From: Onchidella celtica | Taxonomy: Eukaryota; Mollusca; Gastropoda; Systellommatophora; Onchidiidae | Length of the DNA: 64,000 nt | Assembly (NCBI GenBank): GCA_963931925.1 | Contig: OZ007569.1 | Span: 62,720,542-62,784,541 of the forward strand | Reading direction: 5' to 3' | In this document: positions 1-64,000 of the stretch, in pieces | Position numbering within the stretch: the first letter of the stretch is position 1 | Layout of the letters: the number at the start of each line of letters is the position of its first letter | Made by a program: the position numbers and the translations under genes | The notes under the pieces: generated by a model | The model's input: the letters and a program-made list of their open reading frames with translations, nothing else | Database searches by the model: none | Told to the model about the DNA's origin: nothing

Positions 1-829
1 GACTTTAAATAGGCCTAGCAGTATAGCAGTTGAAGTTTTGAACTTTTAGTATTATGTAAGCAAAATGATGTCTTTGAATTGATTTTATGTGATTAACATA
101 AAAACCATCAGTTTCGTTGCGCTACCAATAAAATGCAAAAATCACTACCAGTAGACCATGCGCGGGGCGAGGGGGCGGGTGTGCTGTATTATCGGTAGTA
201 TTGTTTAAACTTAATTCGACTAGCATAGGCAAGTCTTCCAATGTTAAGTGTATTTTCAAAGAATATAGTTTGACCATAGGTGAAAGATTACTAGAACTAC
301 TGGAAGTAGAGACTGGCGTTACATAATGAAGACTACGTACAAAGATGAAAATCTTGGAGGTTCCTTGTTTTTTTTAAAATTAATAATGAGTTATTGCAGC
401 AGAAACCGAATGCTGTCATTTAGTTTTATGCCGATATAACTGCTACTTTTTTTTTTTTTCTAATTCTATTGGAAATTGCATATTGCCTTACTAGCGGACT
501 TCATGACCTCAATGAATTGAAATCGTTGTGGCCCGGACTGCCTCATCAAGTAATGTCTCGTAAAGTGAATAATTGAATTAAAATTGTTAAGAATTAGGTG
601 TAGTTTAGCAGTCTTTCCTGCCAGGTCACCACTCTAATCCTACCTGATAGAGGGTTCAATTATATTTTAATATTTTTAGCCTACAAGCTAGAGACTGATG
701 GCGCTCAGGGGAGCTGAATTTAATCAGCATTATGCGGTTGCCGATTCAGAAGTTTTGGTTTTTTCTTTTGTATTTTTTATCTATACTGCATATTACCGAA
801 ATCTTAACTCTAAGCTTTCAGGCTTGACA

Positions 830-956
<127 letters not shown>

Positions 957-3900
957 TTCAACAGGTTTAGGAAGACAATAAACTTCGGCAAAAATTAAAT
1001 GCATGACATGACAGTGGTGATTCAACTGATTAACAATTTCTCCAGTCAAGATACATTGTGTACAGATTTATTCTGTTTTAAAAAAAAGAGGGTGGTGGTC
1101 ATACCTTTACAGGTCAGTCCAGGAAAGTAAAAGTTCGTTGAAATGTGGAGAAATCAATCTCGTTATAATGTACAGATAACTGGACATCCAGATGAATGCA
1201 GAAATTAATAGCTACATGACACTCGGGGTAGCTCAGATCTTTGACAAGTAATGCCCTCCCACCCCTAGTAAATTTAAAAAAATCAATTTAATAACTTGCT
1301 TGTGGAACATCCACAAATTTGAGGATCTTACGCGCAGGTGCATGCAACGGCTAACCCAGAGATAATTATTTACCACGTTTTAGTGTGAACGTAAGCAAAC
1401 AACGGAATCCAACTAATTCAGTGCATTAGCAATACCATTCCAAGTTCCTGGTCTCCTTCTTTCACCAAGGCAGAGAATAGCCTTAACCACACTGTTGGTA
1501 AACATACAAAAAAATTCGAGACGATTTCAAGTGGCACATGGTGTAGGCTACATTACAAAATCGGAGAGGCAAAGCAAGTCTACGTGCCGGATGTCATTAA
1601 CGAGAACAAGATCAGAGCTAGACCGAAGAACCAATGTGTGTGTGCGCGCGTCAGCGTGCGGTTGCGTGAATAAATGTTGTTGTCGAGTGAAAATGTCTAT
1701 GTATGGATGGCCATACCGCACCATGTCTTCCCATGTGCAAACCATTCCTTTTTATCTGTAACAAATTCTCATAGGACCAAGGATAAGTAATTAGTACAAT
1801 TTAGGACTCTCAAGATGACACATGGTGGTTCTTTCTCATAGTTTCAGTCCATGTAATGTATACATGTATGCACTTTTCCCCACTGTCTTTCAACTGCACA
1901 TCTGTCCACGCGCACTTGACATAGCCTACTCAGCCTCAATAAGACAGGTACTCTTTTTTTTTTTTCCCTACAAGTTTGTTCTAAATCACCGACTCACCGT
2001 GACAATCGCATCTTGCCAATATTATCTTGAGTCATGGGTTACGTTACAGATTGGTTATAAATCGGGTCATGTTACATATATGATATATATATATATATAA
2101 TTCATTTTGTAATAGCTCTTATCTGAAAAAGTGAGATAGGACAGATACATTTTGTGGCCTATCAAAACGTGATCTTTGTTATCTGTTTGGAAAATTCAGA
2201 AAACTGGGAACACGAAAGAGGTAGGCTACGACTGTGTCGCAAGAACGATGAGGGTGAAGAGGCAACTGTTCAGTTCGCCCCCCCCCCCTACCACCACTAC
2301 GTTTTTAATTCTACAGTTGGACGCTGCACAGCTTAACAAAAATCCGCTCAAGAATATTTATGTCCCTTGCCAGGTGATATCTTTTATCTTACCGTTACAA
2401 CCTTACAAGTGTAAACCTTTATTATCTTTTTCGTTCAGTCTATGACATTCCAAATGTTCAGGTAAACGATTAAAAAAAGAAAAAGGAAAACGAAATTACA
2501 AAATCATGACTACAATGAGGTGAAAGAGGCTGGTCATTAAAAGTATTACGTTTGTGATGAAAGGTCATGACCATCCTCGGTAGACTTTGGACCAGTTATT
2601 GCTTCAGGTGTTAGGGAAACTTTCGGACACTGAATGGAGTGGGTGGACTAATTGCCAAATCTCTCACTGACTTACCACTCCAGTAAGCTAATGAAGTGCG
2701 CGAAGGCCTGTGGAAGACATTAGCGGAGGAGGGGAGAGGCGAGCTGCGGTTGTAATTGCAGTCAAGGGTGTCTGAATTAGTGAATAAGGCCGCTGTGTCA
2801 AATCCGTAAAAAAAACAATTTGGAACTTTTCACTGTATTTTTAGTGCGCTAGCGCGGACGCCAGTGATGCTGCCCGGCTTGTTACCCTTTCTAACCTTTA
2901 GTTTAATTCTTCTCTAAGTGGCTGACCTCATGCTTCACTTTTGGCGGGACAATACCGTTAAATTTAGAGTCTTCTGGTGGTGTGGCCTTGACTTAAAACG
3001 TAACTCATCTTCTTCTTTCTTTCTTGTTTTTCTGTCCTCTTGTGCCGTTAAGGGTCGAAGGGAGACGCAACTTTCGGGCATGGGACCGATAGGTAACGCC
3101 TGCCATATTTCAGTTGTCTCTTTGACACCTTCTATCCGTCTTTCCCTGGGACACTCCTTTCCTCCGGATCCATGCCTGTTTCCAGTTATAAGCTCTATGT
3201 GCTGGCTGTTCGCTCTTATACATGTATTCATATATTATCTTAGCGTCTTTGAAATTTTAAAATTATCGGCGATTTGTTCTGAGAGTGGATCGCGGGCAAT
3301 GACTGGCATAGTCCGATTTTCAATGTTTTACAAGCCAGTAACCAGATGGTCCAAAAGGTCAGGGTTTGTCCTCGTTTGGGTTTTCCCTGCGGCTATCATG
3401 GTCAAGAGGGTCGTGCGAGTATGGGGATTCAGGTGATACAGCGGGATTTATTCTGTCAGATTTTTTAGCCATGTGTGATGAAGTGGGATGAGGCCAGGCG
3501 GAACATCAGCTTGTTTCCTGAACCCACCTTCGAAAGAGAAATTTGAGAATTTTGAGGGATCCAAGTGTAAGAAAGTCAGGGAAGTGTGTTACATAAGACC
3601 TACTTTGAGTGAAGACGAACGCCGCGCAAGCCCCGAAACGGAAGAAACACGTTTGACGTTTTCCAAAGTGAAGTATTTTCTATCGTTTTTTATCGGCTGG
3701 TATAATGTATATAAATTGTAATTTTGTACATAAAACCCATAAAATATACAATGTGTAATTCAATCATACAAAATGGAGACCCATGTGAATGTATGGTACC
3801 TGCAGAATTATAATAAATTATGGTCTAAGTATATTCGTAAACACGCAGAACTTTCACTGAAGTGGATTAGCACAATTATTATTCAGTGTCACAGTCAACA

Positions 3901-5568
3901 AATGTGGCTGTAATAACTGAAATCGAGAGAGCAACACCACGAGAGTGAGAGCCTAAATTATAAATGGGGCAAATTCATAGGCATTTTGTTCACAGTTGTT
4001 TGGTCATCGCTTGGATTGATTGGTGATTCAATGGCTTTATCGTTTACTTTGTAAAGTTTGACTAATATAAAAATGAAATTACAATATTTATATTATTCGG
4101 GTAAGTTCAGTGGGGTGTAGGCGCAGCACTGTCAAATCCGTCGATGGAGACTATTGCGGCGCTACTCTGTACAGTAGCCTAGATCGCCATGCTGCGCTGG
4201 TAGGCCTACATGCAGCTAGGCCTATGTCCCACAGTCTTCGCCAAGATAATCTTGACATAAATTAGAATGACACAGATCTTGGCAGTTTTGCAACGCCTAC
4301 TTACATAATTAATTAAAAAATAAGTTTTAATTCTGGCAAAACATATACTCTATTTGACACAGAATACGCATTTCGACTATGGTTATAGGCAATCGCAACT
4401 GCCATGTTGAATACCATAAGAGCTTCACTGTTGAGAATAATTTAAATTGATGGTCTCGACGAAAATTATCGCAAGCCTTTGTCAGTTCTGACACATTTCC
4501 CACCTGAACCAATTTTAGCTGAGAGGATATTTCGTTTCTTTCTGTCACCACTAGGGAATTTAAATCGTTACAATTATGTACATTATGCGTGGACGCACCT
4601 CATCCAGGACGTTGTTGTAGGTTAATGAATATTGACTAAATGGTGAGTAGACTGTCTGTCATGCTTGTTCTACGATTTACAAATATGTTAAGGAGTTAAT
4701 AATCATGGGGGGGGGGGGGGCTGACCTATCTCACGATAAGTAGTAGGCCTACATGTAGTGTAGGTTATTTTTCTTAATGTTTCATTGATGCCTCCGTTCA
4801 AGTGTGTTTACTGATATAGATTTTGCTGCCATTTGAAATACTTCACAGTGTTGTAGTAATTCCGTGGTATTGGAATAAATTTTACAGTATTAAACTTAAA
4901 AGTTAAACAGCTTTCAGCAAAGCAATCAGCCATGACTTGTTATACAATGATATAATATAAATGTTATACAATCAAGGCAAGATATGTTTCGTGAAAATTA
5001 ATTCACTTCGTGTCCTTATCAAACTACGCCGCTATAGTAAACCTTTACTTTAATGTTTTTACGTTTTAAGTTAAATTATTTGCTCCCAGCAATTACATTT
5101 GTCTACTTTATTTTTTTTAATTAAAAAGTCTAATTGTCTGTGGTCGAAATGTAATGAAAAATGTGTTTCTGCTACGACTTGGGGTGATAAACATGTGTCG
5201 AAAAATTAGTTGTGATCTGTTGGTGACACGAAGGAATTCGAAAAAATGTAGGTTTTTGTAATGTAGTTTTTTTGCCTTTTTTTTTAAATGTAAAGAACAT
5301 ACACACACAAAAGTTGTTTCTTCTTTATCACCGAAACAATCCAACAGACAAGCTCAGATATTTATCGATACTCGGAGTGGACGCGTCTGTTTGTGTCAAG
5401 TCAAAGATTTGTCGTTGTCCTTCATTCGCAAGCAATTGATACGTTATCACCAAATCGCGCGTCACTGATCGCGAGTCATGGCATAAAATGCTGTGCTGTG
5501 GGCCGGTTCTGTTCATGGGCGCAACAAGTTTTATTTATAAATCCCGTGTTCTGAAGAGAGTGTGTCAA

Positions 5569-5620
5569 CTGGGGCCAACAGCACTATGCTGAGGCCCCCG
5601 AGAAACAAAAGAACTCATCC
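5569..5620 (+). mobile_element. 52-bp LINE 3'-tail insertion with target-site duplication
   Basis: A 52-bp segment is flanked on both sides by the perfect 13-bp direct repeat GAGAGTGTGTCAA (5556-5568 and 5621-5633). About 50 bp of it recur almost identically at 30115-30165, at the end of a LINE reverse-transcriptase fragment. The segment contains a GGGGCC/GGCCCC stem-loop followed by an A-rich end. It is best read as a retrotransposition event truncated to the last 52 bases of the element. Confidence 0.8.
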
Positions 5621-5954
5621 GAGAGTGTGTCAAGGCGCTCTTCTTGTCCAGGAAAGTAACTTCAGATTTGTAAACATTTGTTTTTATTTCATAAGTTGTT
5701 GACCCGATCGGAGCCAGTGTGATCGGAGAGGCAAGGAGTTGGTAGGGCGATTAGTAAAGAGCTGTAAAGGAGATAGTTTTAATTGCAAATTCAAATGTAC
5801 AAGTCGTAGATGTAAAATAGTAACCAACTGATATCGTATTTAGATCTAGATAGAGTGCTAGACTCTAGCTGTATAATCTGAGCCTGCCATGCATGCGTGC
5901 TTTTATTTACAATCACATAGAGTCTAGATCTAGATCTAGCTAGTCTAGGCGACA

Positions 5955-5998
5955 CCACAGACTAATAAAATAAAATAATAAAATTTATCAGTCTGTGG
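5955..5998. repeat. Short perfect-arm inverted repeat
   Basis: Two 15-base arms (starting CCACAGACT and ending AGTCTGTGG) match at 14 of 15 positions around an AT-only loop of 14 bases. It could be a hairpin or a minimal MITE remnant. No target duplication is visible. Confidence 0.6.
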
Positions 5999-7118
5999 GC
6001 TACACCCAGTGCTAGTCTGTTAAAAGGCTTCCCTGTTCTTGTGCAAGAACTGTTGGTGGATCCATGATGTATGAATATGTTATCAATGTCTTTGTGGGGA
6101 GGGGGCGTTAGTCCAACTAATCCTTAGAAATTGTGCTGTAAGTAAACGTAGTAAGATTGTCTATAACTAGATGTACAGCAGTGCAAAAATAAATTTAAAA
6201 ATCATTTGCATCGACATGACTGAGCTGGTATGTGTAGATGTGTTCCAAAAAGATATAGTAGGCAGGCTACCCTAAGCTATTAAGAACTGCAGCAACATTT
6301 TTTAAATTTTTTTTTGCCAGTGGTAGATCTAGTTTCTGATGGCAGAAAAGGGAATTTGGGTTTGTGGCATTTGATTTGAATTCCTGACAGATAATATTGC
6401 TCACTTGAATTTCATCCCTATAGATATGTTAAGTACCAACAGGCAGAGATTATTGACAACAGTTCACATACGATGCTTAATTGTGCATTAACTTGGTAAT
6501 ACTGCAGCTAAAGGAAGTCTGTCGATCAGTGTTTGTATATTCACACTATTGTCTTCCATTCATTTTCTTTTAAAGAACAGACTGAGTTAATTAACTGCGC
6601 ATGCTTAGAAACTGTCCATGTCAGTAATTAGAAAATGTACCGTATTATTGCAAGGGTAATCATAAAGCATCACCAACTTCGTATCAGCGAAGTTATCATT
6701 TTACTTGGGTTTTTAATATAATGTGTAGACCCAAAGATGCAAGCAGGAGTTAAATATATAATTAAGTCATGGCATTGTGAAAAGCTCTTGTTCTTGTGTC
6801 GCTTTAAAATACTCTACTTAAAAAAAATAGACATCAAAACATTCCCAGTCTAACAAACATTCATTTGTATTGAAATATTTACTTTTAAAAGTTCCAAGTT
6901 AAATCACAGACAGGAAAATAAAAAATTCTTACACCTACCAACAGGGTAGCCAGAGTGCTTGAGCTGTATAATGTGTCTTACACGGACTCGGCATCGGTCA
7001 TGGCCATGCAGCAGATTTTCAGTACTTTAAAATCTAGGTTGATTTTTGCTCAGAACAGATCATGATTTATTTCTGATGTAAACTGGAAGAATGAATATTT
7101 ATGGTTTGTTCATTTCAG

Positions 7119-7332
7119 GTGGACTCACAGGCAGCACTGCTGAAACCACAAAATGGCCGTGGAGTATCTGATGAACAATGCTTTTTTTCTGCCCTTGATT
7201 TCCATAGCGTTGACAACACTTGTGAGCCTTACATTAGTGCCAAAACTCATCAAATTTTTCCACTATTTTAAATTTTTCCAAAGTATGCCAGGAGAGCCCA
7301 GTTACTCAGTTTTATATGGGAATCTTCACAAG
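7119..7332 (+). CDS. CYP4: CYP4 exon with start codon (codons 1-60)
   Basis: The acceptor CATTTCAG precedes 34 bases of 5' UTR and the ATG at 7153. The donor after codon 60 is GTAAGC. It encodes the membrane anchor and the start of the proline-rich hinge region (SMPGEP). At least one untranslated exon must lie upstream. Confidence 0.9.
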
Positions 7333-10300
7333 GTAAGCAGAACTGTGTTCTCGAAGTCTATGGTCGTAAGCAAAATATATGGAAGCACTTGCAAGCATGT
7401 GGATTTCAGACTTAATGCATGCATATACATGCACATTCAATTAAATCACATAATCATATATTATGTCTGTGAACTGAATCTGTATGAGCAGAATTTATGA
7501 CATTTTATGGAATGCAGATTGTTAGGCCTGGTTGTGTTGTGTATTGCAAGTTTTGCATCAGTTTCTGTTTTTAAGTAAAATTGTTTGCGTCATTGCCCAT
7601 GATGACAGCAAAATAAATAGAATATATTATATATTATATATGAATAAAAAATTTTCCTGAACAGACCATTTTCTACTACAGTTTCACAATTACATGTATT
7701 GTGTTGCATTTTTGTTGTGCAGTTGCCCTCTACAGGAGAAGGAAGAATTGCATTTGGCCGTAAAAACATGGAAATGAGAAATCCCAGGTTTTCGAGAATG
7801 TGGGTTGGACCACTGCGACCAACAATTGTTACATATCATCCAGAGACTGTGAAAATAATCTTGAAATCATCAGGTTACAATTTTCTTCTTCTTTTTTTTT
7901 TTTTTTTTTGCTTAATTAATACTGTGGTGTGAAATATTGTAAATCATGATGTTTCCTGCTCATTTATCAAACAATCACAAAGTGCCACACATTCTATTTA
8001 ATTCATTTTGTTGTTTTGTTTTGTTTTTTGTCAGTGCTGGTGAAACTGGTAATGAAGTCTCCTAGTTGTATTGTTCACAGACTGATAAATTTATTTTTTC
8101 CTTTTTTTTTTTGTTTGTTTGAGAAATTAACTTTGAAGTGCAACTAACTAGATCATGTTTGGGTTGAAAATGTTGATCATTAGTTGTTGATTCTTAAAAC
8201 TGTATTATGATGTTCAAACTCACGAACAAAAGAAGCTTTTATTATTTTTTTTCTTTTGTATGCAGATTCTGCAGGTTCCAATGTTTGTGTTTTCCATTTG
8301 ACTTTTTTATTGAATAGATAAAAGGTATTATTACAGACTTCTCTTTTACCAGGTTTATATGTTGGAATGTGCTTCTATCACTGTCTGAATTGTGAAAAGA
8401 AAAAATAAGACACATGTTTGCAATATTTTATGTGAAACGAATAATGTTTCTCCGCATGAAGCCAGGAATGGTAATCATTGATTACATGTAACTTATGCAA
8501 ATATTATCAGTACTTGCTTTTGCTATTGTCAGTGACATTATTTTAAGATCTGACATAGATTTTTTTATTACATACCGATGATACCAGTGTTGAGGTTTTC
8601 ACATTAGTATATATATATCATCATGGAGGAGCCAAATTCATGTGACTTGATTTTGAAAACTTTTCAGGAGCAACCGAAAACTAATTAATTTTCTTGCTAT
8701 GTTAATTTAGTAGGTGCTTTTCTTGCTTTATTTTTAAGAAACACTCATATATATGTCAGTTGTGATAATTAGCAAATGTAAAATTAATGATGAGTTGATG
8801 ACAAAACACGCATCTGTTCATGTATGAAATGAGTTCTTCCGTACATACATATTCTTACAATAGGGTTGATTTTTTTTCATTTATGTGATTTAACAAAAAT
8901 TTTGGTACAATCATAATTGGCTTGAAAATGAAAAGTAACAGTCCATTCATTTTATTCTTGAATATTCCTATCCTTTTTACTGGTCTCGTTCTTTCTCATC
9001 CTACATCCCTTTCCCTCTTCTCTTCAGCACTCTCCCTTTGTCCTTTGTCCTCATCTATCCATCCAGCCTCTTACTTTAAGGCATTCGCAAATGTAAAAAG
9101 TTTTACAGGACAAAATTCAGGAAGTAAAAAAATGTTGTGCATCATTTGAGAAATTTCAATATAATTCAGTGAGTGAACTGAAACTACAATATAAAAATCC
9201 AAAAATGTTGGGAAAATGGAAAAATTGTTGTTCCAAAAATGTCATTATCTGAGTTTTTCCTGAAGTCCCAAATATGATCCAATCGATAGAGTACCATTCA
9301 AATCCAAATTTGAAGGTCATCATGAAAAGGGATCAATTGAGCGGTGAACAGGATGCAAATTAGACCCCATGACAACTCAAAGTTTAGATGATTGCACCAG
9401 GAAGTGAAATCAAAATTTGAAAAGAACAAAATGACATGAACCTCTTGGAACAGAGAGACTACAAGGGGTTTTTCGAGGAAGATAACTCTTGTCAAACAAG
9501 TGTTTTGGTCCCTGGCCACCCTGCAGTTGATAGGCTTGGGGACACACCCATGTCATGAGCTTAGATGTTCTCCTGCAGTCTTTGGGTGGTAGTTAAGTGG
9601 ATCTTAATCACTTGCTTGGCACTCAGTTCTTGACATTCCAAACTATCAGAGACTGAGTGCACACAGTCATGGGATCAGTAAGGGAACACAGCAGTTTTTG
9701 CCTATTTAAATTTAAAACTACAAGGTGTCTCAAAAAATGTATTGTTGCTATTCACAGTCTGAATGATCAATCAATTAGTATATATCCAAGATTTATAACT
9801 CAAATTAAAGAGAACAGATATGCAATTATTTGAGTTATCACACGTGTTCAGGGTGGACATTCTGGGCCAGACACTGATGACAATTCAGTTCAATAGAGTT
9901 GCAAACAACATTAAGCAGTTCATTTGAGTATACGTTAAGATCTATATCTGGTTGGAAACAATATACAGTCCCCCTCCAGTGCAACTGTTGTTGGCCGATT
10001 TATGTTTTCCCAAATGCTGCAGATCGATGAAAAAATGTGTATTTTATAACACGACAGGCTACAAATTTCTATGCTTTTTCTATGTATGTTTGTGTACACA
10101 TTTCTGGAGGGAGATTAATTCAGACTGAAGCCGCCTAACTTCATTTCGGCACTGTGAACTGAACAAGCATAAATTGCAGTTTTCATCTATCTCCAGATAG
10201 GAGAATCCAGACAAAAGCTGTTTGACTTACGCCAAAAACATTATTTTCTTGTATTGTCTTTTCTACAAAAAATATACTGACATAATAGAGAATTGTAGAG

Positions 10301-13300
10301 CATGATACAAGTTTTCTTTTGGTACAAACACACAAAAAAAGGAAAAGAATGATTTTGTCATCACTGTCATGTTACATGAATTTGGCTTTTACATAATAGT
10401 ACATTGTGATGAGTGATATGAGGTAAGAAGGACAAACAGTTAGATCAAGATAATTTGTCGTAAAATCAGTTTAAATTGAGAACATTTTCATGCTAGCCAT
10501 TACCTTTGCAAGTATAAATGCACATATGTATACAAGAAAGCCAACCAGCGCATGTATTTCCTCAGAAAGCTCCGCTTTTTAAAAGTTAGCAAAAGCATTC
10601 TGAAAATATTTTACACCATGGCTATTCAGAGCGTTTTGATGTATGGAGTTGTCTGTTGGGGAGGAAACATCTTACAAAAAGATAAAAATAAGATCAATAA
10701 TTTAATTAAAAAAGCATCCAAAATTTGTATCTGTGATCTGCCATATTTTGATGAGCTGTACACTGGTGCTTGTATTAAAAAAGCTAATATTATTATAAAT
10801 GACCCCCAACATCCCCTGAACAAGGAATATATAAGATCTGTAAGAAGTTTAAGGCTGTTGTCAAAGAAAACTAAAACTGAGCGCTACTTTAAATCGTTTA
10901 TTCCATCATCAACTAGGATGTTACAATAATGTCGTCATCTTGATCGTAATCTGTGCACAGTTGAATTATGTCCTGCGTGTCAGGTCAATGTGTTTTAGTT
11001 AGGGATGCATATTGTGTGCACTGTTAATTTTGTTAATTTAGTTAATTTATCAGTGTGTGTGTATATATGTGTGTGTGTGCGCTATGTATCATACTTTCTG
11101 CTTCTGTAACTGTATTGTTATGTATTCAATGATCAAAACAAATTTCCTTGTACAAGGACGAATAAAATTTATCTTATCTTATCTTATCTTATCTTACTAC
11201 TAAATTCATTGTTTTGAGAAAAAGTTACATATGAAAAACAAAGCAGCTCTATTCTGCCGTACATTGGAATTATGACATATGTTCATATGGGATGTTCTCT
11301 TTTGTCAGTAGCTCCAAAATCAAGAGGGTTTGGTCAAGTGTATGAGCATGTCGTCCCATGGATAGGAGAAGGCCTGATTGCCTCAAATGGAGCCATCTGG
11401 GCGAGGTCAAGACGACTCCTCACCCCAGCATTTCATTTTGATATTCTCAAACCTTATGTGGGTGTTTACAATGAGGCAGTGGATACACTTTTTGTAAGTA
11501 ATGAACATGTATATTACAGGTTTTCAGCCTGCTTTATATTAGCTGTGAGACTGTAGTGAACCTTAACAATTGAATAAATTAATTTTCTGAATATTTCCAA
11601 AATTCATGTAATGCAGAAGACATCAAGTATGTCATGTATTTATCAAGGATGGGAAATCCTCAGTTGTTGTTTTTTTTTTCATGAGAATGAAAATGTGTGG
11701 GCTCATATGTATGTCTGTGTTGTGTTTGGTGGTGGTGCGCTCAGTTCAGGAAATTTTTCTGCCTGAAGTCCCTCCCCATACCTGATTTGTGTACTTGTAT
11801 AACATTGTGAACAAGCTGTTAACAATAAACAAAATCCAACTTTTAAAGTTTATGCAGAGAGTTGATACAAGAAACACTTTGAATAAGTACTGTATTAAAT
11901 GTTTTGCTATCATTTCCTTCATTTCCAAGGCTCATTCTTTAAAAGTTATTTTCTCATTTCTTCCTAAGCCAACAATATTAGTTTGCAATTAGGTGATGGG
12001 TTTTCAGTGGGATGTGGGGGGGGGGGGCACAAGGACAATAAAGAGACTGACACTGAGACAGCTTCTATAAATAATCACCCATGGAGGATTTGCAGTATTG
12101 ATGTCAGCCAGTATATATATTGAAAAGACGGGGGAGTGGAGTGTAGAGGACAACTTTGAGGCAACCTAAATTTACATGTAATCACTTGTGGAAGATTTGC
12201 AACATAAAGGCTAACGTGGAGGGTTTGCAATACTGGCATCAGCCTCTGTATTGAAACGGTGGGGGGTTTTGCAATGTAGAGTCTAACACTGAGGCAGCAA
12301 ATAGAATAACCTGTGGTGGGTTTTTACAATGTGGAGGCTGATGCTGAGGCACTAATCTCTGCAGTAGATAATAGTTAAGCAACCAAGGATGAAAGAGAGT
12401 ATATGTGCTGGCAAATTGGAAGCGATTAAACAATATTAATTTTAAACGATCCAGTCAGCTTGTTAAAAATGCTTAGCACTTTTTTGCTTCGTCATCTCAA
12501 AAATATTTGTGTTGTTTTTTTTTCAGGAAAAGCTGGACAAATTTGCAGAGTCTGGTGAAAGTTTCGATTTTTGCCCACTGGTGACCTTATGCACACTTGA
12601 TGTCATTCTCAAGTGTGCAATGAGCTATGATGCTGATGTTCAAAGGGCAGAGTAAGTTACATCTTACATGTAGCACTAATTTCTTTGTTTGTCACTTCCA
12701 TTGTCACTATATGTAGTGGAACTTTCTCTTTATCATTGATAGGTAACCCTTTGTTCTGTTGGCTTTGCATTCATGGAAAAAGGAGGAGTAGACCTACATT
12801 TTAAAGGTTTTTATCTTGTATAACTCAATAGGCAAAGAGTACCATCTGCACCAAAACTTCTAATAAAATATAAGCATACAATCATCATCATCATCATTGC
12901 CTTTCTCACCCTGGATCAGGGTATAGGCCACCAACAAACACCTTCCATCCCTCTCTATCATGGGCCAGCCTCTTTACATTATTCCAAGTCTTTCCGCTTC
13001 GTTGCACATCATTTTCTCTGGCTCTTCTCCACGTTCCCCGCGGCCTTCCTCTTGATCTCTTGCCCTGGGGATTCCAGTCCAATACCTTCTTCGTGATGCT
13101 GTTTCCTGGCCTCCTGAGAGTGTGGCCGATCCATCTCCATCGCCTCCTACCAATTTCCTCTCTGACTGGGTTCTGTCTTGTTCTTTTCCATACAATTTCA
13201 TTGCTGACCTTGTCTGTCCATCTGATCTTAAGTAGCTTCCTCAAACATCTGTTGATGAAAACTTGGATTCTCTTTATGCAGGCCTGGGACGCATTCCAAG

Positions 13301-16300
13301 TCTCACATCCATACAACAGGACTGACTTCACGTTCGAGTTGAATATCCTCAGCTTTGTTTTTAGAGATATATCCTTGGTTCTCCAAATCTTGCTTAAGGA
13401 TGTGAAAGCTGCCTGTGCCTTTCCAATTCGTGCTTTGACTTCTGCCTCTGTTCCTCCCTTATTGTCAATGATACTACCAAGATAGCAGAAGGACTCTACA
13501 TCTTCCAGTGGTTGATCTCCTACTGTGACTTGTTCACTTAGGGGTGCAACAATTTTTAGGACCTTCGACTTCGCGGGATGTATCCTCAATCCAATAGATT
13601 CTGAAATTTTGTTTAGAGCTGTAGTCTTTGCTTGCATCTGGTCGTGTGTGTGCGACAATAGTGCCAAGTCATCTGCAAAATCTAGATCGTCCAGCTGTGT
13701 CCATGGGGTCCATTGTATGCCATTTCTTCCTCCACTGGTGGTTTCTTTCATAAGCCAATCAATCACCAGGATAAACAGAAATGGGGACAGCAAACAACCC
13801 TGCCTAACACCAGTCTTGATATCAAAGCTGTCAGTAAGCTCACCATCATGTACGACTCTGCAACTTGTCCCCTCGTACATGCTCTTGATAAGATTCACCA
13901 TCTTCTCTGGGATTCCATAATGTCTCAATATTCTCCACAGTGTTTCTCTATCGATGCTATCAAAGGCCTTCTCGTAGTCAAGGAAGTTCACTATCAGTTG
14001 GGAGTTCCACTCTAGCGACTGCTCTACTATGATTCTCAGCGTGGCGATCTGGTCGGTGGTTGATCGATTACTCCTGAAACCAGCTTGCTCCTCGCGAAGT
14101 TTTTGGTCTGTTGCATTCTGTATTCGCTTGAGAATAATCCGATTGAAAACCTTTCCTGGGATGGAGAGAAGTGTGATTCCTCTGTAGTTACTACAATTGC
14201 TGAGGTCCCCTTTTTTTGGGAGCTTCACGAGGTGTCCTTCCTTCCAGTCTTTTGGAAACTTGCCTCCGATCCAAATCCTCGAGAATAGTGAGTGCAGACC
14301 CTCTGCAGCCCCAGCAGCATCTGCCTTCAGCGCCTCTGGTGGGATCTGGTCTGGTCCAGCTGCCTTGCCTCGATTTAACTGCTTTATGGCATCATTAATC
14401 TCTGCTTTAGTCGGAGGGTCGCAACTGATCGGTAAATCATTTCTTGCGGGTAGAATGTCGGGTGGGTTGCTTGGTGGAGGTCTGTTCAAGAGGCTGTTAA
14501 AATGTTCTATCCATCTTTTTGCCTGAGCTTCCTTTCCAAAAATAGCCTTCCTGTTGTAATCCTTGACAGGAACTTCAGGTTTTCCATATTTTCCAGCAAG
14601 AGTCTTTGTAGTCTGGTAGAGGATCCTCATGTGTCCTCCTGTTGCTGCCTTCTCTGCTTTCTCTGCTAACATTCCTATGAACTCCTCTTTGTCTTTTTTA
14701 ATTGATTTTTTGACCTCTTTAGCTGATGCTCGGTACTCTTCCTGGTTACCAACTCTTGAGCTTCTTGTACGACTTGCATTTACCCGTTCTTTTAGGTCTC
14801 TTCTTATCCTTATCAAGTCCAGTGATTTTTGACTGATCCATTCCTTGTGTTCCACTTTCTTTTCCCCAATAACATCCTGACATGTCGATGTAAATACTCC
14901 TTTTACCTTAGCCCAGTGAGTCTCCAAATCTACTGTCTCTTCGAGGTCAACAAGGGGTTTGAATCTATTCCTCAGTGTCAGCTGGAACTCTTCCTTCTTG
15001 TCTCCATCCAGAAGGCTCACTTGAAACTTTCTCCTCTTTGTTCCTGCTCTGGTACCTTGTTTCTTGAGGCGGAGTTTGAGTCTTGCCAGCAGCATGTGAT
15101 GGTCAGATCCAACATCTGCTCCTCTCTGTACTATGACATCCTCTAGTGAGCGTCTGAATCGTCGGGTGATGCAAAAGTGGTCAATCTGATTTTCAGTTAC
15201 TCCATCCGGTGAAATCCAAGTGGCCTTATGGATCCTCTTGTGTGGGAATACTGAACCTCCAATCACATAGCTGTTAAATGCGCAGAAACTTGCAAACCGC
15301 TCTCCATTCTCATTCATTTGTCCTAAACCATTGCACCCCATAATGTCCTCATACCCTGTATTGTCCTGTCCTATCTTGGCATTGGCGTCTCCCATTATAA
15401 TGTTCACATCTTTTCTTGGCAATGTGTCAACTATTTCCTGAAGCTGGTTGTAGAAGTCGTCCTTGTCCTCATCGGTTGCTTCATTTGTTGGGGCGTATAT
15501 CTGCACAATGTTCATGTTGATGTTCTTGTTCTTAGTAGTAAATGATGCCAATATAATTCTCCTTCCATAGGGTTCCCATCCCCTCAGTGACCTCTGGGCG
15601 TGCTTGCTCAAGATGATCGCTACTCCTTCTGTATGCTTTTTGTCCTCCCTTCCAGAATACAAAATCTTTTCCCCAGTATTAAGTTGTTTCAGTCCGGACT
15701 GTATCCAGCGGGTCTCGCTAACTCCAAGTATGTGCAGTCTGTATCGCCTCATCTCCATTGTAACCTGGGCACTCTTTCCTGCTTCATACATGGAGCGGAC
15801 ATTCCACGACGCAATCCGGAGTGACTTGCTTGATGAAGGAGCAGTCGGGCCAGTGGCGTCCTTTCGGCTTTGTCCATTGTCCTTCATTGAATCTACAGGT
15901 GCAGATGCTCCCCCTTCTCCCAAGATAAAAGACTGATTTGAAGTATTTGCTTGTGTTTCTGTAACTGGTTTATTTTTACAGGGTGGGTAGTTGGCCCACC
16001 GCCAACTGGCTCTTCTCGGGAGACCAGGACCTTTGCACCTTTAGTCGCCTCTTACGACACGCAGTATCACGTCAGATGTATTCTCTGCTGTCCCTCTTTT
16101 ACAAGAGAGCCCCGCATCTGCACGGGCGCAATAAGCATACAATAGTTTCCAACAAAATCCCAAGAGAAAATAGCTTATAGGCATGGATTTGTCAAATTTG
16201 TGTGTGTCCTTAATGCTTACATTTGATATTTGCTTGTAAGAAAAGCAACCAAATTGGTCCAGGTTTGTTAACTAACATGATTTGCACATAAAGATTATAG

Positions 16301-19300
16301 AAACAGTAAATTTTCATTTTGTGCATAATTCCTTGCAGTGGAACAATGGGCAGTGAATCCAGTGTTTGTGTCAAAGAGTTTGGCATGAGGAGCCCGTTTT
16401 ATATTTGCCACAAAGATTGTTTAAGAAAAAGACTTGATAGTTGACTTGTGAAGTTCTTTTAGTTCATTGCATTTTATTCAGGAGACCACCATATAGTTTT
16501 TAAATAGTGCATAATAATTTTAGGACTGAACATACTTAAGTTCAACGAACAATTTAGCAAAATAAGAGTGTTTCACACTTTGTAAGCTAAGCCTACATCT
16601 TAATATTTTTTGTGTGGATGTAATTTATTTGCAGCTCACATCCTTACGTCCAAGCAACCCGGGATCTCACAGAGATATGGTCAACCAGATCCAGGTGGGT
16701 TTGTTAGTAGCGGCAGCAGGAAGATTAACTGAAATATTAACATGCATTCCATTATCAATTTTCAGTCTTCTAAAACAAAACAAAAAAATTGTTTCCCATA
16801 TGAAAGTGATAAATTGTATGACATTCTCTTTCTTCCAACATACAAAATTGTATATATACTGAGCTGGATATGAACTTTTTGATGACTTCTATATCCTTCC
16901 TAATGCCCAAACTGTTTTTTAAATTATATTTGTGTGACCTGTATTTCCATGTATGGATATAAGAAAGAAGAAAAAGTGTATGTAACTGTGTTCATATATT
17001 TCAGCGATTGTCTTTGCAAGACTGATTTTTAGCAACGACAGAAAGTCCGCTTAAATTTTGTGTAGAATAATAACTTGTAAAGATCAAAGATACAAACTTG
17101 AAAACTGCTTTCTTACCCCATCCTGATTCTTTAGGTCACCATGGCTATGGCCTGACTTCATATTCCGTCTAACATCAAAGGGCCGTCTGTTTTACAAACA
17201 CTGTGATTATGTTCACAAAGTAGCAGAGGAGCTCATTGAAAAACGAAAGCTGTCACTGGTAAGACATGTTGAGTTTTTATTTTGTGTGTTTTTCCAATTG
17301 GCTGAGACTCGCAGGTGATGCAGAGATATTGCAAGTTTGGTGTGGCTTCATTGTTTTGTGAAACTTTTGTTTTGTGAATTTATTGTCTCAGCCTTATTAC
17401 AAGGATATATTTTAACCTGGCATCTACTCAAGACATTTGTGATTACATTTTAATGCCCTATTTGTTCCAGAGACAGAGATGTAGGCCCATAGGTCCGGTT
17501 GTGGGCTGATTATGGCAGATTTCCATTCCAGTTTTTTCCCCAGACAGATTGAGCATTTGTTCCCGGCAGTGCTTTGCTCAGTATTTTAATTGTCCAGTCT
17601 TATCATTTGATACTTATAAACTAAAATGATGGCTAGTTATACACCCAGTCACTGACTTCTGTGAAGAAATTGTAAGTCAAGACATTTTAGGAGAATAGTC
17701 GAAATTTCAGCAAAAAAAATGCAGTTTTCTGTTATGAACAAAAAAAAAAGTGCTCACCCCAGACAGACAATCCTGACAGACCCACGGCATCAGAAAAGGA
17801 TTGAAGTGTGGGACTTAATATTTTGAGGATAGCCTTCGAATTCTTGTTTGTGTTCGTGTGTTCGTGATTCAGAAAGTTAATAGACATAATTACTGAATCT
17901 ATTTCATTCTGTCAAATCAGGAGAAAGATGGTCCTCCCAAGACCCGTCATTTGGACTTTCTTGACATTTTACTGACAGCAAGAGATGAGGATGGAAATCC
18001 AATGACCACAATGGAAATTAGGAATGAGGTGGACACTTTCATGTTTGCAGGTAAAAAGGCTACTTGTCATTAACTAAAGTGTCCTTTCATTTGACACAAA
18101 ATTTTTGCTACTCAAGAAAATATATATTGTACAGTCAACATTGCTTAAGATGATGTCCAGGGGACAAAATTTAACATCATACTATCCGTTAAATCATCTT
18201 AAGCATTTATTGAGTTATCTACCTTAGATAAACTATGTTGATAAAGGATGGAAGTAGTATTGTTATGTAGGTGACCTTTGGTTGTTTTTTTCTTTTGTGT
18301 TTGTGTGTAGGCCTACGCATATTAGGGTCACAATTTGCTCTGAGATAGAGAGAGAGAGTGAGCGAGACAGGGAGAGAGAAAGAAGCAGTGTAGTGTGTTG
18401 TGCACTTCGCCGGCACTCCATTCTGCCCTGTGGTTAACAGGTTTCTTCTGTAAAGCGCATAGAGCATTTTAAAAATGGATATGCGCTATATAAAATAATA
18501 ATAATAATAATAATATTATTTAATAAAAAAAATATTCACCCAAAGCGATGGTGTCTGAACATTTCTAAGTAAAATGTTCTGTTTCCATTATAACCAAAGG
18601 GCAAAAATTAGCACACAGTATTATTACCTGCTACTTAACTTAGCATTATGTTGTTATATGACTGTCAGCATGCAAGATACGCCAACCAAACAAACATAGC
18701 TAGCATTTTCCTGTATTATTTATTTAAATGTGAATATCATACAAGACTCTCCCGCTGGCCACACTTGCATCATGTAGCATTGAGCCTAAACTAACACAAT
18801 AAGCATTGCCCATCTGCGGTGACCGAGTGAGCATGGTATTTGACACCGTCCTGGACTTGCTGGCGCCGACTGTCCTTGCTCCTTGTCCCGCAAAAACGAT
18901 TGTATCTCTATTGCGTAGTTTTAAAAAAAAGTAAACAAATTGTGGCCACGCGTGTTAAGGTACCGCCACGTGGGTAACCATTTGCTCTTTCTCCCTATCA
19001 TAACCTCCGCTCACAATGCCTGACCTGAGTAAAATCAGTGGCCCTGTGAAACTTGCGACATCTCGACATCTGATGCATCATTTACTATTACACTGCATTA
19101 TCGATCCATCTGATGAATAACACATGGCAACATATTTGAGCTCTCATGAGTGCAAGGGATCGGTGATGCCAGCAGATTAAAAATTTGTAAAATCCTACAC
19201 TCATGGACAAAGTGGCCACAACCAGTCTTACGCATCACGCCTCGGGTGCACGCTGGGTAGGTGACATAACAGGTGTCAGCATGGCGAGGCAGACACAGAA

Positions 19301-22300
19301 CAATGGCAGGTACAAGCTGTGGCGAAACGACAATTACGAAAGATGGCGGCATGTATTTTGACCATGACATGGTTTAGGAAAATCATACTAAGCATTTTTT
19401 TTTCCCTCTTTGGGACTTCAAAATGAGATCATGCAAAGAGTAAAAACGAATAGAAAGATGTCATGCTAAGCGTTTTTTTTTTTCCCATTGGAAATGAGGC
19501 ATTGGGGAAGGGATAAAAGAAAAACATCATACAAAAAGAAGATCACATTTAGAGATTTCATTTTAAATGGAGCCGACTGTAATCCAAGATGTATCTAAAA
19601 CACTGAATTATGATTGGTTTGCAATAATAAACATTTGGTTGCAAAAGAGATCATGTGGACAGTTCATATTTAAACATCTGTGTCAGAAATACTTTAGAAC
19701 TTTTTACGAGTGAAATGAAACCTGTAACTTTTCAATGGGTAGTGGGTTAGTTGAAATTTGAAGATGCAGGGGACACAGTGTGAATGAGGCAGCAGATGCA
19801 AGATCCATAGTTTCAACACATAGATATATATGTTACACTGCGTTTCCTTAAAGATAAGTTATTGTTGAATATGCAGAAGGGTCTAGGTAATAGATGGGCC
19901 AAATGGGATTAACTTTGCAGGGAATAGAAGTATGTTTTGTTTGGTCCAATTTATTTATTTTAACAAGGTAGTCCAGCCGATTAGTTGGTTTAAAGACTGC
20001 ATGAGACTCCAGTGAGTTGTGACTAAACTTTCATGAATTTACAAGTGCAGTCACTGGCCAGTTGTTCTTTCATATTCTCATTTGCACTTGGTGGAATGAA
20101 ATAAGAAGCAGTAAGATGTGAATCTTTATGATGTGACACATAGTAGAGTAGCTGAGAGTAAATATGGGTTCAGTATAAGTGAACGAGCTTGGCATTTATG
20201 CATATTATCAGCTGGTGAGTACTGGGGAAAACTTGTTTGCTCACCAGACTGCCTTGTAAAATAGTCGATTTTTTAGCGTTATGATGTAAATTGTCCATGA
20301 AGCATACACACCATGTTGTTCAACAACATTCCAGGCCATGATACAACTGCCACTAGTGCCCCTTGGATTCTCTACACTCTAGCTCAGCACAGAGAATACC
20401 AGACTAAAGTTCAAGCTGAGATTGATGCCGTACTGGAAGGCAGGGACTCGGACTTCATTGAATGGTGAACCTTTTTTTAAATTTTATTTCATCTAAGATC
20501 ACTCACAGCAAAGCGGTTTCTTATTTTGCACATATTTGCCTTTTGTTTGTCTATGTTAGTATATCATAAGAAGGTGTAATAACAGATTCCATATTCAAAG
20601 TTTAATGATTTTGGCATGCAAACAGTGTTGTTGCATGTTTCATATCACATTTATATTAGCAAACCAAATATGATACTTATGCTAGATTTAGACCAAGTAC
20701 AAAATTGTTTCTTGTGGTACAGAGGAAGAGCACAGATCCCGTATTTTTTTTTTTTTTTTTAATTTTGAAGTTTGAGTAGGGGGATCGTTCATAAGGTTGT
20801 TCAAGAGCTGTGTTGCTCACGGCTGTTTAAATCGCTTGGAAAGCGGTACATTCTAGTTGCCGACCGAAATCCCCCGCCGACCTCCCACGATGCTGTCATA
20901 AATCACCTGTCAGCCATGTGCACATCCATGACGGCATGCCATCCCTGGTCAAGCCTGCGTAATACGATTCCACCAATTTTCGCATACTTTTGCAGCGCGA
21001 TATCCTCCGATCTAATAATGCTACAGCAGCATGCAAGATCTCATTTTAAACGTCAGGATTGTACCGACAGGACGATATAACTTTTGCTGCTTACTTTTTA
21101 AGATTGTTGAGTTTATCAGCTGATATTTCGAATGTGTGTTTTTTAGAGTTTGGAATTTGATTTTCAACATTAGTTCTCTTTGATCTTCAATATTTTGCGT
21201 GGGCTGCCTCTGATTTCAATATAAAATCAATATTTCGAAAGTGTAAAGGCTAACCTCTAACCTATGCAAGTTTAGTGCATGTATAGGTTCTGTGTGATGT
21301 GTTAACGATTTTTGAAAAAGTTGTGCGACTCAATCGAGGCGCTTCTGTGCCAGTTTTTGTTTGTTTGCCGCTTGTTATTAGCAGCTTGTATGAAATATAT
21401 TGCAAAATGGAGCACCATGAAGAACATATCCACGTTGAGCGCCTCCACAAACTGTGTCGGACATGTGGTGGGGGGACACTTAGCAAACAGCAAAAACGGC
21501 AAAAGCGGAAACCAAAGAAGTGCAAGGACTTTGAGAATGACATTTTGCTTGCTTTCGGTGTATCCATCACAGGCGACTTGAATCATATTCATTCCTCAAC
21601 TATTTGTTACTCGCGTTTGGCCATGATAGGAAACATCAAACGCCATGCCTTCAAAGGTAGTATTGTTAACGCAAGGAAGTTGGCCCAAGGAAGTTCACAT
21701 TTATGGACTGAATTTCAGCCGCACAGGACGGCCGCAGATTGTGTATTACGTACACAGTATTTAAAGACTAGTTTGGGGAGTAGACATGTTTCAAATGACT
21801 CCACACCACATCAAGACAGAGACCATACAATAATTTCCACAGCAGCATGTTCAGCCACGACATTAGAGGACATAATCCCTTCGCCGATGACACAAAATTC
21901 AACATGTGAGAACACAAACGATAGCATGTACAATACAAGACGCAATCCATCATGACATAACGGAAGCCACATCAGCTACATTACATGACACATCCAACCT
22001 ATCAATGATCTGTAGTACAACATGCGAGGACACAACGCTAACAGAAAACACACCGTCATTTAGCAGTGGCCAGCAGAGTTGAGCGGCCCCCATATTGCTA
22101 CAGCAACGCCACACAAACCTGTAAGGGTTATGATAGACAGCAACACCTCACCGGCATTTAAACACGACAGGTTATTTTCCCAGTCATTCGAACTGTCCCC
22201 GACACGGCCACTTAAACAACTACTACTACTATTTCCTGTTGCACCCACTGGTGCTTAGGGCAGCAACAAAGGATCTCCAGCCCTGTCTGTCCTGGGCCAT

Positions 22301-24721
22301 CTTTGCGAGAGTTCCCCATGAGTGATTGAAGGATTTTCAGTTCCTCCTTCATCCTGCTAGCAGTTTCCTTTCGGCTTTCACTACTTGCATTCATACGAGT
22401 CGCGAGGTACTCAGAAGGTCCATCACATCCAGAACGTTGGTTTTTCCATGTTGCTGTTTCCGTAACGATTTTTGTTTCTCCAAGTAAGGTCACCCCAACA
22501 AGGATTTCAGGGTAGGGTTGTTAGCCCTACGCCCAACCCCCGAACCTGGAGGGCCGGTCTGTTCAATCTTGTCTGGTCCTTCCCCCATGACCTGTCCAGC
22601 TTGCTTAAAGCTATCAGGGGCACGAGGCCTCCGCTGGCTTAGCTCCTGGGATCACTGGGACACGCAAGCCACTCCTCCACGTCAAGGCATGAACAATTGG
22701 AGCAGCACTTAAACAAGAAGAACATAAACTTCCCACATATTTTGAGCCCCTGAGCCCTAGGTCAGGGCCCATCTGCTCACAACTAGACAGCATCGACTGG
22801 TTAAGTGCAGGTGTGACATGACACTGACAGTTAGGCGAACGGAAAATGATCGTCGAACTGGAATAACTCGAGACTGGATATCTATACATGAATGCAGTCA
22901 TGTGAGTTTTGAAATTTAACCTATCTCTCATGTTGTGTGATGATTTCACCTCATTCGATGGGGGAAATCATATCTAATTTCATATCTGAAATTATGAACA
23001 ATGTACTAATTTGAGGAAATATTGTATAACTTTGTGCCTCTATATCTCTATTACGATGGTGAATACATTTCTATGGTTCACTGTATACACTTACAATATA
23101 TCGCAAAATTGTTATGTGTTTACAAAAATATGACCTATGGGCTGATTTGGGTGTGAGATTGCTTTGATTACCGATAAAAACAGCGAGTCAGAAGCGCTAT
23201 ACGGGCTCTGGGAAACCCCCCTCAAATCGAGGTCGCAACCGGGTCAGGTCACCGGTAGCGGGGAGCCCGCTCGACTGGGCTCGGCAACTAGAATACCGCC
23301 TCTTAACAGCCGTGTGCTGAGAAGACACGTCTCCCATATTATGGTTAATTTATCCATTGCAATTTGGAGTCCCCGAATATGTCTTTGCTTGTTTCAAATT
23401 TGTGAGGAAAAGTCCATGTGTTTTGGGATTCTCTACAGGTCAGATCTTACTAAACTGCAGATGCTGTCACTGTGTATCAAGGAGAGCATGCGTCTTTATC
23501 CAGTGGTCCCATTTATCCAACGGAGACTGACAGAGGATGTTGTTATTGAAGGAAACACAATTCCAGCCAACACCAATGTCTCTGTGGCTATAATTCACTT
23601 ACACAGAAACCCAATGGTTTGGGATGAACCAGATGAATTCAAACCTGAGAGATTTAAAGCTGAAAACCTAAAAGACAGAGATAGCTTTGCATTTGTACCC
23701 TTCTCAGCTGGTTCCAGAAACTGTATCGGCCAGAATTTTGCACTGAATGAAGAAAAGGTTCTCATCGGTCGTATTCTACGCAGGTAAGATACCTACCAGG
23801 CATAGGAAAAACTTTTCAGTCATGTTTCTTATAAATAAAAAACAACCACCATAGTTGGGCTTCCATGATGGAGAAGGATTTAGATTAATTATATCTTGTT
23901 ATCAAGAGAGAGAGAAGTGCATTTATAACACATTTTGGACATTTGAATTAAGAGACAAGGAGTTTACCCCATTGCAAATTTTATTTAAAATTATGCAATT
24001 TGGAATTTACTGCACGCACACAGTAATGGCCCCTATATTCTCTCTTCCATTGAAAAAGTGATTATATCTTTGTCATATTGAAGAACACTGAAAGGCTTCA
24101 TCAGCAATACTTTAATACCAGAGAAATATTAAAAGAGAACAGTGAAAATGAAGAGAACAGTGCATAAGTATTCTAAACGAAGATCTCATTCAGTATTATC
24201 CTGCTTGAAATTATACCACATTTATCATTCATGGATATAATTATACCAATGGAGTCTGAAGAGAACATTTTTTTTAAGGAGTATTGTCAGATAGTGAAAA
24301 GGAGAGAATTAGAACTTATCCAAGTCTAGGTCACATTTTTTTCAGTGGCAAGCTATTTGAGGAATTAGTATATGTGAAACACTTTTCTTCTTGACACTGA
24401 ATGTTATGAATACATGTAACTACTTGTGCACATTTGTGTGGACTTTTTCTTTTTGTTATTTCAGGTATGATGTGGAACTTGACCCCGATGGACCACCAGT
24501 TGAAAGGAAAGCACAGGCTATACTGAAGAGTGACAAAGGAATCTGGTTTCGGCTGAAGCGCCGGCAGTTATAACAGAGCAAATGCAGAGCTACCGTGTTT
24601 GCTGACAAAGTCATGTTTAGCTGTCAGTCCTAATCATAACTTAAGTGGCGGACACAGTATGATGGCTGCAACAGACTGAGAATATCATGTTACTGTAATC
24701 AATGCTTGACTGTATAATAAA
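7119..24721 (+). CDS. CYP4: Cytochrome P450 family 4 monooxygenase, ten coding exons, complete
   Basis: A haem-thiolate monooxygenase of the endoplasmic reticulum. Family 4 enzymes typically hydroxylate fatty acids and eicosanoids near the omega end, with electrons from NADPH-P450 reductase. Splicing 7153-7332, 7723-7873, 11309-11493, 12527-12651, 16635-16694, 17135-17258, 17921-18050, 20335-20464, 23439-23783 and 24465-24573 gives 512 residues, the usual family length, with consistent phase at every junction. Residues ~1-35 form a hydrophobic N-terminal anchor. The family-4 block [16 protein letters not shown] is in exon 3, the I-helix AGHDTT at 318-323, the K-helix ExxR at E377-R380, PERF at 431-434, and the haem loop FSAGSRNCIG with the ligand at Cys457. 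The start is the first ATG after the 7118 acceptor and opens a hydrophobic anchor. One oddity is Ala318 where many family-4 enzymes carry the Glu that bonds covalently to haem. The subfamily (4F/4V-like) is not decided. Confidence 0.95.
7723..7873 (+). CDS. CYP4: CYP4 coding exon 2
   Basis: Acceptor TTGTGCAG and donor after TCATCAG|GTTACA. It encodes residues 61-110 and the first base of codon 111, including the stretch WVGPLRPTIVTYHPE, typical of the region before helix B in family 4. Confidence 0.92.
7874..10519. other. CYP4 intron 2, unique part
   Basis: AT-rich intronic sequence with no ORF or repeat structure that I can recognise before the LINE fragment that begins near 10520. Confidence 0.5.
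10520..11196 (+). mobile_element. 5'-truncated LINE fragment, L2/CR1-like
   Basis: The open frame at 10552-10929 encodes the C-terminal end of a non-LTR reverse transcriptase: YKKANQRMYFLRKLR, then SVLMYGVVCWGG, then DPQHPLNKEYIRS. Fish and invertebrate L2-type elements end this way. About 240 bases of 3' UTR follow, ending in AATAAAATTTATC and a (TTATC)n tail of about five units. The copy is heavily 5'-truncated and lies in sense orientation in CYP4 intron 2. Clade assignment is from memory of the motif and tail style. Confidence 0.75.
11309..11493 (+). CDS. CYP4: CYP4 coding exon 3
   Basis: Acceptor TTTGTCAG and donor GTAAGT. It encodes residues 111-172 with the helix-C block [20 protein letters not shown], the clearest family-4 signature in the protein. 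The helix-C Trp and Arg are the residues that normally contact the haem propionates. Confidence 0.95.
12040..12350. repeat. Degenerate tandem repeat with 'GGAGGATTTGCA' units
   Basis: Four to five diverged units share the pattern GTGGAGGRTTTGCAATRY followed by a GGCTRAYRCTGAGGC-like block, at spacings of roughly 60-110 bases. It sits in CYP4 intron 3 just before exon 4. Its origin is unknown. Confidence 0.5.
12527..12651 (+). CDS. CYP4: CYP4 coding exon 4
   Basis: Acceptor after a T-tract ending TTTCAG, donor GTAAGT. It encodes residues 173-213, including TLCTLDVILKCAMSYD, the usual family-4 helix E segment. It ends in phase 2. Confidence 0.93.
12906..15923 (-). CDS. RTE-A endonuclease-reverse transcriptase, 1005 codons
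   Basis: The protein both nicks the genomic target and copies the element RNA onto it. The N-terminal APE-like endonuclease (residues ~35-290) shows SWNVRSMYEAGK, VSETRW, YAPTNE, MGDANAKIG, QIDHF and SDHH, so all expected catalytic positions are present. The central reverse transcriptase shows AAGPDQIPPEALK, NFLDYEKAFDS, GVRQGCLLSPF and the catalytic FADD. The C-terminal tail carries RRRWRWIGHTLRR and RGRPRGTWRR, a GRP-type basic region common in this group. There is no internal stop. The stop codon TGA is followed in the same frame, after three codons, by the tail's own TGA repeats. Confidence 0.93.
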   Translation of the reverse strand: MGEGGASAPVDSMKDNGQSRKDATGPTAPSSSKSLRIASWNVRSMYEAGKSAQVTMEMRRYRLHILGVSETRWIQSGLKQLNTGEKILYSGREDKKHTEGVAIILSKHAQRSLRGWEPYGRRIILASFTTKNKNINMNIVQIYAPTNEATDEDKDDFYNQLQEIVDTLPRKDVNIIMGDANAKIGQDNTGYEDIMGCNGLGQMNENGERFASFCAFNSYVIGGSVFPHKRIHKATWISPDGVTENQIDHFCITRRFRRSLEDVIVQRGADVGSDHHMLLARLKLRLKKQGTRAGTKRRKFQVSLLDGDKKEEFQLTLRNRFKPLVDLEETVDLETHWAKVKGVFTSTCQDVIGEKKVEHKEWISQKSLDLIRIRRDLKERVNASRTRSSRVGNQEEYRASAKEVKKSIKKDKEEFIGMLAEKAEKAATGGHMRILYQTTKTLAGKYGKPEVPVKDYNRKAIFGKEAQAKRWIEHFNSLLNRPPPSNPPDILPARNDLPISCDPPTKAEINDAIKQLNRGKAAGPDQIPPEALKADAAGAAEGLHSLFSRIWIGGKFPKDWKEGHLVKLPKKGDLSNCSNYRGITLLSIPGKVFNRIILKRIQNATDQKLREEQAGFRSNRSTTDQIATLRIIVEQSLEWNSQLIVNFLDYEKAFDSIDRETLWRILRHYGIPEKMVNLIKSMYEGTSCRVVHDGELTDSFDIKTGVRQGCLLSPFLFILVIDWLMKETTSGGRNGIQWTPWTQLDDLDFADDLALLSHTHDQMQAKTTALNKISESIGLRIHPAKSKVLKIVAPLSEQVTVGDQPLEDVESFCYLGSIIDNKGGTEAEVKARIGKAQAAFTSLSKIWRTKDISLKTKLRIFNSNVKSVLLYGCETWNASQACIKRIQVFINRCLRKLLKIRWTDKVSNEIVWKRTRQNPVREEIGRRRWRWIGHTLRRPGNSITKKVLDWNPQGKRSRGRPRGTWRRARENDVQRSGKTWNNVKRLAHDREGWKVFVGGLYPDPG
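15982..16000 (-). promoter_or_regulatory. RTE-A 5'-leader hairpin
   Basis: A 6-bp stem (GGTGGG with CCCACC) encloses a 7-base loop in the leader of the element, about 60 bases upstream of the ORF. RTE-B has the same stem length, loop size and position but different paired bases (see 43892-43910), so the structure is conserved rather than the sequence. A second stem, GTCG with CGAC, lies further upstream in the leader. Confidence 0.6.
16635..16694 (+). CDS. CYP4: CYP4 coding exon 5 (60 bp micro-exon)
   Basis: Acceptor TTTGCAG and donor GTGGGT. One base completes codon 214, 19 codons follow, and two bases start codon 234. The sequence HPYVQATRDLTEIWSTRS matches the family-4 helix F entrance and restores phase between exons 4 and 6. 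Confidence 0.9.
17135..17258 (+). CDS. CYP4: CYP4 coding exon 6
   Basis: Acceptor TTCTTTAG and donor GTAAGA. It encodes residues 234-275 with PWLWPDFIFRLTSKGRLF, the F-G region that shapes the substrate channel in family 4, then HKVAEELIEKRK. Confidence 0.93.
17921..18050 (+). CDS. CYP4: CYP4 coding exon 7
   Basis: Acceptor AAATCAG and donor GTAAAA. It encodes residues 276-318, including the family block LDFLDILLTARDEDG and the first half of the I-helix. The last full codon is GCA (Ala318), the position that is Glu in covalently haem-linked family-4 enzymes. Confidence 0.94.
18132..19579. mobile_element. Tigger/pogo-like non-autonomous element
   Basis: Ends CAGTCAACATTGCTTAAG and (reverse) CAGTCGGCTCCATTTAAA are flanked by TA on both sides. 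Internal CATCATAC and AAGCATTT/AAGCGTTT motifs recur near both ends. No transposase ORF is present. It lies in CYP4 intron 7 and carries a SINE-like insertion. The ends are only moderately similar, so the boundaries are tentative. Confidence 0.55.
18390..18514 (+). mobile_element. SINE-like insertion with (AAT)n tail
   Basis: The 3' part TGTAAAGCGCATAGAGC, then GGATATGCGCTATATAAA followed by (AAT)n, is the end structure seen on many metazoan SINEs and their LINE partners. No clear pol III A/B boxes were found upstream, so the 5' limit is uncertain. Confidence 0.5.
20335..20464 (+). CDS. CYP4: CYP4 coding exon 8
   Basis: Acceptor ACATTCCAG and donor GTGAAC. It encodes residues 319-361 and begins GHDTTATSAPWILY, completing the I-helix oxygen-activation motif. 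The split at the I-helix glycine is consistent on both sides. Confidence 0.94.
21407..22820 (+). pseudogene. RAG1 N-terminal-like zinc-binding protein, decayed
   Basis: From the ATG at 21407 the frame reads HVERLHKLCRTCGG, DFENDILLAFGVSI, DLNHIHSSTIC and LWTEFQPHRTAADC. This matches in order the RAG1 region with LCRICG, the LIAKVFRIDV helix, DSIHPTEFCHNC and EWHPHTPSCDIC. The second cysteine of two CxxC pairs is Arg here (CYSR and CVLR), so zinc binding is probably lost. The frame stops at 21955. Similar-composition coding continues in another frame to 22080, and a third frame runs from 22086 to 22208 (ending SPTRPLKQ) and resumes after the RTE insertion as EEHKLPTYFEPL until a stop near 22820. 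No DDE core is visible. It is a transposon relic, not a host immune gene. Confidence 0.7.
22220..22705 (-). mobile_element. Internally deleted RTE-B copy with intact ends
   Basis: The 486-bp element has both the 5' leader with the first ~50 codons and the last ~115 bases of RTE-B, joined directly at CTGAAAATCC, so about 2.8 kb is missing. A perfect 11-bp duplication, CACTTAAACAA, flanks it (22209-22219 and 22706-22716). Apart from the deletion it differs from the full-length copy at 40761-44085 by only one base that I noticed. The fused frame runs into the (GTA)n reading of the tail. Confidence 0.88.
23439..23783 (+). CDS. CYP4: CYP4 coding exon 9 (ExxR, PERF and haem loop)
   Basis: Acceptor CTCTACAG and donor GTAAGA. 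The largest exon, residues 362-476. It holds KESMRLYPVVP (ExxR), the beta-1 region, FKPERF and FVPFSAGSRNCIGQNFA with the haem-thiolate cysteine. Confidence 0.96.
24465..24573 (+). CDS. CYP4: CYP4 last coding exon
   Basis: Acceptor TTATTTCAG. It encodes the C-terminal strand region through GIWFRLKRRQL and ends with TAA. Confidence 0.93.
24716..24721 (+). terminator. Candidate polyadenylation signal of CYP4
   Basis: AATAAA lies 143 bases after the stop codon. It is the first canonical signal downstream, but longer 3' UTRs using later signals are possible. Confidence 0.5.
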
Positions 24722-27700
24722 GGTCATTTCAAAATATACCACAGAGATATTGAAATTTGATACTGTCAGTAATGAAATCATGTCATATGTCACAATAACT
24801 TTCAGTTCTTTCATCATGGTGCTGTTTCATCTGCTCTGTGAGATTTTTGAATGGCAAATATAAGTGGTAGCAAGTTTTTTTTAATCATTTGAAGGTTGCT
24901 TTTTTTTTTTTCTTTCTTCTTCTTTTTGCTAATGTCTATTTTATTTTTTTTACAATTCATGAGAACATACCCATCTGCGTAATTTTTCCATTTATTTGTA
25001 TGTCATAAAAATTTTTTACTTCCTGATGAATGATTATGAGGCAACAACTTCAGTGAAGGGTGCCCAATTCAAGCTTTGCCAGGAAGAACTGATTTTGTGT
25101 TCTTACAACAGTGTCTTAACTTTGACCTCAGGAGTCAACTGTTTTGAAGTGAACTCAGTTTTGGAATTTTGCATTATGTGTAAATTTTTTCAGGACAATC
25201 TGGAAATATTAATTTATATACTGAAAACGAGACAAGAATTGTACATTTTATCCTGAAAGTGAAATGGTGAAAAGACCAGCTATTTTAGTGATTGTATTAT
25301 ATCTCGGCATTTTTTTTTTTTTTTTAATGTACAAAGTGACTTGTACTTTAAAACTGTTCATATAATTTGCAAACATCTTTCCATACATGTCAGATTTACT
25401 TCTGGGAGTAGTGAACCAATAAAATGGTATTTTGAAGTGCAAACATTCATTGCCATCTGGTCATAGGAAATGTGCATCCAAGATGTGTACAAAATTGATG
25501 TATGCAAACAGAATGCAGCTATGGAGTAACAGTGGTTTTAGAGTGCAAGCATGTACAGTGGAGGATCATCATATTCAAGATTATTAATATTATTGCAAGC
25601 TGAGCATAGAAAGGAGGTCATCACACAGATTTGATGTTTTTAGACTTGTGCTTCATGCATGTTCAATTGAGTATCGTTATATGTATCATTTTAGTTTTGT
25701 AGAATTCACCACTATTCCTGTGATGTTTTTCATTGTGTCACATCTAACTAGTTGTTAAACAATATTTCAGATTGTTTTTTTTTTCTTTCTATCCTGCTTT
25801 CCAGGAAAGACGCATTGCTTACTGTAAGTGGTACAATAATACATGTTTGATGAACATGTGTACTGTAATGAGTCATTATTTGAGGCAAACATATGATTTC
25901 TCTTTGAATCTATATTATCTTGAACAAAATTGACCTTTCTTTTTATTTAAATACTTTGTTGTTAAATACTGTGTTTTGTAAGAGTCTTAATTAACTATTA
26001 ATCTGACAGGAAAGTAACTGACAGCCTTGATAAAGTGAAATGTGCTTGCCGACTTTATAGTTGTGTCAAAAGCAGTTAGGGTTATTCATACTGGATGTGG
26101 TTAGTCATTTCAGTCCTTACATCAGATAATCAGTGCCGCTTACCCAGATTTTAATGACAAGAGGTAAAAACTTAAGACATAAATAATCAGTATTGACCAA
26201 AGTCGTTTTGTACCACTGAGTTAGCCATTTCCTGGCCACAAATCCTCAATGTTATATTGCATACTTTGAAATTTAATGTAATTTAATGCATATGATAACC
26301 ATATTATGCACAGAATGACAGCTGGTTTGCCTGACATTATTTTATATAGCCTTACAATGAAACAAAAGCCTAAAGTGAAGATTGATCCTTCATAGTTTGA
26401 TCCTCAAATCACAAACCAAAGGTATTTTTTTGTATTACCCAAATTAAATTCCATTTTTCCATATACACTTTGAAAGTACAAATCCTGTCATCTGAATGAA
26501 AAGCAAAGCCGTTCACAGTGCTTTGTTTAAACCATGTTGGAGTATACTTTGGTGAGGCATCGAAGCATTCCACATTGTGAATATCACTTGATTATCCTCT
26601 GTGAAATAATGTAAAACAACTATTTGGTTTTGAAAATGAGAGAAGCATTCAGACACAAGTTCTATCGATAATGTCACTTTAATTATGCAGTTCTTTATCC
26701 AGATTATCCTGGAAAATCGATTTTAACTGATTTTGCATTGATTTTGTACTTAAAATATCATGTAGATCTGTATATTACATTTGTGTGTATATATATATAT
26801 ATGTATATATATTTTTTGGGTTCAGTTAGGGGGAAGCCCTTAGGCACCAGACATTGCTTAAACATAACACTTTTTTCCTCATAAAATTAAAGAAGAACAG
26901 CCAAGAGGAACTGAGATATCTAGGAGGAGATGGGTACCAAATTTTATCTCATTTAGGCGAAATGTGCTCTTTTTTTTTTTTTACAGAAATTGTTTTAAAG
27001 GTGTCATAGTCCTTCATTACTGCAAGTCCAGACACACAACTGCTGACTACTTGTGCATTTTGTATTTATGATGAGCTAACGTCAGTTTAGTTCACCAATA
27101 AATATTGAATGCCTTGGACAAAGTACTCAGCATTTTGCAATGGTAATAAGCAATGCTTCTGCTGACCATGCATTCCCTTCAAGCACTTTCACATAAAGAA
27201 TGTTCAACACTTTGCATCCAATGATTTGAAATGTTCATGAATTAAAAATAAAATTACTGTGTAATTGAGATATGTGTACATGTATGTATATGGGAACTTG
27301 TGTATGCAGAATGAGAATTGTAACCAGGGCAAAGAGTGTATTAAAATGTTCATGGTCTACTTAAATAAAAATAAAATGAAATTTATAGATAAAATGATCT
27401 TTTAAACTGGTATTTTCCACCAAACACTACTGATTTAAAATTCAGGAATTTGCTGCAAGTAGTAGAATTTCTGTCTAAAACAATGATCTTTGGACACAGG
27501 GAAGAGAATTCTCCGGAAATTTCCTGAATTCTGGATTTTTAAAATCAGTTAATATTTTTTCCTTAGTAAAAAATACATTTATTTTGTATGACGTCAAATA
27601 CACGAAATGGCCTTAGTGCCTCAGTGTATGTGTGTATTGCGGTTGGCAGTGATGCGTTATGTCAAAAGTTCAGGAAATTTTTCTTTCAGTAATTCCCATC

Positions 27701-29610
27701 CCTGTGGACAGTGCAAATACATTGTACTAGTTTACTAAACCATAACAACTGGATATGCCCAATATTGTTTAAATGTTTAGGTCTGTCTTATGTACCGTAT
27801 AAATCTGAACTTTATGCCGTCACCTGCTAATGTTCTCAAGTTAAGCTTTGGCAGCTATATGTATCATTCTCAGTTAAAATTGTTTATTGCTGACGCTTTG
27901 TATTTTGACTTTCTGGAGAAGGAACTTATGAGTGAGATGCTCAACAAGTTTGATAAAACATTACTGACTTAAAACATTTTCAAATTTCTCTGACATGTCA
28001 AATTAATATAGAAATGTAAATTTTAATTTTGTAGATTAATTACTACCCAGCCTGCATCACTACATCAATCTGATGTAGATTTCTGTAGGTGGTCATAGAT
28101 TTCCATAGTGGGATTACCGTACAGGCAGATACCCTACATCAGACCAACGTCGACGTGATTACACAATCAGTGGAACTACGTAAGAATGAAATCATTCTTA
28201 TGACGTCAATTCAACTTGACGTCAATCCTATATGTCGGATTTTTGTAGGATTGCAGGCTGAGTTAGAGTTAATTGGTATTTTTTGTGAAATAAATGGAAA
28301 AGAGTCAAAATATTATGCAATCTACTTATCAATAAAAAGCAAGTTCGAATTATATGTGAGGTTCGTGTTCCTGTTGTTCCCTTCCTTTACGATTGTGTCT
28401 TATTTGATTGTTTTTTCTGTCAGAGTCAAGCATTCATATATTTATAGAACATAATGGAGATGTTCAATTCTAAGAGAACAAAAAGAACAAAACAATACAT
28501 GACTTAAGTTTTATCTTGAACTAAATTAAATTTCATGTCCAACAATTTCCATGTCTTCATTAGACAGCATGGAAATCATTGAATAATTATATACTACGTT
28601 TATGCATCATAGCCTAGCAGTACCAATGTGCTCTCCTGTGTCCCTTTCAAAACTTTAAGGGGAGGGGGGGGGGGGCAATATGCTATACTGATTGCAGGAC
28701 TTTAATACAAACATGAAGGATCTTCTTAGGTCTCAGAATGGGGGGGGGAAAAAAAAATGAAGTTTTCCGCAGGAGGGTGGTTCTGTTGTATACAGTGACC
28801 TAATAATGGGCTTTTATAAATTAAACATGCTACGTGTATAATATTTAAATAGGAAGTAATTAATTCGGTTTGGGTTTCCCAATATTATAATTTTATTTGT
28901 GTTGCCTGGTAAGTGCCTCTCATGTGAGTGAGTGGACAATAGACACATCTGATGTAGGACTATCTTTTATCACAATATTATTAGAATTAAACCTCCATAT
29001 CTGAAAAAGGATTGGGCCTAAAGTGCAATGTTTGTTGTGCTACTTTCACTGGTCAACTGGAAGCAGAGCGGGTGAGGGAGGGGTAGTGAAAAAAGGACAC
29101 ACATTCATACAACAAGCTCTCTTTGAGTAAAATAAATGGTTTTAGGTGTAGTAAAGAAAAAAAAATGGGCACGCCACAACCAGCAGAGTTATATGCCAGC
29201 ATATAATTTTTCAGATTAAGAGTAGGCCTGCATGGGGAAACTTCAAACTTTGAAATGGAAGGGAATGGAGTGGTACGTAATTGCTTTCAGTTGTAGAATT
29301 TAATGCGTCGACAGGTAGGGCAGGAACAAAGTTTTCAGTTTAGATACTGCACGACCGTATTAATAAGTTAGTTAACATCCTGCCAACACCATCCCCGATT
29401 GATGGTGAGACATAATACATAGCATTAAATTGTCTCATTTTAGCGGCTCTATGTTTGCTTCTCCGCGGTGGCAAAATTATTGATTTGTAAGTGGGCAATA
29501 ATAATGTGTCACAAAAAAAAGCAAAAGAAATAAAATATAATAGTAAAATGGGTGAAGCCAACACGACAGAATAGTGATATAAAACAACCGTAAATAATTG
29601 AAACAAAGAA
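24722..29610. other. Spacer between CYP4 and RCE1
   Basis: AT-rich sequence with no supportable host gene. It probably contains alternative CYP4 3' UTR. Within it are a 213-bp palindromic MITE-like unit (28048-28260), poly-G runs near 28663 and 28741, and short open frames without domains. Confidence 0.5.
28048..28260. mobile_element. Small MITE-like inverted-repeat element
   Basis: The ends CAGCCTGCATCACTACA and (reverse) CAGCCTGCAATCCTACA match at 14 of 17 positions. The interior has a strong palindrome in which GACGTCAA and TTGACGTC flank a 6-base loop. No convincing target duplication was found. Confidence 0.55.
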
Positions 29611-29623
29611 GAACTGAATTAAA

Positions 29624-30165
29624 ATGATAAACAACAAAAAGGATTATCTAGAAAAGATACAGAAAAGAGCAGCCAGATTCGTGACAAACAACTATAAATT
29701 TGAGGAGGGTAACACCAAGATTAATATGCAAAAACTTGGCTGGATGCCCTTAGAGGAGAGGCGGGCAAGAAATAAAATTACCAGCTTCTTTAAAGGTAGA
29801 TGCGGTCTGATGGATATACCCATGGAACACATTGGGATTAATTTTAGTAAGACTAGGCGGAATAGCCAGACCTATGCCATACCATCGTCCAGTGTTGACG
29901 GCCACTCATATTCTTTTTATCCGAGCACGTTGAGGCTGTGGAACTCTGCCGGAGGACCTAAAATTGTGCAGTAGCCTAGACTCTTTTAAGACAAAATTAG
30001 AAAAGCACACGTAATAAATAAAAAACCACGAAGAATGAAGACAACAACAGAAAGAAAGAAAAAAAGAACAACCAACTAACAAGAAAGACCAAAGAGAGAG
30101 AAAATCAAGAACAGGGGGCCAACAGCACTATGCTGAGGCCCCCGAGAAACAAAAGAACTCATCCG
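29624..30165 (+). mobile_element. 5'-truncated LINE fragment, Jockey/CR1-like, upstream of RCE1
   Basis: The open frame encodes LEKIQKRAARFVTNNY, EERRARNKITSFFKGR, IPMEHIGIN and YSFYPSTLRLWNS, the C-terminal end of a non-LTR reverse transcriptase. The 3' UTR ends with the stem-loop GGGGGCC/GGCCCCC and GAACTCATCC, identical to the 52-bp insertion at 5569-5620. The RCE1 start codon lies about 300 bases further on, so this tail is part of the RCE1 promoter or 5' UTR region. Confidence 0.8.
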
Positions 30166-30463
30166 CACACGTTGAGAGCTAGCTACTGAACAGGCTGCAT
30201 AGATATACTTATAAACCCAGTGATAAGATTGGTTGATCTGCTCATGGCCACAATCAAGTGTTTTTATAAGTTTTTATAAATCTAATCGACTCCCGCTTCT
30301 TACACCCTTATATGTATATAAATTTTTAACTCCCAGGGACACGGGCCGAGTCGATTTTTATTGCGCACTGGTGAGATACTCAAATCTGAGAAAACCAGTT
30401 ATTTTAAGGAAGAAGAAGAAGAAATTGAATTTCCAATCCAATATTTATCTTTATCATAACAAA

Positions 30464-30582
30464 ATGGGGGGCATAGTGTTTGATTTGGCTACTTGGCAGG
30501 GAATATTACTTTGTTTGTTGTTTGCTGTAATATATGTCGGGAGCCTATATATTTGGGGCCAGGCCACGAAAGATAAGAACAG
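30464..30582 (+). CDS. RCE1: RCE1 exon 1
   Basis: Encodes the first membrane segment ILLCLLFAVIYVGSLYIW. Donor GTAAAG falls after two bases of codon 40 (Arg). Confidence 0.9.
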
Positions 30583-33500
30583 GTAAAGAATTTTTAGTAT
30601 CATATCATTGTAATATATTTGACGTTGGAATGAATTTGAAGTTAAAATACCACGTTTTAAATATCCTATTATCGATAACTCACTCCCCTCTGGTAGTAGT
30701 GCTAAAAAAAATTATTTAAATAATTACTATAATTTGAGCTTCTCTCTGGAAATTGCTTTTCTTTCTTGAGTTGCCGTGAATTTAGGGGAGGAGTACCTTA
30801 CTCGAGCGCCACTTTGTCAGATTGTCAGATTGATAAGTAACGACGTGAGGGTCTAGTCAGTTTGTATTCCTAGTTTATATTAACGATATGCCAAGTAAGA
30901 TCTCTCCAGGCACTAAATTACGACTGTTTGCTGATGATAGCCTCCTCTATAGAACAATAAACTCAAAAGAAGATACGGAAATTTTACAGAAAGATCTAGA
31001 CAGTCTACAAAAATGGGAGAGGGACTGGCGTATGGAATTCCACCCCAATAAATGCCAAGTCCTGAGAATTTCAAATAAAAAACACAACATCACCTCAGAC
31101 TACTTTATACACGACGAAAAATTGAGCGAAACACATGAGGCTAAATATTTGGGAGTTACATTGGACAGAAAACTTACATGGAACCAACACATTAAATGAT
31201 TAATAACACATGTAACAAAGCAAACGGTATACTAGCATTTCTAAAAAGGAACATCTCTAACTCTGCGATAGGAAAGTAAAAGAAAAATGCTATAACACCT
31301 TTGTGAGGCCCTCCCTAGAGTATGGCTGCAGTGTCTGGGACCCCCACTGTCGAATAAACATAGACCAACTGGAAAGGGTCCAGAGGAGAGCTGCCCGCTT
31401 TGTGACAAATGACTATACTAGAAGTAGTAGTGTAAATAAAATGATGAGAGACCTCGAGTGGACACCATTAATAGAAGAGAGGAGAGCAAAAAACAAAGTA
31501 AAAATATTTTATAAAGGCAGGGAAGGAAATATCCATATCCCACTGAACCACCTCACCATTAATACCAGAGGCAACAGAAGGAATAATATAAAATATAACA
31601 TCCCAAGCTCATGGGTTAACAGCCATCTTTATTCTTTTTACCCTAATGTCATCAGAATGTGGAACAACCTCCCGGCAGAAGTCCAAACACTATCGTCTGC
31701 AACGACTTTCGACAATGAATTTAAGAACATTATTATCCGTTGCAGCTACCATTGTAACTAAAGTGCGGGTTGTATTTCTGTGCACAATCTGGAAACCAAG
31801 AGATATTTATACCAGAGTTATATATACAAAAGACTTTATACAACTAATATATTTTTAAATGGTCTTAACATCTATGTAAGATTTTACCCTGTTTTTAGCC
31901 TCAGAGGAGCGACGTTGAGTCGCATATATAATATACTATAGTGCAGTTGGGGAATCGTCTTACAGACGAACCAACTATAAAAGAAGAAGAAGAAGAAGAA
32001 GGCCGTAGGCCGATGTTCGTCTGGGCAGTAATCAGATTGACATATCAGGGAAAGCCCCCGGGGTAGCTATGTATCATCTCTTTTAGAGTCTAGTTAGTTT
32101 CTGGTCTTTGGCGCTCGAGTACGGAACTCCTTCCGAATTTAGTCCTAGACCCCAACTGTATTCCTGATAAACATCCATATGTGTGGTGTGCAAGATAAGT
32201 TTTATTCACACTTGCCGTTAGGATAACATTAACAGCAACAGTCACTCAGTGGTACTCAGGCAGTCAAGTCATGAAATGATATATATCTGATGTAGATCTA
32301 GATCTAGTACAGTAGTAGTGTAACACAACGTCTTGACCATGGTGCCTAGCTTTCCAGGATTTCTGACAACTGGACTATTGATGGGTAACTATTTGCCGCG
32401 AAACCCCATGAAACGCCACAGAACCCAGCGAAACACCACAAACCCCCGCAAAACCCCACGGAATTTTTAATTTCAGTTCCTATTTTTAAAGTGTTGTCCG
32501 AAAAGTGAAATGTAACGATACATTGTTTTTATTTATAATTATGGTTTATTTATCATAAAATATACATGCAGCAACTTTTTAAAACTAAAAGTTTGCCTTA
32601 GTTTTTGGTGTTTTAAAAGAATAATTTGGCATTTTGTGTCGGTGACCATCTGGCAATATTGTTCAATGGTCACTTCGTGTTGCTAACAGCGTTTGCAACA
32701 AAAGAGGAAATTTCCGAGTTTCAATTTCATTCCGCATCTTAAGGTTCACAACTAAAGAGCAGGTAAGCATATGTTGTACTTGTTTTTTATTACGGTATTA
32801 TATTTACGAATTAAGATTTTAATAACGCTATTTACTTTTTTGAGGGTATGTCACATAAGATTTATCAACGGGCGTAGGAATATGACTACTGAGCCTACAT
32901 CAAGAAAGCCGAGATCTACAATCTGGATCTAGATTTTAGCAGAGAATCTACTAGATCTAGAGTCTAGATCTAGTCGATCTAGATTTCAGATTAAATTTAT
33001 ATTGTACTTTCTTTCATTTTCATTGTTTTTACTTTTTATTGTTTTGGAATTTTCCATTAGGCAGATGCCGCACCGGACTCAAATCAGGAATGAAATTATC
33101 ATAAAATAAATTTACATTTCAATGAACGGAAACACTTGGGGGTTTTGCGGGGTTTCGCGGGAAATAGGTACTGCTATTGATCAGTTAGCCTAATTCATAA
33201 TGTAACAGACATCTCTAGCCTATAGGCCCTGATAGTAGACCAACAACCAAGAAAATGATGTTACAAGAGATTAGAGATGAGATAACTCTCATAGTCATTG
33301 AAACATTTCTACAATTGAGATAGATCTAGTCTAGATTTAGTTGGAGTACCACAGTTTCACAGACTTTTTCATCATTTTTGCAGAGATCACCCAGATGTTA
33401 TCAAGAGGAGGTTCATCAGTGTTAGTATAGTATGTCTTACTGTACCTTCAATTCTGTGGTGGGTGTCACAGAAGTCTGAAAAAGCAGAGGTAAGTTTTAC

Positions 33501-36500
33501 CAAGAGCAGCCAACATCCATTGCTATAATTTCAGTCTACCATCCAAGGCTGGCCTCCTCATTTTGAGATATAGCGGCGAGTGTGATAGGTTAAACTGCAA
33601 AGCTAAACAATTTTAATTACATATTTGTAACTAGTACAAGCATGTACTTTCTTTCATACACTTAAAAAAATTTTTGTGATATTAGACCATGCCTGTAAAA
33701 ATTTCCGACTATAGTCGAATTTCTATTTTATCACGACCCAAAAAAAAGTCGCCTCAGATTTCCGACAATTTTGGTATGAGCAAAAAATTCCGACCCGATC
33801 TTAGACAACATCGTTTTTCCGATGTCGTACTTAATAATAAACCGGCGAATGTGGTAAAGATAAGGCGGCGAAAATGTACGAATGCTATTGACTACGGCGG
33901 CCATGTTTCGATATGCGATACTTAATAATAAACAGGCGAATGTCAGAAAGGTAAAGCGGCAAGAATGTACGAATGCTATTTCGGAGCACGTATGCGCACT
34001 GGGTTGCTATTGAGCTTCTGGGAGAAACAAAGCTAGGCCTTCTTTCACTGTAAACATGGAGCGTGGATTACGATTCGAGTGTTTCTTCACGAGTTCTTGG
34101 AGCTATATCTGTAAACTCTTTTATGCTGAAATATAAGTACTCACATGCCCATGTATTCTGGCTGCGCTGCTACAGTACCGAAAAAATTTCAGACTATTTT
34201 GTCACCAGCCACTTACAGATCTGTTAGACTAATAATTAAAAATTACAACCAGGTCATCGCCATGACTCACTGAAATAACAGGAACCACTGAGATGCAGGC
34301 AAAACAAGACTTTGATCCCTGAACCTGAAATCATATTTATGTAGGCCTATTATAAAATGACTTTCCATTCCTTTCTATTTATCATCCCCAGGCAAACAGT
34401 CTCTTGGAATGGGTTGGAATTCGATTCTGGGGACTCATTCCAGCAGCAATTGTCCCATTGTTCTTGACTATGGTGAGCAGAGAGTTTATTTTTATTGGTA
34501 TCACCTCTCAGAGTACAGCTTGGAAATTCATTTTTATTGGTATCACCTCTCAGAGTACAGCTTGGAAATTCAGAGGGACAAAAGACACCTCATCTGTACT
34601 ATCTATGTAAGGTAGAATGGAATTATAAAGTCATGACTGATGCCGACTGACCCAGATATTTTTATATCATCTGTAACATTGACTTGAAAATGATTTCTAA
34701 ATCTGTATTTGATAGTTCGTTTTCCATGTACCTAACAAGTATACTGAAACTAAACCTTTCATAGCTGGAACCAGAGGAATTTTTCTCCCTAAGAAAAGAT
34801 TTGTAGTTATAATTCAGAGCTGCTAACTGATCTTTTCTAATCAACAGGTTTTGTTTTTAGGCCCCCTGTCTTTGCACTATATGGATGGCGTTTTTCGATT
34901 ATATTTAGGTGAGTAGAATCTTTGAGACAGGAATGTTGTTGTGGCCAAATTTTATCATCATCTTGAAAATTTGAACTACAGATCCCTTACTTACATGACA
35001 AAATGTGCAACAAAGACAGAGATGCAACCCATTCCGATTTGATTGGAATCATTCCGATTTTTCTTGAAAAACGGGCGTGATTCCGATTTGCCGATTAGCA
35101 CAGTTGATGTTCAGATTTTTTGTTACTTCCCGAAGTCGGCTTTTTTCCCCCCATTTTCTTTCTTCCGGGTTCTAGTTTTTAATTATAACTTTTACAAAAT
35201 GCGCCGAATGGGAATATTGCGATCATTCTATGAATAAACCTGAAGTTAGTTCCACTTTCTTATCGCTTGTTTTGCACTATTCAGGAATTTGATCACGTGC
35301 CACGTGCGTTGTTTACATTCGTTTTACCGTTTCGCATGGCAGCGATTCCGAAACTAACTGTATAGATCAATTCTCCCTCACAAGTCCAAGTTATATTTGG
35401 TTGCGACTGTGATAGAAGGAGGAATCAGTTCTAAACCTAGCTAGATTAATCTCTCTTCCTTCAAATTTAAGCTTAGCTAGACATCACCTAAGTCTAGATC
35501 TAAGTGATTTACTTGCAGCGACTATGACGGATGCAGGAATGAGACCTAGCAAGATCTAAGGATAGACTTTTAAAGTCCGAAGTAATTTATTTTGGCGGCG
35601 ATTGTGACCGAAGGAGGAATCAATTTTAAACTTGTCTAGACCTAGACCAAGCCATGAACACGGAGAAATTTGACGTTGCATAGGCACAAATTGCCAAATT
35701 AAAACATGAGATTGGGAGTGGGAAAACACTCAACAACACAGAATAGGCAAAAATTATGTAGGGCATATTTTGGCACTCAAATCCCAACATGTCAAGGCAG
35801 CTCTTATTTGACATAATTGTAGGAAAACCACAGCTCCAGAGCAAGGATAAGTTTGCCACAGTGCTTTTCTGGAGAGGGTTCGTTTTCAGTTTTGGCCAAG
35901 ATCAAGACAAAGAGCGGATAATAAAATATATTATGATTGAAATGAACTGTAAAAATAGTGCAAGTTTTTAAAGATGATTTTCAGCTTAATCTTTTGTGAT
36001 CAAGAAAAAAACCCATGAAAATATAGATTTAGAACTGGTACCATTTAATTTTTATCATCGTTCGCACCTATTCAGATTTTTTTCCTCAGATTCAGATTTT
36101 TTGGGGGCATGATTCAGAGTTTTCTTTATGTAGGGTGGCATCGCTGCAGAGACCTTTGCAGAAGTAGCAAGATGGCATGATATTAATAAATTAAAATGTG
36201 GAGAAAAGTGGGTTGCATGCAACAGTGTGAAATTTAGTTTTAAAAGTGTATTTAAGCCACAGTGAAATTTTGTCGCGCATCTCAAATAGACACAAACAAG
36301 ATAATGATTGAATTTGGGACATTACTTTCATTTTTAAAAAAATCTATTTACAAGATAAGCTGTAAAATGTAAGTCTGACTCGTGAGATGAAATTGGGATT
36401 ACAGAGATTCATGTTTACATAAGAGGCAAATAAACAGCCTGTGGTTCAGATGGTATCACAAGTACACATCATTCAATTTCTAATATTTGTGGTCCACAGA

Positions 36501-39500
36501 AGCAAAATATTGGACAAATTCTGTAAAGAACTATGTTTGGCTACGAAACCATATAGTGGTAAGTATTTGTTGAAATCTCTTTTAGCACTGTCAAAAATAT
36601 GTGAGGGGGATTATTTGTATGTACACTTTTCATTTAATAAGTAAGGAACTTTATTTTTATCAATTTTTTTTCTAAAAAATGAGCTATAGGATGACATGAA
36701 AACTTAATAGAGGCCTGACATCTAATGAAACAGTCAAATAGTTCCTGCAAAGTGCCACTCAATTGTCTAAGTTGAGCATCTCTGTGGATGGCTCTTGAAC
36801 AGTGCGGGGAAATCCCATCGAGTGAAAGTAGGTCAGTCAGGGTCGGGCCAGAGTGTAAGAAGTTGTGAGCGATGGTATGATAATGAATGCAAGGAAAAAC
36901 GTGAAGTATTTAAGTGTGCTGAGAGAAAATTTTGCATGACCGTCAGTGTGGAAGACTGGGAGAGTATGTGCACTGCAAGAAAAGAGTTTAGAAAGTGTTG
37001 TCGTAAGAAAAGGAGGAAAGAGAAAATATTATCGGCAGATAAATTATTCGAGCTTAGCCGTTCTGACCCAAGGAGTTTTTGGAGACAACTAAAAACCAAC
37101 AAAACTCAGGTAATAGGAAAGTGCGATTTTGTAGACTATTTCCAAACCCTAAATAACAGGTTATCAATGTTGGGGGAAGGGGAAGAAGAAGAAATTAGTC
37201 GGTGGGAGGGGAATGAGGATCAACATTATGACCAACTACTTGATGAAGAAATATCAGTGGATGAATTAGAGTGGGCTATTAATAGTTTGAAAAGTAATAA
37301 AGCCGCAGGTTACGACAATATCGTTAATGAATTCATTAAATATAGTGGTTACCTCGTTAAAGTCGTTTTAGTAAAATTATTTAATGCTATTTTAAAATTA
37401 GGTTGTTTTCCGAAATCGTGGGCAGTCGGAGAAATCGTTCCAATTTATAAAGGTGGTCACAAAGATGACCCCAAGAATTATCGAGGAATAACTCTTTTGA
37501 GCTGTCTGGGTAAACTTTTTACTAATATTCTAAATAATCGTCTCACACACTGGGCAGAATGTAATAATGTTTTCTGTGATAACCAGTTTGGCTTCCGTAA
37601 TAACAAGGGCACAACAGACTGTATGTTTATATTGCATCATCATCATCATTGCCTTTCTCACCCTGGATCAGGGTATAGGCCACCAACAAACACCTTCCAT
37701 CCCTCTCTATCATGGGCCAGCCTCTTTACATTATTCCAAGTCTTTCCGCTTCGTTGCACATCATTTTCTCTGGCTCTTCTCCACGTTCCGCGCGGCCTTC
37801 CTCTTGATCTCTTGCCCTGGGGATTCCAGTCCAATACCTTCTTCGTGATGCTGTTTCCTGGCCTCCTGAGAGTGTGGCCGATCCATCTCCATCGCCTCCT
37901 GCCAATTTCCTCTCTGACTGGGTTCTGTCTTGTTCTTTTCCATACAATTTCATTGCTGACCTTGTCTGTCCATCTGATCTTAAGTAGCTTCCTCAAACAT
38001 CTGTTGATGAAAACTTGGATTCTCTTTATGCAGGCCTGGGACGCATTCCAGGTCTCACATCCATACAACAGGACTGACTTCACGTTCGAGTTGAATATCC
38101 TCAGCTTTGTTTTTAGAGATATATCCTTGGTTCTCCAAATCTTGCTTAAGGATGTGAAAGCTGCCTGTGCCTTTCCAATTCGTGCTTTGACTTCTGCCTC
38201 TGTTCCTCCCTTATTGTCAATGATACTACCAAGATAGCAGAAGGACTCTACATCTTCCAGTGGTTGATCTCCTACTGTGACTTGTTCGCTTAGGGGTGCA
38301 ACAATTTTTAGGACCTTCGACTTCGCAGGATGTATCCTCAATCCAATAGATTCTGAAATTTTGTTTAGAGCTGTAGTCTTTGCTTGCATCTGGTCGTGTG
38401 TGTGCGACAATAGTGCCAAGTCATCTGCAAAATCTAGATCGTCCAGCTGTGTCCATGGGGTCCATTGTATGCCATTTCTTCCTCCACTGGTGGTTTCTTT
38501 CATAAGCCAATCAATCACCAGGATAAACAGAAATGGGGACAGCAAACAACCCTGCCTAACACCAGTCTTGATATCAAAGCTGTCAGTAAGCTCACCATCA
38601 TGTACGACTCTGCAACTTGTCCCCTCGTACATGCTCTTGATAAGATTCACCATCTTCTCTGGGATTCCATAATGTCTCAATATTCTCCACAGTGTTTCTC
38701 TATCGATGCTATCAAAGGCCTTCTCGTAGTCAAGGAAGTTCACTATCAGTTGGGAGTTCCACTCTAGCGACTGCTCTACTATGATTCTCAGCGTGGCGAT
38801 CTGGTCGGTGGTTGATCGATTACTCCTGAAACCAGCTTGCTCCTCGCGAAGTTTTTGGTCTGTTGCATTCTGTATTCGCTTGAGAATAATCCGATTGAAA
38901 ACCTTTCCTGGGATGGAGAGAAGTGTGATTCCTCTGTAGTTACTACAATTGCTGAGGTCCCCTTTTTTTGGGAGCTTCACGAGGTGTCCTTCCTTCCAGT
39001 CCTTTGGAAACTTGCCTCCGATCCAAATCCTCGAGAATAGTGAGTGCAGACCCTCTGCAGCCCCAGCAGCATCTGCCTTCAGCGCCTCTGGTGGGATCTG
39101 GTCTGGTCCAGCTGCCTTGCCTCGATTTAACTGCTTTATGGCATCATTAATCTCTGCTTTAGTCGGAGGGTCGCAACTGATCGGTAAATCATTTCTTGCG
39201 GGTAGAATGTCGGGTGGGTTGCTTGGTGGAGGTCTGTTCAAGAGGCTGTTAAAATGTTCTATCCATCTTTTTGCCTGAGCTTCCTTTCCAAAAATAGCCT
39301 TCCTGTTGTAATCCTTGACAGGAACTTCAGGTTTTTATATTGCATAGTTTGATAGAATTATTTCAAGAGAAGTAAAAAAGTTTGTATTGTGCTTTTGTTG
39401 ACTTTGAACGGGCATTCGACAGCATAAATAGAAGAGCACTATGGTTTAAACTGGAGCAAAGGGGAGTAACTAAACAAATGACTAATTTATTGAAAAACAT

Positions 39501-42500
39501 GTATAGTAAAATCAGGTTATGTGTGAGGGATGCCAGCAGTGTGAGTGAAGCAACTGATACTTGTTTCTTTTCGTCAAATGTAGGACTATTTCAGGGTGAA
39601 TCTTTGTCGCCATTTTTATTCTCGATGTTTATTAATGACTTGCATGATTGGTTGTCTGCAAAAGATGTCAAGGGCGTACATATAGAAGAATGTTTGATAA
39701 TGATACTGATGTTCGCAGATGACATGGTCTTATTTAGCGATAGTAGGCAAGGACTACAACAAGGTTTGAATGCTCTGAATGGATATTGTAATGGGTGGGG
39801 TTTGACTGTGAATACTGGTAAGACAAAGTGTGTGGTTTTTAGCAAGGGAGGGAAGTCTGGCGTGCGGGATAGATGGATGTACAATGATATAACTCTGGAA
39901 ACCGTTAGTTCATTCAAGTATCTTGGATTTATATTTAGTAGCACAGGTAAATTTTCTAAAGGTATTCAGGTGCAAGTGGATCAAGCACAGAGAGCTTTAT
40001 TTGGTTTGAAGGCTTATTTGCATAAAAATCCAGAGCTGAGTCCTTCGTTACAGCTACGACTATTCAATACATTAATAAAGCCTATACTTTTATATACTTG
40101 TGAAATCTGGGGATTTGCTGAAGCTTGGCCCATTGAGCAAGTCCACCTCACATTTCTGAAGTCTATTCTAGGTGTAAGAAAAACAACCCCAAATGCTTTT
40201 ATATATTTTGAATTGGGAGTTTACCCTCTAAAAATTGACCGTCAGGTTAGACTATTGAAATTCTGGGTTAAAATATTAGGCTTAGACGACAATAGTACCG
40301 TTAAAAAAGTTTATAGCAGATTATTATCAGCCACAGAAAACTACACAAGTACAATTAACTGGGCTTCACTGACAAAGAAAATACTGGAGAAATCTGGATT
40401 TGGATACATCTGGGAAAGTCAAAAGGTTGATCAAACTTCGTTGTTTTTATCTGAATTTGAACAACGTCTACGTGACAATTTTCAACAAACATGTCGAAGT
40501 GACATAGAACATTTAAGTGAGAATCGGCTATATAGACATTTAGCTGTTGAATTTTACTCAGAAAATTACTTACATGAAGTAAAGCAGAAGCATTTAAGGA
40601 TAGCCATAGCCAAGATAAGATTGGGCTCTCACAACTTTATGGTGGAGAGGGGAAGGTGGCAGAGGCCTAAACTGGAGTATGTTATGAGATTATGTGAGAC
40701 CTGTAATGAATTGGAGGACGAATTTCACGTGTTATTAACTTGCAAAAAATTCAAAGATATTACTACTACTACTATTTCCTGTTGCACCCACTGGTGCTTA
40801 GGGCAGCAACAAAGGATCTCCAGCCCTGTCTGTCCTGGGCCATCTTTGCGAGAGTTCCCCATGAGTGATTGAAGGATTTCATCTCTGCCTCGATTGTTCT
40901 CCGCCAGGTTGCCTTGGGTCTGCCTCGCTTGCGCCGTCCCTCCGGTGTCCACTGAAGTGCTGTTTTGGTTATAGAATTTGCTTCCTTTCGCAGCACGTGT
41001 CCAAGCCATCTCCATCGCCTCTTCGTGATGATGTTGGCTATTTCTTCTTGCTTGCATCGCCTTAGTAGTTCCTGATTAGAAATCTTGTTTGGCCAAAAGA
41101 TGCGGAGAATCCTACGAAGACATGTGGTGTGGAAGGAAGACAACTTGGCGAGGTCACCTTCTGTCATTCGCCAACACTCTGATCCATACAGGAGTGTGGA
41201 TAGGACACAGCTTTGGTACAGTCTGATCTTGGTGTTGATGCCGTATTGTGTCGATTTCCAGATGTTGCTCATACTTTGAAAGACAGCCCTTGCATTTCCC
41301 AGCCTACTTTGGATGTCCTCCTTTGTGCCACCCTCTGGTCTGATAATGCTACCAAGGTATTTAAATTTGTCCGTCGTGGTGAGGTTCTTGTCATCTACTT
41401 GCACTGGTGCTGGAGTGTCTACATTTAGGGTCATAATCTCTGTCTTCTTCTGGCTAATCCGAAGGCCTACTTTGCATCCAAAATTATGTAGTCTCTGCGT
41501 CTTATCTTGCATGTGTTGGTGACTATGTGACAATAGCGCAAGGTCATCTGCAAAGTCCAAATCCTCTAGGTTGTCGAAGAGTGTCCATCTGATGCCTCTT
41601 GGTGCATCCTCTGTAGTTTTCCGCATAATCCAGTCGATTACGAGGTTAAACAAAATTGTTGACATCACACATCCTTGCCGTACACCAGTTTTCACTTCAA
41701 AGGATGCATCACTGTTTCCGACACTGCAACTGAAGTTCTTGTAAAAGCTTTTGATGAGTTCAACAAGCTTGCTGGGAATCCCATAGTGCCGAAGAATGCG
41801 CCATATACTCTCTCTGTGGATGCTGTCGAAGGCCTTTTCGAAGTCAACGAAGTTCACATAGAGCTGCCTTTGCCATTCTGAACACTGTTCTATGATGTTT
41901 CGGAGTGTGAAGATCTGGTCAATGCATCCTTTCCCCTTTCGGAATCCGGCCTGTTCCTTTCTCAGTGTCTTGTCCACAGCATCTGACATACGTTGCACAA
42001 TGATCTTGGCAAGGATTTTGCTGGGTATAGAAAGGAGAGTGATACCACGCCAGTTGTTGCAATCACTGAGTGCTCCTTTCTTGGGTATTTTCACTATTCT
42101 GCCTTCATTCCAGCTCTTTGGTACTGCTTCTGCTTCCCAGATAGCTGTGAACAGTGGCTGAAGGATGGTGGCTGACTGATCCGGATCTGCTTTGAACAGT
42201 TCTGCAGTCAAGTTGTCTTTTCCTGGGGCTTTGCTGTTTTTTAGGCTCTTTATTGCTGCCACTATCTCTTCTTTCTTTGGTGGATCTATGTTGATGTCAA
42301 GGTCTTCAGCAGCATCTTGTATTATTATTCTATCTTCAGGTGGTGGCCGGTTTAGTAATTCCTGAAAGTGCTCTGTCCAGCGTGTATCCTGTTCTCGTTC
42401 TGTAGTCAGTGGTTTCCCATTCTTGTCTTTGATTGGAACACTTGGTCTTCCACCGTATTTGCCACAAATGCGCTTAGTGATCTTGTGGAGCTTACCCTGT

Positions 42501-45500
42501 TCTCCTCTTGCTGCTGCCTCCTCCACATCTGCCGCTAGCTGTTCCATGGCTTCTCGTTTATCTTTCTTTACTAGTCTCTTCACTTTCTTATTTAACTCTG
42601 TGTAGCTATGTTGGTACCTCTCTTTCAGCCTTTCCGATTTCACTTGTAGGAGTTTCTTTTTCATGACTTTCCTCTCCTCAATCACATCCCATGTTCTTTG
42701 TTGGATCCACTCCTTGCTTTTCCCTTTCTCATTAAATCCAAGGCAGGCTACACTGCTTTCTGTGTACACTGTAGTTACTCTTTTCCACTCTGAATCGATT
42801 CCTCTTTCATTAGGGTTGTTCTTATCAGACTCTCGTAGAGCCTGGAATCGGTTCTTGACTTGTATGTTGAAGGCATTTCTAACACTTGCATCTCTCAGTT
42901 TCTGAATATTAAGGTGTCTTTGCTTTGATGTCTTGATTCCGGTCTTGTTCAGTTTAATTTTGATAAGTGCTGCCACTAGATGGTGGTCGCTGGCTACGTC
43001 AGCTCCTCTTTTCACTTTCACATCTAGAAGGGATCGTCTCCACATACCGTTGATCATCAAATGGTCTATTTGGTTCTTGTCTCTTCCATTTGGAGAATTC
43101 CATGTGAGTTTGTGAATTTCTCTGTGTGTGAAAAGGGTCCCTCCGATGACTAAGTTGTTCAAGGCACAAAAATCCACAAGCCTTTCTCCATTGTCATTCC
43201 TTGTTCCAGTTCCATGTTTTCCCATTACTCTTTCATAATTTATATCATCTTTACCTACCTTAGCATTGAGGTCTCCCATGACAATGATGAGATCATGCCG
43301 TGGCGTCATGTCCATTTCCCCCTGGAGTTGTTCATAAAAGTCGTCTTTGTCTGTGTTGTCGTTTTCGTTGGTTGGTGCATAACATTGGATGACAGTGATG
43401 TTTGTGTGTCGTCCTTTCATCCTCATCCTCATCAGTCTGCTATTGACTGGTTTCCACTCCAACAAGCATTTGTCCAGTCCTTTCTTTAGGATGATGGCTA
43501 CTCCTCCATGATGTTGGTCATCCTCTCTTCCAGAGTAGAGAACGGTTTCTCCAGTGGATGTTTTGCTCCTTCCAGATCCAGTCCATCTGCTCTCACTTAC
43601 ACCCAGGATGTGTAGGTTGTAGCGCCTCATCTCTGATGTTACTTGTGCTAACTTACCCGATTCATACATTGTTCTAACATTCCAGTATCCAATCCTGGTC
43701 TTGGTTTTGGCGGTGTTCAGTTCCTCCTTCATCCTGCTAGCAGTTTCCTTTCGGCTTTCACTACTTGCATTCATACGAGTCGCGAGGTACTCAGAAGGTC
43801 CATCACATCCAGAACGTTGGTTTTTCCATGTTGCTGTTTCCGTAACGATTTTTGTTTCTCCAAGTAAGGTCACCCCAACAAGGATTTCAGGGTAGGGTTG
43901 TTAGCCCTACGCCCAACCCCCGAACCTGGAGGGCCGGTCTGTTCAATCTTGTCTGGTCCTTCCCCCATGACCTGTCCAGCTTGCTTAAAGCTATCAGGGG
44001 CACGAGGCCTCCGCTGGCTTAGCTCCTGGGATCACTAGGACACGCAAGCCACTCCTCCACGTCAAGGCATGAACAATTGGAGCAGTCAAAGATATAAGGA
44101 AACAGTTTTTACCGTCTTGGCTACTTGTTAGACCAAGTATGTTTAAGCTTATACATTTTCTGTCGTCGGTGCACGATAGAGAACTACATTCGTTTGCACT
44201 GTTTTGCCATAATGTTCTAAACGAATACAATAATGTCGCTTTGTGACTTCTCCTGGCGAAGTCTGAAAACTAAATTCACCTTCGAGTGAAAGAATAAATT
44301 ATAGTGATATTTTCAATTGTAGTAAATTTACAACAGATAAAGGTGAGGAGAGATCGGTTATGTAGGGGGGGGGGGGGGGATTGAAAATGATGACTGTTGC
44401 TGGCAATTACAAGCTGTATTTGACTGTATACTACAATAAGTAAGTGTATAAATGCTGCAGGGAGCGGGGAGAGTTAACGATCATGCATTTTGTCTGTTTG
44501 TTTGTTTGTTTAATGTTTTCTAAGATTGTTCACATGATTCTTGTGTGTTTTTGAATTGGCCGCCAGGCCTATAATAAACTAAACTTGAAACTTGAGTGTA
44601 AACATTTGAAAATTGTTTTGCCTTTATGTTTAATCTTGACTTTCAGTGCATAGTTAATGAGACCATTAGAGGACACTTTATTTTCATGAGCTTTAGATTT
44701 ATTTTTGTACGAGTTTTATTTTGTGGGAAGTTTTCAACAGCTGTATGAAGGAATTTCAATTTATTTAGTAACTTATTTCTGAGTTGTTGATTCTAACATA
44801 CATGTCTAATATTGTAATGTCTCTGCAGGCACCCATATCTGAAGAGTTTATATTCAGAGCATGTATGCTGCCACTGCTAGTGCCTTTGTTTGGACCTGGA
44901 TGGTCCATATTGTTGAGCCCATTGTTTTTTGGTGTAGGTATGTACTTACACTATTTAGGATCTGCAGTAGACCACAGATTGAAGAAAGTAAAATGTATTT
45001 CGAGGGAATTAATTTATTTTTAATACAGTGTCCAACATGGGGTAACACATTTTCAAAGTGGGATTTCTGTCCCAGGCATCACATACATGTTGATATTCTT
45101 CATTGTGTGGTCTTGTGCAACTTAAACCAACCCTGTATTATTATCATTATCATATTATTTAAGTTTAGTTTTATTTCTTTCATTGAAATTTTCTGCTTTG
45201 TTTGATTACTTTGGTCATTTTTTCTGTGTAGGTTGAAGCTTTTCTTAGAGTGCCTTCAGCCAGTAGAAAAACAAAAAGTTATATGTTTGAAAATGAAGTC
45301 AGTATGTTTTTGCATATTATTTTGATTATCAGAAATGGATTTAATGACTGGCATGAAGTGTGAGGGAAGAAAAAAAAATGATAGCCAATTTTTGTTTAGC
45401 CTTACATTACATTGCTCATATAATACAGTGGAGCCCAAGTAAACCGAACTTTGGTAAATCGAGTTTCTTTTAAATAGAGGTGATTTTGAAATGAGGTTTT

Positions 45501-48500
45501 TTTTCCTTCTTTATCTCTATTAAAAAATTACTGCTATTTCGAGTTCGAACTGCCCCAATTCTGATAAATAGAGTTGATCGAGGGCTCTCATCCTCAATCA
45601 ACTCAGTGTAAAGTGTAAGTTAATGTAACTTCTGATTTCCAGCCCCGTAGCCGTGAAAACCAGTTTCCACAAACACGCTGACACAGGCCTGTTCAACAAC
45701 TCCACGCTCCCCAGCCATCGAGGGGGAGGGTAGAGGTGCCAAAAATGATGCAATGGGTAGGCTACAGAGCCTTCCTCTTACGTGTGTGTCCCGACCAAGC
45801 GAGAAACATGCGGTGGAGGGTGGCAGTGGTACGGGTCGGGGTCCCTGCACGCAGCGTGATTTTGTCCCAATGACCAATGATTGATATCACTATCAGCCAA
45901 CAATACAGTACGCGAGACGGTGCTCGCATTTTTTATTTATGGCCAGTGAATTAATCGATTGCTGACGTAATCACAACAGGTAGATCTACCGCCAAGACAC
46001 GGTATACCGTAGAACATAAATTACACACAGTTGAGCCGTGTGGTGTGCCCACCTTGCTCACATAGAGCCATTCTAATACACACTTGTGTAATGCTCGCTA
46101 AGCATCACAATCATGACTGTATTCAAAAGTAAACCGTTATGGTAAGGCCCTGGAGGAACAAAGACCTCACTTTCACGAGGTTCTTAGCACCTCAGTACTG
46201 CAAATACGTGGCTGCAGTGTTTACACATTCACCACACTATACTCGATGGGGAGGGGGGACGAGTACGGCATTGTTACACTGCGTAATAGTAATTCCACGC
46301 CACTGATAGCAAGGTGGGATAACGCAGTAGGCCTACAGTCTCGCATTTGAACATCGTACTATTTGTACACGGGAAAATGTCTTTATCGATTGATGACGTC
46401 ACACACAATACATGCGGCCAAGATAAAGACAGTTTGCTGACCAGCAGCTGCCACTAGTACCAGGTCTAGGCCATTCAATGTTGCTTTTTTTGTTTTACCG
46501 CTACAGTAGGGTCACTTCTAAAGAAAAAAATAATCGAAAGATCTCACGTTTTGTGTGTGTGTGTATGTGGGGGGCGGGGGGGCAAGACGAAGGGATATAA
46601 TTACGCGTATGGTATGGAGCAGACTGCAAAATAATGGTTATTTCTCTGCCCAAAGGTAAACCGAACTTTCGTAAATCGAAGTGTAATCCATTTCCCAGCG
46701 ACTTCGAATTATGCGGGCTCCACTGTACTTTGTAGTAGAATATGTTTTTTATGTTCTGCAACTTTCATTGTTGACATACTAATTTCTGTAGGCAATACTG
46801 TCAGTAATTTCCTTTAGAAGTAAACCACATCATATACCACATGTACTTTGATAAATTATAGTTTTATGTAACTCTTACAGCTTTTTTTTATATTTTGCAA
46901 TTCTGTCACGCTGTTTTACACATACTTTGTGTTGTGGTGTGTCTTCAGCTATTTGTATGGCGAGTCATTGTAGGTTTTCTTTGTTCTTGTAATATTTTTA
47001 GCTCACTTTCACCATATGATTGAAAAAGTTGCTCAAGGCCAACAAGAGGTGGGAGAAGCATTCAAGCAATCATGTGAGTATTTGCCCTTAGATTTTAAGC
47101 AACCACCACTGACAGTAAAATGATTAATCGTACTGCAATTGCTTCATTAATATCACATTTTGTCAAAACTCTATGGAAAAACAAGTTTTTTTTGTCAATC
47201 ACAGTGTTATACCAGTTGCCTTTTTGAGCAACACCTCCAACTCCAAAATTGGGCAATTTTCAGTAGAAACAGAAGACGACGACAACATTCTAAATTATGT
47301 GTAAATATATGTCTTACCATAGAACATAACAGGAATACAAACAACAAAAAAAAAAAATTACATTGCAATTGGGCTGTCTCAATTCTTTCTTTTCATATTA
47401 AATCATTTTTTTTCTTCCCATTATGAAATTGACCTCTTTGGACTTGGTCAGTTTGTGCATGAGATCACTGATGAGCTTTTTATGTGTTTGAGCCTAAGAA
47501 GTCCTGGTATTAGTTATGCTATAGGCATATTGAAAATTATTTGGCATTATCATATAATATATTTGAATGAAAAAGAATGTAGTGGTTATAATGTGAAAGA
47601 ACACTAACTACAGTAGTTAGTTTGTTATTCCCAGGAATTTAAGTTATTTCTACTTTGGTCTCAACTGAGCTAAAGAAAAGGATAATGTGATGATACTGCC
47701 AATAACATTTTCTCACTTTCTATTTCTGCAGTGTTTCAGCTGACATACACAACTGTATTTGGTGCTTATTCCGCCTTTTTATTCTTGAGAACAGGTTTGG
47801 AAGTTTATACATCCTAAAATATTTTATTTAATTTTCAGGCGTCTCTGATGCAAATTAAAAAAAATATATATATTACATGGTATTTTGATAATTTCATTCA
47901 GTAATTGTGAAAGTGATGCATATTGTGCATTTTTTGGTCAACTGCTTCAGATGGCTCAGCCTTGCAAATACCATTTGTTAACTGAAGGAAGACAGTTAGT
48001 TTGGAGATTAACTAAGATGTTTTACTAATTATACAGTGGAGAACGGTTGAACCGAAAATAGTGGTAAACTGAAAGAAAACAGGAATCCCCGATTTTTTTC
48101 CTCTTTATCTTTGCTAATAAACTAGCGCTAAACAGAAATAGCCCAACTGTTAAACCGAAGAGAAAGTTGCTGAATTCAGTGCCGCCAGTCCATTGTGATT
48201 TTAGCCATAGGCCGAGTCAGGTTACTGTACCATCCGCCCCTCCCCCGAAAAAAAAATTTCTGAGCAGAGCATGCTTCATTCTGCCAGGTCGTATAGGCCT
48301 ACATGGAAGCGGCAGCACTACAGGGGTAGGGGGAGAGGGAGGCCTATAGCCTCACTGGTCTGAAATCAAACGGCAGCCGGCAAGAAGTTAGGTGCACAGA
48401 ATTCAGAAAGACTATATGGTGTACTAGCTACTGCGGACACCGTAGTTCACGGCATCGTGTGTGGTAACGGTGACGAGATCAGCAGAACTGCATTTCATTA

Positions 48501-51500
48501 CTCAGGGATGTAAATCTTCCGTCTTTTCCGTCCAAAGCGCGGTTCCCGACTCCGCCCTTTCCGCCCAAAGCGCGATTGCCGACCGTCTGCCACCTTCCGC
48601 CAGTAGCACTTTTGTCCTCAAATCGGTCTACAGTTCTTTATATATATATACGACCCTTTTCGTCTTTGCAGACGGTCTTTGCAGCATTTTCTGACTTCAA
48701 GACAGATGCCGAGAGCAGCTCCTCTCATGACTAATCCGTCCGATATTCGATTTACATCTTCGGTCACAGAGTGAGCACATATACTCGCCTTCGTTTGTGA
48801 CTTCATTTGTCTTTTCCTTCCTTTTCTGTCTTTTTTCTTCCCTAATTTCTCTTTGATTTTTTTCAAATTTGGCAGCACCTTTCCTGACGGCTCCCTTCCA
48901 GGTCGTTCGATCTTCTGCCACATTTTCCCATGATTTTTCATCGATCCCAAAATCTTTCAGTGTGGTCCTGCAGATATCTTTGAAACATAGTTTTGGTCTA
49001 CCTCTTTGACGTTTTCCCTCTTTTAGCTCACCATACAGTATCTGCTTTGGGATTCTACTATCATCCATTCTTTTGACATGTCCTATCCACCTGAGTCGTC
49101 TTGTTCTCAGTGTTGCTTGAATTGAGGTGAGCTTTGCTCGTTTGAGAACTTCGCTGTTGGTGATTTTGTCCTGCCATCTGATGTCCATGATTTTCCGCAG
49201 GCAGCGAAGATGGAAGCTGTTTAATCTTTTTTCGTGTCTTGTATAGGTGGCAAACCAAGTAAGGTCTAATCGGGATCTTTTCGTGTAGAAGATTTCTTTT
49301 GTTGTTGCCTTTCACTTCCGTTGGCCTAGTGGTGTAGCCTCACTGCCTGTAGCGATGTTTCACATGCGGTTTCCGACATGGAATTTGGTGGTGGTGAGGC
49401 TAAAAGCCCTGCCACCTCTAGATTGGAATTTAAATATTTTTTCATTATGAATAAATTTGTTATACCACGTGCTATTGGCGCAGATGGCATGACTCTGAAG
49501 GAGTTCAGGTGGCAGTCGGCAAAGACTAGATCTAGAATCTAGAAAGCTAGATCTAAAGCTCTAGATGAGATCTCCAAGTTTAGATCTAATCTGGTCTAAA
49601 GCTTAAGAGAATCGACACATATGGGGATTTGGTATCAACTTCTTTTTACAGAAACTCAGCCAGGACAGTTATGGATTGTGCTTGTTTTGTTCTGGTAAAC
49701 TACTCTTCATCAGTCCCTCTATAAGACCATACATAAGTGTAATGGATCCAAAGTACCATCATCATCATCATTGCCTTTCTCACCCTGGATCAGGGTATAG
49801 GCCACCAACAAACACTTTCCATCCCTCTCTATCATGGGCCAGTCTCTTTACATTATTCCAAGTCTTTCCGCTTCGTTGCACATCATTTTCTCTGGCTCTT
49901 CTCCACGTTCCGCGCGGCCTTCCTCTTGATCTCTTGCCCTGGGGATTCCAATCCAATACCTTCTTCGTGATGCTGTTTCCTGGCCTCCTGAGAGTGTGGC
50001 CGATCCATCTCCATCGCCTCCTACCAATTTCCTCTCTGACTGGGCTCTGTCTTGTTCTTTTCCATACAATTTCATTGCTGACCTTGTCTGTCCATCTGAT
50101 CTTAAGTAGCTTCCTCAAACATCTGTTGATGAAAACTTGGATTCTCTTTATGCAGGCCTGGGACGCATTCCAAGTCTCACATCCATACAACAGGACTGAC
50201 TTCACGTTCGAGTTGAATATCCTCAGCTTTGTTTTTAGAGATATATCCTTGGTTCTCCAAATCTTGCTTAAGGACGTGAAAGCTGCCTGTGCCTTTCCAA
50301 TTCGTGCTTTGACTTCTGCCTCTGTTCCTCCCTTATTGTCAATGATACTACCAAGATAGCAGAAGGACTCTACATCTTCCAGTGGTTGATCTCCTACTCT
50401 GACTTGTGCGCTTGGGGGTGCAACAATTTTTAGGACCTTCGACTTCGCAGGATGTATCCTCAATCCAATAGATTCTGAAATTTTGTTTAGAGCTGTAGTC
50501 TTTGCTTGCATCTGGTCGTGTGTGTGCGACAATAGTGCCAAGTCATCTGCAAAATCTAGATCGTCCAGCTGTGTCCATGGGGTCCATTGTATGCCATTTC
50601 TTCCTCCACTGGTGGTTTCTTTCATAAGCCAATCAATCACCAGGACAAACAGAAATGGGGACAGCAAACAACCCTGCCTAACCCCAGTCTTGATATCAAA
50701 GCTGTCAGTAAGCTCGCCATCGTGTACGACTCTGCAACTTGTCCCCTCGTACATGCTCTTGATAAGGTTCACCATCTTCTCTGGGATTCCATAATGTCTC
50801 AATATTCTCCACAGTGTTTCTCTATCGATGCTATCAAAGGCCTTCTCGTAGTCAAGGAAGTTCACTATCAGTTGGGAGTTCCACTCTAGCCCTTCTATAA
50901 CTGTGCGTGTCAGATTCTTTCTTCTTATTGTCTTTCCCTTAATATAAAATGGATTTACTGTATAATTTTAATTTAATTACCAATATCAGGCTTTGTTCTT
51001 TTAAAACGGTTGGGATTAATTAGGTCTACACTAGATCTACATCTTAATAATTTTTTCTGTGCAGTTTCTGGGCATACCGCACAATTTCCTTCCATACTGT
51101 CGCCGGGTGTTTACATCCCTGTTTACTGTCCATCCACACTCACGTCTCTCTACTCTGAGATTTACCCACATTTGCCCGCATATCCATACTTTGTGTGTCC
51201 CTCGGCTTGAGCAATTGCCCATCCTCATCCTCAGTAAAAAACACAGAGCAATAGAGGTCGTTTTAGTCTCTTGGTTAAATGCACTTGCATTAATTTATCC
51301 TCTTGGATGGTGATTTGGGTTACCTTTCTTGAAACTGGCGTTTTTCAAGCCTCCTATCGGTAAACTGAAACTCTTTCTAAACCGAAAACAAACTCAAGGT
51401 CCCGCCGATTTCGTTTTAACCGTTGTTTACTGTATTTTATTTTCACCATGGTTTGGTATTACTCTTACTTGAAGCTGTGATGAAACTGCAATTCATCTCT

Positions 51501-51722
51501 GAAAATTTGCATATATTTTCAGGTCACTTAATGGCACCAGTGATAGCCCATGCTTTCTGCAATCACATGGGATTCCCATCATTTGGAGAGGTGATGGGAT
51601 ACCCCCAGTCAACGCGACACAAATTGATGGTTCTCTTTGTGTTAGGACTGGTGTGTTGGAGCGGTCTTCTTTATCCCCTGACAACACCACTGTTATACTC
51701 CAATGATGTGTATGAAATGTGA
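30464..51722 (+). CDS. RCE1: CAAX prenyl protease 2 (RCE1), nine exons, complete
   Basis: An endoplasmic-reticulum membrane protease that removes the last three residues (-aaX) from farnesylated or geranylgeranylated CAAX proteins such as Ras, between prenylation and carboxymethylation. Exons 30464-30582, 33384-33489, 34392-34472, 34848-34908, 36500-36558, 44829-44937, 47002-47073, 47732-47794 and 51523-51722 join in phase to 289 residues (human about 329). Conserved blocks are YVGSLYIW, RDHPDVIKRRF, APISEEFIFRACMLP with E147-E148-x3-R152, FFGVAHFHH with F176 and H180, FGAYSAFLFLRTGHL, and H233-AFC-N237. All expected catalytic positions are therefore present, with several hydrophobic membrane spans. 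The start is the ATG before GGIVFDL. The frame stays open upstream to another ATG at 30233, but that extension has no recognisable homology. Introns 1, 4, 5, 6 and 8 are loaded with transposons. Confidence 0.95.
30785..32134. mobile_element. Small DNA element split by a LINE (RCE1 intron 1)
   Basis: Inverted ends GGGGAGGAGTACCTTACT and (reverse) GGAAGGAGTTCCGTACT, both continuing CGAGCGCCA, are flanked by the 7-bp direct repeat GAATTTA (30778-30784 and 32135-32141). Most of the interior is the LINE fragment. The superfamily is not clear. Confidence 0.6.
30855..32003 (+). mobile_element. 5'-truncated Jockey/CR1-like LINE with (AAG)n tail
   Basis: Reverse-transcriptase coding (FLVYINDMPS, LFADDSLLYR, KYLGVTLDRKLTW, RPSLEYGCSVWDPH, LERVQRRAARFVTNDY, SFYPNVIRMWNNLP) is readable from ~30860 to 31761 with a few in-frame stops around 31198-31300. 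It is the same family as 29624-30165. The 3' end has a nested stem-loop (AGTTGG...CCAACT enclosing TCGTC...GACGA) and then an AAG-repeat tail. A direct repeat GTCTAGTYAGTTT at ~30851 and ~32091 may be its target duplication, which would place its 3' end further right. Confidence 0.75.
32383..33173. mobile_element. hAT-like MITE with 8-bp target duplication (RCE1 intron 1)
   Basis: A perfect 8-bp direct repeat CTATTGAT (32375-32382 and 33174-33181) bounds 791 bp. The inverted ends GGGTAACTATTTGCCGCG and (reverse) CAGTACCTATTTCCCGCG continue with AAACCCC-rich subterminal repeats on both sides. An 8-bp duplication and CAG-type ends fit hAT. There is no ORF. The interior holds a TCTAGATC-rich patch at 32915-32990. 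Confidence 0.7.
33384..33489 (+). CDS. RCE1: RCE1 exon 2
   Basis: Acceptor TTTTTGCAG and donor GTAAGT. It encodes RDHPDVIKRRFISVSIVC, the most conserved N-terminal block of the family, followed by a membrane segment. Confidence 0.95.
33828..33985. repeat. 91-bp tandem duplication (RCE1 intron 2)
   Basis: TACTTAATAATAAAC.GGCGAATG ... AATGTACGAATGCTATT occurs twice in direct orientation, starting at 33828 and 33919, with moderate divergence. The second unit appears incomplete. Confidence 0.65.
34392..34472 (+). CDS. RCE1: RCE1 exon 3
   Basis: Acceptor ATCCCCAG and donor GTGAGC. It encodes 27 residues including FWGLIPAAIVPLFLTM, aligned with the IFPAALLPLLLTM region of vertebrate RCE1. A 42-bp tandem duplication starts 16 bases after the donor. 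Confidence 0.93.
34489..34572. repeat. Perfect 42-bp tandem duplication (RCE1 intron 3)
   Basis: Two identical 42-base units (34489-34530 and 34531-34572) beginning TTTTTATTGGTATCACC. Perfect identity suggests a very recent duplication. Confidence 0.92.
34848..34908 (+). CDS. RCE1: RCE1 exon 4
   Basis: Acceptor ATCAACAG and donor GTGAGT. It encodes VLFLGPLSLHYMDG, matching the ILFLGPL block of the family. A second AG 11 bases later could also serve but would lose the conserved VLFL. Confidence 0.9.
35017..36146. mobile_element. Possible hAT-like element (RCE1 intron 4)
   Basis: Ends CAGAGATGCAACCC and (reverse) CAGCGATGCCACCC match at 12 of 14 positions. ATTCCGATTT / ATTCAGATTTTT subterminal repeats follow each end. 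No matching 8-bp flanking duplication was found and no transposase is recognisable inside, so this is tentative. Confidence 0.45.
36500..36558 (+). CDS. RCE1: RCE1 exon 5 (59 bp)
   Basis: Acceptor GTCCACAG and donor GTAAGT. It encodes AKYWTNSVKNYVWLRNHIV, which joins in phase to APISEE and corresponds to the WLRNQVIAPLTEE region of vertebrate RCE1. Confidence 0.9.
36795..37637 (+). CDS. LINE C reverse transcriptase, first piece
   Basis: A linker region (CERWYDNECKEKREVFK) is followed by RT domain blocks LKSNKAAGYDNIVNEF, GCFPKSWAVGEIVPIYKGG and NYRGITLLSCLGKLF up to DNQFGFRNNKGTTDCMFILH, where the RTE-A tail interrupts it. No endonuclease domain is left at this truncated 5' end. Confidence 0.85.
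37638..39333 (-). mobile_element. 5'-truncated RTE-A copy inside LINE C
   Basis: About 1.7 kb of the RTE-A 3' half, bounded by the 12-bp duplication TTTATATTGCAT (37626-37637 and 39334-39345). Its frame (37658-39241 and on to the truncation) is open and differs from the full-length copy by roughly seven substitutions that I noticed. Confidence 0.92.
39346..40760 (+). CDS. LINE C reverse transcriptase, middle piece
   Basis: Continues with CAFVDFERAFDSINRRALW (motif A), GLFQGESLSPFLFSMFIND (motif B), LMFADDMVLFS (catalytic FADD) and the thumb and C-terminal region to CETCNELEDEFHVLLTCKKF. It carries one stop codon near its left end. Confidence 0.85.
40772..43873 (-). CDS. RTE-B endonuclease-reverse transcriptase, 1033 codons
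   Basis: The first 60 residues carry no recognisable domain. The APE endonuclease follows with YWNVRTMYESGKL, VSESRW, YAPTNE, MGDLNAKVG, QIDHL and SDHH. The reverse transcriptase shows KAPGKDNLTAELFK, NFVDFEKAFDS, GVRQGCVMSTILF and FADDLALLS. The C-terminus has KRRWRWLGHVLRK and KRGRPKATWRR. No internal stop. The product is related to RTE-A throughout but clearly divergent. The stop TAG is the first unit of the TAG-repeat tail. Confidence 0.93.
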   Translation of the reverse strand: MTLLGETKIVTETATWKNQRSGCDGPSEYLATRMNASSESRKETASRMKEELNTAKTKTRIGYWNVRTMYESGKLAQVTSEMRRYNLHILGVSESRWTGSGRSKTSTGETVLYSGREDDQHHGGVAIILKKGLDKCLLEWKPVNSRLMRMRMKGRHTNITVIQCYAPTNENDNTDKDDFYEQLQGEMDMTPRHDLIIVMGDLNAKVGKDDINYERVMGKHGTGTRNDNGERLVDFCALNNLVIGGTLFTHREIHKLTWNSPNGRDKNQIDHLMINGMWRRSLLDVKVKRGADVASDHHLVAALIKIKLNKTGIKTSKQRHLNIQKLRDASVRNAFNIQVKNRFQALRESDKNNPNERGIDSEWKRVTTVYTESSVACLGFNEKGKSKEWIQQRTWDVIEERKVMKKKLLQVKSERLKERYQHSYTELNKKVKRLVKKDKREAMEQLAADVEEAAARGEQGKLHKITKRICGKYGGRPSVPIKDKNGKPLTTEREQDTRWTEHFQELLNRPPPEDRIIIQDAAEDLDINIDPPKKEEIVAAIKSLKNSKAPGKDNLTAELFKADPDQSATILQPLFTAIWEAEAVPKSWNEGRIVKIPKKGALSDCNNWRGITLLSIPSKILAKIIVQRMSDAVDKTLRKEQAGFRKGKGCIDQIFTLRNIIEQCSEWQRQLYVNFVDFEKAFDSIHRESIWRILRHYGIPSKLVELIKSFYKNFSCSVGNSDASFEVKTGVRQGCVMSTILFNLVIDWIMRKTTEDAPRGIRWTLFDNLEDLDFADDLALLSHSHQHMQDKTQRLHNFGCKVGLRISQKKTEIMTLNVDTPAPVQVDDKNLTTTDKFKYLGSIIRPEGGTKEDIQSRLGNARAVFQSMSNIWKSTQYGINTKIRLYQSCVLSTLLYGSECWRMTEGDLAKLSSFHTTCLRRILRIFWPNKISNQELLRRCKQEEIANIITKRRWRWLGHVLRKEANSITKTALQWTPEGRRKRGRPKATWRRTIEAEMKSFNHSWGTLAKMAQDRQGWRSFVAALSTSGCNRK
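43892..43910 (-). promoter_or_regulatory. RTE-B 5'-leader hairpin
   Basis: Stem GTAGGG/CCCTAC with a 7-base loop sits just upstream of the ORF start. It corresponds to the RTE-A hairpin with two compensating base-pair changes. The deleted RTE-B copy keeps it as well. Confidence 0.6.
44096..44245 (+). CDS. LINE C C-terminus, last piece
   Basis: After the RTE-B insertion the frame resumes as RKQFLPSWLLVRPSMFKL and ends NEYNNVAL with TGA. The duplicated TCAAAGATAT restores the interrupted KDI codons. Confidence 0.8.
44829..44937 (+). CDS. RCE1: RCE1 exon 6 (EExxxR catalytic exon)
   Basis: Acceptor CTCTGCAG and donor GTATGT. It encodes APISEEFIFRACMLP with the catalytic glutamate pair and arginine, and runs to FFGV at the start of the second motif. 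Confidence 0.96.
45426..46725. mobile_element. Tigger/pogo-like non-autonomous element (RCE1 intron 6)
   Basis: The inverted ends share CAGTGGAGCCC and are flanked by TA at both sides. AAACCGAACTTTSGTAAATCGA occurs near both ends in the same direction. It is 1300 bp with no transposase. Confidence 0.75.
47002..47073 (+). CDS. RCE1: RCE1 exon 7 (FxxxH motif)
   Basis: Acceptor ATTTTTAG and donor GTGAGT. It encodes AHFHHMIEKVAQGQQEVG, where the first His completes the conserved FxxxH. Confidence 0.94.
47732..47794 (+). CDS. RCE1: RCE1 exon 8
   Basis: Acceptor TTTCTGCAG and donor GTTTGG. It encodes FQLTYTTVFGAYSAFLF, a family-typical membrane helix. Confidence 0.94.
48640..49318 (-). mobile_element. 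LINE fragment with C-terminal zinc finger
   Basis: The frame 48697-49188 (and upstream to ~49260) encodes RLNSFHLRCLRKIMDIRW, LRTRRLRWIGHVKRMDD, KRQRGRPKLCFKD and, at the end, MCSLCDRRCKSNIGRISH, a C-x2-C-x12-H-x3-C finger. This is the C-terminal end of another APE-type LINE family. The catalytic domains are gone. Confidence 0.75.
49757..50890 (-). mobile_element. 5'-truncated RTE-A copy 3
   Basis: About 1.13 kb of RTE-A 3' end with a CAT/ATG-repeat tail. The frame is open from the truncation to the stop, through DYEKAFDS, GVRQGCLLSPF and FADD. No target duplication was found at the truncated end, so the junction may have been altered. Confidence 0.9.
51523..51722 (+). CDS. RCE1: RCE1 exon 9 with stop
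   Basis: Acceptor TATTTTCAG. It encodes GHLMAPVIAHAFCNHMGFP with the third catalytic motif (His233, Asn237), a last membrane helix, and the short tail LYSNDVYEM before TGA. Confidence 0.95.
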
Positions 51723-54700
51723 GATAGTTTTATATAGTTGGTGCGAGCTATGGCAAACCCACTTGGCTGCAAATTCCTACCCAGTGTCTGTGTTTGCACT
51801 GGAAAGTAACAGGAAATTAAGATGCAGTTTTATGGAAGTTACATGGCAGTGACTGTGCCTGCTTTTCTTCATTGCCCTGTGAACCACACAGATGCTTTGT
51901 TCATATGTGGGGAATATGAAATGCCTATGCATATAACCTGTGAAAAATGTGAAAAGAAAAAAAAAATGAAAAACACAACCCAATCTTCCAGCAAGGAAAT
52001 CAGGGGATCATGTTTTATGGTAATTTAAATTTTTTTTTTTAGAGATTGGAAATTCTAAGGCAATGATTAACATTGGTCAGTAGAATTGTCCATGTGATTT
52101 ATTCTTTCTCAACTCTGTTGTCTTTTAATGTGTTACTGGGCTATGTTGCAAGGATTTATAAAATTTTTTTATTCTGCACATTACTCTGCCTGCTAGGACA
52201 ACAGCTGGTGATATTATTCAGAACATTGAACAGTCACCCATTAGATAATCAGCTGTACTGTGGCCAACAGAACAAAGTTTTAACCGATATCATGAATACT
52301 GTTTTGTTTTTTCTGCAGTCATTTCACCCTGTGGGTTTTTTAAAATATGGACATGTTTTACTTCATGTTTATATAAAATGTTAAACAGGACAGTAAAATT
52401 ATGATAACAGAATGTTTTCTAAGAAGCATAGACTGTGGCCTTTCCAAAGTGAGAAAAATTCCTGCTGAGTCTTCCTTAAACAATGTATCGATGTCTTGTA
52501 GTCAAAACAACATGGATTTGGGTACAAGTAAAAAAAGCAGGTTGATGATAATTATATTTTGCTTTTATGTTCGCATGCAAGCATGCAGGAGTAAGTGGTT
52601 GACTGGTAGTTTGAATAAGATAATCACTTAAATTGTACAGCTATGGTACAGTGTTCTCTGGCCGAAAATTACCTTTTTGGGTATACTGATGCTGAACAAA
52701 AGTGGCCTGGTTCAGGCAAGTGCTTAGACCTTATTGGTAAGTGCGTGGTTTTGATGAGTTGTGCAGTGCACACTGTTTGATTAGTTCTAGCCTCATATCT
52801 CTATTGGAAGCTGAAACAAAAGAAGCTGTTGTGCTAATGCTCATTGAATTTTAGCTCATGATATCTGCAGTTCTTTTTGCAACCACTTATATAACTAATA
52901 ATTACTACATTGTATTCGTTTTAAACTTTCATATTTTCATAGCTGCCACCCAGGAAAAACATATTAGTATATATTTGGGATCTTAAATGTAGAAGTCTGT
53001 TTTTATGGTGGAAAGTACATATTTGAAGTATCTCCCCATTTAACTTACTATAATTGAGCTAGAGGGTGAACCTGTAAGCAGCTAAAACTTCGCGATTGTG
53101 CTATAAAAAATCATGAAACTTGGCGTACTGCGTCAATTTTTGACGAAGAGTTACGTGGACACATTCATTTGGAACAAAAACCATTCTTGACTATTATTTA
53201 TCTATTAAAAATTTTTGAGTCGCAAAAACAGAGACATATTTTCATCGGATGCAAACGAAAAGTGTGACCAGAAATTGCGCACTACGTCACTATTTACACA
53301 TTGCCGACCGAATGTCAGCTTATGGCATCAGCGTATTCTGCAAGGAATTGTGGTGAAACAAAAAGATCTATTAGTCTTTGCATAGAATCCAAGTGTCCTT
53401 ATGAATGCGACCTAGATCTGGATATAAAGATGGACTTAGATACAGGAAAATTTGCAAGATTTATCTTACCGGGGTCGGCTAGTACAAGGGGTTTTTTGGG
53501 GTTTTGGAAAGCTGCCAGCCATGTTTTTGGTTTTTATGCTTTGAGTGTAGATGTGTTATCGAGAACACTAACAATTATGAATATCGTGCTGTAGTAAATC
53601 AAAGGCCAAAGCATTTTGTGGCAGCAATTATAAGTGTGGCAGGTGATTTTTGGCTTTAAGGTTTTGATGTATTGTTCTGACAGATGTCAAACATTAATTT
53701 TAAAACAATATTTCTCATTTTTTACCAACAATCATTGCAAGTGTTTTTACACATTATCAAACCATGGAATGAACTTACTGTAAATGGTGGGAGGATAATA
53801 CTTTGAATAGTGTAGTATTCCCACAAGTTGCTTTGTAGTTCTTTGAGATGTGAAATGTTATTGATGCATGCTTGTGGAGTTTTGCCCCTATTAATTATTA
53901 TTAATTTATGTCTGTAGTTTCATTATGAATGTAGCATATGAAAATACAGTGGAACTGAATTTCAGAGAGTTTCTCTTACTATTTTCATAAAAGGCTTGTG
54001 GGTGCCATGCAAAAATGATTGTTAATGGAACATATTACCTTTATTTAACTTTGAGCCTGATCAGAACTCTCTTTGTGCGGGTAGTCAATTTACTGACGGA
54101 CACATATGGCTTATGTTTTTAATCCATTTTTTATATTGCATTATTTATCAAAACTAGAATGTGGTGATTTTAAATGAAAGCAAAATGAATGTGTAAGAAT
54201 TCACATAAAGTTATTACTCAACTTGCAGTGTCGATAATGATCTAGCTCAGATAATAAAAAATGGGCCTGCTAATGTGCAAATCAAGGATATTATTCTAAA
54301 GATAGCATTATTTTCTGGATGTCTGTAATATTACCCTAATGTAATGAGTAGTGTGTCGGTATTTCTATGTTTCTTGCGTCCTTCCCATTGTGAAAGAAAT
54401 CACTAATGGTGTTGATTCATGCTTCTAAATACCATTTGGCATTTTATGACCTTTTACCAAAGAGAACAAAATTGCTCACAATAGAATGTATTCTTGCTGC
54501 AATCCCATCAGTTTACTGTGCTAACCAAATCCACTTGGTAATCATTTCAAATGCTAAGTATTAAGTTCTGTGAAACTGTGATAATATGCCCCCCCCCCCC
54601 CCCCCCTTTGATTGGGCTAAAATTACAGCAATTGTGAAGTCAGGCTGTCTCCAGCAGAAACAACTAGGTCCATGTGCAGAAAAATGCAGCTGAGTTAAAC

Positions 54701-54929
54701 ACACATGAGCTTTCAAAATGTTGAGAGGACAGGATTGGGAACCAGGTTGATGCAGTATGTGTGTTTAGAAATGTAGTCAGCCAATGTAAGTTACAGTATT
54801 ATTTATTAAAGAAAGTGTATAAGGTAGCAGGACCGGCAACTATGATAGGAATAGTCTTTTACACAATATATTCTGTGGATAACTTACTGAGTTTCATTAT
54901 GTCTCAAAACTGATGAAGAAGAATATTAA

Positions 54930-55172
54930 CTCTTTCCATACTGCAATTCAGCCCAAATTAGTCCAAATGCGTCAGTCGGGGGGACCGATACATCGGCAAA
55001 AAGTACTCTCCTTGTTACCCCTGGGCATTTCAACGATACTGTGTCCATCTAGCTTCCCAGTGTTTTTGTTGTTTGTGGTACAACCGATGCCACTATTACT
55101 GCACTTCAGCAGAAATTAGTCCAAATGCGTCAGTCGGAGGAACCGATGTATCGGTGAAAAGTACGGAAAGAG
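54930..55172. mobile_element. TTAA-flanked MITE (piggyBac-type)
   Basis: Inverted ends CTCTTTCCATACT and (reverse) CTCTTTCCGTACT are each bordered by TTAA (54926-54929 and 55173-55176), the piggyBac target. The 243-bp unit holds a ~50-bp direct repeat (AAATTAGTCCAAATGCGTC ... ATCGG.RAAAAGTAC) at both ends of its interior. Confidence 0.78.
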
Positions 55173-55426
55173 TTAACTGCATGAAAAAAATAATATGGAT
55201 TGCAAGTATCAGATATTTTTTTACATGTAGTTCTAGCTGATTTTTACCATATTATTATGATATGTTTGTGGTATTTTTTCTAACAGCATTTTATGTATAG
55301 TTGTGTGGGTCCTGCCTGATGTTTTGGAATAATTCTTGTGAATTGTTTTGGGGAGATCCATTGAGAAATTCAAGATTTACATGTAATTTTTTTTTGTGGT
55401 GGTGGCACTTTGGGGATGGGAGTTTG

Positions 55427-55762
55427 TCAGCAGCAAGAGTTGATGAAATGGGAGTCTAGGGCAAAGCCAATAATGTCATGTCCTAGACCCGATAATTTCA
55501 CTTGTTGGTGAAATTTGATTTTGTTTTTTTGTCTTATCAAAATTTCAGTGGCATCTACGATTGTAGTGCTGGAGATAGAACTGTGGTATATTGGAAGTTC
55601 AGGAAAGCCGTGATTCACTGCCGTAGTACTTATTTTGGAAAAAATACTCAGCTGCAGCATTTGAGCCATGATGTTCTCATCACTAAGCATGTTTGCCTCT
55701 AGCACAGCTGCAAGGTTCAGCCTAAGATTTGGTGTACTGAGGACATCATTATTATGAAGCAT
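55427..55762 (-). pseudogene. Possible fragment of a MULE-like DNA transposase
   Basis: The 111-codon open frame contains NLRLNLAAVLEANML, then TTIVDA and later KLSGLGHDIIGFALD. The order resembles the N-terminal 'NLR..A' helix, the VDxxW catalytic strand and the SGxGxIIG segment of Mutator-like transposases that are common in cnidarians and molluscs. The resemblance is weak and the tryptophan is absent. Confidence 0.3.
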
Positions 55763-58474
55763 TCATGTTAATCAGAGATCGGCGTTTCAAATGTTGTGAT
55801 TTTAAAAGGAAGTTCATCCATTGTTAGAAGATTTGTAGAGGCAGAAAATTTGGCCTCAGCTGATTGTATGGATTAATTGTGTTCTTACTGTTGCTAACTG
55901 AAGAATGATACAGTTGCCTTTCGTGTTAGGTTTGATAATATATTTACAAAAACATTTGACCAAAGTCCAATCCTCCAGTGCATCCCGTGCTAAAAATACC
56001 ATTCCGAATATCCCTTGATGATTGGTGAATTTAATAATAACAACATTTTGTCGGCCTCATCCAGTTTTCAGTCACATCAAGACTACTGCTTTTTAAGAAT
56101 ATGTAGTTACAAGCCACAGTGGAACAAAGCGCCCACATCTCTAAACTGAAGTTTACCCTAGACCATGGATTTTGGGGGGTTAATAAAGTGCTTAAATCTC
56201 CATATAATATCACTAATTGGTTTCTTATAATTATATCATAGTTCTGTAAGGCAGTTCAGTTCTAAGTAATGTGCAACGGTAATGTTTAATGACAGCAAGA
56301 ATTCCACATCTGACTTTTTTTTGTTGACTTAAGGTTCTCAGTATTATTCTTTTTTTGTCAAAAAAAAAAATGAATTCATCCCTAAGTTGTTTGATTGATC
56401 AACATTCAATCATTCACCATATGCTTATATGTATATATACCGCCCTTTCAAGAAGCATCATTTACTGATATTTGTATTTTGTGGTCAAGTAGTGTTATTC
56501 ATTATGTTCAAACTGAAACAAAATTTAGGAGTCATTATAGTATATCAAGTGTACTTGACCTTTATTTAAAGGAATGCAATCTAGTTCCATCAACGAAATG
56601 AGTATTTTACATGTACATTTATGCAATGTAAAAAGGAATACTGCACATTTATAGGGATAAGGGCATAGGTCATCCTTACTCTGTTCACTCATTTTGCATT
56701 TGAGCTGTGAATAATTAGATGCCATAAAGGGAGATATTTTATCAGTGGTGTTAAATTCTTGAAGTCCAGAAAGGTTCACTTTACAGGAGGAAGAAAAACT
56801 GATTTCATGTGGAAAGTGGAACTGAGGTGGATGGTGTGATGACAGTATACATGTACATTTTGGTGTTTTTTTTGTCTAGTTCAGTGTGGTAAGATATTTT
56901 TACACAAGATGGAAACCATTATGTGTAGAATAAAGTCCTCCTTGGCATCCACCCCAAAAATTATTTTTTTTTAAAACTTGTGAAATTTTAGATTTGAGCA
57001 ATTTGTGGCGGGGGCCATCATAATGATGTCCTTAGGTTCATTGTGATCATACATGTAATTCATTGTGATAAAGTACAAGTAGGTCATTTTCACAAGCAGA
57101 CAGTTGGAGATTGGAAACTTTCTTACCACCTCAGTTTAAAACACAGTTTCGTCCAGGTGTGCCAGACAAGCCATTTGTAAGATCAACGCCAGATGTGATC
57201 AAAAGATGGGTATTTGATAGTTGTTAATAGCATGGCTTGGGATTTCAAAGCACAGTTAATAAGTGATCATTGTAAAAAGATCTACATTCAGAACATGCAC
57301 TCATTTTTAAAATGATGCCAGTCTTAACTTACAAGTATTGTGAGGTGCATTATTTTGTTAATTGTTAGAACTGAAAGAATCAGTTTTGGGCAGTCTCTAT
57401 AACCAGACATGTGTTTCAAAGCTGTTTTGCCATGCTGGGCAGATTCTGGAAAAGCAAATTGTCACAGTCATGATTGTTATCAAAATACATGTATGTTTTG
57501 TAGGCCATAGACTGCCTAGAGACTGGGCACACACAAATACTTATATAGTTTTCACTGTTCTTGTATTAGTGTATGATCAGTCTTTAGGCAGTCAGGGGCA
57601 ATAATAATACTTCTGTTGTTTGAGTTGTCACAATAATCATTCACTGTGGTCTCATAAGCTTTTGTTGATTACTGGTGATGCTGATAATAGTTTCCTTCCT
57701 GAAGTATGCCTTGTCTGGCTTTCAGTACAGAGGTCACACATTTGATGTCTGAACTCAAAGCAGTACATATACATGTATAATTATTGCACATATTTCATGA
57801 CTTAATCATTGTTTTGTATTACAATGTATGTTTATTTATAATTTATATATTTATACTGTAGTAGGATTTCCAGTGCCTGGCTTTCATTGATTGGAAACAA
57901 CAAGTTGAGAATAGAGCATCCTTTTCAGCCCTGTTAGATGTATGGTGTACAATAACAGCATTCAGTATTGTGTGGGAAGTAATAATACATCATATTCATA
58001 GTTCATCATTTGAAGCCAGCCAAGTGACAAACCCTATCATCCTAAAATAAAAGTTGATCTGATTTCAAGAATTGCTGAAATCTTTTTTTCACCAAGGCAA
58101 GGCATGAAGGCATTGTTTTAGGGTTTAGATAATTTCTTAAATCTTGTACATGTAATTAGTTGTTCATTCCTCCATCAATAGTCAGTGTAGCTATGTTCTG
58201 GTTCTATTGTCGTACCAGATACATGCATCTTTGACCATGAAACTGAGTCAGACTCAAGAAAACAGACCCATTTAATGTGTGTTGATTTCATATAAAGTCA
58301 AAAAAATCTTGTTTGTTGGGTCTTAAAGACTGTATTGCCATAATCTGCAGTGCTTTGTTGTATTATTTTTCCACTATCTTACTACATTATTATGAGTGTT
58401 GTAAAATATTATATGTGTGATATTATTATAGATTTGCCTTATATGTCCTTTGTGTATATTTAGTTATGAATTAG

Positions 58475-58700
58475 TCTCTTTCCAGACCTGTCAACAATAG
58501 AATTGTACATGACATAATTAAATTCTAGAAATCTCAAACAAGCCTGGAATGGAAGCATCCTTGGGATACTTGGAAAGACTTACTTAGCTGAGCTCTAGTG
58601 CAATTACTAAAGAAACAGAACATAATGCTGTGCGACAGGTGTACCTTGTCACACTGATTCTTTGTACAGAGTGTAGATTTGTCATTGTTACTTAATCTAG
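58475..58700 (+). repeat. Diverged direct duplication, unit 1
   Basis: Shares with the unit near 59653 the ordered blocks GAC.TGTCAACAA, GGAATGGAAGCA, GA.A.TT.GAAAGA.TTACT and CTGAGCT, then an ACAGA.CATAAT block, at conserved spacing. Either a segmental duplication or two copies of an unknown repeat. Confidence 0.5.
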
Positions 58701-59652
58701 AGAAATCTCTTTGGCTTGATCCCACATACACATTGAATGTGTGCATTAGAATATGTTGTCTTTGCTGACTGAAGTCAAATTTCATCTTCATTTGAAAATT
58801 TATTACAGTATTTTGCTTTTAAAGCATGGGATTTTTTTGAATTAGGATGATTTTAATACATGTACTTTCAAACTCCTAATGCTGATCTTTTTCTCCTAAT
58901 TGTGATGTAGATACATGTACAGGGTTCTAGCAGTGTGAGTTTTTGTGCTGTACCTTTAATTTCCGGTGTTTTGTTCTTGATGTTTTTTTGTTTTTTTTAA
59001 TGTCTAGCCAATTTATTCTCTCTGTCTCGGTTGTAGATCTAAGTATCTTCACCTGACAAGCATTCATGTGCAACATACAATTTTTAATTATTTGTGAAAT
59101 TGTCAATATGAGATCAATCAATACTAGTCCAATTTTTATCATTCTTTGTTTGAAATACAAATATACTTCTTGGGTAATGCTATTTGGAGTAGTTATTTAT
59201 CCAGTCACAAACTGTGCAGTCTGTGTTGAAATAAAATTAGTACTTGATATTTGGAATTGTTTGTAATTCCCTAACTTCATGTTGATATTAGGGTACGTTC
59301 CTCTATTCATAGATTTTAGTGAGTGCTGTAACCTGTATGATAACAGTTAAATCTTTGCACACTTGTTTTCAAATATGTCTGAGACACCAACATGTAACTT
59401 AAGAGTAATAATTGAATGGAACCATGGCTCATCTTGAATTTATATGTCCTACTTTGACAGACTTGGAATTTTTAATTCAAAAACTGGTCTGTGATGTAAT
59501 AATGTGGGCCCCTGGCTAACCCAACCCCATTATATGATGAAGTTTATGGTGGTGAACTGGAGCTAGATTGTATTCTTTATTGCTTCCCTAACATCATTGT
59601 AGAAGGTTGTCTCCTTTCCCTTCCTTTCTGTCATGTCCTTCTCTTCTTTCCC

Positions 59653-59880
59653 ACTGTTTCAAGACGTGTCAACAAGATGATACACACTTATGACTCAGCA
59701 AAATTCAGACAAATCGGGAATGGAAGCACTTTTCAGATATTTTGAAAGATTTACTCAACTGAGCTTCAAACAAACTATGAAAGGGACAGAGCATAATTGA
59801 TTAATTCTATGTTACAGATGTGCATTATCACAATTTAAAAAAAAAAAATTTAAACATTCATCTCATCCAATTATTACTGT
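59653..59880 (+). repeat. Diverged direct duplication, unit 2
   Basis: Partner of the 58475 unit, about 1.18 kb downstream in the same orientation. It carries an extra A-tract near 59837. Confidence 0.5.
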
Positions 59881-60811
59881 TCATTTGTCTTTTCCGCATA
59901 CATCATGTATAAAACAGACTCATAGATCATTGTGGCTGTACCATTTTTTAGTTGAAGTAAATCTTGGAAACAAAATGTATCTGTATTAGGTAGGCTGTGT
60001 TTCTTCGCACTTCGTTTCTTTTAATCTTGTTCGCCATCATCAAGTTTTCTCAGTTTTTGTTTTTCTTTTTGTTGTAGTCGAGAGCCAACTGCTCACTTAT
60101 GTAAATTGTCAAAATAGTGGTGTTTAAATTACCTGGTACATGTATTTGAAAATCAGCCTATGCCAGCAGTAAAATTGGGATTTGCATAATGTTTTTTAAT
60201 CCTCGGCATATTTGTTGATGCACAACTGTTATCATTTATGGCCAACATTCTCTATTATCCACGTCATTGCCATCAATAAACCAACTATTCTTTCCAGTCG
60301 TTACTTTTTTTTTGTTTTTTTGTGGTGTATAAATTCATCCATGAATAATAAAACTGTTGTAAATAATTTAAATTTGTGTGTTCAGAATCACTGCAGCAAT
60401 ACATGTTCTATATCAATACATGTTTATTATTACTTATTATTGCACATTACAATTGGCTCATTCAAATGATGAGAGACTTTCATGCACTTCAGTTTTCCTC
60501 ATTCAAGAACATCAACATGGTTTATAATGTTTACTTGCAGAAATTCTTGCGAAAATCATAAGGACTTCCTGAGACCATGAACCTTCAATTATGATGATGA
60601 AATATTATAAAATATGCTACTTTCTTCCCTCTTTCAGCTCGAATGCCCTGGCACATGTTAACACTCATCAAACTTCAGAGGAATAATGTCACAATGTGCA
60701 ACAGAATCATCTCATGCCTCCCACGGAATACATGTTAAATTATATATGATTTCCTCCTTCGCTCCCCCCCCCCCCCCCCCCCCCCCATCTTACAAAAATT
60801 ACAAAAAGTCG

Positions 60812-60817
60812 TTTATT
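60812..60817 (-). terminator. Candidate KPTN polyadenylation signal
   Basis: AATAAA on the - strand, about 325 bases after the KPTN stop codon. Other signals are possible. Confidence 0.3.
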
Positions 60818-61142
60818 CTATTTTTTGGATGGTATGCATTTTCATACTGAAGCAGTTAATTCAGACAGCTGTTAGCATCTTTTGACATATAGGTTAACTT
60901 TTACATCAACATTGTTTACCAGGATTTGCAAAAAAAAAACAACAACAAAGAAAACACATTTTTTCACCAAACAAAGAGTAATCTTTTTTCTCTAACCACA
61001 AAAATACTTTTTTTCGTCCATCACACAAACATTGACCTCGCTACTTCATCATTTAAAACTGGAAACATTCCTATTCCAAACAAATGATACGTGAAACGAG
61101 AAGAAAACTAACAATATTTCAGAACATATTTATGCATGGAGT

Positions 61143-61262
61143 TCAGTGATCTTCCAAACTTTCTGTAGGCAATGGGGAAAAGCCCTCGGCAACCTCACTC
61201 TCAGGGTAACAAATCTTTTTCAATCTTTCCAGTACCAATGCCGCCACTTCATTCATGTCAGG
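61143..61262 (-). CDS. KPTN: KPTN last exon
   Basis: Acceptor AAAATTTCAG on the - strand. 39 codons plus TGA, phase 0. Predicted helical C-terminal tail (EVAALVLERLKKI). Confidence 0.7.
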   Translation of the reverse strand, partial: PDMNEVAALVLERLKKICYPESEVAEGFSPLPTESLEDH

Positions 61263-63872
61263 CTGAAATTTTTAAAAAATGAGAGAAAATCAGAATTGCT
61301 GCATCCCCACAAGATTCAAATCCCATTGCTTCTCCCACAGTAACATTATTGATGTTATAATTTTTGCCAGGACTGGTATTTGAAAAAAAAAAATTTCTTA
61401 CAGTCAACTACACTTGAGTTGATGTCGTCGGGGGATAAAAAAAAAAGATCAACACATCCGTTGTTCAACTTATCCATCGCCGACCCGATGACAGGGGATG
61501 TAGCCAATATTAACTTTATATTAAAGGGGGGGAGGGGGGGGGGGGTCGGTGAAACGCATTCAAACTGAATGCAATGAACGTTCAGTGCACTACAGTTTCT
61601 AATCTTGGCTTGCCACTCATAAAATCATAAACTAGATGGCAAGGTGCAATACATGAATTTGGGATGCCCTCTAACGTCCGTGCTGATTAAAACCTCCAGT
61701 CGACGCTACTGGTCAAGCCCGCTGACCGAATGAGTGACCTCACTCATGGGGGAAATCTTATCTGGGTCGCACTGACCCTTGCCGACTCACACTACCGCTG
61801 TGCACATGGTTTTTATGTGGTCGGTAAAACATTCGCTGCTGTGCCTTATTACAGTTAATAATGAATTAACCAATGAAACATTTGTAAGTTTCTAACCAAT
61901 GATCTGACTTATGATACTGACACTGACAGCCATAATTTTCTTCAGAAGGAAGCGTGAAACCCCCAAGCGCTAAACAATGGTTTATCCAGATTAGCACTAT
62001 TAATGAGCCAACTTGGGCATTTGGGGCAAAGGTCATTTCAGAACTTGTTTCTGACTGGTTCTTACTCTTAGACACAGAGACAACTCAAGATGATAGTCAG
62101 CTTCTAGAGAAAATAATGCAAATGTGTTGAACAACAATTTGCATGCCAATGCTACGCCTTTTGATAGTGTGGGGAGAGCCCTTGAAACTGAAAGCTTAGT
62201 CTGTGATTCCCACCCGCGGTTCACTGGCGTGGGCTGCCAGTCAAAACATCCTCACACCTGACCCAGGCCTTTAGACCTGCTCTGGCCTTGGGACTAGCCA
62301 ATCAGCGTTCCCTTGCTTTTGGTGTTGGGTGGTGGTATTTTTGAAGTATGCGTGGGAGAAAGGCTGAGAGGGAGGGGCATTGTCCACAAAACCACATGTG
62401 GTCGTATGCACCCACGTGGACTCACTACCTGCGTGACTGTAAAAACAAAGAGAGACCTTACAGCCTATCAGCATGCTGTAGTGTACACATTGCGTCGCCA
62501 ACGGGGGAGTGTCGGTGACAGATATTTGAGGTGTCAACTCAATTTCATTGGTTGGATAATCAAGATCAACTCATCCGTTTGGGGTTCAACAATTGGAATA
62601 AGAGATGGAACAGGAAATCAAAGTCAACACAGGCATGGCAACGCTTGAGTTGACGTCAACACAACCATTTTATTTTAATATAAAATATGATGCAACGGTG
62701 CCGGTTCCACCAAAAAAGATCAACTCAAGAGAAGTTCAACTCAAGTGAAGTCCACTGTATTAAACTCCCAGGTTCTTTCCTACTACAATGGAAAACGGTT
62801 AAATCGAAATGGCTAAACCGAAAGAAAACTGGAGTCCCCACATTTTTTCCTCTTTATCTTTCTTAATAAATTAGCGCTAAACCGAAATAGCCCTATTGTT
62901 AAACCGAAAAGAAAATTGCTGGATTCAGTGGCCAGTCGACTGTGATTCGCCATAGGCCAAGTTAAGTTACTGTACCATCCCTCCATCCCGCAAAAATAAT
63001 TTTTAAAAACCGAGCAGAGCATGCTTTGTTCTGAACAACTGCATCGGCGTACATGGGAGCAGCAGCACTACAGAGGTCAGGGAGAGGGAAGGAGCCCTAT
63101 AATCTCTCTGGCCCGAACTCAAACGGCAGCAGACAAGACTTTTGGTGCATCACGGGTGACCTTTTGTGTAAAATGTATGACACTGGAGAGACAACATGAT
63201 GTACTAGCGACCGTGGAAAATGTATTTCATGGCATCGTGTATGGTAATGGTAACGAGATCAGTAGGACGGCGGTTCTGTACTGTCCGTCCACACTCATGT
63301 CTCTCTACTCTGAGTGTTAGTGTTAGTCCATATTCACCCGCATATATCCATTCTCCATGTGTCCCTAGGCTGAGCAATCGCCCGTCCTCATTATCAGTCA
63401 AAAACACACAACAATGGAGGACGTGTTGAGTCTTTCTTGCTTATATTATTATGCACTTACTTGATTTGGCCTCTTCAATCTGTATAGATATATAGGTTGC
63501 CTCTCTTGAAACTGGCATTTTTCAATCCTATCTGTAAACCCAAACTTTTCCTAAACCGAAAACAAACCCATGGTCCCGCCGATTTCAGTTTAACCGTTGT
63601 CTACTGTAGCAATTTAATAAAGTATCTTCAAATTTAATTGTTGTCTCAACAGCACAGCTTCACTGCAACAACTATGTGCAAGGCCTCTCACTCTTCCAAT
63701 GAAATATCAATTTTTAAAAATGATATTGTGCTCTTTGCTTCTGCACGAACTTACCTGTAAAATATGTACACCTTTCAGTGTGAGTACAACTAGGTTGAGC
63801 ATACCATCCCCCATTACATCATCACAGGTAATTCCCATCACAGGCTCAGAGAATCGTTTTGTCCATGTCAAT
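61143..63872 (-). CDS. KPTN: Kaptin (KPTN) homologue, last two exons, partial
   Basis: Kaptin is a subunit of the KICSTOR complex, which tethers GATOR1 at the lysosome and restrains mTORC1 when nutrients are low. It has also been described as actin-associated. Two exons join in phase: the upstream one reads LTWTKRFSEPVMGITC, GDGMLNLVVLTLKGVHILQ, and the last one reads PDMNEVAALVLERLKKI and ends LEDH-stop. From memory, the vertebrate C-terminus has a like order: LTGDG..EL.V.SLKGVHILQ, then ASELVLTRLR. The rest of the gene lies beyond the right edge. ITFG2 is the main alternative because it shares the FG-GAP-like TGDG repeats, but the LERL tail favours kaptin. Confidence 0.7.
61401..62757. mobile_element. 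Tigger/pogo-like non-autonomous element (KPTN intron)
   Basis: Ends CAGTCAACTACACTTGAG and (reverse) CAGTGGACTTCACTTGAG, both continuing TTGA, are flanked by TA. It is 1357 bp with no transposase ORF. Confidence 0.82.
62786..63606. mobile_element. Tigger/pogo-like element, copy 2, uninterrupted (KPTN intron)
   Basis: Ends CAATGGAAAACGGTTAAATC and (reverse) CAGTAGACAACGGTTAAACT, flanked by TA. The 821-bp unit aligns along its length with the two arms of 48034-51432 and so shows what that copy looked like before insertion. Confidence 0.82.
63755..63872 (-). CDS. KPTN: KPTN penultimate exon
   Basis: Acceptor GAAAACAG and donor GTAAGT on the - strand. One base completes the preceding codon and 39 codons follow. 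It holds the last TGDG-like beta-propeller strand (MGDGMLNLVVLTLKG). Confidence 0.75.
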
Positions 63873-64000
63873 CTGTTTTCAAGTAAAGAATAAGCCTAGT
63901 TTAAAAATTTACCTAATTATCTCACACCTGAGTGAAAAAAATTATTTGCAGACAGAACACAAATAATCGTTAGGTAACATCAGAAGTAGGGCCTACTCCT

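Follow-up and report, generated by a model that had tools for sequence, protein, structure and literature searches.

A decayed, internally deleted transposon of predicted Chapaev type carries a RAG1-like zinc domain in a P450 intron of Onchidella celtica

The window, a stretch of 64,000 nucleotides from the gastropod Onchidella celtica (GCA_963931925.1, contig OZ007569.1, positions 62,720,542 to 62,784,541 of the forward strand), contains a P450 gene, one intron of which (20465-23438) carries a DNA transposon (Table 1). The exons on both sides of the intron join in frame and the downstream exon matches PF00067, while the element itself shows both ends and a TGCT target site duplication (TSD), in agreement with the original prediction of a transposon inside a P450 intron. 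The element measures 2497 bp with the nested LINE included and is bounded by CAC...GTG inverted ends; its end, CACGGCT, has four of seven bases in common with the RSS heptamer. The expectation that useful flanking element sequence had been kept was also borne out by the ends of the element.

Table 1. Features of the P450 intron and its transposon, numbered from the first base of the window.
Feature	Position	Strand	Remark
P450 exon end upstream of host intron	20395..20464	+	Frame continuity only; start approximate, no score of its own
Left 4-bp TSD, TGCT	20814..20817	.	
Non-autonomous transposon, predicted Chapaev type	20818..23314	+	Ends and TSD; relatives genome-wide
Left terminal inverted repeat	20818..20863	+	Starts CACGGCTGTT, contains ATTCTAGTTGCCGA
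Truncated ORF	21407..21955	+	182 codons and stop; RAG1 CND / Chapa-like zinc domain
LINE TSD CACTTAAACAA, copy 1	22209..22219	.	
Nested, internally deleted LINE	22220..22705	-	5' 370 bp and 3' 117 bp of the full-length LINE, 1 base common
LINE TSD CACTTAAACAA, copy 2	22706..22716	.	
Post-deletion remnant	22717..22794	+	Includes transposase codons located past the first deletion (tblastn, P0002 775-800); intervening core deleted
Right terminal inverted repeat	23281..23314	-	Ends AACAGCCGTG
Right 4-bp TSD, TGCT	23315..23318	.	
Next P450 exon	23439..23783	+	PF00067, E=2.7e-44 for ORF 23146-23784

The ORF of 182 codons that an ATG opens at 21407, with its stop at 21953-21955, contains LCRTCG, ILLAFGVSITGD, IHSSTIC and WTEFQPH....C in this order, which is the order of motifs named in the original prediction. 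The zinc domain occupies about codons 1-125, after which an 11-base deletion breaks the frame. Two cysteines of the zinc pairs, Cys70 and Cys115, were both replaced by Arg, and the Cys115Arg change is also present in the majority sequence of the compact class of relatives described below. Because these two residues are Arg, the zinc finger of the window copy is predicted to be damaged. The copy had been called decayed, and the broken frame and the lost cysteines agree with this. Of the range given for the domain, 21407..22820, the part from 21407 to 21955 holds as the domain ORF, and 22220-22705 turned out to be the nested LINE and not domain. Further scans of the window protein added little: NCBIfam gave no match, viral contigs gave zero pattern matches, and prokaryote genome contigs gave nine pattern matches, none of which was confirmed as a relative. 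Three other frames in the window (20769-21077 and 22488-22709 on the plus strand, 22614-22967 on the minus strand) matched no Pfam family. Single-sequence structure prediction of the window domain reached a mean pLDDT of only 38.7. A weak tblastn match at window 3134-3304 (E=0.006) involved the query part upstream of the Met.

The nested LINE is flanked by an 11-bp duplication, CACTTAAACAA, and matches a full-length copy at 40763-44085 of the window with 100% identity over 117 bp and 99.7% over 370 bp. The latter lies on the minus strand and has an uninterrupted ORF of 1042 codons (40775-43900). Since the 370-bp 5' piece was found at 100% identity (rounded) in 36 of 40 match rows (the best 40 of 612 candidates), the LINE family is very young. 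The deleted LINE form occurs with 99% identity in two more places, C17:17064343-17064831 and C11:41194114-41194594, and may therefore itself be spreading. A copy of this young LINE is also contained in a long-class copy of the transposon (L013, 3246-6576), and the 370-bp piece of the window is 99.5% identical there. A second LINE-like family lies on the minus strand of the window at 12909-16040, 37661-39334 and 49783-50967, one copy having a 1044-codon open frame; by eye, one copy seemingly interrupts another retroelement frame near 36771-40869.

The original prediction had likened the zinc domain to the N-terminus of RAG1 and had proposed a profile search as the check. RAG1_imp_bd (PF12560) ranked first in Pfam for the window protein, with E=0.0019 and 18.3 bits, below the cut-off of 23.3 bits. 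The N-domains of two relatives scored above this cut-off: the uninterrupted L011 with E=9.3e-8 and 32.4 bits, and L052 with E=2.4e-6. None of six controls made from the L011 N-domain (five shuffles, one reversal) matched PF12560; one shuffle gave three unrelated weak matches with E of 0.17 or worse. When the window protein was compared with the PDB using phmmer, RAG1 (21wb) was the sole match up to E=10, at E=0.24, which is not significant alone. Profiles built from related N-domains placed RAG1 21wb first, with E=5.3e-5 for alignment A3, 3.4e-6 for A5 and 9.4e-5 for the more diverse A7, and the full-length profile also placed RAG1 first (E=0.0014). By hhalign, the domain aligned to a 116-residue RAG1 fragment with 95% probability and 30% identity over 73 columns. 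Overall, the profile comparisons indicate that the window domain is RAG1-like beyond chance.

Three Cys pairs (C17/20, C67/70 and C112/115) were invariant across the six diverged N-domains of A7. In the excerpt of PMC3124419 that we consulted, the central non-core domain of RAG1 comprises residues 87-217, and C110/113, C175/178 and C210/213 were tested as zinc ligands. The two domains are alike in the three ordered Cys pairs and in the basic stretch between the first two. On the other hand, vertebrate RAG1 differs in its catalytic core and in TSD length, and the window copy is without two of the cysteines.

Relatives were sought in the own genome (1.14 Gb, 43 contigs). Its molluscan nature is borne out by 33 matches to PF14830, the hemocyanin beta-sandwich domain typical of molluscs, and by a fragment that matched hemocyanins, keyhole limpet KLH1 among them. 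Copy counts are lower bounds, as the best candidates alone were scored, which for the DNA search were the best 40 of 923. An exact 4-bp TSD was found in all 23 distinct copies with both ends (28 rows from 31 loci, representing 23 places and 5 repeats; L029, L030 and L031 are without one or both ends). CA..TG ends with a short TSD were present in 12 of the 16 loci of another set, the other four (L031, L040, L046 and L047) having no complete detected end. With L004 and insertions set aside, loci with both ends fell into two size classes, of about 4.06 kb and about 2.03 kb. Mean pairwise identity was 99.2% among nine long copies, 98.2% among 12 compact copies and 94.3% between the classes. The high identity of the long copies suggests that the long class moved recently.

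In the long class, the transposase frame is whole in seven of the 11 copies examined, six with 951 codons from Met and one with 950. The remaining four are broken, L009 and L013 by insertions and L014 and L016 by frameshifts. A protein-level search (52 match rows, with the best 46 of 3449 candidates scored) yielded at least 15 stop-free full-length transposase frames, 14 of them with 991 codons and one with 990, counted from stop to stop. The ORF of the 4.06-kb element starts at base 588 and leaves about 0.6 kb on each side, and its protein of about 951 aa combines the RAG1-like zinc domain with a DDE core, the two joined by a variable linker. Between lineage A (majority sequence) and lineage B (L041), omega was 0.23 for the N-domain, 0.45 for the linker and 0.15 for the core, values that point to constraint on the N-domain in the full-length lineages. 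The synonymous divergence between L011 and L041 was 0.55 in the RAG1-like domain and 0.16 in the core, a difference suggesting that element lineages may have exchanged their 5' and 3' parts. Four more Chapaev-type families with the same N-domain were observed in the genome (L029, L037-L039, L052 and L061), with open frames of 969 codons in L029, 947 in L052 and 917 in L061. A genome-wide search had been suggested for better copies, their ends and any linked DDE or RAG2-like ORF; it returned better copies, ends and a linked DDE core, and, among the plus-strand frames of uninterrupted 4.06-kb copies, no RAG2-like ORF.

Eleven of the 12 compact copies analysed have two deletions in common, of 1367 and 648 alignment columns, and L004 has a different, larger one. 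These common internal deletions account for the missing core of the window class, and the window copy is accordingly an internal-deletion derivative of a core-bearing transposon. In the tree, the window copy formed the first branch of the compact class, with 0.996 support for the remaining members. In each of the 11 other compact copies, ATA replaces the ATG and codon 96 is a stop; the window copy has retained its ATG. Copies with such dead ORFs are nonetheless alike and cleanly inserted, suggesting that the compact-class protein was probably dispensable in cis. The transposase of the long copies is the likely mover.

The assignment of the family relied on the core. The L011 transposase matched PF06918 (DUF1280) with E=5.3e-16 and 59.3 bits against a cut-off of 25. 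PF06918 was found in six of the seven members of alignment A1, the seventh being the window fragment with its core lost, and its core was also matched in L052, L029 and L061. PF12560 was found in four of the seven A1 members; two of the others are without the region, and full-length L029 has the region but was unmatched. Alignment A6 shows GGDHG, GDYxxL, CLWC, H(4)H and GEQGxE in this order in L011, L029 and L052; in L031 a gap of one residue falls in the first His stretch. The core contains D, D, C(2)C, H(4)H and E in sequence, and is predicted to be catalytic. A 4-bp TSD is a hallmark of Chapaev. For the CACTA-Mirage-Chapaev-Transib clade, the consulted sections of PMC12730594 describe a DDE core in which C(2)C and H(3-4)H lie between the second D and the E, an arrangement that the family follows, and give 2-5 bp as the TSD length in the clade as a whole. 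An excerpt of PMC3985635 equates DUF1280 with putative Chapaev transposases and places it in one clade with RAG1. A partial text of PMC4411706 attributes to Chapaev transposons a Chapa domain, named there as a truncated N-terminal part of RAG1, also reports this domain in TransibSU, and places a RING in two Chapaev subgroups. Given the PF06918 match, the motif order and the Chapa domain, we filed the family as Chapaev, a name that rests on PF06918 and on the published descriptions of Chapaev. The window family resembles Chapaev (CMC superfamily; PF06918/DUF1280) in its N-terminal Chapa zinc domain, its DDE core with C(2)C and H(4)H, and its CAC...GTG ends; the window copy differs in being without the core. 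Scans of four full-length proteins (P0002, L029, L052 and L061) gave no significant RING match, and a PDB search with the core profile returned no RAG1 chain.

A RAGL element (RAG1L-RAG2L) was considered and rejected. RAGL and Transib have a TSD of 5 bp, as given in the consulted part of PMC7204232. The TSDs here are 4 bp and not 5, and the sequence flanking the ORF is too short for a RAG2-like gene, which argues that the family is not RAGL. No RAG2-like gene was found in the plus-strand frames of uninterrupted 4.06-kb copies, including about 0.6 kb on each side of the ORF. The RAG1 core (PF12940) was not among the Pfam matches of P0002 up to E=10; a whole-genome search with PF12940 gave no match, but its controls matched nowhere either.

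Taken together, the feature is almost certainly a cut-and-paste DNA transposon of Chapaev type (CMC superfamily) that is both dead and non-autonomous. The original prediction had read it as support for a transposon history of the RAG1 N-terminus apart from the DDE core. In a 2021 hypothesis paper (PMC8355894, seen in excerpt), RAG1 is derived from Transib and a stand-alone N-RAG-TP transposon, and N-RAG-TP of Aplysia californica is described as an element made of RAG1-N-like sequence. It is highly improbable that the window copy is N-RAG-TP proper, that is, an independent transposon with a RAG1-N-like protein as its sole product and the source of RAG1's N-terminus. The window copy does encode the N-domain alone, as the description of the Aplysia element would have it, but only through deletions. 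Other copies share its ends and its N-domain and encode an uninterrupted DDE transposase, and the window class is deleted; for these reasons the RAG1-like domain appears to have no separate transposon history in this family, the window copy having lost its core. The eleven compact copies also look amplified despite a dead ORF. Compared with the Aplysia element as described, the coreless state here is secondary, by deletion.

A second coreless class could be taken in favour of N-RAG-TP proper, as its 399-residue ORF was open in 10 of 10 copies analysed, chosen for having it. These elements, of about 2.58 kb and from a sister lineage, encode the N-domain followed by an in-frame core deletion, and the ORF ends at a TAG (CAG in L041) just before the catalytic Glu region. 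The class corresponds to the core-bearing L041 with a segment removed in frame and a common stop added, so that a derivation from an L041-like form argues against an independent element. Its deletion ends are unlike those of the window class, which indicates a separate origin. The 399-residue open frame was absent in three further copies examined (L046, L047 and L048), and 12 of 150 scored rows had this frame length, 402 codons counted between stops, one of them with a stop inside the match. Among the ten copies there were 38 non-synonymous to 13 synonymous changes, an omega of 0.81 that is indistinguishable from neutral. Given this near-neutral change, the open N-domain-only ORF is probably explained by youth, with no evidence of independent function among the copies. 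Truncated P-element proteins act as competing regulators, and the coreless classes might by analogy act through an N-domain fragment that competes for the element ends. This would suit the 399-residue class, which keeps the zinc domain and combines an in-frame deletion with an end just before the catalytic Glu region. We consider it unlikely, as the ORF bears no sign of selection after amplification and youth alone accounts for the open frames; the window class would be unable to act in this way, the other sampled members having no start codon and the window copy no intact set of zinc cysteines.

The N-domain might instead be a ZAD-type zinc finger, unrelated to RAG1. The zf-AD model (PF07776) matched the N-domains of L011, L029, L037, L052, L055 and L061 with E from 0.0012 to 7e-6, all protein-level scores being below the Pfam cut-off; the best, L055, had 26.6 bits against 28 and reached 28.5 bits only with its frame neighbours, in a genome search. 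For the L011 N-domain zf-AD ranked second (E=0.0012), and it scored better than RAG1_imp_bd in full-length L052 (0.00045 versus 0.00071) as well as in the L029 and L037 N-domains. For L055 and L061 it was the only one of the two models found at E up to 1. The original prediction had named a better match to an unrelated zinc-finger family as the result that would count against it: zf-AD was not among the matches of the window protein, but outscored RAG1_imp_bd in some relatives. By contrast, RAG1_imp_bd was ahead for the window protein and for the N-domains of L011 and L052, and RAG1 came first in the PDB for three N-domain profiles and the full-length profile, while the ZAD structure 1pzw (Grauzone) appeared in the A7 search at E=1.5 only. 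A ZAD finger unrelated to RAG1 is therefore improbable. RAG1's own domain also matched zf-AD weakly (E=0.0047), so that RAG1-like and ZAD-type need not be alternatives.

The genome search with zf-AD gave 33 rows, led by L055, whose frame of 333 codons includes an N-domain of this kind (3.2 kb examined); 10 of the 33 rows lay on transposon-linked loci (L057-L060, L037, L038, L039, L061, L062 and one further row). ZAD (zf-AD, PF07776) is like the N-domain in its CxxC...CxxC spacing and its weak profile match, and ZAD is not known to have the third Cys pair. A limited literature search found no paper naming both the zinc-finger associated domain and RAG1. From these profile matches, a link between RAG1, Chapa and ZAD is suggestive. 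The central non-core zinc domain of RAG1, the Chapa domain of Chapaev transposases and the ZAD domain found in zinc-finger transcription factors of insects may tentatively be regarded as one superfamily carried by Chapaev-type transposons, a proposal that we hold at somewhat less than even confidence.

Returning to the Chapaev-type reading, two internal deletions in an ancestor of the window class took most of the core and left both ends. The compact copies would then have been moved in trans by the transposase of uninterrupted copies, which presumably binds the ends beginning with CAC, cuts, and inserts with 4-bp duplications. By analogy with work on RAG1, the N-terminal zinc domain may aid nuclear entry and DNA binding and not catalysis. 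The window copy also took the LINE insertion and lost two zinc cysteines. On balance, the initial observation was right and its surroundings were largely right; the evolutionary reading was not borne out in this genome.

Stand-alone RAG1-N-like elements in this mollusc have at least two origins by internal deletion of a transposon with both the domain and a DDE core, and the origin of RAG1's N-terminus becomes directly testable in Aplysia. The deletion origin agrees with the view, taken in the excerpted text of PMC4411706, that the fusion of domain and core dates back to an ancient common ancestor. Functional work can also draw on uninterrupted, near-identical parent copies in the genome. Finally, a link of RAG1's N-terminus to insect ZAD proteins is possible; if the proposed superfamily is true, insect ZAD regulators and the RAG1 N-terminus would be two separate exaptations of one transposon domain.
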